Shown here: positions 1 through 64,000 of the stretch, piece by piece | Numbering within the stretch: position 1 is the first letter of the stretch | Layout of the letters: every line of letters begins with the position of its first letter | Assembly: GCF_036634175.1 (NCBI RefSeq) | Contig: NZ_JAZIFX010000001.1 | Coordinates: 8,184,001-8,248,000, forward strand | Direction: 5' to 3' | From: Streptomyces sp. P9-A2 | GTDB taxonomy: Bacteria; Actinomycetota; Actinomycetes; Streptomycetales; Streptomycetaceae | Length of the DNA stretch: 64,000 bases | Position numbers and translations under genes: made by a program | Notes under the pieces: generated by a model | The model's input: only the letters and a program-made list of their open reading frames with translations | Databases searched by the model: none | What the model was told of the DNA's origin: nothing

Positions 1-699
1 ACCCTCGACACCCTCGGAGCCCCGGACGCCACCGTGACCGGTGACATCCCCACCTCCGCCGTCTTCACCAAGGGAACCACCCGGACCTACGCGGCCCACA
101 ACCACGGAGCGACGGCCCGCACCGTCACCTTCTCCGACGGCAAGACCCTCTCCGTACCGGCCCGTTCCACCGCAAGCGGCACCGGGACCGGTTCAGGGGA
201 TCCCGACCCCGACCCGCCGACCGGCAACACCTTCCAACTGCGCAGCGGTGGCGCCCTGACCACGGCGACCGGCGGCACGGCGGGCAGCGACACCATCGCC
301 TCCGGTGGCGGCGCCAACCACGACGGCACCCCGTACCAGCCCCTCGTCTACGAGGTCCGCGGTGTCAACGGCACGCTCGCCCCGGGCGCACAGACCGCCT
401 TCCGGCTCCAGGTGGACGCGGGCAGCACGGTCGGGCTCGGCCAGCAGGCCCGGATCAGCTACGACTTCACCGGCAACGGCAGCTTCGACCGGACCGAGAC
501 GTACCACTACTTCGCGACCGACCCGGTCACCGGCTGGGAGGAGTACACGCAGACACGCGGTCTCAAGGCCTCAACCGGCGCGCTGGGCAATCTGAACGGC
601 GGCACCGTACGCCTCGAGGTGTGGAGCGCCATCGGCAACGGCACCTCCAAGCTCCAGACGGGCACGGACAAGTCCGTGCTGGTGATCCCTTACAGCTGA
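1..699 (+). CDS. C-terminal part of a secreted beta-glucanase-like protein (5' end outside window)
   Basis: The frame is open from base 1 and ends at TGA 697-699, so only the last 232 residues are seen. The first ~55 residues include TYAAHNHGATARTVTFSDG, the type of segment that closes bacterial GH81 endo-beta-1,3-glucanase catalytic domains. A GTGTGSGDPDPDPP linker follows, then a ~150-residue all-beta domain (from TFQLRSGG to the end, with GWEEYTQTRG and VRLEVWSAIGNG) of the kind appended to Streptomyces laminarinases as a glucan-binding module. The likely role is extracellular degradation or binding of beta-1,3-glucan. The catalytic residues lie outside the window, so the GH81 assignment rests on the linker region only and another glucanase family is possible. 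A strong terminator follows immediately. Confidence 0.55.
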   Translation, partial: TLDTLGAPDATVTGDIPTSAVFTKGTTRTYAAHNHGATARTVTFSDGKTLSVPARSTASGTGTGSGDPDPDPPTGNTFQLRSGGALTTATGGTAGSDTIASGGGANHDGTPYQPLVYEVRGVNGTLAPGAQTAFRLQVDAGSTVGLGQQARISYDFTGNGSFDRTETYHYFATDPVTGWEEYTQTRGLKASTGALGNLNGGTVRLEVWSAIGNGTSKLQTGTDKSVLVIPYS

Positions 700-710
700 A
701 CCGGCGGAAA

Positions 711-755
711 GCCGGCGGCGGGCATCGGCGTCAGGCCGATGCCCGCCGCACCGGC
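711..755 (+). terminator. Strong GC-rich hairpin terminator after the glucanase gene
   Basis: A stem of about 19 bp (711-729 paired with 735-755, one bulged dinucleotide) with a GTCAG loop starts 11 bases after the stop codon. There is no U-tract, as is usual for actinobacterial terminators. Confidence 0.8.
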
Positions 756-1233
756 GTGACCGGGGTGATCACGGACGCCGAGGCGGTACCGCCCGACTCC
801 GGAGCGGCCCCCGAAATTCCGGGAAGGGTTCAAGCGGGACGTGGTGGAGCCGGCGAGGTCATCGAAGGGGCCGGTTCCTCACGGACATCCCTCACGGAGA
901 TCCCTCACAGGCATCGCTTACCGGGTGGTTATGCCCCTGACGCCCGGCCCGAGTCCGAGTCCGCGCCGTCGGCTGCGTGACGCGGTGGCGGCCGGGAGGC
1001 CGGCGCCGCCTGCGCGGTCTGCGGAGTGGGCCAGGCAACCGCGGTTCCGGCCGGTCCTCGGCTGCACCCGGCATCAGCGTGCTGCCCCCGGAGGGGTCCA
1101 TGCGCTCGGACCGCTGAAGCCACAGCAACTCAAGCCGCCCCCCGTCCTGTTCAGCGAGACTGTCCGGACCAGCGAAACCACCACTGCGTAACGGCGAGAC
1201 CCCGGTTGAGCAGAACTCACGCGTTTCCCGCAT
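756..1233. other. Intergenic stretch without a recognisable gene
   Basis: About 480 bases between the glucanase terminator and the sigma-factor gene. Open frames here have no family resemblance and poor starts. The promoter of the sigma-factor operon presumably lies in the last 150 bases, but no clear -35/-10 could be named. Confidence 0.5.
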
Positions 1234-1851
1234 ATGGCGGGGATCACGTCGGGGGGAAAACCCGCGGCCCGGCTCGGGCGTCTACCGGGTGTGAGATCAG
1301 TCAGAGCAGCGCTGCACGAGGTGGACGAGGAACGTCTCGTCCGGCTGGCGGCGAAAGGCGACCGTGCCGCGTTCGAGGAGTTGTACCGGCGTACGGCGCC
1401 GTGGATGGCGGTGCGGCTGCGCCGCCGGTGCGCGGACGAGCAGATCGTCGCGGAGGTCATGCAGGAGACCTATCTGGCGGTGTGGCGCGCGGCGGGTGCG
1501 TTCGCCGGGGCCGCGGTCGGGGGGACGGCCACCGGTTGGCTGTGGACGATCGCGGCGCGCCGCCTGGTCGACGCGTTCCGGCGCAGGGCCCACCACGCGG
1601 AGCCGCCGCCGGCCGCCGCTGCGCCCGAAGCGGCGCCCGCCGCCGAGGAGGAGGCGCTCGCGGCGACCGTCGGCGGTGATGTCGGGGACGCGCTGCGGTG
1701 CCTCGCGCCGGAGCTGAGACAGGTACTGCAGGCCATGGTGCTCGACGGGCTGTCCGTCCGGGAGACCGCGGTCCTGCTCGGGCTGCCCGAGGGCACGGTC
1801 AAGACCCGTGCCCGCCGGGCCCGGATCGCGATGCGGAGGGCGCTGGCGTGA
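1234..1851 (+). CDS. ECF-type RNA polymerase sigma factor
   Basis: The 205-residue protein has a sigma70 region 2 (about residues 28-95: AAFEELYRR, VMQETYLAVWR, TGWLWTIAARRLVDAFRRR) and a region 4 helix-turn-helix (about 145-200: LSVRETAVLLGLPEGTVKTRARRARIAM). These are separated by an Ala/Pro/Glu-rich linker. This architecture is that of extracytoplasmic-function sigma factors. The GTGA stop/start overlap with the next gene, a zinc-finger membrane protein, indicates co-translation with its anti-sigma factor. A GTG at 1291 gives a more typical N-terminus (MRSVRAALHEVDEE) and is an equally credible start, since neither has a convincing ribosome-binding site. Confidence 0.88.
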   Translation: MAGITSGGKPAARLGRLPGVRSVRAALHEVDEERLVRLAAKGDRAAFEELYRRTAPWMAVRLRRRCADEQIVAEVMQETYLAVWRAAGAFAGAAVGGTATGWLWTIAARRLVDAFRRRAHHAEPPPAAAAPEAAPAAEEEALAATVGGDVGDALRCLAPELRQVLQAMVLDGLSVRETAVLLGLPEGTVKTRARRARIAMRRALA

Positions 1852-2666
1852 GTGTGGAACACGCGTCGACGCGGATCATCGAAGGTTACGCGCGCGGTGG
1901 CACGGACCTCGCCGCCGACGAGGTGTGGGCCGTGGAGGCCCATCTGGAGGCGTGCCGGGTGTGCCGTGACCGGCTGTCCGCCGCTGTCGGTGCCCAGGTG
2001 CCCGCCGTGGCGGCGCTGGTCGACACCGTGTGGTCCGGCCTCGAACCCCAACTGGCGGTCACCGCCACGATGCCGCGCGGACGGCGCCGGCCGGCGCGGC
2101 TGTCGAGGTGGATGACGCCCACGATGGTGCCGTGGCTGGCCATGGTCGTGGGCGTGACGCTGCTGGCCCTGCTGCTCGACCTGGCCGGCACCGGTTCCGG
2201 CGAGGTGTCGCTGGTGCTGCTGTTCGCACCGGTCCTGCCCGTGCTCGGCGTCGCGGCGTCCTGGTCACGCGGTCTGGACCCGGCGTACGAACTGACGGCC
2301 TCGGTACCCAGGGCCGGGCTCCAACTGGTACTGCGGCGCACCGCGTCCGTGCTCGGCGTGGTCGTCCCCGCGCTGCTGGTGGGCGGATGGGCGACGGGGG
2401 TGATGGTGGCTCAGTGGCTGCTGCCCTGCCTGGCCGTCACGGCGACGACGCTGGCGCTCGGCGGTGTCGTCGGGGTGACCCGCGCCGCCGTCGTGCTGGC
2501 CGCCGTGTGGGCCGCCGTGATCGTGGCGCCGACCCTGGCCACCAGCCGTACGGCCTTCGCCCTGCAGACGGGCGGTCTGCCCCTGTGGGGGCTGCTTCTC
2601 GCGCTCGGCATCGGTGTCGTGATCGCCCGCAGAGGAGCGTACTCCGTGCTGGGAGCCCATCGATGA
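1848..2666 (+). CDS. Membrane-bound zinc-finger anti-sigma factor
   Basis: The start GTG 1848 overlaps the sigma-factor stop (GTGA), giving 272 residues. The first ~50 residues hold a zf-HC2/ZAS motif (HLEACRVCRD, i.e. HxxxCxxC) that in this family binds the cognate ECF sigma factor. The rest contains about five to six hydrophobic helices (around residues 95-265), far more than the single helix of a minimal anti-sigma factor. The membrane part resembles proteins encoded beside ABC-2 permeases, so it may sense membrane or envelope state. It is translationally linked upstream to the sigma factor and downstream to the ABC transporter genes. That its membrane region takes part in transporter function is inference. 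Confidence 0.75.
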   Translation: MSVEHASTRIIEGYARGGTDLAADEVWAVEAHLEACRVCRDRLSAAVGAQVPAVAALVDTVWSGLEPQLAVTATMPRGRRRPARLSRWMTPTMVPWLAMVVGVTLLALLLDLAGTGSGEVSLVLLFAPVLPVLGVAASWSRGLDPAYELTASVPRAGLQLVLRRTASVLGVVVPALLVGGWATGVMVAQWLLPCLAVTATTLALGGVVGVTRAAVVLAAVWAAVIVAPTLATSRTAFALQTGGLPLWGLLLALGIGVVIARRGAYSVLGAHR

Positions 2667-2686
2667 CCATCGGAAAGGAACACCAT

Positions 2687-3497
2687 ATGACGTCCGCCGT
2701 GAGCGCGGCCGACATCGCACCGACAGCCTACGCCTGGGAGATCCAGGCCACCGGGCTGAAGGTCAGGGTCGGCAGGAAACGAATGGCCGTCGACGGCCTC
2801 GACCTGTCGCTGGGCACCGGCGTACACGGACTCCTCGGCCCCAATGGGGCGGGCAAGACCACTCTCATCCGGACACTGGCCACCGTGCTGCGCCCCACCG
2901 AGGGCACCCTGGAGATCCTCGGCGAGTCCGCGGGCGGCATGGGCGAGCACCGTGCGCTGCGCCGCCGGATCGGTTACCTGCCGCAGGAGTTCGGCTACTA
3001 CAAACGTTTCACGGTGCGCGAGTTCGTCGAGTACATGGCGTGGCTGAAGGAGGTGCCGAAGGCGGAGATCCCCGAGGCGGTGCAGCGCGCCGTGGAGCGG
3101 GTGGGTCTGGCGGACCGCGCCGCCCGAGAGGATGAAGGCACTCTCGGGCGGCATGGTGCGCAGGGCCGGCATCGCCCAGGCCATCGTCAACGACCCGACG
3201 ATCCTGCTCCTTGACGAGCCGACGGCCGGCCTGGACCCGGCGCAGCGGCTGCGCTTTCGCGAGCTGCTGCAGGAGCTGGGTACGGACACCTGCGTGCTCG
3301 TCTCGACCCATCTGGTGGAGGACGTCGCCGCCGCCTGCACCGACGTGGTGCTCTTCGCCGAGGGGCGACTGGTCTTCCAGGGCACCCCGGACGAGCTGGC
3401 CGCGGCGGGCGGCCCCGAGCACGTGGGCGACAGCCCTCTGGAGCGCGGCTACTCGGCGCTGCTGCAGGGCCCCGACCGGGAAAGGGGCGCCTGGTGA
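2687..3497 (+). pseudogene. ABC transporter ATP-binding protein, frameshifted
   Basis: The start ATG 2687 follows GGAAAGGAA with good spacing. An ATG at 2663 that overlaps the previous stop is the alternative. The Walker A (GPNGAGKTT), Q-loop (IGYLPQEFGYY), signature (LSGGMVRRAGIAQA), Walker B (ILLLDEPTAGLD) and switch His (VSTHLVEDV) are all present. The first ~147 codons, though, are in a different frame from the remainder. The break is at about 3124-3130, where one extra C in a run CGCCGCCCGAG would restore ...RAAERMKALSGG... if removed. Either the gene is inactivated or this is a sequence error. The second frame ends at 3497 overlapping the next start (GTGA), so the operon was assembled as a functional unit. 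Confidence 0.8.
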
Positions 3498-4879
3498 ACA
3501 TTCGTGTCCTGCGCATCGAGCTGAAGCGCTCCGTGGCCCCGTGGGCCGGTGCCGTGGTCCTCACGAGCGCGCTGGCGTTCCTGTACCTGGTGGACGCCTC
3601 GTGGTGGAGGGGCACCACGGCGTGGACGGCTCAGTGGACGTCCCTGGCGATGTGGACCCGCAGCCTGCTGTTCTACCTGTGGCCGCTGGCCGTGGGGCTC
3701 GGAGCGCTGCAGGGCCTGCGCGACCACCGCTCGAAGATGCCCGAGCTGCTGAGGAGCACGCCGCGGCCCGCCCGGCACCGCGCGGCCATGCTGGCGGGCA
3801 CGACGGCGATCACCCTGGCCTCGGCCTTCGCGCTCCTCGTCCTCGTGGGCGCCGTCCAGGTGCTCGCCAACACCGAGTACACGCACCTCGGGTGGCTGCC
3901 GATCTCGCTGGTGGGGGCACTCTTCCTCGTCGCGGGTGCGGTGCTGGGCATGGGAGCAGGGCGGGCCCTGCCGTCCGTGCTCACCCCGCCCGCGCTGGCC
4001 ATGGGCGCCTTCGTGTTCACGGCCCTCATGCACATGTCGTTGGGCCGGACGGAGACGGGGGTTGCGAGCACGGAGCCGAACCGGGTCTCCCTGCTGTCAC
4101 CGGCGGTGGAGGAGGTGCGCGATGTGCTCGTCACGCTCTCCTCCTCCGTGCACGTCGGGCAGACGATCTGGCTGCTCGGCCTGGCCGCGACCGGCTTCGC
4201 GCTGCTGGTCGCCGCGACCCCGCGCTCCCGGCTGATCGCCCTGACGCCCACCCTGGCGGGTGCCGCGCTCGCCCTGCTCGTCCTCCCCTCCGACCCGCGA
4301 CGGATGTACGTCGTGGACGAGGCCGCCGCGGAGCCGGTGTGCGACGGCCCGGTGTGCGTGGCCAAGGCGCACCGGACACGACTCGCCGACCTCGCGGGTC
4401 CCGGTAAGGAGGCACTGCGCCTGCTGCACGGCGCGCTGGGCGGCCGGGCGCCGGCCTCGGTCCGGGAGAACACCGCCGTACTGCCGGACGGCGCCGTGCC
4501 GCAGTGGTCCGGCGAGACCGTGCTCTTCGACTTCGACGACGGCGTCATCGCCGCCGCGGAGGGCGAGGAGCTGACCCGGGCCCTGATCGCCAAAGCCATG
4601 GTGCCGGGGTGCACTCCCGTCGGCTGGAGCAGCTGGGGGAACGAGGATTTCGCGCAGACCGTCGCGGTGGGCTGGGTCCTCGGGGACCTCAGGCCGCTTC
4701 CCGGCACAGAGTCGGCGAGTCTGCGCAGCGAGGTCGAGGCCGAGACCCGCCCGGTGTGGAAGGAGCTGGAGGCGCTGCCGCGGGCCGAACAGCTCTCGCG
4801 GATCAACGCGATGCGCGCCGCCGCGCTCTCCTGCGAGGGCGACGCCTTCGACGCACTGTCCGGCGGTGCGTCCCGGTGA
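3494..4879 (+). CDS. ABC-2 type transporter permease, large subunit
   Basis: GTG 3494 overlaps the ATPase stop. The 461-residue protein begins with a short cytoplasmic helix (MNIRVLRIELKRSVAPWAGA) and has about six transmembrane segments up to residue ~260. A large extracytoplasmic region of ~200 residues follows, containing a CDGPVC pair of cysteines. This is the arrangement of Streptomyces permease subunits encoded with a C-type ATPase and a second small permease. It is likely the membrane partner of the upstream ATPase; the substrate is unknown. Its stop overlaps the start of the next permease gene. Confidence 0.7.
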   Translation: MNIRVLRIELKRSVAPWAGAVVLTSALAFLYLVDASWWRGTTAWTAQWTSLAMWTRSLLFYLWPLAVGLGALQGLRDHRSKMPELLRSTPRPARHRAAMLAGTTAITLASAFALLVLVGAVQVLANTEYTHLGWLPISLVGALFLVAGAVLGMGAGRALPSVLTPPALAMGAFVFTALMHMSLGRTETGVASTEPNRVSLLSPAVEEVRDVLVTLSSSVHVGQTIWLLGLAATGFALLVAATPRSRLIALTPTLAGAALALLVLPSDPRRMYVVDEAAAEPVCDGPVCVAKAHRTRLADLAGPGKEALRLLHGALGGRAPASVRENTAVLPDGAVPQWSGETVLFDFDDGVIAAAEGEELTRALIAKAMVPGCTPVGWSSWGNEDFAQTVAVGWVLGDLRPLPGTESASLRSEVEAETRPVWKELEALPRAEQLSRINAMRAAALSCEGDAFDALSGGASR

Positions 4880-5451
4880 GATGGCTGACGCTGTACGCGC
4901 GCTCGCGTCAGGTACCCGCGTCGCTCGCCGCGGTGGTGATCAGCGCGGTGACGGTGTGGGCACTCGCCCGGGACGGGAGCGAGGCGCCCGGTGATCCACG
5001 GCTGCCCGTGCTCGTCCTCGCCGCAGGGGCGATGGCGGCCTCGACCGGGCTCAGCGGGCAGGACCTCGAGCTGGACCGGACGGCCGCGATCCGCTGGGTG
5101 CCCCGCAGAGCGGCGCACGTGCTGCTCGCCGGCGCGGTCGTCTGCACGGTGCTGCTGACCGTGCAGACGAGGGGCGAGGACATGGCCACCCTCATGTTCG
5201 TCGTCCGGGACAGCGCGGGCCTGATGGGACTGGCCGCCCTGGGCGCGGCGTTCTCGGGAGGCCGGTACGCATGGACGCTGCCGTTCGCCTGGCTCTCGTT
5301 CTCGTTCTTCGCCCCGCCCCCGACGAGTGCGCCGACGCAGGTGGCGACCTGGATGCTGTTGCCACCCGGCACGGCAGCGGGGACCTGGACGGCTCTGGTC
5401 CTCCTCATCGCAGGCACCGCGGCCTACGCCGTCGCGGGACCGAGACGGTAA
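4876..5451 (+). CDS. Small ABC-2-like permease subunit
   Basis: GTG 4876 overlaps the stop of the larger permease (GTGA), giving 191 residues with about five hydrophobic helices and little else. The N-terminus VRWLTLYARSRQVPASLAA is typical of ABC-2 permeases that start with a cytoplasmic helix. As last gene of the sigma / anti-sigma / ATPase / permease operon it probably completes the transporter. A long inverted repeat 40 bases downstream closes the operon. Confidence 0.65.
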   Translation: MRWLTLYARSRQVPASLAAVVISAVTVWALARDGSEAPGDPRLPVLVLAAGAMAASTGLSGQDLELDRTAAIRWVPRRAAHVLLAGAVVCTVLLTVQTRGEDMATLMFVVRDSAGLMGLAALGAAFSGGRYAWTLPFAWLSFSFFAPPPTSAPTQVATWMLLPPGTAAGTWTALVLLIAGTAAYAVAGPRR

Positions 5452-5490
5452 CCGGACCGGACCACGGCCGTGTTCGTGCGCGGCCCCGCC

Positions 5491-5530
5491 CTTCGTGAGC
5501 GCCGCGGCCCCCGCCGCGGTGCTCACGAAG
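5491..5530. terminator. Long inverted repeat, bidirectional terminator
   Basis: CTTCGTGAGC-GCCGCGGC pairs with GCCGCGGT-GCTCACGAAG, an 18-bp stem with one G-T pair and a 4-base loop. It lies 40 bases past the last permease gene. Confidence 0.8.
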
Positions 5531-6053
5531 GCGCCGGCAGGTCGCGGCGGGCCACCAGCCGGCAAGCGCTGGACAGACCCGGCCAATGGGGCAGCGGCCG
5601 CACCACCGGCCTGCGGTGGGCCAGCCGCACTCCGCACTCGGGTGCGGCGGCAGAACGGGCGGTACACGATCGTCGTACGGCTCCTGGCGGCCGTGCCCTC
5701 TCCACAGCGGCGGCTCGTGACCGGGTGGCCAGGGCGGACGAGCGGTGTCGGGTCCCGCAGAGGAGGGGCCACGCAGGTACGAGCGGACCATGTCGGGGCC
5801 CGTGTGACCGTCACGACCTATCCTCGCACACCAGTTCGAGTTACCATGAAGTCCAGGCCAGGCCGGACATATGTGGAAATCCACACTTCGCCGACCGGAG
5901 CCCCCGGAGATCTCCCCATGTCCGCATCGAGCTTCGCAGGCGGACTCCGTCTGCGAAGCTCGATGCGCCCGGAGGGTCCGCCCCGCAATCCGCGAGGCGG
6001 ACTCGCCACCCGACCGGCGTCAACACGACCCAACGCACAAGCTTGGCTCGCTC
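5531..6053. promoter_or_regulatory. ruvC leader region with a perfect 16-bp inverted repeat
   Basis: No gene is recognisable in these ~520 bases. Bases 5924-5939 and 5951-5966 (GCATCGAGCTTCGCAG and its complement) form a perfect 16-bp stem with an 11-base loop, about 90 bases before ruvC. A smaller palindrome GTGGA-AA-TCCAC lies at 5873-5884. No match to the Streptomyces LexA-box consensus was seen. The long stem could act in transcript control, or as a replication or recombination site of the downstream module. Confidence 0.4.
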
Positions 6054-6638
6054 ATGAAGACTTTGACCCTCAGGGAGGGCACCGCGCGGGTGCTCGGCGT
6101 GGACCCGGGGCTGACCCGGTGCGGCCTCGGGGTGGTCGACGACGCCCCCGGACGGCCGCTCACGGTGACGGCCGCCGGCATCCTCTGCGCCCCGGCGGAC
6201 GCGGACATCGGCCACCGCCTCCTCCTCATCGAGCGCGGCATCGAGCGGTGGCTGGACGAGTACCGACCCGGAGCCGTCGCCGTGGAGCGGGTGTCCAGCC
6301 GGTACAACGTGCGCACCGTGATGGGCACCGCGCAGGCGAGCGCGGTCGCGATCCTGTGCGCGGCCCGGCGCGGCCTGCCCGTCGCCTGGCACACCTCCAG
6401 CGAGGTGAAGGTCGCCGTCACCGGCAGCGCAGGCGCCGGCAAAGCCCAGGTCGGCGCCATGGTCACCCGGCTGCTGCGGCTCGACGCCCCACCGGAGCCG
6501 GCCGACACCGCCGACGCCCTGGCGCTCGCCATCTGCCATATCTGGCGCACCCAGGCGCTGAATCGCCCGCAGCAGGCGCACGCCACCGCCTGCCCCGCTC
6601 CCGCACTCGCACGACTTCGGAAGAGCACGATCCGATGA
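6054..6638 (+). CDS. ruvC: RuvC-like Holliday junction resolvase
   Basis: The 194-residue protein starts at ATG 6054, with the RuvC core beginning at residue 12 ([14 protein letters not shown]). The four acidic catalytic residues are in place: D17, E78 (AVERV), D151 and D154 ([13 protein letters not shown]), with the expected spacing. The family normally has ERVF after the catalytic Glu. Here it reads ERVSS, so the Phe that wedges into the junction in E. coli RuvC (F69) appears replaced by Ser. The gene overlaps ruvA (ATGA) and leads a ruvC-ruvA-ruvB operon. The sequence diverges from what is expected of the housekeeping Streptomyces RuvC, so this is probably an accessory second copy. Confidence 0.9.
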
Positions 6639-7261
6639 TCGCCTTCGTCAGCGGCACGGTCGCCGCGCTCGCCCCCGACGCCGCGGTCGTCGAGGTCGGC
6701 GGCGTCGGCATGGCCGTCCAGTGCACGCCCGACACCCTGGCCGGGCTCCGCATCGGCCGACAGGCCAGGCTCGCCGTCTCCCTGGTCGTGCGCGAGAACT
6801 CGCTCACCCTTTACGGCTTCGCGGACGACGGCGAGCGGCAGGTCTTCGAGCTGTTGCAGACCGCCAGCGGCGTCGGGCCGCGTCTGGCCCAGGCCATGCT
6901 CGCCGTGCAGACCCCGGAGGCGCTGCGGCGCGCGGTCGCCCAGGGCGACGAGAAGGCGCTCACCGCCGTCCCCGGCATCGGCAAGAAGGGCGCCCAGAAG
7001 CTGCTCCTGGAGCTCGCCGGCCGACTGGGCGAGCCGGCCGGTGCCGCTGGGGCCGGCCACCCGGCCGGCGCCGCCGCTCCCGCGCCCTGGAGCGAACAAC
7101 TTCACGCGGCGCTCGTCGGCCTCGGGTACTCCGTGCACGAGGCCGAGGAGGCGATCGCGGCCGTCACCCCCGCCGCCGAGGCCGCCGCGGCCGACGGCGC
7201 CGCCCCGAAGGTGTCGCATTTGCTGCGTGCCGCCCTGCGCACGCTGAATCGCGCCCGCTGA
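6635..7261 (+). CDS. ruvA: Holliday junction branch-migration protein RuvA
   Basis: The start ATG 6635 overlaps the ruvC stop, giving 208 residues. An N-terminal OB-fold ([12 protein letters not shown]...[18 protein letters not shown]) is followed by two helix-hairpin-helix motifs ([16 protein letters not shown] and [19 protein letters not shown]). After a Gly/Ala-rich linker comes the C-terminal RuvB-binding domain III ([20 protein letters not shown]). Length and order match the family. RuvA tetramers hold the four-way junction and load the RuvB motor, which is encoded 14 bases downstream. The linker is unusually Ala/Gly-rich but no expected motif is missing. Confidence 0.93.
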
Positions 7262-7275
7262 GAGGAGTGGACCGC

Positions 7276-8340
7276 ATGACCCGGGACGAAGCCGAAACCG
7301 CCGCCCTCATCGAGCGGTTGGTGGTATCTGTCACCGACGGGGAGGAACAGGCCGTCGAGGCCGCCCTGCGCCCCAAGGACCTGGACGAGTTCATCGGCCA
7401 GGAGAGGGTCCGCGAGCAGCTCGACCTCGTGCTGCGGGCCGCCCGCGCGCGCGGTGCCACCGCCGACCACGTGCTGCTCTCCGGAGCCCCCGGCCTCGGC
7501 AAGACCACCCTCTCCATGATCATCGCGGCCGAGATGGACGCCCCCATCCGCATCACCTCGGGGCCGGCCATCCAGCACGCGGGCGACCTGACCGCGGTTC
7601 TGTCCTCCCTCCAGGAGGGTGAGGTCCTCTTCCTCGACGAGATCCACCGCATGTCCCGGCCCGCCGAGGAGATGCTCTACATGGCGATGGAGGACTTCCG
7701 CGTCGACGTCATCGTCGGCAAGGGTCCCGGCGCCACCGCCATCCCCCTCGAGCTGCCCCCGTTCACCCTGGTCGGCGCCACCGTGCGGGCCGGCCTGCTG
7801 CCGCCGCCGTTGCGCGACCGCTTCGGCTTCACCGGCCACATGGAGTTCTACGAGCCCACCGAGCTGGAGCGCGTTATCCACCGCTCCGCCCGGCTGCTGG
7901 AGGTGGTGACAACGCCTGACGGTGCCGCGGAGATCGCCGGCCGCTCGCGCGGCACGCCCCGCATCGCCAACCGCCTGCTGCGCCGCGTCCGCGACTACGC
8001 CCAGGTCAGGGCCGACGGGTGGATCACCAGGGAGATCGCCGAGGCGGCCCTGGCGGTCTACGAGGTCGACGCCCGCGGCCTGGACCGGCTCGACCGGGCG
8101 GTGCTCGGCGCGCTGCTCAAGCTCTTCGGCGGCGGACCGGTCGGTCTGTCCACGCTCGCGGTCGCGGTGGGGGAGGAGCGGGAGACCGTGGAGGAGGTCG
8201 CCGAGCCCTTCCTCGTACGGGAGGGGCTCCTCGCCCGCACCCCGCGCGGCCGGATCGCCACACCGGCGGCATGGGAGCACCTCGGCCTCGTCCCGCCGCA
8301 GCAAGGTGGTCCCGCCGACGGGCGGGAAGGCCGGCGCTGA
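7276..8340 (+). CDS. ruvB: Holliday junction branch-migration ATPase RuvB
   Basis: AGAGGAG lies 8 bases before ATG 7276; the protein has 354 residues. The AAA+ domain has the RuvB signature [18 protein letters not shown], Walker [10 protein letters not shown] and Walker [10 protein letters not shown]. The sensor region reads [18 protein letters not shown], where most RuvB proteins have GATTRAGLL, so a usually conserved Thr is Val. The arginine-finger segment LRDRFG is kept. The C-terminal winged helix ([33 protein letters not shown]) is complete. As the motor of the RuvAB complex it drives branch migration. The module context (phage-type ATPase and SSB downstream) suggests service to a mobile element. 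Confidence 0.93.
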
Positions 8341-8448
8341 CAGATGATCACCGCGCTGCGCAACCAGTGCGGTGACCACGTCGTCGAGAACAAGGAGTAA
8401 CCACCACCTGCCTTCAGGGAGGTCGGTGGCGTCGAGCCGCAGCGCGAC

Positions 8449-8790
8449 ATGCGCGTATCGCACCTGTCGCCCGCCGGCTCCCGCCCGTACGCCCGGGGCG
8501 AGGTCCCGTTCGGCCCGGGCGTCAGCATTTTCGTCGGTCCCGACGACCGGGGCAGGACCGACCTCGTCGAGGCGGTCGGCCGTCTCGCGGCCCTTGGCGG
8601 CCACCGGCTCTCCTCCGACGTCCCGCCGGTCGCCGCGGACGCGACCGGGACCACACTGTGTGCGTGGCTGAGCCTGTCGACCTTCGCCGGGCTGCTCGCC
8701 CACGCGCTCTTCGGTTTCGCCCGGGTCGATCCGGTGGCCGGATTCGTCATCACCGCACTGGTCGCCCTCGCCGTCGGCAAGGGCAGGTAA
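8449..8790 (+). pseudogene. Chimeric remnant: RecF N-terminus joined to a cation-efflux transporter C-terminus
   Basis: The first ~65 residues ([19 protein letters not shown], then [20 protein letters not shown]) follow the N-terminus of Streptomyces RecF, but the P-loop GPNGQGKT is degraded to GPDDRGRT and cannot bind ATP normally. After about residue 65 the frame switches to sequence like the last transmembrane part of a cation-diffusion-facilitator transporter ([32 protein letters not shown]). It ends early at 8790. The expected transporter tail (a Glu-rich end) continues past the stop. The 113-codon frame is therefore a fusion of two gene fragments, not a working gene. The recF piece beside ruvCAB may be a relic of the source replicon. 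Confidence 0.6.
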
Positions 8791-9240
8791 GTCTGGGAGA
8801 GCGAGCTGGTCTGCGACGGCGATGCAGACGAGGAGACCGTCATGGGCGCGGAGCACCGCCAGAAACCCACGGGCACCGGAGGCCGGCCCTGGCGACGGGG
8901 CCCCGGCCGGATCTCCCGGTGCGTCCTAACGGGGCGTGGAACCGGTCGGCGAGCGCGGCCGGGTCCTGCCGGATGCACGCCGGGTCGAACCGGCCGCGCC
9001 ACTGACGCGGTGCACTCAACCCAGGCCCCGATAGGGGCATATCGGGCATCAGTAATTTTTCTGAGCAAAGCGTTGATTTACCCCTCCGTTGGTGTCTAGC
9101 CTGAGATTCCAGGCGGTTTCGAACTGATATTCGAACTGAGGCTTCGGCCGTGTGGGTGCACCTCTTGCGGGTGAGGACCGTGTCCTGTCCCTCCCCAGGC
9201 CCACCCCGAACCGCCGTCGGATGTACCAGAGGAGAACGGC
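8791..9240. other. Gap between recF remnant and phage-type ATPase
   Basis: About 450 bases with no recognisable gene. The composition drops locally around 9040-9140 (AATTTTTCTGAGC, GATTTACCCC), which is a plausible promoter zone for the operon starting at 9241. Confidence 0.4.
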
Positions 9241-10161
9241 GTGAACAGCTTCACCTTCACCCCCGCCACCAAGGAGCGGGCCAAGGCCCGCATCGCACTC
9301 ACCGGGCCCACCGGTTCGGGCAAGACCTACACCGCGCTCGTCCTCGGCACCGGGATCGGCGACCGGATCGCCCTGATCGACACCGAGCACGGCAGCGCTT
9401 CCAAATACGCCGACGAGTTCGCCTTCGACACCCTCCCGCTCACGACGTTCGAGCCCCCCGCGCTCGTCGAGGCGCTCGCGGTAGCCGCCCACGAGGGCTA
9501 CGACGTCGTGATCGTCGACTCGCTCTCGCACTTCTGGTCCGGCGCGGGCGGAATGCTGGAGCAGGTCGACAACGCCGCGAAGCGCGTCGCGGGAGGCAAC
9601 ACCTTCGCCGGCTGGAGGGAGGCCCGCCCTCTGGAGCGGGCGATGGTCGACGCCCTGCTCGCCTACCCCGGCCACCTCATCGCCACCATGCGTACCAAGA
9701 CCGAGTACGTCGTGGAGGCGGACGAGCGCGGGCGCAAGGTGCCGCGCAAGGTCGGGCTCAAGCCCGAGCAGCGGGAGGGCATCGAGTACGAGTTCGACAT
9801 CGTCGGCGACCTCGACCACGAGAACACCCTGGTGATCTCCAAGTCCCGGGCGAAGCCGCTCTCCGGGCGCGTCATCCGCAAGCCGGACGAGACGTTCGCC
9901 GAGGCCGTCCTGGAGTGGCTCAACGCCGGTAAGCCCACCCCGAGCGCGTCCGACTACCTCACGACCGCCACCGCCCCGCACGCCACCTACGAGGAGCTCC
10001 GCGGTCTCTACGAGGAGGTGCGCCGGCACAACCTGCTCGCCGCCGCCGTCCTGGATCCCGCCGGGGGTTCGACCACGCTGGGCGAGCTCATCGTGCGCCG
10101 CGGCACCGAGGCGAAGAAAGAGACCGGAAAAGGGACCGAGCAGAAGGGTGAGGCCGCGTGA
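9241..10161 (+). CDS. Phage-type RecA-like ATPase (Sak4-like / AAA_24)
   Basis: GGAGAA lies just before GTG 9241; the protein has 306 residues. Walker A is GPTGSGKT (residues 22-29) and Walker B is VVIVDSLSHFW. The following LLAYPGHLIATMRTKTEYV and IVGDLDHENTLVISKSRAK segments fit the RecA-core ATPases found in phage recombination modules (Sak4-like annealases). Such proteins act on single-stranded DNA during phage recombination or replication. Here an SSB gene lies in the same operon and ruvCAB lies upstream, strengthening the reading. The last ~50 residues are Lys/Glu-rich and probably disordered. Its stop overlaps the next start (GTGA). Confidence 0.75.
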   Translation: MNSFTFTPATKERAKARIALTGPTGSGKTYTALVLGTGIGDRIALIDTEHGSASKYADEFAFDTLPLTTFEPPALVEALAVAAHEGYDVVIVDSLSHFWSGAGGMLEQVDNAAKRVAGGNTFAGWREARPLERAMVDALLAYPGHLIATMRTKTEYVVEADERGRKVPRKVGLKPEQREGIEYEFDIVGDLDHENTLVISKSRAKPLSGRVIRKPDETFAEAVLEWLNAGKPTPSASDYLTTATAPHATYEELRGLYEEVRRHNLLAAAVLDPAGGSTTLGELIVRRGTEAKKETGKGTEQKGEAA

Positions 10162-10670
10162 ACCTCCGGGAGCACGCCACCCGGGTCGTCGTACTCAGGG
10201 TGCTGCGCGACGCGGTGGAGGCCGAGTACCGGGCCGAGCGCCGCGCGGTCCTCGACGGGCTGCGCGCGGCTCGCGCCGAACTCGCCCTCAAGTCGATGCG
10301 GGTGACCATGCCGGACGACACCCCGATCGCCACCCTCACGCTCATCGACCCCCAGCCGGCGGTCGTGGTCGCCGACGAGGACGCCTTCACCGCCTGGGCG
10401 GCCGCGAACCACCCCGGCGAGGTGGAGACCCTGGTCCGGGTGCGCCCCGCCTGGCAGCGGGATCTCCTCGCCCGGCTCGCCTGCTTCGGCCCGGCCGCCG
10501 ACCCGCACACCGGCGAGGTGATCCCGGGACTGACGGTGGCGCCGGCCCCCGAACCGCGTTCGTTCAGCCTGCGGCCCGTGCCCGGCGGAGCGGAACGGGT
10601 CGCCCGGGCCTGGCGCACCGGCGAGATCGACCTGCGCCGGCTGCTCGCCCTCGGCGGGGGCGAGACGTGA
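10158..10670 (+). CDS. Hypothetical phage-module protein
   Basis: GTG 10158 overlaps the ATPase stop; the protein has 170 residues. The first ~60 residues are strongly helical and charged (EAEYRAERRAVLDGLRAARAELALK), probably a coiled coil. A central beta-rich part (VTMPDDTPIATLTLIDPQPAVVV) comes before the conserved-looking VRPAWQRDLLARLACFG and DPHTGEVIPGL. I recognise the type only as a companion of Sak4-like ATPases in actinophage and plasmid modules, with no known function. The overlap on both sides shows translation as one unit with its neighbours. Confidence 0.6.
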   Translation: MNLREHATRVVVLRVLRDAVEAEYRAERRAVLDGLRAARAELALKSMRVTMPDDTPIATLTLIDPQPAVVVADEDAFTAWAAANHPGEVETLVRVRPAWQRDLLARLACFGPAADPHTGEVIPGLTVAPAPEPRSFSLRPVPGGAERVARAWRTGEIDLRRLLALGGGET

Positions 10671-11521
10671 TGACCACCGCCACAGCGCGCTTCGACAGGG
10701 AATCGCCCGCCACCCTGTGGTTCCTGATCTCACAAGCGGGTCACCTCGGCTGCGGCCGCTGGAGTCTCGGGGACGACGGGCGACTGCGCTGCGCCTGCGG
10801 GACCGTCCTGTACCTGTACCAGCAGCCGGCGGACGGGGCGGGAAGCGGGGCGCCGGAGTCACCCGGGACGTGCTCCCGCGGAAGGGAGGAACGGATGACG
10901 CCGGCCGAGACCGCGGGGCTCGCCGCGCTGGTCGCGGCGATGTGCCCGTCGATGCATCTGGAGGAGACCACGACGGACGCCTGGCACCTCCTGCTCGCCG
11001 ACTTGGACGTCGCCGATACGCGGGAGGCCGTGATCCGGCTGGGCCGCGTGCAGTCCCGCATCGACGCCGCCGGCATCCGCGCCGAGGTGCGCGCGATCCG
11101 GGAGGAGCGGCTCGCCCGCGATCCGCTGCCACTCCCGGACACCGACCCGGACGATCCGCACCGCTATCGCGCGGAACTCCTCGCGATCGTGACCGCGATC
11201 GCCTCGGGGCAGCGCGTCAAGCGGACCCCCGCGGTCCCGGCCCAGCCACCTCCCGCCCTCGCCGGCCGCTCGAGGGACGCCCTCCGCGCCCACGCCCTCC
11301 GCGTTCCCTGCCCCTGGTGCCGGGCTGCCGCCGGACGTGCCTGCACCGTCCCCCGGCTCGGCATCCCGCTGAAGAACGCTCCGGCCCACACCTCGAGACT
11401 CATCGCGGCGGGGCCCGCCGAAGGAGAAGAAGAAGGGGAGCCGGGCAGTGAGCCCGAAGACGCCCCGAAGCGGCAGCGTTGTCGTCGGACAACCGACTTC
11501 CCCCGTCCCCACGTGCGTTAG
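10670..11521 (+). CDS. Putative helicase-loader-like protein with C-terminal zinc finger
   Basis: The frame opens at ATG 10670 (TGATG coupling). However, GGGAGGA directly precedes an in-frame ATG at 10895, so the product may start there (208 residues). The 75 residues before it (with a C-x-C pair, LRCACG) may be a small separate gene that lost its stop. From 10895 the protein reads [16 protein letters not shown]...[21 protein letters not shown], the pattern of phage replicative-helicase loaders. It ends in [18 protein letters not shown], a zinc-finger form common on Streptomyces mobile DNA. A role in loading a helicase at the element's origin is inferred. An SSB gene follows. Confidence 0.55.
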
Positions 11522-11532
11522 GAGTACCTCTC

Positions 11533-12021
11533 ATGGTCGGCGAGACCGTCGTCACCGTCGTCGGCAACCTGACCGACGACCCCGAGATCCGCAACACCCC
11601 GTCCGGCGAGGCGGTCACCCACTTCACCGTCGCCTCCACGCCCCGCACCTTCGACCGGCAGAGCAACGAGTGGAGGGACGCCGACACACTGTTCCTGCGC
11701 TGCTCGGTCTGGCGGAAGACGGCGGAACACGTCGCCCAGTCCCTGACGCGCGGCACCCGTGTCATCGTCCAAGGGCGGCTGCACCAGCGGACGTACGAGA
11801 CCAGGGAAGGCGAGAAGCGGACCGTCATCGAGCTGGAGGCCTTGGAGATAGGCCCCTCCCTGCGCTACGCCGACGCGACGGTCAGCAAGGTCTCGCGCGT
11901 GGGCGTGCCCGGCGACTCCCTCTTCGACACCGCCCCGTCCGCGTCGAACGACACGCCGGGGGCCCCCGACGGGGACAAAAGCGCCCCCCACGACCACAAC
12001 AGTTCCACGTTCCCCTTCTGA
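11533..12021 (+). CDS. ssb: Single-stranded DNA-binding protein
   Basis: AGGAG is 8 bases before ATG 11533; the protein has 162 residues. The OB-fold is clear ([64 protein letters not shown]). The C-terminal tail is disordered as usual, but the final residues are HNSSTFPF instead of the acidic DDDIPF/DEPPF tip that recruits partner proteins in chromosomal SSBs. This suggests a specialised phage or plasmid SSB. It closes the operon that begins with the RecA-like ATPase. Confidence 0.9.
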
Positions 12022-12587
12022 CCTGGTCGAAGATTGCTGGGTGATCGCCATGAATGTCCTTCCGCTGAGCGGCCAGGCACAGCTCGAGAGCTGGACCCCG
12101 GCAGCGGCCATCGGCCTGACCTGCCCCGACTGCCACCCCGAATGCCGGGACACCGCCCCTGGGGTCCGGTCGGACAACGGCAACGAGACGGCCCGTCGCG
12201 GGGTCCACGACGACAGCGCGGACGAGCCGTTCACCGGCCTGGACTCCTCAAGCGCATCGGCAACGGCGTGACAGCGCTGCGGCAATTCGCGCGGCGACCG
12301 CGGCCGACGGCCGGTGTACCGGCCTTTTGAACCGACAGCGTGCCGCCGTCCACAACCCCCACGGGACGACGAGGTGAGCACATGAAGTTCGTGCATACAT
12401 CGGAACATGGTGGCCACCGCCACGGACCGCACGGGGCGGACGTCATTGCCATCGCCCGCCCCACACCCACGCCGCCCCTCGGCCGGCCACCGCCAAGAGC
12501 CGGCGTCCGCACACCCGAAGATCACGGACAGAGGCCCGGCGCCGATCTCCGACCACAAGAAAAATGATCGGCCGGTAGCTCCGTGCG
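12022..12587. other. Gap after ssb
   Basis: About 560 bases. A 76-codon frame at 12041-12271 (two CxxC-like cysteines, PDCHPEC) lacks a ribosome-binding site and family resemblance, so it is not annotated as a gene. Nothing else is seen. Confidence 0.35.
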
Positions 12588-12761
12588 TCAGCCGACGTCG
12601 GTTGCAGGCGTAAAGCCTGGCCTGCACAGGTCTTCAAGGTCGGAGCCCCCGTCACCCCACACCAGAGTGCGGGACTCCCAGTCCAGCTCTACATGGTCCA
12701 GCCCTTGGTGACGGAGCATCCAGTCGTAGTTCTTCAGTGCGATCTCGGCCTCTTCGGTCAT
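12588..12761 (-). CDS. Small hypothetical acidic protein (57 aa)
   Basis: This minus-strand frame from ATG 12761 to TGA 12588 encodes MTEEAEIALKNYDWMLRHQG... followed by LDHVELDWESRTLVWGDGGSDLEDL. It is a compact, acidic protein with sensible codon use and Trp-containing amphipathic segments, unlike random GC-rich frames. I do not recognise a family. No neighbour points to a function; the stretch upstream is derived from an IS256-type remnant. It could be a residual small gene or an antitoxin-like protein, but nothing demonstrates that. Confidence 0.4.
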   Translation of the reverse strand: MTEEAEIALKNYDWMLRHQGLDHVELDWESRTLVWGDGGSDLEDLCRPGFTPATDVG

Positions 12762-12939
12762 GGTGCGAGGCTACGTAGTGACCAGGACCGGAAGCCGTAT
12801 CCCTGACCCAGGACACACCGAGATCCGATGACGTCGAGCGCCTGCGTGAACGTTCGATCGTGAGCTTCCCGTTCGGGCGATCCGGAACGATCAAGACCTC
12901 GATCTCCGGGTCATGCCCTCTTCTCGTGGTGCAGCCGAT

Positions 12940-13430
12940 CAGTCATCCGTCGCGTCGGTGGTAATGGGGGCGAGAGAGAGTGATGTCGGGGCGCTTGTCG
13001 AGTTCGCCGCAGATCCGGGAGACCTCGCTCCTGGAGATCCAGGTGTCCGCGCCGAGGGCCTCGACCGGGTTGTCAACCGCTCAGGTGGATACGCCGTGCA
13101 CGTAGGCGTCCACGATGACGGCATACAGAGCCTGGTCGATGCGGCACCGCCGCTCCAGCAGGCCGGGGGAGGAGCTGCCGGTACGCAGTGTGAGGACAGC
13201 CAGGTCGAGGTCACAGGCCTGGATGGTCGGCGTCCTGCCGTGGTGCCCGTTGGGGTGGGCGACGCGGACCTCGGTGTGCTTGTTCCCCTCCGCGCCGATC
13301 CGGGCCGCGACCCCGGACTCGATCGGCTTCTGCGGCATCCGTTCGGCCACACTCCTCACGAGTTCGAGTCCGTCCGCCGAACGGAGCGACTTCAGCAGGC
13401 GGAGCAAGCCGGACCGGGGCAGGGCCACCG
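12940..13430 (-). pseudogene. IS256-family (mutator-type) transposase remnant
   Basis: Read on the minus strand from about 13430, the translation gives LLKSLRSADGLELVRSVAE, then LAVLTLRTGSSSPGLLERRCRIDQALYAVIVDAYVHGVST. This is the characteristic N-terminal half of IS256 transposases (normally ...RTGSFFP..LLERRRR.DQALYAVV.EAYVHGVSTR). The frame is then lost near 13080, and in a second frame it continues as ALGADTWISRSEVSRICGELDKRPD. The DDE catalytic half is missing altogether. It is a decayed fragment of roughly 160 codons. Confidence 0.75.
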
Positions 13431-13591
13431 TGCCCCTCCTGCGTTGAACTACCCGCTCACCACGGAGAGTCGCATGGCGGCCTCCTCATACCCACAGAGC
13501 AGAAGCCTCTCGCGGGTGTGCGTTCCGGGGAGCAAATCCGCGCACACCTCGACCTTGACCGGCTGCACCCCCACAGCGGGATGCCATCGGT

Positions 13592-13633
13592 GCAGAGGCA
13601 GAGGCAGAGGCAGAGGCAGAGGCAGAGGTAGAG
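13592..13633. repeat. Hexanucleotide tandem repeat (GCAGAG)x7
   Basis: Six perfect GCAGAG units and a final GTAGAG. On the minus strand it gives Leu-Pro or Ser-Ala dipeptide runs in overlapping frames. The surrounding stretch 13431-14000 has no convincing gene, although a minus-strand frame ending at 13449 has a protein-like tail (VQPVKVEVCADLLPG). Confidence 0.85.
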
Positions 13634-14000
13634 CGGACGGTGGGCCCGCCGGTGTCGCAGTGATGGAGGAAGCGGTCGAGGGCCGCGACGGTGAGGATTT
13701 CGTCGTCGGAGGCCCGTCTCCCGGCGCTGTCGCCTCCTGACTGTGGAGGGAGTGCCCGACAGCCGGCGCGGGTGGCCGCCTTTCGGAGGCGAACGCCGTA
13801 CGAGGCGAACTGCTGGACTGTTTTCGACGGCGGCACGGCGCAGTTTTCCTGTCCGTGCTCACCGGCGTGGTGCATCCGCCCAGCGAGCGGATCGCAGGAA
13901 CAGACTCGCGCCTGTTCGTGAACCGGTGCGAGGTGTGAGCACCGACGCGAACGCCCTCGGCTTCTCCCCGGAGGCCGTCGACGGCCCCTCGTCCGCGGGT

Positions 14001-14387
14001 TCACCCGCGGACCAGGCGCCTCAGGGCCCACCGGGCGGGGACGGCGTATGCCGCGAGGGCGACGGCCGGTCCCTCGGCCCGCAGTGTCGTGGCCGAGCCG
14101 GCCGCCCGGGGGAACACCTCATGACGCAGTCGCATGTGTACCGGTCCGAGCCGGACCCGCCAGGTCCACTGCCGTCGTTCCTCGTCGACGCACTCCACGA
14201 CGAACCTCGCGGTGGCACCGAACAGCGAGACCACCTCGCCCCGCATGCCTGGTGCGATCCGCTCACCGGCCACGCGCACCGCCCTGATCTGCGGCGACCA
14301 CGCCGGCCAGCAGGCGGGTGAGACGTAACGCGACCAGACGTCCTCGGCGGGGGCCGGTCCCGCGGCCCGCAAGGTCATGACGGCCAT
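14001..14387 (-). CDS. SRPBCC-family protein
   Basis: The 128-residue protein runs on the minus strand from ATG 14387. It has the START/polyketide-cyclase-like pattern of small Streptomyces SRPBCC proteins: PAEDVWSRYVSPACWPAWSPQIRAV (first helix and strand), GMRGEVVSLFGATARFVVECVD and a C-terminal long helix. This fold makes a hydrophobic pocket for a small ligand; no ligand or reaction can be named. It is followed 15 bases upstream (in its own direction) by the HU-like gene on the same strand, so the two may share a transcript. Confidence 0.75.
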   Translation of the reverse strand: MAVMTLRAAGPAPAEDVWSRYVSPACWPAWSPQIRAVRVAGERIAPGMRGEVVSLFGATARFVVECVDEERRQWTWRVRLGPVHMRLRHEVFPRAAGSATTLRAEGPAVALAAYAVPARWALRRLVRG

Positions 14388-14402
14388 CGGGTCGGCACCC
14401 GG

Positions 14403-14657
14403 TCAGCCGACCTGGCCGTGGACGAACTCGTTGAGGGCCTTGCCCGGCCGCAGGCCCGCCCCGCCGTCCTCCTGGTGGAAACTGCCGAAACCGGTGAGGG
14501 TGACGGTCTTCCCCGCCCTGAGCGCCTCGGCGATCGCACCCGCCCGGTCGATGGTGCCGAACAGGGCATCGACGACCCGGCCGACCTGTTCCAAGGACAG
14601 ATCACCACCGTCCGCCGCCTTGTGTGTGACCGCCTCGACCAGCCCGGACCTGTCCAT
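14403..14657 (-). CDS. HU-family DNA-binding protein
   Basis: MDRSGLVEAVTHKAADGGDL starts at ATG 14657; the protein has 84 residues. It shows the HU/IHF order of two helices, then TVTLTGFGSFHQEDGGAGL (the beta region containing the GFGSF hallmark) and RPGKALNEF near the end. It is shorter than typical ~93-residue HU: the DNA-clasping beta arm between GFGSF and PGK is present only in reduced form, so DNA binding may be weakened. It probably has a nucleoid-associated role. It is transcribed with the adjacent SRPBCC gene and divergent from the RNA ligase-like gene at 14798. Confidence 0.8.
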   Translation of the reverse strand: MDRSGLVEAVTHKAADGGDLSLEQVGRVVDALFGTIDRAGAIAEALRAGKTVTLTGFGSFHQEDGGAGLRPGKALNEFVHGQVG

Positions 14658-14797
14658 ACGACGCACCCGCTCCTCGACGATGAAATCCCGCGAAGCGGCA
14701 ACCCGTCCGACCGGTCGGCCGCCGCTGTCCGACACCACCATCGTGACACCGTCACAGCGGCCCCGCACGCAGCGGCGCTCGACCGTACGCTGCCCGT

Positions 14798-15340
14798 GTG
14801 CACAGTGTGGAACTGCTGCCCGACCCCGCGACCGAGCGGGCCGTCCGAGACGTATGGCGCCGCCTCGAGGACGCGGGCCTGCCCAGCCTCGCCACCCACC
14901 ACCACCCGACCAACCGCCCCCACCTGACCCTCGCCACGGCCGACCACCTTCCACCCCGGACACACGCCCACCTGGAACACTCCTTCGCGAAGACCCTTCC
15001 CCTCCCGCTGCGGCTCGACGGACCCCTACGGTTCTCCGGCCGGACGAGGGTGCTGGCCTGGGCGGTCCGACCCGACGAAGCGCTGTTGCGCCTGCACGAA
15101 ACGGTGTGGCGGACGCTGCGCGACGCGCCGGGGAGCGGAAGCATGAACCCTCTCCTCGACCCTGTGCACTGGGTCCCGCACATCACCCTCAGCCGCGGTC
15201 GCGGCACCGTTCGGGCCGAGCCGCCCGACGAGCTGTTCCCCAGCACGTCCGACGCACTGCCCGGCATTCTGACAGGGTGCTGGACCTCCGCCCGGCACTA
15301 CGACTCGGGCCCCCGCACCATCGAACGCCTGGGTCCCTGA
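14798..15340 (+). CDS. 2'-5' RNA ligase / 2H phosphoesterase family protein
   Basis: GTG 14798 gives MHSVELLPDPATERAVRDVW; the protein has 180 residues. The two HxT/S motifs that define the 2H phosphoesterase fold are present: RPHLTLA (about residue 48) and VPHITLS (about residue 128), roughly 80 residues apart as expected. Family members open or form 2'-5' or cyclic phosphodiester bonds in RNA, and many bacterial members have unknown physiological substrates. It is transcribed divergently from the HU gene. There is no other context for its job. Confidence 0.8.
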   Translation: MHSVELLPDPATERAVRDVWRRLEDAGLPSLATHHHPTNRPHLTLATADHLPPRTHAHLEHSFAKTLPLPLRLDGPLRFSGRTRVLAWAVRPDEALLRLHETVWRTLRDAPGSGSMNPLLDPVHWVPHITLSRGRGTVRAEPPDELFPSTSDALPGILTGCWTSARHYDSGPRTIERLGP

Positions 15341-15790
15341 TGCCCCCGCGCCCGACGGCCCCGGGCTGCATACGCCGACGGCCCAGGCCGCATCCGCGAA
15401 CACCACCGCGCAGACGCTCACCGGTCGCCCGCCACGAGCCGGCAGACCGCACAGGAGGCCCGAGCCACCGACGGCGGCATGACCGCCGTCCGTCTCCGAC
15501 CCCGGAGCCCGCCGCGAGTCCATGTCGCCGCTTCCGCCCGGGGCCCGCCGCCCGGCCCGAGCCCGACGGCAGCCGGGCCGTCCTTCTGGGCGTGGTCGAA
15601 CGTGGGCCGGGCGCCGCGGTGAAGCCGGACCGGGGCGGAGCCGGGCGTGCGGCGAGGACCGGGCAGGCCCGGACCAGGGTCGGGGCCGCGCGAAACGGGT
15701 TCGAAGCCGCTGTGCCGACCCCCGGGAGTGATCGGCGAGGCGGCGTCCCGGACGTGATCACCCCGGTGCTCCGGCATGCCGTCGGGTCGG
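15341..15790. other. Gap without recognisable gene
   Basis: About 450 very GC-rich bases between the RNA ligase-like gene and the lyase remnant. Long open frames on both strands have no family resemblance. Confidence 0.4.
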
Positions 15791-16246
15791 TCAGAACGCG
15801 TACCTGATCCGCAGCCACGGGGCGTGGGCCGCGATCAGTTCCCGCAGGCGGGTGAGGGCGTCGCGCTTGACCTCGCGGGCGTAGCGGACGTTGCGGGCAT
15901 TGTTCGACGAACTTGGTCGCGAACGACGCCTTCGCGGTGGGCAGTCGGCGGAACGCGGCGATGAGGTCGGCCGTGTTGTCGCACACCAGGGCGTCGACGG
16001 AACAGTCGCCGTTCTCGCCGATGTCGTACATCCAGGCCTGGAAGGCGCACTGGTCGGGCTCCCGCTTGGGCCCCTGCGCCTGTACGTGGCGCCGGACGTG
16101 GGTGACGATCGCCTCGATGTTGGTGAACAGGGTGATCGGGTTGGCGTAGCCCTTCCGGCGGGGCACGTAGCAGTAGGCGCAGGCCATCGCGCAGCCGTTG
16201 GAGGCGCCGGGGGCGATCCAGTCGGCCGATGTCAGGGCGTCAGCTC
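15791..16246 (-). pseudogene. Radical-SAM spore photoproduct lyase-like gene, internally deleted
   Basis: On the minus strand from about 16246 the reading is DWIAPGASNGCAMACAYCYV (radical-SAM CxxxCxxC cluster), then RRKGYANPITLFTNIEAI and CSVDALVCDNTADLIAAF. This follows the N-terminal part of Streptomyces spore photoproduct lyase-like proteins. After FATKFV the frame shifts, and the sequence jumps to NARNVRYAREVKRDALTRL, LRELIAAHAPWLRIRYAF and a stop at 15791, which is the expected C-terminus of that family. About 150 middle codons and the N-terminus are missing. The fragment cannot make an enzyme. Confidence 0.7.
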
Positions 16247-16355
16247 ACCCCATTCCACTGAACAGCCGGGGCTGGCGACAGCCCGGGCGAACGGGTCGGA
16301 GGGGAGATCGTGATTCTCACGGCTCGCCTCGGAGTCAGGAACTACTGTCGCGAGC

Positions 16356-17003
16356 ATGGCCGAACACGATGTCCTCAGTTCCACCCGTGAGGCTTACGAC
16401 GCTGTTGCTCCCACGTATGCGCAGTTGTTCCGCGACACACTGCGTGACAGCCCCCTGGACCGCGCGATCTTGGGTGTCTTCGCCGAGGCGGTAAGCGCGA
16501 GTGGGGACGGTCAGGTAGCGGACCTGGGATGTGGGCCCGGCCATGTCACCGCCCACCTTGACGAGTTGGGGCTGGCGGCGTTTGGTGTCGACGTCTCTCC
16601 CGCGATGATCGAGCTGGCCCGACAGGCCTATCCGGGCCTGCGGTTCGACGTGGGCTCGATGGCCGCGTTGAACATCGCTGACGGCTTGCTGGGCGGCGCG
16701 CTCTCACGTTGGTCCATCATTCACACTCCGCCGCAGGAACTCCCCGCCATCCTGGCGGAGTTGCACCGCGTGCTGGCACCTGGCGGTCACCTTCTGATCG
16801 GCTTTTCGGCAAGCGATGATCCGTCTCATCCGACGCAGGTCTTCGATCACACAGTCGCCCCGGCCTATCGGTGGTGGCCTGATCACCTCGCCGCGATGCT
16901 GCGCAGATCCGGGTTGACCGAGGTGGCCCGGATGGTTCGCGAGCCTCAGCCCACCGACCGACGGCAGTTCCAGGAGATTCAACTGCTCGCCCGTAAAGAC
17001 TGA
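16356..17003 (+). CDS. Class I SAM-dependent methyltransferase
   Basis: MAEHDVLSSTREAYDAVAPT starts at ATG 16356; the protein has 215 residues. Motif I is VADLGCGPGHVTAHL (about residues 55-69), followed by the acidic loop FGVDVSPAMIELAR. The post-motif II segment reads LSRWSIIHTPPQELPAILAEL and the motif III-like segment VLAPGGHLLIGF. This is the complete Rossmann core of methyltransf_11/25 enzymes; the methyl acceptor cannot be told. The gene is isolated between a lyase remnant and an IS200/IS605 element. Confidence 0.85.
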   Translation: MAEHDVLSSTREAYDAVAPTYAQLFRDTLRDSPLDRAILGVFAEAVSASGDGQVADLGCGPGHVTAHLDELGLAAFGVDVSPAMIELARQAYPGLRFDVGSMAALNIADGLLGGALSRWSIIHTPPQELPAILAELHRVLAPGGHLLIGFSASDDPSHPTQVFDHTVAPAYRWWPDHLAAMLRRSGLTEVARMVREPQPTDRRQFQEIQLLARKD

Positions 17004-17297
17004 CAAGCGCGTGCATGGCCGGCGGTGACATGTCGCGACCATGACCGTCGGTCATGGTTCGTGAGGTGGGGAACCGGGCATGTGCAACGATCACCCGAAG
17101 CCGGCGGGACACAGGGATGACGTCCGATGTGATCGCCGAACTCATCGCTGAGATCGGCCTGTTGGCGCTTGAGCGACACCGGGGCTGGGCACATCCCGGA
17201 TCTTGTGTGGGTATCCCCGGCTTCAGCCGGGGAGGGAAACGCATTCTCGGGCCGGAGGCGCGCAGCGCCGGAGTCCGCTGCGTCTCTGCGGTGACGG

Positions 17298-17726
17298 TCA
17301 GGCAGGCCGCTTCTGGCCCTCGATGTACTGACGGACGATGCTGATCGGTGCACCGCCGCACGACCCGGCGAAGCAGGACCGGGACCAGGAGAGGGAGCCC
17401 AGCCCGATGTGGTTGATCCGTCCGGTGTATTCGGCCCGCAGGTACCGGGAGCTGACGCCCTTGAGGCTGTTGATCAGCTTCGACAGGGTGGTCTTCGGCG
17501 GGTAGTGCACCAGCAGGTGGACGTGATCACGTTCGCCGTTGAACTCCCGCAGCTCTGTCTCGAAGCCGGCGCACACCTCCCGCATGATCTCCTCGCACCG
17601 CTTGAGCATGGCGTCACCGAAGACGTCCTTGCGGTATTTGGTGACAAACACCAAGTGTGCGTGCAGGTGGCAGGAGACGTGGCGTCCGGTGCGTACATGA
17701 GGGTCTGTTTCCCGGCGCGGTGACAT
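17298..17726 (-). CDS. tnpA: IS200/IS605 transposase TnpA (Y1 HUH single-strand transposase)
   Basis: The 142-residue protein has the usual length for IS200-type TnpA. The HUH motif is in GERDHVHLLVHYPP, and the catalytic Tyr is in ISIVRQYIEGQ near the C-terminus. The N-terminal LHAHLVFVTKYRKDVF is the family signature. TnpA cuts and joins single-stranded DNA at the subterminal hairpins. It is transcribed divergently from tnpB with only 52 bases between the starts. The gene is complete and in one frame. Confidence 0.93.
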   Translation of the reverse strand: MSPRRETDPHVRTGRHVSCHLHAHLVFVTKYRKDVFGDAMLKRCEEIMREVCAGFETELREFNGERDHVHLLVHYPPKTTLSKLINSLKGVSSRYLRAEYTGRINHIGLGSLSWSRSCFAGSCGGAPISIVRQYIEGQKRPA

Positions 17727-17778
17727 ACGCCAAGGGTAGTGTGATCACGCGAGCCGACCTGGAAAGGGGGCGGGCCGG

Positions 17779-18993
17779 TTGATCCGTGCGTACAAGTTCC
17801 TCCTGCGGCCCACCGCGGGCCAGGGCGCCGCGCTCGGCGAGATGCTGCGGGATCACTGCTCCCTCTACAACGGGGCCCTGCAGGAACGCCGTGACGCCTA
17901 CCGGCACCCGCCGAAGACCAGCGTCAAGTACGGCGACCAGTCGGCGCAGCTCAAGGAGATCCGGGCGTTCGACCCCGGGCGGCAGGGCCGCTGGTCCTTC
18001 AGCTCGCAGCAGGCCACCTTGCGCCGTCTGGACAAGGCGTTCGCCGCGTTCTTCCGTCGGGTCAGGTCCGGTGACACGCCCGGCTATCCGCGTTTTCGTG
18101 GGGTGAACCGGTTCGACACCGTGGACTTCCCCAAGGACGGGGACGGCTGCCGCTGGGACTCCACCCCGCACGACCCGGTCACCCGGGTCCGCCTGCAGGG
18201 CGTCGGCCACGTCAGGGTCAACCAGCACCGGCCGGTGGCCGGCAAGGCCAAGACGGTGTCGGTCAAGCGTGAGGGCAAGCGCTGGTACGTGATCCTGACC
18301 GCCGAGCAGGCACCGCCCGAGCCGCTGCCCGCGATCGGCAGCGTGGCCGGCATCGACATGGGGATTGCGAACTTTCTCGCCGACTCCAACGGCGGCTTTG
18401 TGGACAACCCGCGCCACGGACGCAAGGCCGCCACCAGGCTCGAAGCCGCACAACAAGCCCTCGCCAGATTCCCGCGTGTGCGCCGGGACAAGCGCACCGC
18501 CAACCACCAGCGGGCCGTGAACAAGGTGGCCGGCCTGCACCGCAAGGTGCGCCGTCAGCGGCTCGACCACGCACACAAGACCGCCTTGGACCTGGTCCGC
18601 GAACACGATCTCATCGCGCACGAGGACCTCAGGATCCGCAACATGGTCAGGGCCCCCGCGCCCAGGCCGGACCCCGGCCGGCCGGGCGGCTTTCTGCCCA
18701 ACGGGGCCGCCGCGAAGGCCGGACTCAACCACTCGATCTCGGATGCCGGCTGGGGGGTGTTCCTGACGATCCTGCACGCCAAGGCTGAAAGCGCCGGACG
18801 TGAAGTGATCGCCGTGGACCCCCGCAACACCTCCCGGACCTGCCCCCAGTGCGGGCACGTCTCAGCGGAGAACCGGCCCACCCAGGAGAAGTTTCACTGC
18901 GTCTCGTGCGGCCACCACGCGCACGCGGACACGGTGGGCGCACTCAACGTTCTACGGGCCGGGCTGGTCCGTCGCGACGCCAACCCGGCATAG
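17779..18993 (+). CDS. tnpB: IS605-family TnpB, RNA-guided nuclease
   Basis: TTG 17779 follows GGAAAGGGGG; the protein has 404 residues. The N-terminal OrfB helix-turn-helix region (MIRAYKFLLRPTAGQGAAL) is complete. The RuvC-like triad is GIDMGIANF, HEDLRIRNM and HADTVGALN. The zinc finger is CPQCGHVSAENRPTQEKFHCVSC, given here by its Cys pairs at about residues 354/357 and 372/375. TnpB proteins cut DNA using a guide RNA encoded at the 3' end of the element. Here IS1182 begins 20 bases after the stop codon, so the guide-RNA region is split. The protein itself looks intact. Confidence 0.92.
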   Translation: MIRAYKFLLRPTAGQGAALGEMLRDHCSLYNGALQERRDAYRHPPKTSVKYGDQSAQLKEIRAFDPGRQGRWSFSSQQATLRRLDKAFAAFFRRVRSGDTPGYPRFRGVNRFDTVDFPKDGDGCRWDSTPHDPVTRVRLQGVGHVRVNQHRPVAGKAKTVSVKREGKRWYVILTAEQAPPEPLPAIGSVAGIDMGIANFLADSNGGFVDNPRHGRKAATRLEAAQQALARFPRVRRDKRTANHQRAVNKVAGLHRKVRRQRLDHAHKTALDLVREHDLIAHEDLRIRNMVRAPAPRPDPGRPGGFLPNGAAAKAGLNHSISDAGWGVFLTILHAKAESAGREVIAVDPRNTSRTCPQCGHVSAENRPTQEKFHCVSCGHHAHADTVGALNVLRAGLVRRDANPA

Positions 18994-19013
18994 CGAGAAG
19001 CCTCCACCTTCAG

Positions 19014-20789
19014 GACTCCGTTGGGAAATCCGCATAGCGGCGATAACGAGTCGTCCGGGCTGCGATGCTCGGTCTGTTCGTCGATCGAGGGTGGGGCTGG
19101 ATGTCGTTGGAGTCGTGGGCGGATCGCGGGGTGCCGGAGCTGACCGCGCGGGTGGTGCGGGCTTCGTTCCCGAAGGGGACGTTGGCGGTCCGCATCCGTG
19201 AGGCGCTTGGTCCGCTGTTCGAGGACGAGTCCTTTGCGAAGGCGTTTCCCTCGCGGGGGCGGCCGGCGGTCTCGCCCGGGGCGCTGGCGTTGGTGTCGGT
19301 GCTGCAGTACGCCGAGAAGCTCACCGACCGGCAGGCCGCTGACCAGGTCCGGGCCCGGATGGACTGGAAGTTCCTCCTTGGCCTGGAGCTGGACGACCCG
19401 GGGTTCGATTTCTCGGTGCTCAGCGGCTTCCGCGCCCGGCTGGCGGAGCACGGTATGGAGGAGAAGGTCCTGGACCTGGTCCTGGAACGGATCTCCGCGC
19501 TCGGGCTCCTGCGCGCGGGCGGACGGCAGCGGACCGACTCCACGCATGTGCTGGCCACGGTACGGACGCTGAACCGGATGGAGTTTGTCGGCGAGACCCT
19601 GCGCGCGGCCCTGGAGGCCCTGGCGGCAGCAGCGCCACAGTGGCTGTCCTCGCTGGTCAACGCCGATTGGGTCAAGCGCTACGGTGCGCGGGTCGACTCC
19701 TACCGCTTCCCCAAGGGTGACAACGTCCGCCAGGAGTGGGCCGAGCAGGTCGGCCGGGACGGCTTCACCGTCCTGGGGGCGGTCTTCGCACCCGACGTGC
19801 CGGGCTGGCTGCGGGAGGTCCCGGCCGTCCAGGTCCTGCGCCGGGCCTGGGTGGAGCAGTACCACCGCGACGGCGAGGGGGTGCGCCGGCGGGAGGGCAA
19901 GGATCTCCCGCCGGGCAGAGAACGCCTGTCCTCGCCCTACGACACCGACGCCCGCTACGGGACCAAGTGCGGCTCGGGCTGGTGCGGCTACAGGACCCAC
20001 CTGAGCGAGACCTGCGATCCGGGCACCCCGCATCTGATCACCCACGTGGCCACCACCGACGCGACGGTCACGGACACCGAAATGACCGAGGCTGTCCACC
20101 AGGGCCTGGCCGCACGGGAGTTACTGCCAGGCGAGCACGCGGTGGACGCCGGCTACGTCACCGCCGCCCACATCGTCACCGCCCGCGACGAGCACGGGAT
20201 CGACCTGCTCGGCCCCGTCGGAGCGGACACGGTCCATGAGCGCCACGAGGGCGAGCACATCCCCCAGAGCGCCTTCGCCGTCGACTGGGACGCGAGGAAG
20301 GTCACCTGCCCGCAGGGAGCGGTCAGCATCAGCTGGTCCGACCAGCGCAAAGCCAGCGGTACCCCGATCACCCGGGTGCACTTCGCGCTCCAGGACTGCA
20401 ATCCATGCCCGGCCCGAGCCCAGTGCACCAAGGCCGCGAACGGCAAATACGGCCGCAGCCTGACACTTCTGCCCCGCAAGCAGCAGCAGATCCTGGAACA
20501 GCGACGCATCGATCAGCAGACCGAGGAATGGAAGGTCCGCTACGACGTCCGGGCAGGCGTCGAGGGCACCATCTCGCAAGCGGTACGAAGCACCGGTATC
20601 CGCCGCACCCGCTACACCGGGCTGCCCAAGACCCACCTCGGTAACGTACTTGCCGCCACCGCGATCAACCTCATCCGCCTCGACACCTGGCTCAACGGCA
20701 CACCCCTCGGCCAGACCCGCACCTCACACCTGGCCGCACTCGACCTGGCAGCCTGGCCCCAGCCGCTATGCGGATTTCCCAACGGAGTC
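19014..20789 (+). mobile_element. IS1182-family insertion sequence, copy A
   Basis: Terminal inverted repeats of 28 bp match perfectly: 19014-19041 (GACTCCGTTGGGAAATCCGC...) and 20762-20789. It lies in the loop of the IS605 terminal hairpin. No clear target duplication is visible. Confidence 0.85.
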
Positions 20790-20825
20790 CTGAAGGTGGT
20801 GGAGGAGTCACAACCTCATGCTTGA
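19101..20825 (+). CDS. IS1182-family transposase, copy A
   Basis: The family N-terminus MSLESWADRGVPELTARVVR sets the start at ATG 19101 (an in-frame ATG at 19065 is possible), giving 574 residues. Recognisable features are SPGALALVSVLQYAEKLTDR, the first catalytic Asp in [14 protein letters not shown], a second in EHAVDAGYVTAAHI, and the cysteine cluster DCNPCPARAQC. The C-terminal EEWKVRYDVRAGVEGTISQA contains the likely catalytic Glu. The frame has no stop inside the inverted repeats: it reads through the right end and stops at 20825 in host IS605 sequence, so termination is borrowed from the target. Confidence 0.9.
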   Translation: MSLESWADRGVPELTARVVRASFPKGTLAVRIREALGPLFEDESFAKAFPSRGRPAVSPGALALVSVLQYAEKLTDRQAADQVRARMDWKFLLGLELDDPGFDFSVLSGFRARLAEHGMEEKVLDLVLERISALGLLRAGGRQRTDSTHVLATVRTLNRMEFVGETLRAALEALAAAAPQWLSSLVNADWVKRYGARVDSYRFPKGDNVRQEWAEQVGRDGFTVLGAVFAPDVPGWLREVPAVQVLRRAWVEQYHRDGEGVRRREGKDLPPGRERLSSPYDTDARYGTKCGSGWCGYRTHLSETCDPGTPHLITHVATTDATVTDTEMTEAVHQGLAARELLPGEHAVDAGYVTAAHIVTARDEHGIDLLGPVGADTVHERHEGEHIPQSAFAVDWDARKVTCPQGAVSISWSDQRKASGTPITRVHFALQDCNPCPARAQCTKAANGKYGRSLTLLPRKQQQILEQRRIDQQTEEWKVRYDVRAGVEGTISQAVRSTGIRRTRYTGLPKTHLGNVLAATAINLIRLDTWLNGTPLGQTRTSHLAALDLAAWPQPLCGFPNGVLKVVEESQPHA

Positions 20826-20866
20826 AGACGTCAGATGCCACGGGTATTCACTGTGAGGAGGCGACG

Positions 20867-21733
20867 GTGCTCAGCAGAGGCACGCATGTGCTCGCAGGCG
20901 CCTTGATCGTGACCTGCATGGTGCTCATCGGCCCCAGTGCACCGAGCGGTGCCCCCTTCGCCGGGTCACTGCCCGTCGAAGCAGTCAAGGATGTCGTACC
21001 GAACCGGGTCATGACGTGGAACATCTGCAACCCCTGTGAGGGAAACAACGTTGACCGGGCGGCGGAGATCGCCACGTATGCGCCCCAGGTCGTCGGTCTG
21101 CAAGAAGCGTGCGTGCGTGACGTCGAGAGGATCCGGGACCATCTGGAGAACCTCTACGGGTTGGTTTACCACATCGAGTACGGAACGGTTCTCCGGAACT
21201 GGGGCCGTTGCGGCGGAGTGCCGTGGAGTCCGGGGGCCTTCGGCCAGGCGGTTCTCTCGGCAGCACCGATGACGGACCCCGTCAACGTGGAATACCCCGA
21301 CGGCGGATCCGAAGACCGTGGGTACATGGCAGTCACCACCACTGTGGGCGGCCGGCCCGTCCGGGTCTTCAACACGCACCTTGCGCAACGACGTCAAGAG
21401 GAAGTCCGAGCGGACCAGACCGGCGTCCTCGCCGCAGACGTCGCCCGCCACGACCGCGCGATCGTTCTCGGCGACTTCAACGCCGTACCGAACGCCCCCG
21501 AACTCACCGGGATATGGGCCCTGGCCGCGGATACGGACCCCCAGTGCCGTTCCTCACCCGCCGGTGAGTGCAAGCCGACCACCGACTGGCACAGCAAGTT
21601 CGACTACATCTTCCTGCGAGGCATCGTCCCGCTCGAGCACCGTGTGCATCCGACCCCGCACTCGGACCACCACCTGCTGCACACCGACCTGGACACAACT
21701 TCAGGTGGGGATCCCGGCCGGCTCGGCCGGTGA
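20867..21733 (+). CDS. Secreted endonuclease/exonuclease/phosphatase (EEP) family protein
   Basis: GAGGAGG lies 6 bases before GTG 20867; the protein has 288 residues. A signal peptide is evident (LSRGTHVLAGALIVTCMVLIG...). The EEP motifs follow in order: VMTWNICNPCEGNN, VVGLQEACVRDVER (catalytic QE), VRVFNTHLAQRRQ, IVLGDFNAVPNAPEL (GDFN) and HPTPHSDHHLLHTDL (SDH). The protein is probably an extracellular metal-dependent phosphodiesterase or nuclease; the substrate is unknown. The gene starts right behind the IS605/IS1182 insertion, so its native promoter may have been displaced. Confidence 0.85.
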   Translation: MLSRGTHVLAGALIVTCMVLIGPSAPSGAPFAGSLPVEAVKDVVPNRVMTWNICNPCEGNNVDRAAEIATYAPQVVGLQEACVRDVERIRDHLENLYGLVYHIEYGTVLRNWGRCGGVPWSPGAFGQAVLSAAPMTDPVNVEYPDGGSEDRGYMAVTTTVGGRPVRVFNTHLAQRRQEEVRADQTGVLAADVARHDRAIVLGDFNAVPNAPELTGIWALAADTDPQCRSSPAGECKPTTDWHSKFDYIFLRGIVPLEHRVHPTPHSDHHLLHTDLDTTSGGDPGRLGR

Positions 21734-22348
21734 TCCCGAGAGCCGACGGTCCACTCCGCCTGGCCCGGACCTTCGTGGCTCGCCCAGCGCCATCACCGCC
21801 CGGCCGGAGGCTCCCGCAAAAGATCCGGGGCCGTGCCGGACGCCCGGTTGCCCAGCATGCCGGGACCGCACATCGTTATCACCGAGCTGCGCAAGAACGT
21901 GACCGACGGTGGCGACGGCGCCCGCCTCGCCCTTCGCACGGCACCGGCTCCGCTCATACGCCCGGGGCCGTGCAGGCGACGGGGCGCCGAGCGCATGGGC
22001 GAGCGGCGCAGGTACTGCTCTGCCGTGTCGCTTCCGCTGGGAGCAGGAGGCGGCCTCGGCCCTCCGTCGCTTCCTGGCGGTCGGCGATGGGCTCGCGAAC
22101 CGTAACCGTGGCTCCGCACACGTCGCAGAACTCTGCCGAAGGCCGAACTCCCGGTACCCAGGCCCTTCAACCCACCCAATGGGGTCCGCCTTCAAGTAGA
22201 TCTTGCCCAGAGCAGGAATGATGCGAGTGGGACAACCGCTTCGTAGGGGGTGGTGGTTCTTTCGTGCAGGGGGGCGACGACGGACGCGAGCAGCCGGTCG
22301 GCCCGGGGGCGGGGGTGGGAGCGTGGCCGAGCGGGCAGAATCGTCCGT
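21734..22348. other. Gap without recognisable gene
   Basis: About 615 bases. Long open frames on both strands are mutually overlapping and show no family resemblance. Bases near 22312-22340 (GAGCGTGGCCGAGCGGGCAG) resemble the start of a tRNA-Ser/Leu but no cloverleaf follows. Confidence 0.4.
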
Positions 22349-22672
22349 GTGGAAGCGCACCAACCACCGGAGAAGACCCCCGACGGACACTTCGTCGTCA
22401 TCAAGGGACGGAAATGGCGGGCGACCGATCCGTCCGTCCCCGAAGAGATCGCCGCCCGTCTCCGACGTCACCTCATGTCCGCCCGCCGCGAGGTGCGCTC
22501 CGCGACGACCGCGGGTGACCCGAAGGCCGAGCGGACGGCGCGCGCACGCGTGAACCGGGCAAAGGTCGCGTTGGGGGAACGCGGCACCCCGTGGTGGGAC
22601 CAACCCGGGGACGAGCGCCGCCGACGTTGGGAACGAGGGCTTGCCCACCTCGACGCGGACGCGCAGAACTGA
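22349..22672 (+). CDS. Conserved Streptomyces small protein (often labelled 'biopolymer transporter Tol')
   Basis: GTG 22349 gives 107 residues: a VEAHQPPEKTPDGHFVVIKG start, then RKWRATDPSVPEEIAARLRR, HLMSARREVRSAT and ALGERGTPWWDQPGDERRRR. This Arg-rich, mostly helical pattern with the GRKWRATDP and LGERGTPWW segments is a recurrent actinobacterial small-protein family. Database names for it are unreliable and no function is established. The codon use is typical of the genome and the gene appears complete. It stands alone between two non-coding stretches. Confidence 0.7.
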   Translation: MEAHQPPEKTPDGHFVVIKGRKWRATDPSVPEEIAARLRRHLMSARREVRSATTAGDPKAERTARARVNRAKVALGERGTPWWDQPGDERRRRWERGLAHLDADAQN

Positions 22673-23123
22673 GGCCTTCGTACGACAGAGGCCGACGCGG
22701 AGGACACCACTCACCGACCTTCAAAGCGTGGTGCCGGAGGGCCGGCGGCCCATGATCCCTGCGGTATGCCGAGTGCATGGGGTACGCGCAGGGCGGCGGG
22801 CCGGCATGCGGCCGACGACAAGAAGAAAACGCGAAACGTCCACGTTCTGGCGCGTCCTGCACCGGGTGCGCTGAGCGGCGTTCTGGCGGGTTTCTCCGTA
22901 CGCGCCGTCGCAGAGTCGCTCCCGGCCCGAGTACGCCCGCGACCCGGCCCGGACCAGGTGATCGGAAGTATGGCGATCGACCGCGTACCCGCCGCCGTGA
23001 AGCCGGTGGCGCCCGGTGTCTCTCTCACGGGATGCCGGGCGGTGGAATGTGTCGCTAGATGGAGGGAGGGCTTCGTACCGTCCGAACGACGAACAAATGT
23101 GCAGGGAAAGGTGGGGACACGGC
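22673..23123. other. Gap upstream of aldo/keto reductase
   Basis: About 450 bases without a recognisable gene. It probably contains the reductase promoter near 23040-23100. Confidence 0.4.
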
Positions 23124-24113
<990 letters not shown>

Positions 24114-24195
24114 GGGCTGTTCCAGGTTCGGATCACTGGTTTCCGGATTCGCCGGTGTGCGGGAGGCCGGGCCTGGTGGTTGTCGGGGGCGGCGC

Positions 24196-24345
24196 GTGGT
24201 GATCTCTCGGATGCCGAGTGGGAGTCGGCCGAGCCGTTCTTGCCGGTGGGTGAGCGCGGTCCGATCCCTGACCCGCGGCGGCAGCTCAACGGCGCGATGC
24301 GGCGGTTCAGACCCAAAGGCCCGTGGCGTGACGTGCCGGAGGAAG
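24196..24345 (+). pseudogene. IS5-family transposase N-terminal fragment
   Basis: The translation DLSDAEWESAEPFLPVGERG followed by RQLNGAMRRFRPKGPWRDVPEE matches the DUF4096 start of IS5-type transposases (LSDAEW..IEPLLP....GRP..D.R...NG...R.G.PWRDVPE). It stops abruptly after the PWRDVPE segment and joins the end of a broken SDR gene. The catalytic domain is absent. Confidence 0.7.
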
Positions 24346-24347
24346 CG

Positions 24348-24770
24348 TCAGGTGCTGAAGCCGCCGTCGGCCGTGATGGTGGCTCCGGTGATGAAAGCGG
24401 CGCCGGGACTGGCCAGGTACGTGACGAGACCGGCGATCTCGGACGCGGTTCCGTAGCGGCCCAGGGGAGTGGCCGGGAGCATCGTGGCGGCCGCCGGGCC
24501 GCCGGGCCATCGGCCGGATTGAGGTCGGTGTCGACGGCGCCGGGTCGGATGATGTTGACGGTGGTTACCCGTGGAGCCAGTTCCCGGGCGAGTGAGCGGG
24601 TGAGGCCCGCCAGAGCTGCCTTGGTCGTGACGTATCCGATCATGCCGCCCAAGAGGGCGCGGTCGGCGAAGACGCTACCGGTGGTGATGACACGTCCTCC
24701 TGGGAGCATGTGTTTGGCCGCTTCCTGGATGGCTGCGAACGTGCCACGGACGTTCACCTGGTACATCCGG
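24348..24770 (-). pseudogene. Short-chain dehydrogenase/reductase, 5'-truncated and frameshifted
   Basis: On the minus strand from about 24770 the reading is YQVNVRGTFAAIQEAAKHML, then VITTGSVFADRALLGGMIGY-VTTK (the YxxxK catalytic pair) and LARELAPRVTTVNIIRPGAV. After DTDLNPADGPAA the frame shifts (about 24500). It continues as ATMLPATPLGRYGTASEIAG, LVTYLASPGAAFITGATI and TADGGFST with a stop at 24348, the standard SDR C-terminus. The NAD-binding N-terminal half is missing beyond 24770, and the IS5 fragment abuts the 3' end. This is a decayed gene. Confidence 0.75.
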
Positions 24771-25294
24771 GGTGAAGCCCCAAGCCAGTGAGCATGATCT
24801 TGCGGCGTACGTTCTGCGCGGTGGGCGGTCGGCGAGAGGCATTTGCGTGGCTGGCCACATAAGAGTGGCACGCGTTAAGTGGCCAGCCAAGTATTGCCTT
24901 GAGGGCCGCTGCCGCCATCTGGGTGCAGGCGCACGAAGTCCCCCTGGGTGGCCCTTGTGGCCGGCACCGCTGATCATGAGAGCCGGGGTGGCGGGCTTTC
25001 TCGCCTCGCGAGCCGCCGAGACGCGTGAGCCGGTCGTGCGGGGAGGGTGTCGGTGACGCCCGTCTCGGAGGAGCGGTGGCGTCCTGGCTCGGACTCGCTC
25101 CGCCGGTGTCGAGGCGGTCCCACGGTCCGGACCCTCTCTGCCAAAACAGGTCGGGTCGGGCGTACTGCGTGATTCTTTGAGTCGAGGGCGGAGAAGGAGT
25201 AGTGCCCGGGTGGCCAGGGGGCATGGAACCGTGCGGTTGCCGTGCCCCTGTGCGGGCAGAACACCTGCGCTTCTCGGCCTTGGTGCTGAGGCCG
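24771..25294. other. Boundary region downstream of the diamino-acid cluster
   Basis: About 520 bases with no recognisable gene on either strand. It separates the truncated SDR from the last gene of the biosynthetic operon and probably holds a recombination junction. Confidence 0.4.
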
Positions 25295-26347
25295 TTACCG
25301 CCGCCGTCGCCGGTTTGCGGGCGGGTGTGGTGGGAGGCTCCCCTGGAGTGTGGGCACGGGGCCGGCTGCCCAAGGACCGTCAGTCGTTTCATCGGAGTCG
25401 AGCAGGTCCTCGCCGTAAAGATCGTGCAGCCAGTTGGATTGGTAAATGGTGTCGAGATAGCGCTCGCCGAGATCCGGGGCGATGGCCACCGCGGTGAGTT
25501 CACGCGTGTCATGGTCGTGCAGCCAACGCATCGCGCCGCTGACGACCGTGCCGGTGGAGCCGCCGAAGAGGAATCCGCGTTTGGCCAGGCGATGGCACGC
25601 GCGGATGGTGTCCGTCTCCTCGACGCGTATCACCTCGTCCACGTAGGACTCGTCGAGTAGCGGTGGAGGCATGCTCATGCCGAGCCCGGGTATCATGCGG
25701 CGGCCAGGCGTACCACCGAAGGTCACCGAACCGACGCTGTCCACCGCGACGATCCGTACAGGCCGGTGCCATTGGCGGAAGTAGCGTGCGCAGCCCATCA
25801 GAGTTCCGGTGGTGCCGGCGCCGACGAACAGTACGTCCAGGTGCGGGAAGTGCTGGGCGATCTCCGGCGCCGTCTTGCGGTAGTGCGCCTTCCAGTTGTT
25901 CGGATTGGTGTACTGACTGAGCCACACGTACCGGTCATCGGAATCGCACAGCGCACGGACGTAGTCGATCCGCGCGCCCAGGAAGCCGCTTTTCGCGTCC
26001 AAGCCGGCGATGGTGTGCACCCGGCTGCCCAGTGCCTCCATCAGGAGTCTGGTCGACAGGTTGCAGCGGGAGTCCGTCACGCACAGAAACCGGTAGCCCT
26101 TGCTCGCCGCGATCATGCTCAGCGCTACGCCGAGGTTGCCGGACGAGGACTCGACCAGGATCGAATCCGGCTTGAGGTCTCCGTCTCGCTCGGCGGTCTC
26201 CACCATCTCGGTTGCGGCCTTCAGCTTGATCGAGCCGGCGAAGTTGAAGCCCTCACACTTCAGGAACAGGGAGTGCCCGAAGATGGGCTCGAGGTCGACA
26301 TAGAGCTGGGACTCGTTGAAGGCGTAGGGAACGGATATGACGGGCAC
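25295..26347 (-). CDS. sbnA: SbnA-like N-(2-amino-2-carboxyethyl)-L-glutamate synthase (PLP enzyme)
   Basis: GTG 26347 follows GAGGAGGAGG; the protein has 350 residues. It belongs to the cysteine-synthase fold: the PLP lysine is K41 in FNFAGSIKLKAA, the substrate loop is VESSSGNLGVALSMIAAS, and the phosphate-binding loop is FVGAGTTGTLMG. PGLGMSMPPPLLDESYVDEV and FGGSTGTVVSGAM are as in SbnA of staphyloferrin B synthesis. That enzyme joins O-phosphoserine and glutamate as the first step to L-2,3-diaminopropionate. The last ~25 residues are Pro/Arg-rich and may be extra. It is the last gene of the minus-strand operon, 41 bases behind its partner SbnB. Confidence 0.88.
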   Translation of the reverse strand: MPVISVPYAFNESQLYVDLEPIFGHSLFLKCEGFNFAGSIKLKAATEMVETAERDGDLKPDSILVESSSGNLGVALSMIAASKGYRFLCVTDSRCNLSTRLLMEALGSRVHTIAGLDAKSGFLGARIDYVRALCDSDDRYVWLSQYTNPNNWKAHYRKTAPEIAQHFPHLDVLFVGAGTTGTLMGCARYFRQWHRPVRIVAVDSVGSVTFGGTPGRRMIPGLGMSMPPPLLDESYVDEVIRVEETDTIRACHRLAKRGFLFGGSTGTVVSGAMRWLHDHDTRELTAVAIAPDLGERYLDTIYQSNWLHDLYGEDLLDSDETTDGPWAAGPVPTLQGSLPPHPPANRRRRR

Positions 26348-26388
26348 GACGGCCTCCTCCTCATCTGCGGCAGGGCACTCTCGGACGG

Positions 26389-27459
26389 TTATCCGTAGCG
26401 GCGCAGTTCGTGGAAGAAGTCGTCGACGACGTGCAGTTTTCCTGAGCGGGCCGTTTCGTCGTAGACGTACTTGCCGACCGCGAGGTCGAGCACCCCGAGG
26501 CCGAAGGGTGAAAACACCACAGGTCGGCCCGTCGGCACTGTCACCCGCCCGGCCATCACGTCGTCCAACGTGCCCTGCAGGAAGTCCCGGTTGCCCGTGA
26601 GCTGCTCGGCCAGATGCGGCGAGGTGTCAGCCTTCAGACAGTGCTCGACGTCGTCCACGATGTTGGTCGAGGCGAGAACGATCTCCGGCGCGAGGTCGCG
26701 CAGGGACACGTGCAGAACCACGGGATTGTGCGAGAACCACGTAGGGTCGCTGACGTGCGGCTCACTGGCGACGGTGGCGAAGACCACCAGGTCGCTGCCA
26801 CGGATCAGCTCCTCGGCGCTGTGGTGCACCACGATCCGGCCGGTGGTGCCCGACTGCTCGAGGTAGCGGCGGAACCCTGCCGCGCTGTCGGCGGACAGGT
26901 CGTGTACGCCTGTCTCGTCGAACGACCAGCCGTTGCCGGCCAGGAACGTGTGGATGTAGCGGGCGATCAGGCCCGTCCCGAAGAACCCGACGCGCGTGGG
27001 CCGTGGCCGGTCCCGGCTGAGCCGATCCGCGGCCAACACCGCGGACGCGGCCGTCCTGGTGGCGCTGATGATGGAACTCTCCAGACAGGCGAACGGGTAA
27101 CCGGTCTCCTGGTCGTTGAGGATCAGCACGGCGGACGCCCTCGGGATGCCGGCTTGAACGTTCTCCGGGAAACTGGAGATCCACTTTACGCCGTCCACCC
27201 GTACGTGCCCGCCGATCGAGGCCGGCAGCGCGATGATCCGGGAGGTCGGGCGGTCGGGGAAACGCAGGAAGTACGACGGTGGGTTCACCGAGTCACCGGC
27301 GCCGTGCAGCCGGTAGATGGACTCGGCCAACTCGACGATCTGCTTCTCGCGCCCCTCCAACACCTGCTGGACCTGGGCACCGGAGATCACCGCGAAGGGT
27401 CGCACGGTGTGCGGTTCACTTGTTGCGGACGCCGTCACGGTGGTGGGGACGCTGGTCAT
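26389..27459 (-). CDS. sbnB: SbnB-like 2,3-diaminopropionate-forming dehydrogenase (ornithine cyclodeaminase family)
   Basis: ATG 27459 overlaps the stop of the dioxygenase gene (ATGA); the protein has 356 residues. The family signs are FAVISGAQVQQVLEGRE, HVRVDGVKWISSFPENVQAG, LILNDQETGYPFACLE, the Rossmann motif VGFFGTGLIARYIHTFL and VVLHVSLRDLAPEIVLAS. SbnB oxidatively splits the SbnA product to L-2,3-diaminopropionate and 2-oxoglutarate, using NAD. The sbnA/sbnB pair is a reliable marker for a pathway needing diaminopropionate (Dap). Its placement in one operon with an NRPS assigns Dap as precursor. Confidence 0.9.
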   Translation of the reverse strand: MTSVPTTVTASATSEPHTVRPFAVISGAQVQQVLEGREKQIVELAESIYRLHGAGDSVNPPSYFLRFPDRPTSRIIALPASIGGHVRVDGVKWISSFPENVQAGIPRASAVLILNDQETGYPFACLESSIISATRTAASAVLAADRLSRDRPRPTRVGFFGTGLIARYIHTFLAGNGWSFDETGVHDLSADSAAGFRRYLEQSGTTGRIVVHHSAEELIRGSDLVVFATVASEPHVSDPTWFSHNPVVLHVSLRDLAPEIVLASTNIVDDVEHCLKADTSPHLAEQLTGNRDFLQGTLDDVMAGRVTVPTGRPVVFSPFGLGVLDLAVGKYVYDETARSGKLHVVDDFFHELRRYG

Positions 27460-28463
27460 CGGGCGGTCACCTCGAAGGTCGGCGAGCAGTCGGACAGTCG
27501 CACCGGGTCGGCCATCGCGACGAGCACGTCGCGCGGTCCCTCGAAGGGCTCCCGGCTGTGCGCGGTGCGTAGGTTGTCGACGATCATCAGATCGCCGGGC
27601 TGCCACGGCTCGCGTGCGGTGTTGGCCTCGTAGATCTTGTTGAGCAGTTGCACCACGTCCTCGCCGATCGGGTCGCCGCTTCCGAAACGGGTGTTGAACG
27701 GCAGTCCGTCGGCGCCGTAGACCTCGACGAGGTACTCACGGACCTCGGGGGCCAGTGTCCACTCGTTGAGGAACGCGACCTGATTGAACCAGCAGCGCAG
27801 CCCGTTGACCGGATGACGTATCACGGCGTTGCGGCGCTGCCTGGTGCGCAGGGCCCCGTCGGGTTGCCATGCGAACTCGATCGCGTTGGCTCGGCAATAA
27901 TTCTCGACAGCGCCCCGCTCATCGGTGCCGAACGCCTCGATGAGGGACGACCCGATCTCGTCGTTGTAGCTTCGGGTGAGCAGCCAACCCTCCCGCTCGA
28001 ACCGCTCGGTCAACGCGGCGGGCAGTTCCTCGAGCACGGTCGCCGCGTCGGCCACTCCGGTCGCCCCGCCCTGGTGGGGCGCAGTGAGGCAGACGAACAG
28101 CATCAGGCCGGGGACCTCGAGCGCGTAGCTCTGTTCATGATGCATGCACATCGGCTGGCTCGGCGGCCACTGCGCCGAGGAGTACACACCGTCGGCATAG
28201 ATCCGCCGGGGTGCGAAGGCCTCCCTCTCGGCCATCAGCCTGGTGCTCAGCTGCTCGAAGACGGCACTGGCCCCGGCCACATCGCGCAGCCCGAGGCCGC
28301 GGATCAGGACGCAGCCATGCTCGGCGACGACGGCGCGCAGCGCCTCTCGGTGCTCGGCTGTCCAGCGCGTCGCGTCGCTGGTGATCTCGGCCCGCACTAT
28401 CGGAGGTCGGCCAGATCGGATTTCGACCTCGTCGAGCAGCGGCGCCGGGTATATGGAGGACAT
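27456..28463 (-). CDS. TauD/TfdA (SyrP-like) Fe(II)/2-oxoglutarate dioxygenase
   Basis: ATG 28463 follows GAAAGGAAAACAG; the protein has 335 residues. The Fe-binding HxE is in CMHHEQSYALEVPG and the distal His in LRTAHSREPFEGPRDVLVAM. The N-terminal VVAEHGCVLIRGLGLRDVAG and RCWFNQVAFLNEW fit the SyrP-like branch that beta-hydroxylates amino acids, often while carrier-bound. The gene lies between the NRPS (36 bases) and sbnB (4-base overlap). The likely job is therefore hydroxylation of Dap or of the carrier-bound residue. The substrate is inferred from context only. Its 2-oxoglutarate could come from the SbnB reaction. Confidence 0.82.
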   Translation of the reverse strand: MSSIYPAPLLDEVEIRSGRPPIVRAEITSDATRWTAEHREALRAVVAEHGCVLIRGLGLRDVAGASAVFEQLSTRLMAEREAFAPRRIYADGVYSSAQWPPSQPMCMHHEQSYALEVPGLMLFVCLTAPHQGGATGVADAATVLEELPAALTERFEREGWLLTRSYNDEIGSSLIEAFGTDERGAVENYCRANAIEFAWQPDGALRTRQRRNAVIRHPVNGLRCWFNQVAFLNEWTLAPEVREYLVEVYGADGLPFNTRFGSGDPIGEDVVQLLNKIYEANTAREPWQPGDLMIVDNLRTAHSREPFEGPRDVLVAMADPVRLSDCSPTFEVTAR

Positions 28464-28499
28464 CCTGTTTTCCTTTCAGTGTGCAGCTGTGTGTGCCGC

Positions 28500-31400
28500 T
28501 CAGGAAGCAGGCGGTGGTTCGGCGGTGCGCAGCACGGCCTGCGCTGTCTCGGACGGACGGCTGCGCAGGAAGTAGTGGCCACCCTCGGCGAGTTCCTGCA
28601 GGTCGACGTGGACCGAAAGGAACTCCCAGTCGCGGTGGCGTCGAGGGTGATCAGCTGTGATCGGATCGTCGGTGGCGACGACCACGGTGACCGGCACGGA
28701 CAACTTCACCGCCGGGGGAGTGTCCAGGAGATCTGCGAAATAGCGGTGTGCGGACACGCAGTCGTGCCGGTAGGCCGCACCGATGTGCTCGGCGCGCTGC
28801 GCATCCAGCTCATGGAGCTCGGCGTAGCCGCTGTCCGCACTCAGCTTCGCGGCGATCTCGGCGTCGCTCAACCCGGTCAGCTCAGTGACGGCGTCGCGCC
28901 GGTCAGCGGCGTTGCCGAGCAACTGCGCGCCGATGAAGACCCGTTGGACTCCCACCCCGCGATCTTCCAGCTGCCTGGCCGTCTCCACGGCGAAAGCCGC
29001 TCCCGACGAGTGCCCCCACAACAGGACTCCACGCAGGCCACATTCGGTGATCTCGGCGACGACCTGAGCAACCACATCTGCCATCGACGCGAAAAGCTCG
29101 CTCTCGGCGGCCACGTCATGGCCGGGCAGCTCAACGGCGTAGACCGCGATCCCACTGCCCTGCAGCGCCTTGGCCATCGGCTGGTAGTTCACCGCGTTGC
29201 CGCCGGCGTAGGGGAAGCACACCAGGGCACCGGTCGGCGCACCGGCCGGTTCGCACAGCGACTGAAGCAGCCCGGAACGCCGATCGGCCCTGCCGTCGAC
29301 CAGCGCGGCCAGATCGGCGAGGACCGGATGCCGGGTCACGTCCTTGAGCGACACCGCGCGGTCCATGGCGATCACCAGTTGTACAGCTGACAGCGATGTG
29401 CCGCCTCGGTCGAAGAAATGGGCCCGTCCATCGATCTGATCCCGCGGGATGCCGAGCACCTCGGCCCAAGCGGCCGCCAGCCGCTGCTCGGTCGGCGTCC
29501 CCGGCACGTGGGTGCCCTTTTCGTCGTCTTCGACGACGTCCGGTTCCTCCACGAGTGCTGCCAGTGCCCTCTTGTCGGTCTTGCCGTTGGCGGTCAGCGG
29601 CAGCCTCTCCCGCCAGTGGAAGGCCGACGGCACCATGTACTCCGGCAGCGACTCACCCAGCCGGTTCCGCAGGTCCTCGACGGGAAGCGACGTCGGACCG
29701 GAGCAGAAGGCCACAAGGTGCTTGCTCCGGTCGGGCCGCTCGACGACCACCACCGCCCCGTCTCGGACGCCGGGGACCTGCAGCAGGGTGTTCTCGATCT
29801 CGCCGATCTCGATCCTGAAGCCACGGATCTTGACCTGGGTGTCGCGACGTCCGAGGAACTCCAGCTTGCCCTCGGGCAGCCAACGGCCGCGGTCGCCACT
29901 GCGGTAGAGCCGGGCTCCCTCGCGGTGCGGATCGGGCATGAAGGCCTGCTTGGTGCGGTCGGGGTCGTTGACGTATCCACGGCCGACGCAGACACCGGAG
30001 AAGACGATCTCGCCGGGGGCGCCGAGCGGCACCGGCGACAGGTGCTCGTCGACGACGTAGACGTGCACATTGCTGACGGGGGGACCGAGTGGGACCCGTT
30101 CGCGGTCCGGTACCCGGTCCAGGACCTCGTGGTTGGTGTCGTCGCAGGTCTCGGTCAAGCCGTAGGCGTTGACCAGCTTGATGCCGGGCTCGGCCGCGAA
30201 CCAGCGCTGCGTGAGCTCCTTCTTCAACGCCTCACCGGTGACAGACACGCACCGCAGGCCGGGCAGCTCGCGCGGGTGCTGCTCCAGATACGTCAGGACG
30301 ACTTCGAGGTACGACGGCACGACCTGGAGCACGGCGGCCCGACCGCGGGCGATCCTGTCGACGAACCGCTGGACGTCCAGGACCACCTCCTGCTCGACCA
30401 GCAGGGTCTGCCCGCCCACCAGGAGGGCGGACAACAGTTGCCACAGCGAAATGTCGAAGCACTGCGGGGCGGTCTGGGCGACGACCTGTCCCTCGCCGAC
30501 GTCGAGTTCCAGGTCCTCGATCTTGGCGTAGAGGTGGTTGAGCATGCCCGCGTGTTCGCACATCGCGCCCTTGGGCTCTCCGGTAGAGCCGGAGGTGAAG
30601 TAGATGTAGGCGAGTTGGTCCGGTGTGACGGTGATGCCCAGGTCGTCGTCGCGACCGCCCTCGTCGTAGGCCGTGCCGATGAAGAGCTTCCGGACTCCTG
30701 GTAGCGAGTCCAGGGCCTGGTCGAGCGATTCGGTGCTTCCGGGTTCGGTGAGCACGAGCCCGCACTCGGCGCGGGAGAGCATGGCCGCGATGCGATCGGC
30801 CGGGAAGCGCGGCTCAGCGGGCAGGTACACGCCTCCGGCCTTGAAGACCGCGAGGACGGCGGCCATCCAGTCCAGGTTTCTCTCGGTCACCACCGCGACG
30901 ACACCTTCGCGTCGCAGCCCTCGCGCCAACAGGGCTCGTGCCAGCTGATTGGCACGAGCGTTGAGCTCCTGGTAGGTCCACTCCCGGTCGCCGTGCACGG
31001 CCGCGACGGAATTCGGGTGCAGCCTCACCCGCTGTTCGAACAGTTCGTGCATCCGGGCGTCCGGCAGGGTACGGCGCGGTCCGGACAGTCCTTCGAGCTG
31101 GAACCGGAGTTCCTCGTCGGAAAGCAGACTCTGCCGTGCGTGCTCGGTATCCGGATCCGCTGCGATGAGCGCGAGCGCGGTGAGGTGGTACCCGGTGATC
31201 CTGGCGGCGTAGTCCGCGTCGAGTACGTCGGTCCGGTACCGCAATCGCAGCGTGGGCCGGCCGTTGGGCTCCGAGAGCGCCATCCACAGCACGGTGTCTC
31301 CGGCGAGATCGTCGGTGACGCCCGTCGCGCAGGGACCGAAGGCCGGATTCGGATCGAGGACGGTCTCGACCGATGGTTCGGTGAGGTCCAACTCGTGCCT

Positions 31401-31790
31401 GAGTTCGTCGACCGGAAAGTCCTTGTGCGACAGCAGTTCCGACGCGACGCGATGGGTGTCGACCAGGAGCGCCCGCCATGATGTCGGTGCGGTCGTCAGC
31501 CGGCAGGGCAACGGTCGGCCGCCCTCCTCTGCGACGTAGCCGGTCGTGACCTCGTGCTCGCCTGACAGCGCGGCGAGTACCTTGGCGTGCGCGGCCAGCA
31601 TCACGGAGTCGAGAGGCATCGTGAGATCCTTCGCCAACCGGCGCAAGGCGTTCATGACGTCGTCCGAGATCGTGGCCTCGTGCTCGGCAACGCCCGTCAT
31701 CGGACGGAGTGTCCACCGAGGGATCGTGGTGGATCCGCCGGTGACGAGCACACTGCGCCAGAATTCCTGGTCCGCCACTCGCGTTGCCAT
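28500..31790 (-). CDS. Single-module NRPS: half condensation - adenylation - PCP - type II-like thioesterase
   Basis: The protein has 1096 residues. Residues 1-235 match only the C-terminal half of a condensation domain; no HHxxxDG is present. The A domain (about 245-745) has FTSGSTGEPKG at 399-409 and GRRDTQVKIRGFRIEIGEIE. Specificity residues D446, I447, W450, Q489, S516, T518, A542, D550, D551 and K737 read DIWQSTADDK, of the diaminobutyrate/diaminopropionate kind. The PCP has FFDRGGTSLSAVQL (Ser799). The thioesterase has PYAGG at 860-864, GHSSG at 926-930 and His1072; the PYAGG start is typical of type II editing thioesterases. The sbnAB neighbours make Dap the expected substrate. Confidence 0.9.
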   Translation of the reverse strand: MATRVADQEFWRSVLVTGGSTTIPRWTLRPMTGVAEHEATISDDVMNALRRLAKDLTMPLDSVMLAAHAKVLAALSGEHEVTTGYVAEEGGRPLPCRLTTAPTSWRALLVDTHRVASELLSHKDFPVDELRHELDLTEPSVETVLDPNPAFGPCATGVTDDLAGDTVLWMALSEPNGRPTLRLRYRTDVLDADYAARITGYHLTALALIAADPDTEHARQSLLSDEELRFQLEGLSGPRRTLPDARMHELFEQRVRLHPNSVAAVHGDREWTYQELNARANQLARALLARGLRREGVVAVVTERNLDWMAAVLAVFKAGGVYLPAEPRFPADRIAAMLSRAECGLVLTEPGSTESLDQALDSLPGVRKLFIGTAYDEGGRDDDLGITVTPDQLAYIYFTSGSTGEPKGAMCEHAGMLNHLYAKIEDLELDVGEGQVVAQTAPQCFDISLWQLLSALLVGGQTLLVEQEVVLDVQRFVDRIARGRAAVLQVVPSYLEVVLTYLEQHPRELPGLRCVSVTGEALKKELTQRWFAAEPGIKLVNAYGLTETCDDTNHEVLDRVPDRERVPLGPPVSNVHVYVVDEHLSPVPLGAPGEIVFSGVCVGRGYVNDPDRTKQAFMPDPHREGARLYRSGDRGRWLPEGKLEFLGRRDTQVKIRGFRIEIGEIENTLLQVPGVRDGAVVVVERPDRSKHLVAFCSGPTSLPVEDLRNRLGESLPEYMVPSAFHWRERLPLTANGKTDKRALAALVEEPDVVEDDEKGTHVPGTPTEQRLAAAWAEVLGIPRDQIDGRAHFFDRGGTSLSAVQLVIAMDRAVSLKDVTRHPVLADLAALVDGRADRRSGLLQSLCEPAGAPTGALVCFPYAGGNAVNYQPMAKALQGSGIAVYAVELPGHDVAAESELFASMADVVAQVVAEITECGLRGVLLWGHSSGAAFAVETARQLEDRGVGVQRVFIGAQLLGNAADRRDAVTELTGLSDAEIAAKLSADSGYAELHELDAQRAEHIGAAYRHDCVSAHRYFADLLDTPPAVKLSVPVTVVVATDDPITADHPRRHRDWEFLSVHVDLQELAEGGHYFLRSRPSETAQAVLRTAEPPPAS

Positions 31791-31922
31791 CGATCAGTCC
31801 CTCTCCACTCGCCGTGGCCACCCTGTCTGTCGCCGCCGACCAGACCGGCTCCTCTGTCGTCGTTGGTGTCGGCAGACCGGGCTGTCCGGCCGGTCTGCCG
31901 GCCTGACCAAGGTGGTCCTGTG

Positions 31923-34493
31923 CTACCCCTGCCGCGCCGGTGCCGGCGGCTGACCGGGGGCATCGCTCATCTCTGTGGCTGGGTTGCCACCCCACCGCGC
32001 GTTCTGCGGGACTTCCTCGCCCTTCATGAGAAAGGAGTCGGGTGCAAGTACTGAGCCGTCACCCATCGTCACTCCGTAGTGGACGTGGGAGCCGACACCG
32101 AGGGTGCATCCGTCTCCTATCGTGCTGCGGTCGGACTTGAAGGTGCCGTCCTCCTGAGAGTGGCATTGGATCTTGCTCCCCGCATTGAGAGTGCAGTCGT
32201 TCCCGATGGTGGTGAGCATCCGCTCCGTCAGATAGCAGCCATCGTCAAAGATCCTGCTGCCCAGCCGAACACCCAGGAGCCGCCAGATCACGTTCTTGAA
32301 GGGGGTGCCGTTGAAGATGTTGAGGTATTCGTCAGGAACCTTCCACAGACGCTCGTGCCACCAGAAATACGGGTCGTAGATGGAGCACACCTGCGGTCGC
32401 AGCCCGCGGAAAGCCACGATGGCACGCTCCACCAGTACGAAATAGAGGGGGGCGAATGCCAGAGTGACCACCAGGAATGCCGCGATCGCCACATATCCGA
32501 AGGATCCGTACAGTTCGACATCTGCGAGGGCGAGTACCGTGACGACGAAGAGGAAAAACCACCGTACGAGTAGGAAGAGGACCATCGACCGGATATTGAA
32601 GCGGTTCTTGGCAGCGAGGTTGCGGTGCAACTCGGCCCCGGCCCGCATGTGGTCGAACCGCAGGTCGCGCTCCACCGACCGGGGAATCTCGAAGCACGGC
32701 GAGCCGAGCAGACCCACTCCCTCGCGTACCTCGCCATCGAGTGGAACCATCACCTTCGTTGCGAGGAGACAGTTGTCGCCCGTCTTCGCTCCAGACGGAT
32801 ACGCGATGTTGTTCCCGAGGAAATTGTGCCGCCCGATCGACGCATGGGACACCCGGAAAGACGTGCTCGAAAAGTCGGCATTGACGATCGAAAGGCCGTC
32901 AGCGATCATTGTGCTGCTGCCGACAGAGCACAGATACGGGGTCTCGTGCTGTACTTCCGTGCCGAAGTTGGATCCGGTTTGCTCCACCTGGGACAGGTCG
33001 TACCCAAGGCCACGCAGATAGTGGACGATGTAGGAGCTGTCGCCGAAGAGCCAGGTGAAGAACTTCACGTTGGTGATGCGTGCGATCGCCCGGTGCATTG
33101 AGTAATGAAAGCCGTACAGTGGATATACCTTGCCCGGCTTGACGAACAAATTCAACAGGCGCGGCACGGTGAACAGAACGAAGATGCCCACAACGACGAA
33201 GCTGAAGAATAGAATGCAGGAAACGATCAGCGCGTCGACATAGAGCTCAGACGACACGAGCCCTGCCCCGCCCTGTTCCAGCCGGCCGTTGAGCGACGGG
33301 ACTTCTGTCAACAGTATGTACAGGCCCCCGACGGCCAACGGCACGGAGAGAAAGAACAGCTGACCCACTGTGGCGAGGCCGAAGCCGACCCGCCGCAAAG
33401 TGCCGCACCTGGCCGGCGGGATCCGCACATAGTCGAGCTCAGTGCGCTGAGCCGGAGATCCGTGCCACCGCTGGTCGCCGGGGACCGCCTGGTGGCTGTG
33501 CAGTGATGACGCATGACCGAGCTGCGCTCCGTCGCCCATCGACGTGGCAATGTCGAGCACGGTCTTCTCACCGATGAAAACGTTCCGGCCAAGAGTGACC
33601 GGGCCCGTCTGAATACGGCCGGCGTGCGCCCGGTAGCAAAGGAAGAACGACTCCTTGCGGATCACTGTACCGGCGCCGATCGTGAGCAGGTCGGTGCAGA
33701 CCGGAACGTTGCGCGAGAGGATCGTGACATCTGTGCCGATGCGTGCGCCGAGTGCCCGTAGATAGAGCACATAAAGGGGATTGCCGACGAAGAGGACCAT
33801 TGGGTTGGCGTGGAGTAGCACCTTGACGGTCCAGAAGCGCAGATAAGTCAGACCCCAGACCGGGAACGCGCGCTCTTTCCACCGGCCGATAAGGATCCAT
33901 TTGGCCACGATCGGGAAAGTGCACATGCCGAGGAATCCGGCACCGCCGAAGATGACCGATCGCAGGTAGATGTCCGTCACATTCGAGCCGGCGGATATCC
34001 AAGCATAACCATGTGCGGCGAGAATTGCAGCGAGGAAAGAATATCCTAGGAAAAGCAGGAACTGTAGCGTTCCGCAGAGGATGTACTGCAGCGTACCGAT
34101 TGGAGTCACGGCCTCCGAGGATGCTGGGTCCGGCGGGCTGACGGGGGCGGCTGTGACAGCGATACCGGTTCCGGCATCGGTGAGCGCCGCCGCCAGGCTG
34201 CGGATCGTCCGGTAGCGGTAGATGTCCTTTATCGACACTGACGGCAGATCCGCCCGCTTCCTGACGCGTGCACAGAATTGCGCCATCACCAATGAATTAG
34301 CGCCGAGGTCATCGAAGAAATTACTGTCGACCGGCACCTGCTCGATGTGCAGGACGCCGGCGAGTATCTCGGCGAGATCCCTTTCCGCGTCTGTCGACAG
34401 GCTGTTTTCTTTCGATGGGCTGTGCGTCCTGTGCTTGGTTGCTCCAGATTCATCCGGCAAGGTCGTCAGGGACTCCGCAGACTTCTTCAGCAT
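31923..34493 (-). CDS. Pls-like membrane synthetase lacking the adenylation domain (PCP - TM - LbH)
   Basis: AAGGAG precedes ATG 34493; the protein has 856 residues. A carrier domain is clear (VPVDSNFFDDLGANSLVMAQ, Ser67; then IYRYRTIRSLAAAL). Then come about six transmembrane helices (from LQYILCGTLQFLLFLGYSF) alternating with three soluble domains rich in hexapeptide turns (ARIGTDVTILSRN, GVTMGDGSVLAPDS). This is the order of epsilon-poly-lysine synthetase (Pls) after its A domain, which catalyses iterative amide formation on the membrane. No A domain is present, so activation must come in trans, presumably from the adjacent NRPS. Codon use in the membrane part is more AT-rich than in neighbours, suggesting acquisition. 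Confidence 0.85.
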   Translation of the reverse strand: MLKKSAESLTTLPDESGATKHRTHSPSKENSLSTDAERDLAEILAGVLHIEQVPVDSNFFDDLGANSLVMAQFCARVRKRADLPSVSIKDIYRYRTIRSLAAALTDAGTGIAVTAAPVSPPDPASSEAVTPIGTLQYILCGTLQFLLFLGYSFLAAILAAHGYAWISAGSNVTDIYLRSVIFGGAGFLGMCTFPIVAKWILIGRWKERAFPVWGLTYLRFWTVKVLLHANPMVLFVGNPLYVLYLRALGARIGTDVTILSRNVPVCTDLLTIGAGTVIRKESFFLCYRAHAGRIQTGPVTLGRNVFIGEKTVLDIATSMGDGAQLGHASSLHSHQAVPGDQRWHGSPAQRTELDYVRIPPARCGTLRRVGFGLATVGQLFFLSVPLAVGGLYILLTEVPSLNGRLEQGGAGLVSSELYVDALIVSCILFFSFVVVGIFVLFTVPRLLNLFVKPGKVYPLYGFHYSMHRAIARITNVKFFTWLFGDSSYIVHYLRGLGYDLSQVEQTGSNFGTEVQHETPYLCSVGSSTMIADGLSIVNADFSSTSFRVSHASIGRHNFLGNNIAYPSGAKTGDNCLLATKVMVPLDGEVREGVGLLGSPCFEIPRSVERDLRFDHMRAGAELHRNLAAKNRFNIRSMVLFLLVRWFFLFVVTVLALADVELYGSFGYVAIAAFLVVTLAFAPLYFVLVERAIVAFRGLRPQVCSIYDPYFWWHERLWKVPDEYLNIFNGTPFKNVIWRLLGVRLGSRIFDDGCYLTERMLTTIGNDCTLNAGSKIQCHSQEDGTFKSDRSTIGDGCTLGVGSHVHYGVTMGDGSVLAPDSFLMKGEEVPQNARWGGNPATEMSDAPGQPPAPARQG

Positions 34494-35053
34494 GCAAGCT
34501 CCTTGAGTACTCACGGAACCATCACGTTCTGGCCTCTGTTGTCCACCGGCGGGGCCCATCGACTCGATCGCGGTGGCGCGACACGAGGAGTCGTCGATGC
34601 CGGAGGGCTCGGTTGCCACGGCCTCGATGCCGGGTATGCAGAGCAGGTTCGTGTTACTGAGACAGAACTTGTGGTGTCGTTTCTCTACTCGGCCCGGATT
34701 GACCGAATGGGTTCCCGAGATGCCGTTCGTCATTCTGTGGGTCTCGAGGCGATGACCGAGATCGCCCGGATTGAGAAGCGACGCCCCAAACATGCGGCGG
34801 TAAGTGGTGAGGACCCCCATCGGATTCGGGCCCTGGTCTTGTGCAACGTTGAGGTGGGGGCGGGGAACGCCCGACTCCTCGAACGGCTGTGGCATTCCGG
34901 AGGGGGCGTGACGGAAATTTCGATCCCCTCCGGCCCCGGACGGCCGGCAAATGCGCGGGAAACGCACGGCGAGGTGCTTCTCGACTACCGCCTGCGCATC
35001 AACGGGGAGGCAGGCTGTGGCGGAATGACTCTGCCGCGGGCCGTAATGCGGAC
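34494..35053. promoter_or_regulatory. Leader region of the diamino-acid biosynthetic operon
   Basis: About 560 bases without a convincing gene, upstream of the Pls-like gene on the minus strand. The operon promoter must lie here. No operator or riboswitch could be recognised. Base composition is lower in GC than the surroundings. Confidence 0.4.
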
Positions 35054-35422
35054 CTAACTGCGGCAGTGCCGGTTGGACGTCTGGCGGTACGCAACGTCGT
35101 ACCCGGACCTGTATCCGTCGCGGTAGCCGCGTCGGTAGTCACGGTTGCCCTGACGGGTCCGGTCGTCGTAGTTGTCGCGGTAGTCGCAGTGGCGACCGTC
35201 CCTGCGCCCATCGCGGAGCCCGTCGCGGAGCCCGTCGCGGACGCCGCGCCGGTAGTCGGCGATTGAGGTGGGCGCCAGAGCCTGGCCGGCCTCCGGTGCC
35301 ACTGCGGTCGCGGCCTGGGGAACGGCAGCGGAGGCTTGCGAGACCGTGGTTAACGGGAGCGCAAAGGCGGTTGCGAAGACGAGCGGACTCACGAGTGAGA
35401 CCGCGATCCTCTGTGCACGCAT
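35054..35422 (-). CDS. Small secreted Arg/Asp/Tyr-rich repeat protein
   Basis: GAAGGAGATCGTC precedes ATG 35422; the protein has 122 residues. A signal peptide (MRAQRIAVSLVSPLVFATAF... to VSQASA-AV) predicts export. The mature part has RRGVRDGLRDGLRDGRRDG and a second set YRRGYRDGYRSGYD, so the sequence is built from RDG and YRxG units of mixed charge. Two Cys (HCDYR and RHCRS) could form one disulfide across the repeat. No family is recognised. It lies just upstream of, and in the same direction as, the diamino-acid operon, with its own strong ribosome-binding site. It could bind a polycation, the cell wall or a metal, but that is speculation. Confidence 0.65.
   Translation of the reverse strand: MRAQRIAVSLVSPLVFATAFALPLTTVSQASAAVPQAATAVAPEAGQALAPTSIADYRRGVRDGLRDGLRDGRRDGRHCDYRDNYDDRTRQGNRDYRRGYRDGYRSGYDVAYRQTSNRHCRS
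35207..35248. repeat. 12-bp tandem repeat inside the secreted repeat protein gene
   Basis: GCGGAGCCCGTC is repeated about three times and encodes the RDGLRDGLRDG run on the minus strand. Confidence 0.7.
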
Positions 35423-35757
35423 GACGATCTCCTTCCGGTAGTGAGGCCTTGGGGAAATTTGACTGCACTACCGAGGCGATGGGAGAAATCGGGTGTTCGC
35501 TGCAGACGGCGCTGCGCGAAGGGGAAGGTGGCCGTGTACCGGTAGTCACCTCGTGTTTACTGTGCCCTCTGCGCAAGAGCGGGGTTTGCTCATGACGCGG
35601 CCTTCATTCCTTGGTACCTCACTTTCGCTTGCCTGTCCTGTTTTCGACAACATGTTTGGGTGTGGGTGAGTGGCGGGATGGCGGCTGATGGGCGTCAGCG
35701 GAATCGCGACATGTATGTCCTGGTAGTGGGGGTGGGGCGGGGTAGGGTCTGCCGTTC
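35423..35757. other. Intergenic region
   Basis: About 335 bases of lower GC content between the secreted repeat protein and the ISAzo13 remnant. It probably contains the promoter of the repeat-protein gene. Confidence 0.4.
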
Positions 35758-36541
35758 TCACGGTCGGCTCGAAGCTTCTGGTACGGGTTCAACACCCCAA
35801 GTCGGTGGTGATGAGCAGTTCGTGACGGGCAGGGCGGCGATCTCCTCGTCGCCGACCTGAATGCCGGTGGGGTACTGGTCGGTGTCGAGTCCGGCGCGCA
35901 CGGTCAGGCCGGACTTGGTGGTGGTCGCGGCGATGCTCTGGACGATGACTTCGTGGCTGGTCAGGGGCCTTCCACGCCAGTTCATGGCGATGTGGGAGAG
36001 CAGTCTGTGCTCGATCCGGTTCCACTTCGAAGTGCTGGGAGGCAGGTGGCAGACGGTGATCGTCAGGTCGGACTCGGCGGCGAACCGGGCGAGCGCAATC
36101 TTCCAGGTGCGGGTGCGGTAGCCGTTGGAACCGCCGGCGTCGGAGGTGATCAGCAGCCGGCCGGCCGTGGGACAGGTGTCTCGTCCTGCTTTGTTCCACC
36201 AGCGGCGGATGGATTCGGCGGCGAACGCGGCGGTGTCGTGGTCGGTGCCCACATTGCCCAGCCGGTGTTCGCGGCGACGTCGTAGATGCCGTAGGGCACC
36301 GCTCTGCCCAGTTCGAGGTCGGGGAAGTCGTGGGTGTCGACCCGCACCGGCTCGCCTCTGGGCTGCCATTCACGGCCGCTGTTTTGAAGGGGCCGACCAG
36401 TTCCTTCTTCTTTGTTTCCACGCTGATCACCGGCTGCCCACCGTCCTGGTGATGGCGGGCCTGCTCGTTGAGACAGCGGAACTGGGTGTTCCGGTCGGGG
36501 TGCTGTTTGCCCTCCAGGGGCTTGGCGTTGCTCTGCAGGCT
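35758..36541 (-). pseudogene. ISAzo13-family transposase, C-terminal part (split by insertion, frameshifted)
   Basis: On the minus strand from 36541 the reading is SLQSNAKPLEGKQHPDRNTQ, then ISVETKKKELVGPFKTA; in a second frame DTHDFPDLELGRAVPYGIYD; and in a third VGTDHDTAAFAAESIRRWWN, LLITSDAGGSNGYRTRTWK and HLPPSTSKWNRIEHRLLSHI. These blocks are the consecutive segments of ISAzo13-type transposases, but at least two frameshifts separate them. The matching N-terminal part lies at 38246-38613. The junction reads GFS|LQS once the inserted element and one copy of its 3-bp target duplication are removed. Confidence 0.82.
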
Positions 36542-36683
36542 GAGTGCGTTGTGGCAAACCGGATCTTGTTCGAGCGGCAGCGGGTGATCATCTGGACGGA
36601 GGTTCGGGTGCGGTCGCGGGCATGAGAGAACGGGCCCCTTGGTAGTGACGCGGTTACGACACCAGCACGACCAAGGAAGCCCG

Positions 36684-37639
36684 TTGCCTGATCAGTTGAG
36701 CAGTATCTCTGTGCATGCGTCCACCGCGGTCACCCCTGGGTGTGACTGCTACGTGCACCGGTTCGGTTCGCTCGCTCCGGGACGGCGGGCAGGCTGCTAT
36801 CCGAGTGACATGACGGATGCGGAGTGGGCCGAGGTCCGCGCCGCGATGCCGGTGCCGGCCTGGCTCCTGAAGCGGGGCGGGCGCCCCGAGGCGTACTGCC
36901 ACCGGACAATGCTCGACGCGGTGCGCTACCTGGTCGACAACGGAGTGAAGTGGACGGCTCTGCCGGTCGATTTCCCTTGCTGGCGGGCGGTCTACGACTT
37001 CTTCCGCCGCTGGCGGGCCTACGACTATGCGCGTGAACTCTACGAACGCCTGCGACGTTCGGCGAGGGAGCGCGCCGGCCGCAACGCCGAGCCCAGCGCG
37101 GGAGTCATCGACAGTCAGTCGGTGGACGCCTCCGAGACCGTCGGCGAGGACAGTCGCGGATACGACGGCGGCAAGTCACGTGACGGCCGCAAGCGTCACA
37201 TCCTGACCGACACCGAGGGCCTGCTCCTGGAAGTGACCGTGACCACGGCCGATGTGCACGACTCCAAGGCCGCCCCCGCACTGCTGGAGACGTTCATGCA
37301 GCAGCCGGGCGGCTGCTGAAACTGGTGTGGGTCGACAGTGCCTACCAGGGTCCGGCGCTGGCGAAGGCGTTCGCCCGTCACGGAGTCCGGACCGAGGTCG
37401 TGCGCCGCTCCGACGGACAACGCGGATTTGTCGTACTGGCCCGCAGGTGGGTCGTGGAGCGGACGCTGAGCTGGCTCTCCCGCTCACGCCGCCTCAACCG
37501 CGACCACGAACGCCGCCCCGACCACCACGCCCAGATGGTGTGGTGGGCCGCCGTGATCAGACTGTCCCGGCGCCTGGCCGCAGACGCTCCGCGCTGGCCG
37601 GAGAAGCGTCCCGGCCGACTGCTCCGGGCTCAGGCATGA
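36684..37639 (+). pseudogene. IS5-family transposase with one frameshift
   Basis: TTG 36684 follows AAGGAAG. The N-terminal frame has SDMTDAEWAEVRAAMPVPAW and YLVDNGVKWTALPVDFPCW. The first catalytic Asp is in AGVIDSQSVDASETVG, and the YDGGKSRDGRKRHILTDTEG block follows. The frame ends at 37319. One base is missing near 37310, after which the second frame gives VWVDSAYQGPALAKAF (second Asp) and LARRWVVERTLSWLSRSRRL (Glu). All three DDE residues are therefore present but in two frames. Either the gene is dead or it uses ribosomal frameshifting; no classic slippery heptamer was recognised at the site. Confidence 0.82.
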
Positions 37640-38123
37640 ACCGTCCGTCCTTCGCCCGCACCAGCCAGCCCCGCTTCTCCAGCACATAGGCACGGTGACG
37701 GATCTTCTCCACCTCGTTCTTGATCTCCGCCTCCCGGCCCACCGCCCGCGTCAGCTCCACCCCGTTCACCGGCCCCGAAGCGGCCACCACCGCGGCGAAC
37801 ACCTCCCGATACAGGCCGCTGAGCACCTCCTCACCCATGCCCGACCGCCACACCGGCGGCCGCCCGCCATGCCCCGAGCCCGGGCCGCCCGATCCCACGG
37901 CGGCAGCCATCTCACCACCGGACGGCACCGGAACCGGCGTATTCACCGGGCTCTCCCCGGCCAGCACCGACACAAGCTCCTCACGCCCCACCCGGGCCCG
38001 CTCGACCCGCTCCCGCGCGGCATCCACCTCCGCCTGAGCCTGCTCCAGGACCTCCGTCCAGGACTCCAGATCCTGCCTCGCCCGCGCCTCACGCTGTTCC
38101 ATCAACCCCAGCACCGACGGCAT
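37557..38123 (-). CDS. Passenger protein: coiled coil plus winged-helix-like domain
   Basis: GAGGAGGG precedes ATG 38123 (MPSVLGLMEQREARARQDLE); the protein has 188 residues. Residues 5-55 form a charged coiled coil and a Pro/Gly linker follows. The C-terminal ~90 residues (LYREVFAAVVAASGPVNGVEL, KIRHRAYVLEKRGWLVRAKD) read as a winged helix. I recognise this as a recurrent Streptomyces protein found beside transposases; no function is established. It lies inside the inverted repeats of the IS5-type element, opposite in direction to the transposase with overlapping 3' ends. It might regulate transposition or be cargo. Confidence 0.68.
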   Translation of the reverse strand: MPSVLGLMEQREARARQDLESWTEVLEQAQAEVDAARERVERARVGREELVSVLAGESPVNTPVPVPSGGEMAAAVGSGGPGSGHGGRPPVWRSGMGEEVLSGLYREVFAAVVAASGPVNGVELTRAVGREAEIKNEVEKIRHRAYVLEKRGWLVRAKDGRFMPEPGAVGRDASPASAERLRPGAGTV

Positions 38124-38245
38124 CGCACCCTCCTCGATCCATAACAAGCCGTCCGCTGCCTGCCCCTACCCCAAGGCGATCATGCCCCGCACACGAAGAA
38201 GCCCCTGCTCATCGAACAGGGACTCCCTTTGCCACAACGCACTGA

Positions 38246-38613
38246 AGCCCTCCTCTCGCAGCCGATCCTGTGGCCTTGGCGGGTCAGCTGCTCGGCGAGC
38301 TTGCGGGTGGATTTGGTGGTCCAGCACAGCGGTGACATGGGGCCCCCACGGACGTCGGGCTCGATCAGGGCGAGGAGCGCTGCCCGAAGTGCCGGGTTGA
38401 GGTCGACGACGCGTTTGCGGCCGCCGCCGCTCTGCGGACACATCCCAACGGAGTCTCACCGGAGTCGTGTTCCCGCACCCCGAGCGACACAGTGGCCTCA
38501 CGGACACCAGTGGCACGGGCCACCATCCTGATTCCGCCGTGGCCGAGCGACCGAGCCTCTGCCCCTATCAGCAGACGACGCTGCCGCTCGTCAGCCACGA
38601 CATGGCAAAGCAC
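38246..38613 (-). pseudogene. ISAzo13-family transposase, N-terminal part
   Basis: On the minus strand the reading is DERQRRLLIGAEARSLGHGG and IRMVARATGVREATVSLGVRE, the ISAzo13 start. Then in another frame come GGGRKRVVDLNPALRAALLA, LIEPDVRGGPMSPLCWTTKS and TRKLAEQLTRQGHRIG, and in a third LREEGFS directly at the TGA target duplication. It is the upstream portion of the gene whose remainder is at 35758-36541. The multiple frameshifts show that decay was under way independent of the insertion. Confidence 0.8.
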
Positions 38614-39141
38614 AGGCCGTTGCGTGTGGGCATCCTGTATCGAAACCGGAGGTGTGCAACCGGCTCCATGGCGGGTGTCCGTTGCGGACCGGTCCGTACG
38701 GGGCAGCCGATCCGGGCTGCCGACAGTGGCTCAGACACCCAGCACGCCCCAACTCCCGTACGGTGTTGAGAGGGGATCGCCTGGTACAGATCCAGCGCGC
38801 GTCGGCGGGTCAGGCCGGTTCGGTAGTCGCCGGGCAGTACGGTGAGAGTGGTGACGGCACGGTGACACACCTGCTCAGTGAGGCTTTTCCGCCTTCGTTC
38901 GAGAGGACACGGATCCTTGCGTAGGGCGCGATTGGCTTTCTGTTGGCCCGTCATCGCGGGATCCGGCTTGTGCGGGTCGGCGGCGACTACGCGGGTCGCC
39001 TCGTCGACTGGGCCAGGACGCGCTCCACCTCACCCTGGAAGTCGTCGAACGCAGCGACGACACGTGCGGCTTCGCCGTGCTGCCCCAACAAACCCGTCAC
39101 TGACGACACCTGGCACCCTCTACCAAGGACACGACACGTCA
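38614..39141. other. Gap without recognisable gene
   Basis: About 530 bases. Frames on both strands show no family resemblance. One minus-strand frame (LPGDYRTGLTRRRALDLYQA) looks protein-like but could not be assigned. Confidence 0.35.
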
Positions 39142-39540
39142 TCACTCCCGCCGAAGTACCAGCCTCATGCCTGACCAGCGGAAATGCAGCGCTCCCGTTC
39201 GGAAGGACAACGGCTTCCGAACGGTGTGTTCGTCATGTGGGGAGGGGCTGGGTGGGGTGATGTGGTGGCAGGCGGGCTGCCGTGGCAGGAGCTGCAGAAC
39301 TGACAACACGGCAACGGCGCGCCTCGTACCAGCGCCGGCGCGTCCTTCCCGACGGTCAGCGGCCCGGCCCGGCCCGGGGTCCGGCCGTACCGCGGTGTCG
39401 ATACCGGCACGTGTTGCCTCCAACTGGGCCGCGAACGCGATGCCGAGGAAGAGAGCGACGGCGGTGAGGTTGGCCCACAGCAGCAGGGCGACGAAGGCGG
39501 TGAGCGGCCCGTACAGGGCGCCGAACGCGCCGCTCCCCGG
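39142..39540 (-). pseudogene. YihY/BrkB-family membrane protein, C-terminal fragment
   Basis: The minus-strand reading FGALYGPLTAFVALLLWANL then TAVALFLGIAFAAQLEATRAG (39403-39534) is the last transmembrane part of YihY/virulence factor BrkB proteins. A divergent tail runs to 39142. The N-terminal ~250 residues are missing: sequence upstream (39541-39746) is unrelated and leads straight into the IS701 element. It is a truncated remnant. Confidence 0.7.
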
Positions 39541-39798
39541 CCTCCACGGTGGGCATGGTCGGCGTTGGGTGGACATTTCTGTGGGTGGTGACCATGTTCG
39601 GCGGCCGGGTCACCGACGTGAGCGCCGGTGAGGTGTCGATCAACTCCGGTGTCAGCCTGTCCGGTGCGGAGTTCCTCCGCGATGTGGCCGAGCCTGCCGG
39701 GGCCGCTCTGCCGGTCCTCGCCGTCGGTCTCGCCCTGTCCCAGCACCTAGTACTCCAGCCGTAGATCGTGATCTCGATGGTGAGTGGCGCCTCTCCGC

Positions 39799-40131
39799 CT
39801 ACCCGAGTTCACCGAGACGGAGGGCGTCCCTTATCTCGCTGAGCTTCGCGGAGGACAGGACGCCCGCCCGCTCGATCAGGTCGTCCTGGGACACGGTGGT
39901 CAGCCACGTGCAGGGGGTAAAGCCCGGGCGCGGGAACGCGAACCGCAGCACGCCTTCAAAGGGCAGTCCTTCCATGGCACCTACTTGCACTTCGACGCCC
40001 AGACCGCTGATGTCGACGCCCGCAGGAGTGACGACCTGCATCGCCCGGATCCTGGACGCGTCGTCTGCCGCCAGCAGTACGACCAGCCGCCGCTCGTCGA
40101 ACTCCACCCACCAGACTTCGCCACGTTGCAC
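39799..40131 (-). CDS. MazF/PemK-family toxin-like protein within IS701 element
   Basis: AGGAGGACAT precedes GTG 40131; the protein has 110 residues. MQRGEVWWVEFDERRLVVLL is the MazF/PemK hallmark start. It is followed by MQVVTPAGVDISGLGVEVQV, GLPFEGVLRFAFPRPGFTPC-T and LTTVSQDDLIERAGVLSSAK. MazF proteins are usually ribosome-independent mRNA endonucleases controlled by an antitoxin. No antitoxin gene is visible beside it. It is divergent from the transposase start (89 bases between) and inside the inverted repeats, so it moves with the element. It may serve as an addiction gene or a regulator of transposition. The activity is inferred from the fold only. Confidence 0.8.
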   Translation of the reverse strand: MQRGEVWWVEFDERRLVVLLAADDASRIRAMQVVTPAGVDISGLGVEVQVGAMEGLPFEGVLRFAFPRPGFTPCTWLTTVSQDDLIERAGVLSSAKLSEIRDALRLGELG

Positions 40132-40220
40132 ATGTCCTCCTGACTCAGGACGGCAGGCGGAACTGCGCGACCCTGACGCGTTGTGGAGACGGGTGCGGCC
40201 ACCGTTGATCATCGTGAGTT

Positions 40221-41531
40221 GTGTGGACTGACGAAGAGACGGTGGCCGCAGGTCACAGCATAGAACCCACCCGTTGGCGGGACGCGTTCGAGGGCCTGAT
40301 GGGCCGGATCGCGGGGCGCTTCGCCCGGGTCGAACCCCGGCGCAGGGCGGCGCGGTTGGTGCTCGGTCTATTGGCCGATCTGCCGCGCAAGAACTGCTGG
40401 ACCATCGCCGAGTGGGCTGGCGAGACCACTCCGGACGGCATGCAGCACTTGTTGGGCAGGGCCAAGTGGGATGCCGATCAGGTCCGCGACGACGTGTGCG
40501 GCTACGTGGTGGAGCACCTGCACGACGACCGGGCGGTGCTGGTCGTCGACGAGACCGGCGATGTGAAGAAGGGCACTGGCACGGTCGGCGTCCAGCGCCA
40601 ATACACCGGTACTGCCGGCCGGATCGAGAACTCCCAAGTCGCCGTCTACCTGGTTTACGCAGGTCAGCGCGGCCACGCCGCAGTGGACCGGGAACTCTAC
40701 GTTCCGCGCTCCTGGACCTCCGACCCCGACCGCTGCCGCGCCGCGGGCCTTGCCGAGGACACCACCTTCGCCACCAAGCCGGAGCTGGCCACTCGTATGG
40801 TCGCCCGGTTCCTGGACGCCGGCCACCAGGCCGCATGGGTTGCCGGCGACGAGGTCTACGGCGGCAACCCGAAGCTGCGAACCGCACTGGAGGAACGCGG
40901 CACCGGCTACGTCCTCGCGGTGGCCTGCTCGCACGAAGTCACCACCGGTGCGGGGAAGTTCCGTGCGGACATCTTGGCCAAGAAGGTGCCCAAGCGGGCC
41001 TGGCAGAAGCTCTCCGCAGGGGCCGGGGCCAAGGGTCACCGCGTCTACAACTGGGCAGTCATCGACCTCCCCGACCCCCGCCCCGGGAGTCGTCAGCTAC
41101 TGATCCGCCGTAACCGCAGCACCGGCGAACTCGCCTACTACCGCTGCTACTCGCCCGCGTCCGTGCCGCTGACCGTGCTGGTCAGAGTCGCCGGATCAAG
41201 ATGGCGGGTGGAGGAGTTCTTCCAGTCGGGCAAGGGCCTGGCCGCACTCGACGAGCACCAGGTCCGCCGCTATACCTCCTGGTCCCGCTGGGTCACCCTC
41301 GCCATGCTCGCGCACGCTTTCCTCGCCGTCGTACGCGCAGACGAGCACACCCGCCCCGCACCCGATGCCCTCATTCCGCTCACCTGCAACGAGATCCAGC
41401 GCCTGTTCATCACCCTCGTCGTCCGACCCGTCCACGACACAGCCCACCGGCTCGGTTGGTCGAACTGGCGACGCCGCCACCAGGCCCGATCCCAAGCCAG
41501 CCACTACCGACGACAAGCCACTCAGGAATGA
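40221..41531 (+). CDS. IS701-family transposase
   Basis: GTG 40221 gives 436 residues. The IS701 marks are WTIAEWAGETTPDGMQHLLG, then RAVLVVDETGDVKKGTGTVG with the first catalytic Asp, VGVQRQYTGTAGRIENSQVA, AAWVAGDEVYGGNPKLR with the second Asp, and SRWRVEEFFQSGKGLAALDE with the Glu. The terminal ARSQASHYRRQ is also typical. The frame is complete and ends 1 base before the right inverted repeat. It is likely functional. Confidence 0.92.
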   Translation: MWTDEETVAAGHSIEPTRWRDAFEGLMGRIAGRFARVEPRRRAARLVLGLLADLPRKNCWTIAEWAGETTPDGMQHLLGRAKWDADQVRDDVCGYVVEHLHDDRAVLVVDETGDVKKGTGTVGVQRQYTGTAGRIENSQVAVYLVYAGQRGHAAVDRELYVPRSWTSDPDRCRAAGLAEDTTFATKPELATRMVARFLDAGHQAAWVAGDEVYGGNPKLRTALEERGTGYVLAVACSHEVTTGAGKFRADILAKKVPKRAWQKLSAGAGAKGHRVYNWAVIDLPDPRPGSRQLLIRRNRSTGELAYYRCYSPASVPLTVLVRVAGSRWRVEEFFQSGKGLAALDEHQVRRYTSWSRWVTLAMLAHAFLAVVRADEHTRPAPDALIPLTCNEIQRLFITLVVRPVHDTAHRLGWSNWRRRHQARSQASHYRRQATQE

Positions 41532-41559
41532 AGATCACGAACTACGGCTGGAGTACTAG

Positions 41560-42489
41560 GCGTAGTCGAGCGGGTCCAGGTCGATCACGTCGTTGCTGTC
41601 GCCGAGCACCTGGCTGACCAGCCAGGTGCTCCGGATCGGTGCGCGCGACTTCGCACGCTTCCAGATGGGCCTCGGCCACCGCGGCGGCGGCCTGCCTCAC
41701 CACACCGTCGGAGTCGTCGATCTCCCTGTACGTCTCCTCCAGCACCCGGATCGCCTCCTCGGCCAGACCGAGCGCCTGCACCTCCTGACCGTCGGCGGTC
41801 AGGGCGCGCAGCGCGGCCGCCGCCTCTGCCACCTGCTGCGCATACCCGGAGGCAGAGGCGTACTCGATGTACCCGTACCGGGCGAAAGGCCGCGGATCGA
41901 TCAGTGTCAGGATCCGGTCGCGGACCGTACCGATGTCGGAACGCGCGGTGGCGGCCCGCAGCTCCAGGCGTCGGCGCAGCCGGCGGTCCTCGGCGATCTG
42001 CTCCCGCACCAGCGCCAGGAGTTCGTCCTGGGACAGTGCCGTGAGCCACGCTTCCAGACCGGAGGCTCGTGCCCGTGCGGCGACCTGCTGATGCGGGATC
42101 GTCTTCGCCCGCCGCGGCATGGTCAGCCCCACCGCCACACAGTGCTTGCAGAAGTTGCCCTCCTGCCCGTAGGGACAGTCGCACCATCCCAAGAGCCCGT
42201 CGTCCCTACCAAGGGTGAGCTCCACCTCGTAGACATCCGTACCGTGCACCACGGCGGTGACCGAGCCCTCCCCTACCTCCAGACCGCGCACCGCGTCCAG
42301 ATACCCCAGCCCCCGCTCGAAGGACCGAGTCCCCGCCAGCACCCGCAGATCGTCTTCGCCGAACCCCACGACTTTTCGTGCCACACCGGTATTCAACCGC
42401 GGATCGGCAGCTCTCTGAGGCCCCACGGTCCCGGCTGTCCACAGGCGGGCGGCCTGCGCGGTGCCCGGCATGACAAGCTGTGCTTCCAC
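41560..42489 (-). pseudogene. SWIM zinc-finger protein, 3'-truncated at IS701
   Basis: The minus-strand reading VVGFGEDDLRVLAGTRSFER, LGYLDAVRGLEVGEGSVTAVV and LGWCDCPYGQEGNFCKHCVA shows the CxCx(n)CxH SWIM zinc finger typical of actinobacterial DNA-binding or ATPase-associated proteins. A helical middle part follows. Near 41645 the frame breaks; the other frame continues TWLVSQVLGDSNDVIDLDPL-DYA and meets the CTAG of the IS701 element. Normal family members run on for hundreds of residues. The sequence across the IS does not clearly continue the gene, so a rearrangement accompanied or preceded the insertion. A GTG near 42384 could be the true start. Confidence 0.72.
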
Positions 42490-42511
42490 TGCCCGATTTC
42501 AGGAGGTCACC

Positions 42512-42754
42512 ATGACTGCAGAGTTTCCATCGCAAGAAGGTCCGGAGACGGCTGACACCGAGAGCCGTGCCCTGGTGCCTGACGATGACGGCCAGTACGA
42601 CCTGAAGAGCAAGTTCCGGGAGGCCCTGGCGCGCAAGCGAGACAAGCAGGCGCAGGCCGCGGCCCTCGCTGCGAACACCGACGCGTCGAAGGTCCGCGGC
42701 GCGCACGGCCCGGCTGCGAGCCAGCGGTCGTTTCGACGAAAGAGCGGCGGCTGA
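42512..42754 (+). CDS. DUF5302 family small protein
   Basis: AGGAGGTCACC precedes ATG 42512; the protein has 80 residues. The family pattern is clear: LKSKFREALARKRDKQAQA in the middle and KVRGAHGPAASQRSFRRKSG at the end. DUF5302 members are small, charged actinobacterial proteins without known function. The gene is complete and divergent from the truncated SWIM gene. Confidence 0.85.
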   Translation: MTAEFPSQEGPETADTESRALVPDDDGQYDLKSKFREALARKRDKQAQAAALAANTDASKVRGAHGPAASQRSFRRKSGG

Positions 42755-42756
42755 GT

Positions 42757-43398
42757 TCAAACCGCCGTTGGACGGGACTCGGAGAGGCACCGCCCGGCCG
42801 CCTTGCCGATGATGGTGAGCCGGGTCCCGCCGGGTCCCGCCGGGTGACAGAGGCGACCGTCTCCTTCGGTTCCTCTGGCAAAAGCCATGAAGGCCAGGAA
42901 CTCCCGCGCCTGGGACGACCGCGCCGACCAGCGGTGCCCGACCACCTTGGTGCTGGGCACCGGCCGGTAGTCACTGCGTCGCCAGGCCTGCAGCAGGTCG
43001 TCCAGGACCGGATAGAGCTTCTCCTCGGGCGGGTCCCAGGGCTTGAGGAGGTAGTGGTCCAGGTCGACGACGTTGATCGCGTCGATCGCCGCGTCGGTGT
43101 CCGCGTACGCGGTCAGCAGGACCCGCCGTGCGCCCGGGTACACGTCCAGGGCCTGTTCGAGGAACTCGATGCCGTTCATCCGCGGCATGCGGTAGTCGGC
43201 CAGGATGACGGCGACGAGGTCGCCGCGCAGTTTCAGCTCGCGCAGCGCGTCCAGCGCGGACTCGCCGGACTCCGCGCGCACGATCCGGTACGAGGCGCCG
43301 TAGCGCCGCCGTAGATCCCGGGCGACGGCGCGGGAGACCCCCGGGTCGTCGTCCACGGTCATGAGGACGGTCCGCGTCGGCTCCACGGCCTGTGCCAT
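42757..43398 (-). pseudogene. Response regulator receiver fragment of an RR-thioredoxin reductase fusion
   Basis: ATG 43398 starts MAQAVEPTRTVLMTVDDDPG. The receiver domain is complete: VDDD acidic pocket, phospho-acceptor Asp in VAVILADYRMPRMNG, VLLTAYADTDAAIDA and LKPWDPPEEKLYPV. The segment RPVPSTKVVGHRWSARSSQA is the linker that in Streptomyces leads to a FAD-dependent thioredoxin-reductase-like domain (~350 residues). Here the reading turns after SSQAREFLA into unrelated sequence and stops at 42757. The protein is probably a truncated remnant; it could still fold as a lone receiver. Confidence 0.7.
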
Positions 43399-43525
43399 GT
43401 GTCTGTCACCCCGTGTGGTCGGACAGGCGGCCCGGTGCGCCCTTGCGGCACCGCGCCGGCTCCCGCCCATCGTATGTTCGATCGCCCCGATTCGCCCGAA
43501 TGTGCGGAAGAGTGGGGCAGGCTCG

Positions 43526-43906
43526 GCCCCCGGGTTTACCCTCAACGATCACCTGACCGCCCACGGCCCGCTCGCCGGTGGCATGCTGTACGCCTTCGCG
43601 GCGGGTACCGCTCAGGCGCTGGCCGCCGTCCATGGCGCCGGCGTGGTCCACCGGGACGTGAAGCCGCAGAACGTCATCCTCACCCCAGGTGGGCCGCGTG
43701 TGCTCGACTTCGGTATCGCGCACACGGTCGACGGCACGAGTGTGACCCGCACCGAGGTCATGACCGGAACGCCCGGCTGGATCAGTCCCGAGTACTATCG
43801 AACCGGCAGCGCCGGACCGGAGAGCGACATGTTCGGCTGGGGCGCGCTTGTCGCGTACGCCGCCACGGGGCGGCTGCCCTTCGGCTCGGGTACGCCGGAC
43901 GTAGTC
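43526..43906 (+). pseudogene. Ser/Thr protein kinase catalytic fragment
   Basis: The frame reads PGFTLNDHLTAHGPLAGGML, AQALAAVHGAGVVHRDVKPQ-NVIL (catalytic loop HRDVKPQN), RVLDFGIAH (DFG), GTPGWISPEYYRTGSAGPES-DMFGWG and GALVAYAATGRLPFGSGTPD. The N-lobe with its P-loop and Lys, and everything after about residue 130 of the kinase, are missing. The right side runs into an internally deleted IS3 copy at about 43907-43950. It is a Pkn-type kinase remnant. Confidence 0.78.
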
Positions 43907-43939
43907 GCCTTTTGGAGTTGCCCCGGTCTGACAGACACC

Positions 43940-44272
43940 GATGGGCTTGCGAGCTATGCGGCTGCGCAGAGCACTCTATGTGGTGTCTTCGCGGCGTGAC
44001 GACGTTCGTACTCGGCCGGGCTGAGCTGGCCGTTCGCCGAATGGCGGCGCCGGGGGTCATAGAAGCCTTCGATGTAGGCGAAGAGGGCCTGCTCGGCGCG
44101 GCGTCGTACTCGGCAACGATCCGCAGTTTGTACTCCGGGCTGAAGGAACGGCGCTTCGGCCGGGGAGCCGGGTCGGATCCGGCGGGCTTGATGCTGGTCA
44201 TGAGGGGGTGGTTCTCCTGTCGTGCCCTCTCAGGCTAACCAGCCGAAGCGGAACGTCTCACCCAAGGCTGAC
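43940..44272 (-). mobile_element. Internally deleted IS3-family element
   Basis: The minus-strand left end (44272 downward) is nearly identical to the left end of the IS3 element at 56487. The orfA start at 44201 (MTSIKPAGSDPAPRPKRRSF, EYKLRIVAEYDAAP) then fuses directly to the tail of an orfB (EQALFAYIEGFYDPRRRHSA, GQLSPAEYERRHAAK). About 1 kb has been lost, leaving a MITE-like derivative of ~330 bp. Only the orfA-side end is well defined. Confidence 0.68.
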
Positions 44273-44508
44273 AGAGTCCCCCATATCCCCTGCGGGGACG
44301 CCTCACAGGCGTGAAAATGGGCCGTGGTGGCCGCCCGTCGACGTCGCTCCCTCTTTGGGACAGTGAGCCCGGGACAGAGTCTGGCGCCGGGGCCGGCCGG
44401 AGGGGTCGCGCACTGTCGCCTTCGAGCACGCCGTTCAGATTCTCGTTTCCCCTCACGGCCCTGCGGGTGGCTGCCGCCCGGCGGGTCCGTGTGAGGGAGG
44501 GGACGTGG
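44273..44508 (+). ncRNA. IS110 leader, candidate bridge-RNA region
   Basis: IS110 elements encode a structured bridge RNA in the non-coding end upstream of the transposase. This 236-base leader before the IS110 gene has short hairpins (for example ACGCCT-CAC-AGGCGT near 44298-44312 and CCCCTGCGGGG). No target- or donor-binding loops could be verified by eye, so this is a positional prediction. Confidence 0.3.
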
Positions 44509-45861
44509 ATGGACGAGTCCGAGGTGGTCGACCAGACAGCGGAACTGGTGGAGCGAGTCGCCGCGATCGATGTGGCCAAGGCATCCGGGATGCTGTGCCT
44601 GCGTCTGCCGCACGAAAGGATCGAGGGACGCCGCACCCAGCGGGTGCGGAACGTGGGGGCGACCACGAACGCCATTCTGGAACTGGGCGATCACCTGCTC
44701 TGCCAGGGTGTCACCCGGGTGGTCATGGAGGCGACGGGCAGCTACTGGAAGCCGTGGTTCTACCTCCTCGAAGCCCGCGGCCTGGAGTGCCGGCTGGTCA
44801 ACGCCCGCGACGTCAAGAACGTCCCGGGCCGCCCCAAGACCGACAAACTCGACGCGGTGTGGCTGTGCAAGCTCGCCGAACGGGGTATGCTCCGGCCTTC
44901 CTTCGTGCCGCCCAAACCCATCCGGGAACTGCGCGACCTGACCCGGCTCCGCTCGGTCTTCATCGGCGAACGCAGCCGTAACAGGCAGCGCATCGAGAAG
45001 GTGCTGGAGGACGCGCAGATCAAACTCTCGTCGGTGGCCACCAACCTCTTCGGCGTCTCGGGACGCGCCGTGCTGGAGGCGCTGATCGGTGGGGAGCGAA
45101 GCCCCCGGGCACTGGCCGGTCTGGCCCGTGGCCGGCTGGTCTCCAAGCACGATGCGCTGGTGGAGGCGCTGACCGGCCAGTTCGACGATCACCGTGCCTA
45201 CCTGTGCCGGCTGCTGCTGGACACCATCGACCGGATCACCGTCCAGGTGGACGAGCTGTCGCAGCGGATCACCGCCCAGCTCGCCGGGATCCGTCTGCCG
45301 GAGGCGGACGGGGGCACAGGCCGGCCGCGCGGCGCCCCGGGCGGGACCGGCGAGGTGGACCTGTTGTCGCTGGTCGAGCGTCTGGACGAGATCCCCGGGA
45401 TCGGCCGGACCGCTGCCGAGGTGATCGTTGCCGAACTCGGCCCGGACATGAGGGTCTTGCCGACCTCCGGTCACCTGGTGTCGTGGGCCAAGCTCGCACC
45501 TCGCACGATCCAGTCCGGCGGCAAGAACACCTCGGGGCCCACCGGGCACGGCAACCCGTGGCTCAAGGGGATGATCGGGGAAGCGGCGATGGCCGCGGCC
45601 CGGACCGACACCTTCCTCGGAGCCCGCTACCGCAGACTCGTCAAACACCGGGGACACAAGAAGGCCATCGTCGCGGTGGCCCGGTCGATGCTGGTGATCG
45701 TCTGGCACATCATCAACGATCCCGCCGCCCGCTTCGAAGACCTCGGGCCCGACCACCACCAATGCCTGGTCAACCCCGTCCGCAAGACCCAGGCCCTCGT
45801 CCGCCAGCTCCAGGCCCTCGGCCACCAGGTCACCCTCACCCCCGTGGAAACTGCGGGCTGA
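44509..45861 (+). CDS. IS110-family transposase
   Basis: GAGGGAGGGG precedes ATG 44509 (MDESEVVDQTAELVERVAAI); the protein has 450 residues. The RuvC-like DEDD motif is AAIDVAKASGML, RVVMEATGSYWKPW and GRPKTDKLDAVWL (two Asp). The C-terminal transposase_20 domain is LDEIPGIGRTAAEVIVAELG with a nearby SWAKLAPRTIQSGGKN, in which the catalytic Ser region lies. Length and order are normal. It appears intact. It sits between an IS3 remnant and the tail of a recombinase gene. Confidence 0.92.
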   Translation: MDESEVVDQTAELVERVAAIDVAKASGMLCLRLPHERIEGRRTQRVRNVGATTNAILELGDHLLCQGVTRVVMEATGSYWKPWFYLLEARGLECRLVNARDVKNVPGRPKTDKLDAVWLCKLAERGMLRPSFVPPKPIRELRDLTRLRSVFIGERSRNRQRIEKVLEDAQIKLSSVATNLFGVSGRAVLEALIGGERSPRALAGLARGRLVSKHDALVEALTGQFDDHRAYLCRLLLDTIDRITVQVDELSQRITAQLAGIRLPEADGGTGRPRGAPGGTGEVDLLSLVERLDEIPGIGRTAAEVIVAELGPDMRVLPTSGHLVSWAKLAPRTIQSGGKNTSGPTGHGNPWLKGMIGEAAMAAARTDTFLGARYRRLVKHRGHKKAIVAVARSMLVIVWHIINDPAARFEDLGPDHHQCLVNPVRKTQALVRQLQALGHQVTLTPVETAG

Positions 45862-45936
45862 GCACCACAACCACCAAGTCCGTCTGCCCGGCTGACGCCG
45901 AACGGACGCTGCCGCCTGCCCGGCTGATCTGGGATT

Positions 45937-46122
45937 TTCCGTTCAGAGGGCGTCGTAGAGCAGCGGCGCCTCCGGCGGTGGTGGGAGGCTGCGGCAGCCG
46001 ACCGGCTGAGCCCGCTTCCCCTGCGGGACCGGGCGGCCTCGCTGGCGGAGAGCAGCCGGGCCGTCATCGAGGCCCATCACGCGAGCCCGTCCGATCCCAA
46101 CCCGACGACGAAGGAGCCGTGA
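45937..46122 (+). pseudogene. C-terminal remnant of a tyrosine recombinase (Tn554 TnpB-like)
   Basis: The frame FRSEGVVEQRRLRRWWEAAA, LSPLPLRDRAASLAESSRAV and IEAHHASPSDPNPTTKEP with stop TGA 46120-46122 matches the tail of Streptomyces site-specific integrases that precede a TnpC-like gene. The stop overlaps the next ATG (TGATG), showing original translational coupling. The catalytic part is gone; the IS110 element ends just upstream, so that insertion or an associated deletion removed it. Confidence 0.6.
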
Positions 46123-46535
46123 TGGGACGCCGACCGCGTGACGAGGAAGCAGACCGGGCCGCGATCCGGGCTGCCGCCGACCGGCTCCTGGCCGGCACGC
46201 CGCTGCACTCGCAGGCCGGAAAGCTGACCGCGTCGGAGTTGATCACCGAGAGTGAGCTGCGGCGGGATGTCGTGTACCGGCACACCGATCTCATCCAGGA
46301 GTTTCAAGCCCGAGCCAAGGCCCAGGACTCCATCCCGACTGCGATGCAGGAACTCGCCGATGAGAACCGGCAGCTCAGGTCCGAGGCTGACGATTTGACG
46401 GTCGAGCTCCGTCGGGAGCAGGCGAAGAACAAAACCATGTGCATGATCATTGCTGAGCTCTCCTGCGACCTGGAACAGGCCAAGGCTGAACTCGCCGGAG
46501 TGTCCGGGGTGACGGTGCTGCCCAGCCGGCGCTGA
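46122..46535 (+). CDS. TnpC-like accessory protein of a tyrosine-recombinase transposon
   Basis: AAGGAG precedes ATG 46122; the protein has 137 residues. MGRRPRDEEADRAAIRAAAD then LLAGTPLHSQAGKLTASELI, TESELRRDVVYRHTDLIQEF and a long coiled coil (DENRQLRSEADDLTVELRRE) are the pattern of small proteins encoded third in tnpA-tnpB-tnpC (Tn554-type) modules. In that family TnpC helps orientation and frequency of transposition. It is apparently intact, but its recombinase partners are missing here. Confidence 0.7.
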   Translation: MGRRPRDEEADRAAIRAAADRLLAGTPLHSQAGKLTASELITESELRRDVVYRHTDLIQEFQARAKAQDSIPTAMQELADENRQLRSEADDLTVELRREQAKNKTMCMIIAELSCDLEQAKAELAGVSGVTVLPSRR

Positions 46536-46779
46536 CAGGGCCATCGTGGGAAAGGACCACGGTGGGCGAAACCATACGGTTCGAGGGTCCGGGACCTCCG
46601 TGCGCATTCGGCGTGAGATCGTCCACGGCTCTACTGCTGCGGGCCGGGACGGAGGGTGCGCGGGTGGTGACGATATGCTCACGCGGTGGGCCGGAATCCC
46701 CGTCGCGTCGTCGTCTGGGCTGCCGGAAGATCGGAGAAGGAGCCGGTCCGCTCGAGCGTGGGGCCAGGGGGGTGATGGG

Positions 46780-47733
46780 ATGCGGCAGGCCGGTGTACTC
46801 GATGTCGGGTGCCACAGTGCTCTGCTGACGGTGGTGCGCCGGCGCCCGGGGACGGTGCTGGAGCCGGTGTTCTCCCGCAAGGTGCGGTTGAGGCTGCACG
46901 AGACCCTCGACCGCAAGGGACGGCTGGACAAGGCCGGCATGAAGAACGTCGAGCGGGCAGTGGCCGAGGCCGTCGCCGCCGACCCGCGTCCGCACGGACC
47001 GGAAGTGTTCGCGTTCGCGACCTCCGTCATCCGGGACGCGCCCAACCGCGACGAGATCATCGAGCGGGTGGCACGCACCACTGGCACCCGCCTGCGCGTG
47101 CTGACCGGCGTTGAGGAGGCGCGGCTGGCCTACGTGGCCGCCCGCCAGTGGGCAGGCCCGACGGCCGGGCAGCTGCTGGTCCTGGACATCGGCGGCGGCA
47201 CCGTAGAGATCGCCTCCGGCACCGGAGACCAGCCCCGCGCCCTCCACTCGCTGCCACTAGGTGCTCGCAGGATCACCCGAGACTGGCTTCCCGGCGGCAC
47301 CGCGCCATCCCAACGCCGCCTGGCCGAGATCCGGCAGCACCTTCATCGGTCCCTGGAAGCCGTGCCCGGTCTGCCGCAGGCCGAACCGGATGGGCGGGTG
47401 CTGGCCTGTTCCAAGACCTTCGAACAGCTCGCCCGGCTCGCCGCCGCCCAGGGCAAGACACCGCGAGCCGGACGGCGGCTGGCGCTACCCCAACTGCGCA
47501 CGTCAGTCTCTCTGCTGGCCGCCGCGGGCCCGTCCCGCCGTGCCAAGCTGCCGGGCATCTCCCGGCACCGCGCCGAACAGTCCCTGGCCGGAGCCCTGAT
47601 CGCACAGGCCCTCATGGAAGCCTGCGGGGCCAAGAGCGTCGAGATCTGCCCGTGGTCCACCCGGGAAGGGCTATTGCTCGAACACCTCGGCCCGCCCCAC
47701 ATCACAGCCGACCGTTCCCGCCTGGTCGGCTGA
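46780..47733 (+). CDS. Ppx/GppA-family phosphatase
   Basis: ATG 46780 begins MRQAGVLDVGCHSALLTVVR; the protein has 317 residues. It shows the ASKHA fold: a first phosphate loop in LDVGCHSALL, then FAFATSVIRDAPNRDEII, GVEEARLAYVAARQW and the second loop LLVLDIGGGTVEIASG. The family hydrolyses polyphosphate or pppGpp. The usual first loop is DxGSNT/SxHLL; here Gly-Cys-His replaces Gly-Ser-Asn, which could affect metal or phosphate binding. An isolated gene between mobile-element debris. Confidence 0.85.
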   Translation: MRQAGVLDVGCHSALLTVVRRRPGTVLEPVFSRKVRLRLHETLDRKGRLDKAGMKNVERAVAEAVAADPRPHGPEVFAFATSVIRDAPNRDEIIERVARTTGTRLRVLTGVEEARLAYVAARQWAGPTAGQLLVLDIGGGTVEIASGTGDQPRALHSLPLGARRITRDWLPGGTAPSQRRLAEIRQHLHRSLEAVPGLPQAEPDGRVLACSKTFEQLARLAAAQGKTPRAGRRLALPQLRTSVSLLAAAGPSRRAKLPGISRHRAEQSLAGALIAQALMEACGAKSVEICPWSTREGLLLEHLGPPHITADRSRLVG

Positions 47734-47965
47734 GCCCAAGGGACGTCGAAAGTGTCGACATCCGCACCATGATGGTGGCCACCGTGAATGGGCATGAGTC
47801 AAAGGGGATCCAGTTCCTCGCTCGCGATCCCCCGACGATATGAGCGCGGCTCAGATCCACCGGTGTTGACGATGCCTCCGATGAGGGCGGCGACGGCGGA
47901 GACGAGTGCGAGCAGTGTGGACAGGTGCGGGTATCCTGTGCCGCTCGAAAAGTCGTTGCCGCAGG
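47734..47965. other. Short gap between Ppx/GppA and integrase remnant
   Basis: Nothing recognisable in these ~230 bases. Confidence 0.4.
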
Positions 47966-48219
47966 TCACGCGGCGTATCTGTACTCGCTGATGAGGCCGC
48001 CGAGGATGCGGGTGCGCAGCAGTTTGCGGGCGCCGGTGTCTATCGCGGTGGGCTGTTTCTGGGCATCGGGTGGTAGCCGGTTGCGTGCCTGGTGGGGCCG
48101 ATGCTCGTGGTGGTGCCTCTGGTAGGCCGCAAGCACCTGCCGGGGCGTTGTCACGTTGGTGAGTGCGTGGGTGTCTGACGGTGTGTCGGGTGTGGTGGGG
48201 CCGGGTTCCGGCTCCGTGT
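47966..48219 (-). pseudogene. Integrase-core transposase, C-terminal fragment
   Basis: The minus-strand reading RQVLAAYQRHHHEHRPHQAR, NRLPPDAQKQPTAI and LLRTRILGGLISEYRYAA with stop at 47966 is the characteristic tail of a group of Streptomyces rve-type integrase/transposases (...HYN.HRPHQ....P......RILGGLI.EY...). Everything upstream has been replaced by the IS6 remnant. Confidence 0.65.
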
Positions 48220-48942
48220 TCACGCTGCGGCAGGCGGGCCGGCGACGCCGGTGACCTGGTCCCAGATAGCGCACCGGATGGTCATCTCGGTGCGGTATTC
48301 GGGGGCGGTCATCCGGTGCCGGCGTGGCCGGAAGTGGGGTGAGATGCCGCTGAACGCAGATCAGGAACCGTTGTGCTCCGCCGATGCTGCGGAAGCCTTT
48401 CATGGCGCGTTCGTGCTGCCTCGTCGGCTGGTGGGAGTTCTCGGCCCGGTTGTTCAGGCCTTTGTGGGCACGGTGTTCGACGGAGGGCATCACCTCGCGG
48501 TGGGCGGCGCGTAGGAGCGGAGTTTGTCCGTGACGATCACCCGTGGCACCGTGCGGGTCGTCTTCAGCAGGCGGCGGAAGAAGCGCCGGGCCGCGACCTC
48601 GTCCCTTCGGCCCTGGACCAGGAGGTCGAGCACGGTGCCGTCGGCGTCGACGGCCCGCCACAGGTAGTGCGGCTCTGCGTTGATCTTGATGAAGAGCTCG
48701 TCCAGGTGCCACGTGTCCCCGGGCCGGGGCCGTCGGCGGCGCAATCCGTTCGCGTAGGTCCGGCCGAACTTGGCGGACCAGCGGCTGATGGTCTCGTGGG
48801 AGACGAGGACGCCGCGCTGGATCATCAGTTCCTCGACCTCGCGGAACGACAGCGGGAAGCGGTGGTACAGCCACACGCAGTGCGCGATGATCTCGACCGG
48901 GTACCGGTGCCCCTGGTACGACGACGGCGGCGCGCTGTCCAC
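48220..48942 (-). pseudogene. IS6-family transposase with frameshifts
   Basis: The reading starts MDSAPPSSYQGHRYPVEIIA, HCVWLYHRFPLSFREVEELM, VLVSHETISRWSAKFGRTYA and DTWHLDELFIKINAEPHYLW (first Asp), then VTDKLRSYA (second Asp). There the frame breaks. It continues as HREVMPSVEHRAHKGLNNRA-ENSHQPTRQ (Glu) in another frame, and after RFLIC shifts again to SAFSGISPHFRPRRHRMTAP and a stop at 48220. The DDE residues are all present but spread over three frames. A related copy lies at the right edge of the window. Confidence 0.82.
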
Positions 48943-49002
48943 GGACGGCTCCTCCCGGCATGACCAACCAGAAGATCATCCCACCCGGTCGGCCAACATG
49001 AC

Positions 49003-49164
49003 AGTGCCGCGCGGGCGTCCCCGGCAGGCTCTGATCGAAGCGAGCGGCCGGGCTCAACTGATCGTTGCCGGGGCGACTTCGCCGGACTGCTGCTGGGCTC
49101 GATCAGCCAGGCCGTTTTCCACCACGTGCACTGCCCGGTCACCATGGTGCGTTCTGGCCTGTGA
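49003..49164 (+). pseudogene. Universal stress protein, C-terminal fragment
   Basis: RPRQALIEASGRAQLIVAG in one frame, then RGDFAGLLLGSISQAVFHHV and HCPVTMVRSGL in another, reproduces the end of UspA-type proteins (G-x(9)-G-S ATP-binding end, then HCPVTVVR). The N-terminal ~90 residues are missing and one frameshift separates the pieces. Confidence 0.6.
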
Positions 49165-49710
49165 AGCGCGCTGACCGTGCCACACGCCCTGCTTCCCAGG
49201 CACCGAAATTGCCCTGATCAGCATGGTCGCCGTCTGCTCGTGCCTCCCGAAGAAGGAGTGTCCCCGCCGGTGAGGAAGCCGCAGGCGGAGGCCATGGCCG
49301 GGAGGTGGAGCACCGCAGACCGTCCCTGTCGTGTGCCGCCGGGAGAGCCAGTCGATATTGTGCGCGGTGACGATCCCGCAGAGGCGTCCGCCGTCCCCGC
49401 AAACCGTCTGTGTCAGGCAGCGAACAGGCAGGCGGCTTTCCGATGCAGGCCGAACGGCCTCGGCGGCCTGGGCCTGTGGTCGACAAACCGGTGGCTCGCG
49501 GCTCGGAGGGCGACTGATCGGCAGCACGGGTGGCGGTCACGCCGCGCCGCGCTTCCCCGGCGGGTCTCGCGGCAGCGGACAGGCGCGCATCGTGGCCGCG
49601 ACCTGGGCATCCGGCTCTGCTGCGGCGCAGTGCCATCTCGACCTACGCGGGACACGCCGACCGGGCTCCTTCGACGGCGGCGGCCGCATCCGCCCCATAC
49701 CCTCGGCGCT
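49165..49710. other. Gap upstream of the YceI gene
   Basis: About 545 bases with no assignable gene. A minus-strand frame around 49300-49450 (VCGDGGRLCGIVTAHNIDW) faintly resembles a CBS domain and may be another remnant. Confidence 0.35.
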
Positions 49711-50283
49711 GTGACGCTGACAGACGGAACGTACCGGCTCGGGCCATCGACCGGCCGCCTCCTGATCAGGACCGGCCGCGCCGGGCTGGGCCGCAGGGCG
49801 GGGCACGACCTCACGATCGAGGCCACCCGGTGGTCCGGGGAAGCCGTGATGTCCGTCGGTCACCCCGACAGGTCGTCGGTGGCTGTGGCGGTCGAGACGG
49901 GCTCACTGGAGGTCCGGGAGGGAACGGGCGGGCTGAAAGCGCTCACCGAGGCCGACCGGGCCGAGATCAAACGGACTCTCGGGGGCAAAGCTCTGCTGCA
50001 CACCGCAGAGCACCCCACGATCACCTTCCGTTCCACCGGCATCACGGGCACGCCGCAGTCCTTCGAGATCACCGGGGAGCTCACCATCAGGGGCCGGACC
50101 CACCCGGTGACGGTGCACGGGAAAAGCAATGGCGACGGGCTGTTGCGCGGCTGGGCGACCGTCACGCAATCCACCTGGGGAATCAAGCCCTACACCGCGT
50201 TCCTGGGTGCGTTGCGGCTGGCCGACGAGGTCCGGGTGGAGTTCGAGGTGGCCAGGCCCGAACCGGTGGACGGGGCTGGATGA
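49711..50283 (+). CDS. YceI-family lipocalin-like protein
   Basis: GTG 49711 begins MTLTDGTYRLGPSTGRLLIR; the protein has 190 residues. The YceI beta-barrel pattern is complete: AGLGRRAGHDLTIEATRWSG, SSVAVAVETGSLEVREGTGG, then LHTAEHPTITFRSTGITG, the ELTIRGRTHPVTVHGKSNGD block, and FLGALRLADEVRVEFEVA at the end. There is no signal peptide, so it is probably cytoplasmic. YceI proteins bind polyisoprenoid-like or amphiphilic ligands; the ligand here is unknown. Confidence 0.87.
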   Translation: MTLTDGTYRLGPSTGRLLIRTGRAGLGRRAGHDLTIEATRWSGEAVMSVGHPDRSSVAVAVETGSLEVREGTGGLKALTEADRAEIKRTLGGKALLHTAEHPTITFRSTGITGTPQSFEITGELTIRGRTHPVTVHGKSNGDGLLRGWATVTQSTWGIKPYTAFLGALRLADEVRVEFEVARPEPVDGAG

Positions 50284-50338
50284 CCACCCGGCTCAAGGCT
50301 TCGGGCGCGGCGACCGCGCGGCCGCCTACTGTGGAGGA

Positions 50339-50638
50339 ATGAGCGAGTTCGGAGGAATGAGCGGGATCGTCGTCGTGTACGAGCTCGACAAGCCGATGGC
50401 CCCGCGCATTTCCCCGGGGATACCGGCTTGTGCGGAACGTCCTGTCCGCAGGGTGCACGCAGCGCCCTCCGCCCCGGGGGCACCCGCCACCACGGGACCG
50501 CGGACCCTCTGCGGCAAGGACACCTTCGCCATGGAGAAGGCCGGCTGGAAGCCCTCCGAGCGCCCCGGGGCGCCCTGGTACCCCGCGGGGTACGCATCCG
50601 TGGTCTGCCCCGACTGCGATGCCGTGATCGAGACCTGA
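50339..50638 (+). CDS. Small hypothetical protein with zinc-ribbon-like cysteines
   Basis: GGAGGA overlaps the region before ATG 50339; the protein has 99 residues (an ATG at 50357 with its own GGAGGA is an alternative). The C-terminal third reads TLCGKDTFAMEKAGWKPSER, then WYPAGYASVVCPDCDAVIE. This gives a Cys, a CxxC and aromatic residues as in small actinobacterial zinc-ribbon proteins. The N-terminal half is low-complexity. Function unknown. Confidence 0.55.
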   Translation: MSEFGGMSGIVVVYELDKPMAPRISPGIPACAERPVRRVHAAPSAPGAPATTGPRTLCGKDTFAMEKAGWKPSERPGAPWYPAGYASVVCPDCDAVIET

Positions 50639-50851
50639 CCGGTATACCGCCAGCCCGATGTCGCGGCTCTGCGGGGAGTATTCCGCCAGGGTCCCCCACC
50701 CCCGTCCACACGCTCGTGCGAAAGCGGTCCCGACCCACCGTTGACACGCCACCGCGAGCACGAGCTGCAGCACCCAGCTCGCCGCGCGGCGGCCGCTCCG
50801 AGCATAGGCTGCCGTTTTTAACGGTCTGGCAGCGCCCGCCTTTTGCTATCC

Positions 50852-51283
50852 TCACCGCCCTTGTTCCACGCACTCCTTGAAATGCTCCAGATCGCTCCGG
50901 ACGAGCCGCTCGATCGCGTTCGCCTGGGCGAATCCCTTCGGCCCGCCGAGGGCCTCCCTGATCGCGCCCGGGTCGTACTCGAGCCTGGCCTGGACCCGGG
51001 TGCGGTTCTCATCGATCGGCTTCAGCGAGACGGAACCCATCAGCTCGGGGGCGCCCGTGGTGTGCCACTCCATCACGCCTTCCCCCCTGCGGTCCGAGAC
51101 CTCGGCCTCCAACTCCCGGACCCGGCCGTCGGCCTCGACCTCCAAACGCGCCCGACCCCCCGCCTCCGTACGGACCTCGCGCACTCCTTCCACGAAGCGC
51201 GGATAGTCCTCCACCCGGTGGAGGCTGTCCCAGACCGTGTCGATCGGAACTCCGACGTCGATGTGTTCTTCGAGAGTGCTCAT
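50852..51283 (-). CDS. SRPBCC / polyketide cyclase-like protein
   Basis: GGAGGTAGGCC precedes ATG 51283; the protein has 143 residues. MSTLEEHIDVGVPIDTVWDS, EDYPRFVEGVREVRTEAGGR, then VMEWHTTGAPELMGSVSLKP and LEYDPGAIREALGGPKGF cover the whole START-like fold of the cyclase/dehydrase group. These proteins bind hydrophobic small molecules, and many Streptomyces members are stress-associated with no known reaction. It is complete. Confidence 0.85.
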   Translation of the reverse strand: MSTLEEHIDVGVPIDTVWDSLHRVEDYPRFVEGVREVRTEAGGRARLEVEADGRVRELEAEVSDRRGEGVMEWHTTGAPELMGSVSLKPIDENRTRVQARLEYDPGAIREALGGPKGFAQANAIERLVRSDLEHFKECVEQGR

Positions 51284-51397
51284 GGCCTACCTCCATGTTC
51301 GGCCCACGACATGGCCATCTGCATCCAGTGTGCGCCCGGTAATAGATCATCGACCGAAATACGAGACGGACTGACCACCATGTGACTCACTCGATGG

Positions 51398-51417
51398 CCT
51401 GGCCTGGCCTGGCCTGG
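51398..51417. repeat. GGCCT pentanucleotide tandem repeat (x4)
   Basis: Four copies of GGCCT in a row between the SRPBCC gene and the small protein at 51572. Confidence 0.7.
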
Positions 51418-51571
51418 TCCGGTCGGCTTCCGGATCCCTCCCGGGCCGAGGCCGCCCGCGATGCCGCACCCCGGGGCTGGACTCGCCCGGCGACACCCTG
51501 CGGATCTCGGGCTCGGAACCCCGGAAGGACCGGAAGCTGCGGGCCGACCGGTCCCGGCGCATGCTGGTGCC

Positions 51572-51790
51572 ATGGACGTGCGCCCACCTGTGGTCGTGCA
51601 TCCGCCGGAGTCGGACAGCGGTCGGCGGCTGACTATCCACGGCGCGCGCGTGGGCATCGCGTACAGCCTGTTCGACGTGCTGGACTTCCTGCACTGTACG
51701 GGCCTGCCCGCCCAGGATCGGGCGGTCGACGACCCCGAGCTGATCGAGTGGCGCGTCGGCGGACCATATGTCTGGAACAGCACGGCGTAG
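51572..51790 (+). CDS. Conserved small Streptomyces protein
   Basis: ATG 51572 gives 72 residues: MDVRPPVVVHPPESDSGRRL, TIHGARVGIAYSLFDVLDFL, then DPELIEWRVGGPYVW near the end. The RRLTIHG...DVLDFL and DDPELIEWRGG pattern recurs in Streptomyces genomes as an uncharacterised family. No function can be assigned. The gene is intact. Confidence 0.65.
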   Translation: MDVRPPVVVHPPESDSGRRLTIHGARVGIAYSLFDVLDFLHCTGLPAQDRAVDDPELIEWRVGGPYVWNSTA

Positions 51791-51898
51791 CCACCGTCGC
51801 TCCGTCTTTCCCCGACATCGCGTATCGTCCCGTGCCCACTCCGCAGCCCGCTCGTTCATGCACCGCCGGTCCCGGCGCACCTTGCACACAGGAACCGG

Positions 51899-52700
51899 TC
51901 ACCTCCCATCGGCCCGGGGCGGCGGGATCCGGCGCTCGAGCCTGGCCGTCCCCCACTCGTCTCCGACGCGTACGACCGCCAGCGTGATGTTCTCGGGCCC
52001 GCCCGCCGCGATGGCGGCCTTCCATGGCTCAAAAGCCGCCCGGCCGTCGTCGTACTCCCTCATCACCTCGTCGAGCACGTCGGTCGTCAGCAGGTCGGTC
52101 AGGCCGTCTGTGAAAATGAGGCAGCGGTCACCGGACGCCACCGGGGTGGCCGTCACGTGAGGACGGATGGGACGGTAGACGGGGGTGCCGCCCAAGCACA
52201 GGGTCACGAGGGACGTGGTGCGCTCCCCGGGATCGAGCGGGGGGCTGTCGTCGACGCTCATCTGGCGCAGCCCGCCGCGGGAGGTCGCGAAGACCCGGCT
52301 GTTACCCACGTTGAACACCAGCAGCGAGCCGGGCTGGACGACGACGCCGGCGACCGTCGTCCCCATGGCTGACAGCTCGCTTCCGTCGCCGCCGGCGGCC
52401 TCGCACACGGCGCGGTTGCAGGCGTTCAAGGCGTCACGGACAGCATCCTGGCTGCTCAGGACGGGACCGATCGATGCGATCCGGCGGACGGCCATGGCGC
52501 TGGCCACGTCGCCGCCCGGATGTCCGCCGAGCCCGTCGGTGACGGCGACGACGAGGGGCATCCCGAGCGGGAAGACCAGGGTCTGCGGATTCTCGGTCAC
52601 GGTGGCGCACCAAGGTCCACGGTCCGACGACGAGGCTGTCCTCGTTCCCCTCGCGGAGCAGCCCGGAGTGGCTCAGCACACTCACAGCGACATACGGCAT
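51899..52700 (-). pseudogene. PP2C-family Ser/Thr phosphatase, frameshifted
   Basis: ATG 52700 starts MPYVAVSVLSHSGLLREGNE-DSL (motif with the RxGNEDS metal residue). Near 52602 an extra G shifts the frame: GPWTL should run on to CATVTENPQTLVF but continues as VRHRDRE. The second frame has VAVTDGLGGHPGGDVASAMA (DGxGG), MGTTVAGVVV, LIFTDGLTDLL and GGPENITLAVV, i.e. all remaining PP2C metal-binding motifs, ending at 51899. If the shift is real the phosphatase is inactive. Internal initiation would give a protein without the first Asp. Confidence 0.8.
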
Positions 52701-53046
52701 GGAGCCCGCCGCCTTCCCGCACCGGGCACACCGACGCAGGCCAGGCTCCCGCTCCAAGTCTAGGAGCCGCCCGGTGCGACGGCTCCGGCTCCCATGCCGC
52801 CAAAAGCGCCGAAGCCGGCGCGGTCGCCAACTCCCATGACGTCAGCGGATCGTGGGCAATTTCCGTGCGCGAGAGGCCGGTGCCTTCCAGACCTACGTCG
52901 TGATTCCTCGGCTCGGCCCGGGGACGGTGTTCGCACCGCTTACGGTTCCGGACGACTCGACAGGAGAGCCGGCTGCCGAAGCTCGCACCGCCAGGCCGCA
53001 CACTGATCCAGGCGAGCCTCGGCCGGGTGTGGCTTCTGGAGTGGGG
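52701..53046. other. Gap between PP2C and IS5-family element
   Basis: About 345 bases with no recognisable gene on either strand. Confidence 0.4.
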
Positions 53047-53050
53047 CTAG

Positions 53051-53989
53051 GGTGCGTTTCGAAAGTGCTGGTCACGGCCACTCGTTGATCGCTGCGACCA
53101 GTATGGTCGTTTCGTAGCGGATGGCGAGTTTGTCATATCTCGTGGCGACCGCACGGTGGTGCTTGAGGCGATTGATTCCGCACTCCACCGCGTGGCGCTC
53201 CTTGTAGTCGGCCTTGTCGAACTTCGGTGGCCGGCCACCGTGGGAACCGCGCTTCTTGCGGTTGGCGATCTGGTCGCGTTTCTCCGGGATCGTGCGGCTG
53301 ATACCGCGCTTGCGCAGGTAGGCGCGGTTCGCGCGGGAGCCGTACGCCTTGTCGGCACGAACCTTGTCCGGCCGGGTGCGCGGGCGGCCCGGCCCGAGCC
53401 GGGGCACCCGGATACGGCCCAGGACCACCTGGAACTGCGGGGAGTCACCGCGCTGCCCGGCCGTTATGACCAGCGACATAGGTTTCTGGGCCTGCTCGAC
53501 CGCCAGGTGCAGCTTGGTGGTCAGCCCGCCCGGGAACGTCCGAGCCCGTGATCATCGGGCTCGGTGAAGACACCACCTGGCGGCTCGACCTGCAGATCCC
53601 CTTTTTTGCGGGCACCAGCCGCATGCTGGTGGGCGCGGGCGATGGTCGAGTCCACCGAGACGTCCCAGGTGATCAGCCCCTCGGCGTCGGCCCGGGCCTG
53701 CAGTTGCTCGAAGACGCGGTGCCAGGTGCCGTCCCGCTGTCAACGCCGGAACAGGCCATAGACGGTCTCCCACGGGCCATACCGCTCGGGTACGTCCCGC
53801 CAGGGAGCGCCGACGCGGGTGCGCCAGCGTATGCCGTCTATCAGCTGCCGCTTGGTGTGCACCGGTGGCCGTCCAGGCTTCTTGCCCACCGGGAGCAAGG
53901 GTTCCAGCTTCGCCCACTGTGCATTCGTCAGGTCATGCCGCCCCACGAAGTGGATCTTGACACATCAAGATCCACTTTTGAAACGCACC
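53051..53989 (-). mobile_element. IS5-family (IS427-like) element inserted at CTAG
   Basis: Inverted repeats GGTGCGTTTCGAAAGTG (53051 on) and the complement of GGTGCGTTTCAAAAGTGG (ending at 53989) are flanked by CTAG at 53047-53050 and 53990-53993. TA/CTAG targets are typical of this branch. A perfect 13-bp palindrome with CACA loop (53948-53977) lies just inside the right end. Confidence 0.85.
53072..53946 (-). pseudogene. IS5-family transposase with nonsense codon and frameshift
   Basis: MGRHDLTNAQWAKLEPLLPV starts at ATG 53946, then WRTRVGAPWRDVPERYGPWE. After GLFRR a TGA (53740) stands where TGG (Trp) is expected. The same frame continues QRDGTWHRVFEQLQARADAE and WDVSVDSTIARAHQHAAGAR (first Asp) to RSR near 53545. 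There one base is missing, and a second frame gives [40 protein letters not shown] (second Asp) and [20 protein letters not shown] (Glu) to the stop at 53072. The transposase is inactive unless trans-complemented. Confidence 0.8.
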
Positions 53990-54922
53990 CTAGAACACCG
54001 ACAGTCCCGTGAGTGTTGTGAAGCGGTCCAGGGCCGCCACTCCCGCCACCGAGTTGCCCCGCTCGTCCAGGCCGGGCCCCCATACGCAGAGCGTGCAGCG
54101 GCCGGGGACGACGGCGATGATGCCACCGCCGACACCGCTCTTGCCGGGCAGGCCCACGCGGTAGGCGAAGTCGCCCGCGGCATCGTACGTTCCGCAGGTG
54201 AGCATGATCGCGTTGACCTGTTTGGCCTGACTCTGGGTCAGCAGACGGGTGCCGTCGGCGCGGATGCCGTGCCGGGCGAGGAAGCCGGTGGCCAGGGCGA
54301 GGTCGGCGCAGGATGCCTCGATGGAGCACTGGCGGAAGTACTGGTCGAGGAGGACCGGGACCGGGTTCCCGATGTTCCCGTACGACGCCATGAAGTGGCC
54401 GAGCGCGGCGTTGCGGTCGCCATGGGCGGACTCGGAGGCGGCGACGCCTTTGTTGATGGCGAGCTCCGCGTTGTCGCTCTCCGCGCGCAGGAACTCCAGG
54501 AGGGTGCCCGCCGCGTCGCCGCTCTGGGTGTGGAGGCGGTCGGTGACGACGAGTGCGCCGGCGTTGATGAACGGATTGCGCGGGATGCCGTTCTCGTACT
54601 CCAGCTGCACCAGCGAGTTGAAGGGGTTGCCGGAGGGCTCGCGGCCGACGTGCTCCCACAGCGTGTCGCCCTCGCGGGCCAGGTCAAGGGCGAGGGTGAA
54701 GACCTTGGAGATGGACTGCGTGGAGAACGGCTGCCGCCAGTCCCCGACTCCGTAGACCGTGCCGTCCAGCTCCGCGACGGCCATGCCGAACCGGTGCGGG
54801 TCGCATGCCGCGAGCGCCGGGATGTAGTCGGCGGGCCGGCCACGTCCGGGCATGCTCTCGATCTCGGCGGCGATGCGGTGCAGAAGTGGCTGGAAGGTGT
54901 GTGACGAGGTCATGGTCACCAT
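53990..54922 (-). CDS. glsA: Glutaminase A
   Basis: ATG 54922 (MVTMTSSHTFQPLL), or the second ATG at 54913, gives about 310 residues, the usual size. The beta-lactamase-like Ser motif is FSTQSISKVFTLALDL; others are QLEYENGIPRNPFINAGALV, DRNAALGHFMASYGNIGNPV, TYDAAGDFAYRVGLPGKSGV-GGGI and CVWGPGLDERGNSVAG. It hydrolyses glutamine to glutamate and ammonia in the cytosol. The stop codon TAG is part of the CTAG target duplicated by the IS5-family element, so the protein is intact but its 3' region is replaced by the element. Confidence 0.93.
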   Translation of the reverse strand: MVTMTSSHTFQPLLHRIAAEIESMPGRGRPADYIPALAACDPHRFGMAVAELDGTVYGVGDWRQPFSTQSISKVFTLALDLAREGDTLWEHVGREPSGNPFNSLVQLEYENGIPRNPFINAGALVVTDRLHTQSGDAAGTLLEFLRAESDNAELAINKGVAASESAHGDRNAALGHFMASYGNIGNPVPVLLDQYFRQCSIEASCADLALATGFLARHGIRADGTRLLTQSQAKQVNAIMLTCGTYDAAGDFAYRVGLPGKSGVGGGIIAVVPGRCTLCVWGPGLDERGNSVAGVAALDRFTTLTGLSVF

Positions 54923-55086
54923 TGTGTCGTCGGGTCCTCCGGGGCGCGCATGGGGTGGAGCTGAGCTGGGTGGGTGCGGGTGGTTCGTGGCTGGTCGCAG
55001 TGTACGAACCGGCCTCGGGCTTTTGAGGGGCGCGGGGAACCGCGCGCTCAGCCCATGACGACCGGCACTGTGCGAACCGGCCGGAG

Positions 55087-56480
55087 TCACCCCGTTCTCT
55101 TGGATGCACGGGGAACTGCGAGACAAGCCCCCACCGGCCCGCGCCCGCCCGTGCTCAGCCGGTCTGGGACCCCGCCAAAAACCTCCGGACGGAGCAACGC
55201 GGCCAGCGTGTCGGCCGGCAGCAAGCCCTTTTCCAGGACGAGTTCGGCGACGCCGCGCCCCGTGGCGAGGGCTTCCTTGGCGATGTCGGTGGCTGCCGAG
55301 TAGCCGATGTGGGGGTTGAGTGTGGTGACGAGGCCGATGGAGTTCTCGACGGTCGCGCGCAGCATGTCCGTGTCGGCCGTGATCCCGGCGACGCACCGCT
55401 CGGCGAGCGTCAGGCAGGCGGCGCGCAGGTGCGTGATGCTCTCGGAGGGGGAGCACAGGATGATCGGCTCGAAGGCGTTCAGCTGGAGCTGGCCGGCCTC
55501 CGCCGCCATGGTGATCGTGACGTCGTTGCCGATCGCCTCGAAGACGACCTGGTTGACGACCTCGGGGATCACTGGGTTCACCTTGCCCGGCATGATGCTC
55601 GAACCAGCCTGCACCGGCGGCAGGTTGATCTCGTTCAGGCCCGCGCGCGGCCCGGAGGACAGGAGGCGCGGGTCATTGCAGCTCTTGGAGAGCCTCACCG
55701 AGATGCGCTTCAGCACGCCGGACATCTGGACGAAAGCCCCGCAGTCCTGGGTGGCTTCGACGAGGTGCGGCTGTGACCAGCGGGAGGCTTGTGATGTCCG
55801 CGAGGTGGCGGCGCACGGCCTCGGCGTATCCGGTGGGTGCGTTGAGCCCGGTACCGATCGCCGTCGCGCCCAGGTTGATCTCGTGGATCAGCTCGACGGC
55901 CTCGGCGAGCCGGCTGCGGTCCTCGTCCAGCATCACCGCGTACGCCGAGAACTCCTGCCCGAGCGTCATCGGCACGGCTTCCTGCAGTTGCGTACGCCCC
56001 ATCTTCAGCACGTCGCAGAACTCCAGCGCCTTGGCCGCGAAGGCGTCCTGCAGCACGGACATCGCCTTGAGCAGGCCGCGTACGGCGAAGACCGTGGCGA
56101 CCTTGACGGCGGTCGGGTAGACGTCGTTGGTCGACTGGCCGAGGTTGACGTCCTCGTTCGGGTGCAGGAACTCGTACGCACCCTTCGAGTGGCCGAGCAG
56201 CTCCAACGCCCGGTTCGCGACGACCTCGTTGGCGTTCATGTTCGTCGAGGTCCCGGCCCCGCCCTGGATGACATCGACGACGAACTGGTCGTGCAGCTTC
56301 CCTGCACGGATTTCGCGGCAGGCCTCGACGATGGCCGCCGCCTTGCGAGGCTCCAGCAGGCCGAGTTCCTCGTTGGCGCGGGCGGCGGCTTCCTTGACGG
56401 CGGCGAGCGCGTCGATCAGGTGCGGGTACGCGGAGATCGGCGTTCCCGTGATGGGGAAGTTCTCCTTGGCGCGCAGCCCT
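55087..56480 (-). pseudogene. aspA: Aspartate ammonia-lyase, 5'-truncated by IS3 and frameshifted
   Basis: On the minus strand from about 56480 the reading is LRAKENFPITGTPISAYPHL, IQGGAGTSTNMNANEVVANR, NEDVNLGQSTNDVYPTAVKV and VLKMGRTQLQEAVPMTLGQE. Near 55770 the frame shifts. It continues as [40 protein letters not shown] (fumarase/aspartase signature) and [20 protein letters not shown] to the stop at 55087. The first ~35 residues are missing, replaced by the left end of an IS3 element, and are not found on the other side of that element. It lies behind glsA in the same direction, so a glutamine/aspartate catabolic pair was probably present before decay. Confidence 0.85.
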
Positions 56481-56555
56481 CTCTGTCAGCCTTGGGTGAG
56501 ACGTCCCGCTTCGGCGGGTTAGCCTGAGAGGGCACGACAGGAGAACCACCCCCTC

Positions 56556-56918
56556 ATGACCAGCAGCAAGTCCGCCGGATCCGACCCGGCTCCCCGGCCG
56601 AAGCGCCGCACTTTCAGCCCGGAGTACAAGCTGCGGATCGTGGCCGAGTACGACGCCGCCCCGCAGAACGAGAAGGGCGCGGTCCTGCGCCGCGAGCGGC
56701 TGTACCACTCGCATGTGAAGGAGTGGCGGGCAGCGCGGGATGCCGGGGCTCTGGAGAAGCTGGTCGACCAGCGTACCGGCCCGGCGAGGCCGAAGAAGTC
56801 TGCTGCCGAGGCGGAGAACGAGAAACTGCGCCGCCAGGTGGAGCGTCTGGAGAAGGAACTGGCGCGGAACAAGGCCGCGCTGGAGGTTATGGGAAAAGCT
56901 TCCGCGCTCTTGGCTTGA
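56556..56918 (+). pseudogene. IS3-family OrfA, interrupted at its 3' end
   Basis: MTSSKSAGSDPAPRPKRRTF, SPEYKLRIVAEYDAAPQNEK, then a helix-turn-helix and leucine-zipper-like LRRQVERLEKELARNKAALE are the IS3 OrfA pattern. The frame enters the IS1182 element after KASALL; beyond the insertion the original reading EMISEGAD resumes at 58743. Only the last few codons are affected, so a near-complete OrfA can be made, but the OrfAB fusion cannot. Confidence 0.85.
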
Positions 56919-58742
56919 TTCTGTCGGGGATCTTGGAGTTTCCCGGTGCGCCACCATGATCAGCGGGCATGCTCGGGGCTGTTTCGAAGATCGATCCAGT
57001 TGTTGAGGTGTCTGTTGTCACTCCGTCTCCGTTCCGGTGAGCAAGTCCCGTCTCTGACCGCGCAGATCGCGCGGGCGAGCAATCCGGGCGGTACGACGGC
57101 GATGTGGGTGAGAGACCGCCTTGATGGGCTGTGGCACGACGAGGACTTCGCGGGCTGGTACCCGCGTGACGGCCGTCCCGGTCTATCGCCCGCCCAGCTC
57201 GCCACCGTCTGCGTCCTGCAGTTCCTGCTGAACTTGTCGGACCGGCAGGCGGCGGAAGCGGTCCGCTGCCGCATCGACTTCAAATACGCCCTGGCCATGG
57301 AGCTGGACGATCCCGGCTTCCACCACAGTGTGCTGGCCGACTTCCGCGAGCGCCTCACCCAGAACGACCGCGCCGACCGTCTTCTCGACCTCGCGCTCGC
57401 GCGCCTGAAGGAAGCCGGACTCGTACGCGAGCGCACAACGCAGCGCACCGACTCCACCCACGTCCTGGCCGCGGTGCGTGACCTGACCCGGCTGGAACTG
57501 GTCACCGAGGCGGTCCGTGCCGTGCTGGAGGAAGTGGCCCGCACCGCATCACACCTGCTGACCGGCCTGGTCGACGAGGACTGGGGACTGCGCTACGGCC
57601 GCCCGGTCCGGCTGGGCAAGAACCCCACCCGGCCCAAGACCAGGATCCTCGCCGCCGGCAATGATGCCTGCCGGCTGCTGGAACTCATCCATCAGCACGG
57701 ACCGGACCGGTTCGGCCCACAGGCCGAGGCGCTGCGACGGATCGTCGTGCAGAACTACTACCGCGACGCGGCAGGGCGCCTGCGCTGGCGCACCGCCGAC
57801 GACGGTGGCCTGCCGCCCTCTGCCTCGGCGATCGTCTCGCCCTACGACACCACGGCGCGATATGTCCGCCACGGACACATCATCCGCTGGAAGGGGTTCG
57901 CCGCGCACGTCACCGAAACGTGCGCCTCCGACAGCGCCAACGTGATCACGGACGTGGCCACCACGTCGGCCGCCACGAACGACGGCCAGGCCCTGCCCGG
58001 CATCCACACGCGCCTGGCGCATCGCGGGCTGCTGCCCGCCGAGTACCTAGTCGACGGCGGCTACACCTCCCTGGTCCACCTGGAACAGGCCGCCCGGGAA
58101 CACCAGGTCACCGTCACTGGGCCGCTGCCGGGCAACCCCACCCGTCAGCACCGCAAGAACGAAGGCTTCGACCGGGACGACTTCCACATCGACTTCGACC
58201 GCCGACAGGTCACCTGCCCCCGAGGCCAGGTCAGCCAGGGCTGGCACGGCCCCTACCCGACGTCCTCGCCCACCGCGGCACCTCTGATCGTGGCACGGTT
58301 CACCAAGAGCCAGTGCCGGCCCTGTCCGGACCGCCCCCGGTGCACCAGCTCCCGCGAGAGCGCCCGGAACGTCGGCTTTCCCCCGCGAGAACTCCGCGAC
58401 CTGCAAGTCCGCGTCCGCGCGGAGCAGCAGACACCCGAGTGGAAAGCCCGCTACGCAGTCCGTTCCGGAGTAGAGGGCACCATCAACGAGTTCGCCCACG
58501 GACACGGCATGCGCCGCTGCCGCTACCGAGGACAGCCGAAAGCCCACCTGCAGCACGTACTTACAGCCATTGCCGTGAACATCGAACGACTCAGCAGCCA
58601 GTCAGCGGCCGAGGAAGCATCGTCACCGAGACCACCGACCGCTTTCATGACCTTCCTGGACCATAACGGCCTGCCCCGGCCGAAGTCCTGGCGAACCCTC
58701 GGAACCTGAGCCCGACCCACCAAGATCCCCGACAGAGTCAAG
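56914..58742 (+). mobile_element. IS1182-family element, copy B, with CTTGG target duplication
   Basis: Inverted repeats CTTGATTCTGTCGGGGATCT... (56914 on) and the complement ending at 58742 differ by one base in 23. CTTGG flanks both sides (56909-56913 and 58743-58747). Removing the element and one CTTGG restores ALLEMISEGAD of the IS3 orfA. Confidence 0.87.
56946..58709 (+). CDS. IS1182-family transposase, copy B
   Basis: GTG 56946 gives 587 residues. It shows [39 protein letters not shown], the Asp motif [37 protein letters not shown] with the second Asp, the Cys cluster [12 protein letters not shown], and the Glu region [20 protein letters not shown]. It is the same family as copy A but clearly different in sequence, so it was a separate acquisition. 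The stop lies inside the element, unlike copy A. It appears intact. Confidence 0.92.
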
Positions 58743-58790
58743 CTTGGAAATGATCTCCGAGGGCGCGGACTGAACGCTGCCGTCACCCCG

Positions 58791-59798
58791 GTGGCCGATG
58801 ACGCGTTCACCGGCGTCGAGGGCGTGCTGGGTGTGACTGCGGCGTGCCGGCTGACCGGCCGCTCGCGGGCCACCCACTACCGCCGGCTGCGTCCGGCGCC
58901 ACCACGCCGGCCCCGCAAGCCGCAGGTCCAGCCCTCGGCCCTGACGGCCGAAGAACGGGCCGCGGTACTGGAGTTGATGAACAGCGACGAGTACGCCGAA
59001 CTGGCGCCCGCGCAGATCTGGGCCCGCGAGCTGGATGCCGGGCGCTACCACTGCTCGGTCTCCACGATGTACCGGATCCTGCGCGAGAAGGGCCAGTCCG
59101 GCGAGCGCCGAAGACAGGCCACCCACCCCGCCCAGGCGGTGCCCGAACTGGTGGCCACCGCCCCGTCGCAGGTGTTCACCTGGGACATCACCAAGGCGGC
59201 CGGACCGGTCAAGGGCATCTGGTATCACGCCTACGTCATCATCGACATCTTCAGCCGCTACATCGTCGGCCACACCGTCGAGGCCGCTGAATCGGCCGAA
59301 CGGGCCGAGGAGTTGATCCGCGAGACCATCGTCCGCAACGGGATCGTGCCCGAGACCGTGCACGCCGACCGCGGCACCTCGATGACGAGCAAGAAGGTCT
59401 CCCAGCTGCTGATCGACCTCGGGGTGACAAGGTCGCACTCGCGGCCGAAGGTCTCCAACGACAACCCCTACAGCGAGGCCCAGTTCAAGACCACGAAGTA
59501 CATGTCGGACTATCCCGAACGGTTCGACTCGCTGGCCCACGCCCGCGAATGGTTCGACGCCTTCATCGCGTACTACAACCACGAGCACCGGCACTCGGGC
59601 ATCGGCTGGCACACACCCGCCTCCGTCCACTTCGGGACCGCCGAGGAGGTCCGCGACCAGCGCGCGGTCACCCTCGCCGAGGCATACGCCCGCCACCCCG
59701 AACGCTTCGGCCGCCGCCCCCGACCACCCGAGATACCCCAGACGGCCTGGATCAACGACCCGTCCAAGCGCCGCGAACCCGCACCACAAACCTCATAG
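58791..59798 (+). CDS. IS3-family transposase OrfB
   Basis: GTG 58791 gives 335 residues. VTAACRLTGRSRATHYRRLR (HTH_21), then TVSTMYRILREKGQSGERRR-like, and the rve core with DDE: SQVFTWDITKAAGPVKGIWY (Asp), PETVHADRGTSMTSKKVSQL (Asp), and NDNPYSEAQFKTTKYMSDYP (Glu). FDAFIAYYNHEHRHSGIGWH is the usual C-terminal block. The frame is complete. Expression normally relies on frameshifting from orfA, which IS1182 copy B now prevents. Confidence 0.9.
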   Translation: MADDAFTGVEGVLGVTAACRLTGRSRATHYRRLRPAPPRRPRKPQVQPSALTAEERAAVLELMNSDEYAELAPAQIWARELDAGRYHCSVSTMYRILREKGQSGERRRQATHPAQAVPELVATAPSQVFTWDITKAAGPVKGIWYHAYVIIDIFSRYIVGHTVEAAESAERAEELIRETIVRNGIVPETVHADRGTSMTSKKVSQLLIDLGVTRSHSRPKVSNDNPYSEAQFKTTKYMSDYPERFDSLAHAREWFDAFIAYYNHEHRHSGIGWHTPASVHFGTAEEVRDQRAVTLAEAYARHPERFGRRPRPPEIPQTAWINDPSKRREPAPQTS

Positions 59799-59856
59799 CA
59801 TCACGACCGTCTCACTGGACTTGAAATCTTCCGGTCTCACTTTCAGGAGCCCGATC

Positions 59857-60384
59857 GTGACCCGCCGCCATCTCATGCCGCTCGCCGCCGCGTTCCTTGC
59901 GATGTCGCTGGCCGGCTGTAACCCGCAACTCATTGAAGACGACGCGAAGCCCGGTACCCCGGACTCCAGCGCGCTTCCCGCACCGTCCGGGGCGGCCGGC
60001 GGGCCTGCCGAAGGCGGCCTGTCGCTCGCGGACGCCATCGCGAGGATCCCGGACGGGGTCGAGAAGCGGGAGGGCTACGAGCGCGACAGCTTCAAGCACT
60101 GGGTCGACGAGGACGGCGACGGCTGCCCCACCCGGGCCGAGGTCCTCCTCGAGGAGGCCACCACGAAGCCGGAGCAGGGGGAGCGGTGCGCGCTGAGTGG
60201 CGGGGTGTGGATGTCGTACTACGACGAGGTCGAGGTCACCGACCCGGGGAAGCTGGACATCGACCACATGGTGCCGCTCGCCGAAGCGTGGGACAGCGGC
60301 GCCTACGACTGGACACCCGAGCGCCGCGCCTTCCGGCTGGAGGTGGGCGAGCCGCTGTCCACCAGCTTCGGTCTGGATCTGTAG
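59857..60384 (+). CDS. HNH-type nuclease lipoprotein, C-terminally shortened
   Basis: AGGAG precedes GTG 59857; the protein has 175 residues. A lipoprotein signal (MPLAAAFLAMSLAGC, Cys in the LAGC lipobox) is followed by a linker. The domain of secreted HNH/DUF1524 nucleases then follows: HWVDEDGDGCPTRAEVLLEE and KLDIDHMVPLAEAWDSGAYD with the D-x-D-H catalytic motif, then WTPERR. Family members continue ~45 residues with a conserved Asn/His and a cysteine. Here the frame turns to RAFRLEVGEPLSTSFGLDL and stops, so the C-terminal part of the active site is lost, probably by a frameshift. Confidence 0.75.
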   Translation: MTRRHLMPLAAAFLAMSLAGCNPQLIEDDAKPGTPDSSALPAPSGAAGGPAEGGLSLADAIARIPDGVEKREGYERDSFKHWVDEDGDGCPTRAEVLLEEATTKPEQGERCALSGGVWMSYYDEVEVTDPGKLDIDHMVPLAEAWDSGAYDWTPERRAFRLEVGEPLSTSFGLDL

Positions 60385-60598
60385 CGCGGTGTCTTCGAAG
60401 AGCCCGCTCAGGCTCCGGGGCTTTGGGATTGAGCCTTGGCCCCGGACACATCGGCACTCGACCATCCTCGGCCGCGCAGCAGCCTGCCTCAGCCCTGCAC
60501 GGGCTGTTGTCGTTGGGGGGGGCGGGTCGGATGTCTTCGTGGTGGTGAGCGGTGTTGGCGAGCCAGCGGTACTCGGGTGTTGGCCCTACGGTGGTGGC

Positions 60599-61825
60599 AT
60601 GACAGTGATCAACGGGTGGCGGCGGGCAGTGGGCGCCCCGGTCGGGACGCTGGACGTGCTGGGGCCGGTTGTGCTGTTCGTGCTGTCGGTCGTGGCCGCC
60701 TCCGTCATCCCGTACGAGCACCGGATTTTGGTCCGCCCGTCTGCCGTGGTGCTGGCGGCGGTCTGCTGTTTCGCGTTGCTGTGGCGTCATCGCCACCCGT
60801 TCGGCGTCCTGGTCATCGCCCTCGCCTGCGGGGTGGTCTTCCAGGTGCTCGGGGTTCGGGAGAGTCCGCTGGTGACGAGTCCGGTCATCGTGTCCGTCTA
60901 CACCGTGGCCGTCCGGACCGACCGGCGCACTACATGGATGGTGGCATCGGCCTCGGCCGCCCTGCTGGTCGGGGCGGCCGTGGTGTTCGACTCCGGCTCA
61001 TGGCTCATCCGGGACAACGTGGCGATGCTGGCCTGGACGGCCTTGCCCGCCGCCGTAGGGGACGGGGTGCGCTCACGCCGCGCGTATGTGGCGGCCGTGG
61101 AGGAAAGGGCGGAGTACGCGGAGCGGACCCGTGAGCAGGAGGCGCGGCAGCAGGTGGCGGCCGAGCGGATCCGGATCGCGCGCGAGTTGCACGATGTGGT
61201 CGCGCACCACATCGCCTTGATCAACGCGCAGGCCGGTGTTGCTGTTCACCTGGTGGAGCGGCGGCCGGAGCAGTTGGTCACCGCTCTGGAGGGCATCCGG
61301 GACACCAGTCGGTCCGCGCTGGAGGAACTCCGGGTGACCGTGGGACTCCTGCGTCAGTCCGATGATCCGGAGGCGCCGCGGGATCCGATGCCGGGCCTGG
61401 CGCAGGTACCGGAGCTGCTGGCGTCCTTCGAGCGTGTCGGCCTGTCCGTCAGGCACATGCGGCACGGCATGGCCGAGCCGCTGGCGCCGGCGGTGGACCT
61501 GGCCGCGTACCGCATCGTGCAGGAGGCCCTGACGAATGTGCGCAAGCACGCCGGGGCCGATCAAGCCCGCCTCTACCTGCACTACCGGCCCCAATGGCTG
61601 ACGATCACGGTCGAGGACGACGGGCGCGCCCGACCGCACGAGCCCCCTCCCGGTACCGGCCACGGGCTGATCGGGATGCGCGAGCGTGCGGCCAGCGTCG
61701 GGGGAAAGCTGGAGGCCGCGGCGCGCCCCGACGGGGGCTTCACCGTGACCGCCGAACTGCCGCTGCGGCCGGGCGCGGCAATCGTGGCACCGATCGGGCG
61801 GGACGCCGAGGAGAGATGGGCATGA
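60599..61825 (+). CDS. Sensor histidine kinase (NarL-type)
   Basis: ATG 60599 begins MTVINGWRRAVGAPVGTLDV; the protein has 408 residues. Four to five transmembrane helices fill residues ~20-150 with almost no extracellular loop. A coiled segment and the HisKA_3 box follow (IRIARELHDVVAHHIALINA, phospho-His in ELHDVV), then the HATPase_c domain (YRIVQEALTNVRKHAGADQA N-box, GTGHGLIGMRERAASVGGKL G-box). It lacks an extracellular sensor domain, as in the small intramembrane-sensing kinases of Streptomyces. The stop overlaps the response-regulator start (ATGA), making a classical two-component pair. Confidence 0.93.
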   Translation: MTVINGWRRAVGAPVGTLDVLGPVVLFVLSVVAASVIPYEHRILVRPSAVVLAAVCCFALLWRHRHPFGVLVIALACGVVFQVLGVRESPLVTSPVIVSVYTVAVRTDRRTTWMVASASAALLVGAAVVFDSGSWLIRDNVAMLAWTALPAAVGDGVRSRRAYVAAVEERAEYAERTREQEARQQVAAERIRIARELHDVVAHHIALINAQAGVAVHLVERRPEQLVTALEGIRDTSRSALEELRVTVGLLRQSDDPEAPRDPMPGLAQVPELLASFERVGLSVRHMRHGMAEPLAPAVDLAAYRIVQEALTNVRKHAGADQARLYLHYRPQWLTITVEDDGRARPHEPPPGTGHGLIGMRERAASVGGKLEAAARPDGGFTVTAELPLRPGAAIVAPIGRDAEERWA

Positions 61826-62517
61826 CGATCCGCGTACTGCTCGCCGATGACCAGGCCCTGCTGCGGGGCACCTTCAGGATGCTGTTCGATTCCGCCGACG
61901 ACATGGAGACCGTGGGCGAGGCGTCCAACGGCCGTGAGGCGGTGGAGCTGGCGAGGACGCAGCAACCGGATGTGATCCTGATGGACATCCGCATGCCGGA
62001 GATGGACGGCCTCGTCGCCACGCGGCTGATCGGCGAGGCCGAGGACCTCTCGGTGGTGAAGGTCCTGATCCTGACCACCTTCGAGGACGACGAATACGTC
62101 GCGGAGGCCCTGCGGGCAGGTGCGAGCGGCTTTCTAGGCAAGGGCGCCCGGCCCGAGGAGCTGCTCGACGCCGTCCGCACGGTCGCCGCAGGGGACGCGC
62201 TGCTGTCCCCCTCGGCGACCCGAGGGCTGATCAGGCGGTTCCTGGCGCAGCCGGAACCGTGCACGGCAGCCGTGCACGAGCGGCTGGAATGCCTGACGCG
62301 ACGGGAACGCGATGTCCTGGGGCTTGTCGCGCTGGGGCTGTCGAACGACGAGATCGCCGAGCGTCTGTTCGTCAGCCCGCTGACGGCCAAGACCCACGTC
62401 AACCGGGCCATGACCAAGCTGGCCGCCCGCGACCGGGCCCAGTTGGTGGTCATCGCCTACCAGTGCGGCGTGGTCAGTCCGGCGACGACGGCGACTCGTC
62501 CCTCAGTGACCGGGTGA
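61822..62517 (+). CDS. LuxR/NarL-family response regulator
   Basis: GAGGAGAG lies 8 bases before ATG 61822 (an ATG at 61816 is closer to the site); the protein has 231 residues. The receiver domain is complete: RVLLADDQALLRGTFRMLFD, phospho-acceptor Asp in DVILMDIRMPEMDGL, LILTTFEDDEYVAEALRAGA, and FLGKG with the conserved Lys. The LuxR helix-turn-helix (LTRRERDVLGLVALGLSNDE, TAKTHVNRAMTKLAARDRAQ) is at the C-terminus. It is the cognate regulator of the overlapping histidine kinase gene. The target genes are unknown; the following zinc-finger gene is a candidate. Confidence 0.95.
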   Translation: MTIRVLLADDQALLRGTFRMLFDSADDMETVGEASNGREAVELARTQQPDVILMDIRMPEMDGLVATRLIGEAEDLSVVKVLILTTFEDDEYVAEALRAGASGFLGKGARPEELLDAVRTVAAGDALLSPSATRGLIRRFLAQPEPCTAAVHERLECLTRRERDVLGLVALGLSNDEIAERLFVSPLTAKTHVNRAMTKLAARDRAQLVVIAYQCGVVSPATTATRPSVTG

Positions 62518-62735
62518 ATGCCGGCGTGGCCGCGGAGCGCGTTGTGGCCCTGTCGTAGGCCGGCCTGCCGGATACCGCGGCCGTGGTACCCGGGAATTGC
62601 TGCACGGGGACGACGCGCAGGGGGCCGTTCCTGGGCGATGGTGGGGTCATGAAACGGAGCTGTGTACCGGTGCACCAGCCGCACACCGGCCCCGTTGACG
62701 GCGCGATTCTCACCCCTGCACGGAAGGGACCCGCC

Positions 62736-63083
62736 ATGCTTACTCTCTCCCAGGATTGCCGCACCATCGGCGACCTGCTAGAAGGACACGCACTCAACGT
62801 CCTGGACCCCGGCGAGGCGAGCGCGGTCCGCGCACACCTGGCGACCTGCCCTGACTGCCGGGACGAGCATCACTGCCTCGCGGCCGTGGCCGCGCACCTG
62901 TCCTCCCTTCGCAAGGCCCTGGCGTACGACCCCGGTCGGCGGCAGCCGTCGTACCTGCCCGGGTCGGCCGGGTGGCGCCATGGCTCGCGGCACCGACGCC
63001 GCCGGCACAGTGCGGCCCGAGGGGCCCTGACCACCTCGCTCACGCTGTCCCAATGGGTGAGTCGGCTTGCCTACGTCAGGTGA
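62736..63083 (+). CDS. zf-HC2 domain protein (anti-sigma-like), short
   Basis: GGAAGGGACC precedes ATG 62736; the protein has 115 residues. MLTLSQDCRTIGDLLEGHAL, NVLDPGEASAVRAHLATCPD-CRDEHHCL carries the HxxxCxxC of zinc-binding anti-sigma domains. The usual membrane helix and C-terminal domain are missing. Instead the protein ends in an Arg/His-rich stretch, which may come from a frameshift. No sigma-factor gene is adjacent. It could be a truncated anti-sigma factor. Confidence 0.6.
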   Translation: MLTLSQDCRTIGDLLEGHALNVLDPGEASAVRAHLATCPDCRDEHHCLAAVAAHLSSLRKALAYDPGRRQPSYLPGSAGWRHGSRHRRRRHSAARGALTTSLTLSQWVSRLAYVR

Positions 63084-63218
63084 GCGACCGGGCAGCGTGC
63101 TGATCCGCCCGGGCGGCACACCGGAAGTGCGCGCCGAGCGCGCCGGTGAGGGGGCTCACCGCGAACCGCCGCGGACGCCGCTGACGGTCCCTGGTTGTGT
63201 ACACGACCAGGAGGAATC

Positions 63219-63464
63219 ATGCGCGTGCCCGCTGCCAGGCATCCCTCACCGGGCACCGCCGCCTCACCGGGCACCGCCGCCTCTCCGGGGCTGCTGCGAC
63301 GGTCCGTGGTCGCCCTGCCTCACGGGTGGCCGAGGATGCGCTGCGAGCGGCCGGTGACCCAGCCGGAGCAGTCGGCAGCACCGCCGGCGATCGTGGACGA
63401 GGCCGTGGCAGCCCAGCCCGTCACCGGCCCCGGCCGGCCGAATGCGGCCGGCCGGGGCCGGTGA
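63219..63464 (+). CDS. Small hypothetical protein with SPGTAA repeats
   Basis: AGGAGGAATC precedes ATG 63219; the protein has 81 residues. It contains two and a half SPGTAA repeats (18-bp DNA repeats) and no recognised domain. Its last ~14 codons lie inside a perfect 20-bp hairpin (63421-63464), which argues that the C-terminus is not under protein selection. The excellent ribosome-binding site is the only strong sign of translation, so it may be a leader peptide or a chance frame. Confidence 0.35.
   Translation: MRVPAARHPSPGTAASPGTAASPGLLRRSVVALPHGWPRMRCERPVTQPEQSAAPPAIVDEAVAAQPVTGPGRPNAAGRGR
63421..63464. terminator. Perfect 20-bp inverted repeat
   Basis: TCACCGGCCCCGGCCGGCCG pairs fully with 63445-63464 around an AATG loop. 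It is the strongest hairpin in the window and a likely bidirectional terminator. Confidence 0.8.
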
Positions 63465-63791
63465 CGGGCGCGGTGACGCAGACCGGCGGGTAACAGATTT
63501 TTGTCTACCACAAGCTCAACGTGCGCCTGAGCCGACTGTCCATCGACGACTACTTCGACGATCTCAGAAAGCGGGCGTTCCGGCTCCTCCCCTACCACCA
63601 GTGGATCCTGTACCAGGCGGTGAACTTCGCCTGCGCCATCAACCCGGACCCCCGCGTGGATGCGGCCCGACTGCGGATGCGCGGTCGGGGCGAATCTGCC
63701 GAGGGCTTGCGGCGGCGCTGTCACGTGGTGGGGTGCGTGGGTCTCTGCCGGCGCGTCGGGGTGTGGCGGGGGTCGGGTTTCGGGCCGGTGC
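63465..63791. other. Gap with an unassigned coding-like fragment
   Basis: Around 63503-63700 the plus strand reads VYHKLNVRLSRLSIDDYFDD then LPYHQWILYQAVNFACAINP, with protein-like composition but no start and no recognised family. It then decays into low-complexity sequence. It is probably a gene fragment. Confidence 0.35.
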
Positions 63792-64000
63792 TCAGGCATG
63801 GGCGGGCTGGCTGACGGCGCCGGTGGCCTGGCCCCAGAGGGCGAAGCGGGTGGCGTGTTTCGGTGCGGTGGTCGGTGGCGGCGTGGCCGGAAGCGGGGTG
63901 AGATGCCGCTGAACGCAGATCAGGAACCGCTGCGCCCCGCCGACGCTGTGGAAGCCCTTCATCGCGCGTTCGCGCTGCCTCGTTGGCTGGTGGGAGTTCT
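63792..64000 (-). CDS. IS6-family transposase, C-terminal part (5' end outside window)
   Basis: The minus-strand frame entering at the window edge reads NSHQPTRQRERAMKGFHSVG, GAQRFLICVQRHLTPLPATP and FALWGQATGAVSQPAHA with stop at 63792. It is closely related to the IS6 remnant at 48220-48942 and shares its unusual RFLICVQRHLTPLP reading. The family normally reads RFLSAFSGISPHFRPRRH here, so both copies descend from a variant with an altered frame. Completeness cannot be judged. Confidence 0.75.
   Translation of the reverse strand, partial: NSHQPTRQRERAMKGFHSVGGAQRFLICVQRHLTPLPATPPPTTAPKHATRFALWGQATGAVSQPAHA

Follow-up and report, generated by a model that had tools for sequence, protein, structure and literature searches.

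How a Pls-type polymerase without an adenylation (A) domain might obtain its monomer, and what it then makes, is the question raised by a five-gene cassette on the minus strand (34493 to 25295) of the window, the 64,000-nucleotide stretch of Streptomyces sp. P9-A2 DNA analysed here. A first-pass annotation had listed five same-strand genes joined by overlaps or short gaps, and all five are present on that strand, in the order Pls-like, NRPS, TauD, SbnB and SbnA. Gene content, domains, conservation, phylogeny and fusions form the basis of a model that relates the cassette to the cationic homopoly-amino-acid synthetases as a split, trans-loaded form, fed with 2,3-diaminopropionate (Dap), oxidising its monomer on a carrier and yielding an isopeptide product; we place the probability of this model at about 0.68. 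On this best reading, the Pls/PosA-type cationic homopoly-amino-acid synthetases are the known part of the system and the split, trans-loaded Dap variant is what is added here; no description of this split cassette was found in the literature searched.

The Pls-like gene (31923..34493, minus strand), whose ATG at 34493 has AAGGAGC just 5′ of it, encodes a Pls/PosA-family protein of 856 aa made up of a carrier and three TM-hairpin/left-handed beta-helix (LbH) units. Its earlier description as a Pls layout without an adenylation domain holds, as the protein scores 856.7 bits against the NCBIfam profile TIGR02353 (cut-off 423.1), and the Pfam domain search returned PP-binding and hexapeptide-repeat matches and no AMP-binding match. 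The carrier (PCP, Pfam PP-binding; 34167..34397, minus strand) contains Ser67 in GANSLV, unchanged across alignments of 15 and of 30 proteins, and lies directly N-terminal of the terminal region, so that what follows it, in place of a canonical condensation domain, is the TM/LbH polymerase-type region (31971..34094, minus strand) equivalent to C1-C3 of Pls. The protein has 7 hydrophobic segments and keeps most near-invariant residues of the A-containing family members. Its AlphaFold model (mean pLDDT 64.8) shows long helices in three pairs, with an LbH-like stretch after each pair, the third LbH being of low confidence, and a sequence search of solved structures matched carrier and hexapeptide fragments only, with none covering the whole TM/LbH region.

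The neighbouring NRPS gene (28500..31790, minus strand) encodes 1096 aa, with Pfam matches to AMP-binding, PP-binding, Thioesterase and, weakly, Condensation. Of the ‘half C-A-PCP-TE’ organization first proposed for it, the A domain (29580..31040), the PCP (29298..29486; Pfam PP-binding and the motif GGTSL) and the thioesterase (TE; 28557..29225; Pfam, GHSSG), all on the minus strand, stand, whereas the ‘half C’ is corrected to a C-terminal condensation-domain lobe (C′; 31086..31775, minus strand), which by Pfam matches positions 193-279 of the Condensation profile, below the cut-off. With only this lobe present and HHxxxD absent, C′ cannot be a normal condensation domain, and a working C domain in this NRPS is thus ruled out. 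Neither TE nor C′ can be an essential part, as TE is frequently, and C′ sometimes, absent from relatives' cassettes (samples described below). Of the 73 full named loci, 15 have a C′ that is short or undetected and 18 have no TE match over 150 aa. Of the 46 sampled cassette loci, 4 have a short C′ and 25 are without a TE match over 150 aa at 45% identity (22 with no match, 2 short and 1 at 31%).

The 10-residue code of the A domain, DIWQSTADDK, is by contrast conserved across relatives. In a first sample it occurs in 76 rows including the window, with one more row readable at 9 of 10 positions and two further rows broken or cut; in a second, overlapping the first in part through shared strains, it aligns in 50 of 50 sampled loci and the window. 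It is identical at 6 of 10 positions to the Dab code DVWQMIGDDK quoted in PMC12283262, a paper whose own Dap codes are stated to share 80% with Dab codes; a full-text literature search for A codes gave no match. Taken with the SbnAB pair, this code makes Dap probably the substrate activated by the A domain. The domain itself is of the canonical modular-NRPS type (best solved-structure relatives LgrA, 8xjz, Txo2 and PvdL) and about 28-35% identical to Pls-type A domains, and therefore appears recruited rather than split off; simple fission of a Pls gene is ruled out on the same grounds.

Supply of Dap is suggested by the two adjacent genes at the end of the cassette, both above NCBIfam equivalog cut-offs: an SbnA-type PLP enzyme (25295..26347, minus strand; TIGR03945, 388.6 versus 349.95), which is this genome's only TIGR03945 match over the cut-off, and an SbnB-type dehydrogenase (26389..27459, minus strand; TIGR03944, 415.3 versus 326.9). 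SbnB most likely starts at 27459, in an ATGA overlapping the TauD stop, which gives 356 aa; an alternative longer frame with a GTG start would overlap TauD by 151 bases.

The remaining gene (27456..28463, minus strand) encodes a TauD/clavaminate-synthase-like Fe(II)/2-oxoglutarate oxygenase of 335 aa with the TauD fold and the HxD/E...H iron triad (H108-x-E110 and H302). Fold comparison placed At3g21360 first, followed by taurine dioxygenases, AtsK, PlaO1, CarC, Rv0097 and SfaA, that is, a general TauD fold that says nothing about the reaction. If Dap were hydroxylated at its beta carbon, an unstable carbinolamine would result, so that desaturation, oxidative deamination or action on amide-linked Dap is at least as likely as formation of hydroxy-Dap.

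Is this arrangement more than a chance neighbourhood? Of 80 named loci, the best-matching among 194 relatives, 73 again have all five genes (in L075 with broken frames), and this recurrence, together with the invariant A code, places the arrangement far beyond chance. Among 150 sampled Streptomyces genomes, the neighbourhood survey suggested with the original proposal likewise found the full cassette at 46 of 54 A-less loci, where ‘A-less’ denotes a protein 53% or more identical to the window's Pls-like protein whose frame has no A motif within its first 600 residues; none of these 54 relatives has an A motif before the terminal region. Specifically, 117 places matched, of which 101 were covered by the 100 regions read and 16 were left out: the window's own, two fragments in genome G139, and 13 frames of 1317 to 1413 aa judged by their length to be A-containing. 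At the other Pls-family loci, sbnA or sbnB was found near none of 46 within the 20 kb or less that was read. Beyond the cassette, no flanking gene family was common to more than 16 of the 80 loci (with a heuristic choice of ORFs), and no exporter or resistance gene was conserved in these flanks, which counts against the model.

Six named loci without the full set (L029, L052, L055, L063, L080, L085) lie on short contigs or at contig ends, and the seventh, L060, is a true orphan Pls-like gene in an assembly that also has the cassette (at L018). Three of the eight incomplete sampled loci (L169, L172, L188) are likewise at contig ends or on a short contig. Another, L194, keeps Pls, NRPS and SbnA and lacks TauD and SbnB, while L203 pairs Pls and TauD with a different A-domain gene (28% identical), so that neither the oxidation step nor the exact partner A domain is universal, a further point against the model. 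All four A-less copies lacking this NRPS (L195, L197, L201 and L203, the first three completing the eight) lie in genomes that have another copy with it, the NRPS-bearing second copy in G034 (L169) being cut by a contig end. Fusions tie the parts together further: in L193 the A-PCP is fused to TauD, and in L208 PCP-TM-LbH, C′, A, PCP and TauD form a single frame of 2327 aa.

In a quick tree, for which the domain search had shortened six lysine-code rows to 545-603 residues, the A-less proteins fall into a single clade (SH-aLRT 98) within the A-containing synthetases, and the A-containing P0240 is its sister. This nesting suggests a single loss of the A domain as the most likely history, its role being taken over in trans by that of the NRPS. 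The A-containing relatives have DFECLSVVT-type codes; one (L210) is adjoined by an aspartokinase gene and a Dab-transaminase-family gene, and another (P0216) is fused to a class-III aminotransferase. Such neighbours and fusions, on which the assignment of these synthetases as poly-diaminobutyrate-type is based, point to that group as the probable source of the membrane protein. By comparison, the 41 sampled proteins with the lysine-type code DAESIGT..K are about 23-28% identical to the window protein.

In the model that we favour, SbnA and SbnB would make L-Dap, which the NRPS A domain would activate and load onto its own PCP; TauD would then most likely oxidise the PCP-bound aminoacyl group in the manner of a SyrP-like oxygenase, an action to which the PCP-TauD fusions of L193 and L208 point only indirectly. 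Ser67 of the A-less carrier could be charged by the same A domain or receive its residue from the PCP of the NRPS, and charging by a different A domain is also conceivable; the membrane LbH units would link the residues by isopeptide bonds into an oligomer or polymer made on or across the membrane. The first-pass annotation had proposed a split Dap synthetase, and trans service by the NRPS A domain and a Dap monomer gain support from conservation, the invariant code, the clade and the fusions, while a multi-unit product is our prediction from the family. It had also asked whether a partner A domain lies elsewhere; within this genome no other A domain exceeds 41% identity to the one in P0240, the nearest A-containing relative, the best being sited in multimodular NRPSs, and no free-standing Pls-type A domain was found. 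More tentatively, and at somewhat less than even odds, such cassettes may make bacterial isopeptide polymers of oxidised Dap, a widespread class whose machine, rebuilt around a recruited NRPS A domain, gave up its own A domain to allow oxidation of the monomer on a separate carrier ahead of polymerisation.

Several rival readings overlap in part, and their odds do not sum to one. It is conceivable, if unlikely, that the cassette makes unmodified poly-Dap, or a comb-like form of it, with TauD acting elsewhere or late. A two-residue repeat would fit two carriers with one A domain, TauD is missing from L194, and PMC10522769 and PMC9606270 cite a branched, comb-like Dap-Dap polymer from an epsilon-polylysine-producing Streptomyces (Takehara 2021, doi 10.1007/s00253-021-11257-3). 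Yet TauD is present in 48 of 50 sampled loci with this A domain (L172, at a contig end, and L194 excepted), and is fused to a carrier in two genomes. Two carriers served by a single A domain would also suit a two-unit product, and a rather doubtful reading is that the Pls-like protein forms one bond, yielding a Dap dipeptide or short fixed oligomer, or transferring Dap to an acceptor. (The transferred Dap could be oxidised or not, and the acceptor membrane or a small molecule.) The first LbH unit does resemble acyltransferases, and Pls can also esterify its product with alcohols (PMC9606270); against this, all three TM/LbH units and most near-invariant residues are kept as in A-containing members, and the characterised members described in the accounts consulted make oligomers or polymers.

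We consider it improbable that the NRPS, TauD and SbnAB make a modified Dap that is TE-released for use elsewhere, next to an unrelated Pls-like protein served by another A domain. A-PCP-TE with an oxygenase is a known route to free modified amino acids (NikP1/NikQ-type logic), but the five genes stay together where TE is undetected or weak, as tallied above, the L208 fusion joins the supposedly unrelated parts, and this genome offers no free-standing Pls-type A domain. Least probable by far is a siderophore or metallophore cluster of the staphyloferrin B type, from which SbnA and SbnB are best known (PMC3179956): as the conserved unit has no further gene, no siderophore synthetase or uptake gene belongs to it.

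The nearest TM/LbH relatives of the window protein are the poly-Dab-type synthetases (about 50% identity; P0240, 62%), and the same post-A-domain architecture (TIGR02353) occurs in Pls and in PosA of Acinetobacter, all of which, unlike the cassette protein, have their own A domain. We know of no membrane LbH protein in the streptothricin system. That system resembles the cassette in making a diamino-acid isopeptide oligomer with separated A and carrier proteins (ORF19/ORF18), and differs in that a stand-alone A domain extends the chain, as PMC9606270 describes. Trans-loading itself has a precedent in CmnI, an A-less capreomycin module loaded with L-Dap by CmnA-A1 (PMC12400406); there the A-less protein is part of a modular NRPS and has an ordinary condensation domain, whereas here an A-less carrier with a partner-protein A domain, predicted to be Dap-specific, precedes a membrane LbH polymerase. 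Closest in monomer is PDAPs of Streptomyces albulus PD-1 with NjxA/NjxB, for which PMC4668381 likewise describes Dap made by SbnA/SbnB-like enzymes and a carrier, TM and three tandem soluble domains. In PDAPs, however, the A domain is part of the synthetase itself and njxAB lie away from pdaps, while the cassette places its A domain on a separate canonical NRPS, brings sbnAB into the operon and adds TauD.

A split synthetase of this kind would allow activation, tailoring and polymerisation to be studied separately or mixed, which is hard with a one-piece Pls, and the nested phylogeny offers a tangible example in which a polymerase seems to have changed its monomer via a replaced activating partner. 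Outside Streptomyces the A-less Pls-type gene looks rare in a phylum-wide sample of 296 genomes, for which the first look scored 3 candidates per genome only: the window protein gave matches in 5, namely three Streptomyces genomes, G157 and G162. Within the heavily mined genus Streptomyces, at least 47 of the 150 sampled genomes (46 and the window's own) carry it, so that an undescribed product may be common there.

The five-gene cassette occupies 34493 to 25295 on the minus strand and runs from an A-less Pls/PosA-family gene through an NRPS gene, a TauD-family oxygenase gene and sbnB to sbnA. Spacing is tight: 132 bp separate the stop of the Pls-like gene from the start of the NRPS gene, 36 bp lie between NRPS and TauD and 41 bp between sbnB and sbnA, and TauD and sbnB overlap at ATGA. 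TIGR03945 and TIGR02353 each have a single match above cut-off in this genome, both within the cassette. The first-pass annotation had pointed to an A-less Pls-like gene next to sbnAB and an NRPS gene, and this neighbourhood recurs; the observation is real, with support beyond what that reading could know. Specifically, Pls, A domain, TauD, SbnB and SbnA are all present in 73 of the 80 named loci (the best 80 of 194 relatives), a count that includes one locus with broken frames (L075), and six of the seven exceptions lie at contig ends or on short contigs. The full loci include Kutzneria and Prauserella, and Ktedonosporobacter rubrisoli (Chloroflexota) carries all five genes in a different order.

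A less biased sample was drawn from 150 Streptomyces genomes, of which 81 had TIGR02353 matches, and 100 regions were read. Here, 54 A-less loci (at least 53% identity to the window protein, no A motif in the first 600 residues) were found in 46 genomes, 46 of them with the full cassette; the remaining 46 Pls-family loci had neither SbnA nor SbnB within the fetched stretch. Four A-less copies (L195, L197, L201 and L203) lack the cassette-type NRPS, each in a genome with a second copy that has it (one such copy, L169, is interrupted by a contig end), while L194 retains Pls, NRPS and a divergent SbnA, and nothing else of the cassette. L203 (1–6141) may be a variant for another monomer: after its A-less Pls and TauD genes comes an A-domain gene of another kind, at 28% identity, and, by eye, a small carrier-like frame. 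L060, L195, L197 and L201 hold orphan A-less Pls genes: neither an NRPS gene nor sbn genes lie close by, and each of these genomes has a further copy of the cassette. In a shallow first look at 296 genomes drawn phylum-wide, five matched, three of them Streptomyces, and the A-less gene looks rare outside that genus.

Gene content, domains, conservation and lineage are directly supported, and upon these layers a route can be proposed. SbnA and SbnB would make L-Dap, the A domain would activate it and charge the NRPS PCP, TauD would oxidize the unit while on the carrier, Ser67 of the A-less carrier would be charged in trans, and the membrane region would form isopeptide bonds. The 10-residue A code of the window's NRPS, DIWQSTADDK, is shared by 75 named loci in the alignment of the named collection (one more is legible at nine positions and concordant; two are broken or cut) and by 50 of 50 sampled Streptomyces loci. 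It has six of ten positions in common with DVWQMIGDDK, a Dab code that PMC12283262 links to a beta-hydroxyl; that paper puts the identity between its Dap codes and Dab codes at 80%. With SbnA and SbnB encoded in the operon, the substrate is best inferred to be Dap. Trans-loading has precedent in capreomycin assembly, where the A-less carrier CmnI was demonstrated to receive L-Dap from CmnA-A1 (PMC12400406). S. aureus SbnB releases 2-oxoglutarate, the co-substrate of TauD (PMC4668381).

The C-terminal lobe of the condensation domain (C') lacks the catalytic motif in the window NRPS; among the 73 named cassettes it is short or undetected in 15, and among the 46 sampled ones in 4. TE went undetected over 150 aa in 18 named and 25 sampled cassettes (of the latter, 22 matchless, two short and one at 31% identity). 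Each is absent from whole lineages, so the core reaction needs neither; a possible role of TE is editing or recycling of the NRPS carrier. Gene fusions are classical evidence for parts working together. L208 is a single uninterrupted 2327-aa frame comprising carrier-TM-LbH, C', A (code DIWQSTADDK), PCP and TauD, and in L193 a single frame covers A-PCP and TauD; these fusions put TauD beside the carrier. Free-amine Dap hydroxylated at the beta carbon would give a carbinolamine, which breaks down, and for this reason the TauD reaction may equally be a desaturation, a deamination or the hydroxylation of a unit in amide linkage.

In a quick-method tree of 83 TM/LbH regions (SH-aLRT support only), a branch with support 98 sets the A-less proteins, together with the fusion, apart from the rest. 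This group is nested among A-containing ones, and its sister is Kibdelosporangium P0240 (support 100). In P0240 and its relatives the second code position is Phe and the third Glu; DFECLSVVT was read in 115 of 120 proteins among the matches listed, the other five differing at one position. A locus of this group (L210) adjoins aspartate kinase and Dab transaminase-family (TIGR00709 above cut-off) genes, and the 41 lysine-code proteins (DAESIGT..K) are distant from the A-less group. Most simply, a poly-Dab-type synthetase would have lost its A domain a single time and come to be fed instead by an A domain recruited from a modular NRPS, with a supply of Dap. In two metagenomic proteins, P0216 and P0218 (the latter among the matches listed), a Pls-type synthetase is joined to an aminotransferase of class III (Dab-type), named diaminobutyrate--2-oxoglutarate aminotransferase at source in P0216; these are possible one-piece poly-Dab factories. 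L220 encodes a Pls-type synthetase whose code, DFEYFGTVT, is unusual and whose branch in the tree is very long, and it possibly uses another monomer.

The nearest characterized system, PDAPs of S. albulus, differs in having its own A domain and in Dap genes that sit away from the PDAPs gene (PMC4668381). Our full-text search, judged by title, abstract or passages and thus no proof of absence, found no description of A-less Pls with NRPS, SbnAB and oxygenase. Many of these proteins carry the NCBI name 'Pls/PosA family', so the resemblance is already on record; the literature searched showed no discussion of the split. As far as that literature shows, the cassette is a previously undescribed variation on known Pls/PosA-type machinery.

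A sixth conserved gene was sought in the flanks of the 80 loci with a heuristic ORF choice: the best-shared outside family reached at most 16 of 80, and the larger families listed consisted of the cassette's own genes plus one frame that lies antisense to a cassette gene. An aldo/keto reductase gene past the sbnA end (23016–24113, plus strand) was not recognized among these families. Directly downstream of sbnA lies a short-chain dehydrogenase frame (24110–24871, minus strand) whose profile match begins near position 100, probably a remnant. The window spans 8.184–8.248 Mb of a Streptomyces genome of two contigs (8.39 Mb in all), and the cassette surroundings, near the chromosome end, are rich in insertions, including IS110-family transposase and rve integrase genes (44311–45861, 58791–59798). 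DUF772/DDE_Tnp_1_6 transposase genes flank the cassette (19065–20825 and 56946–58709, both plus strand), probably not as a simple composite transposon because they are just 41% identical to each other.
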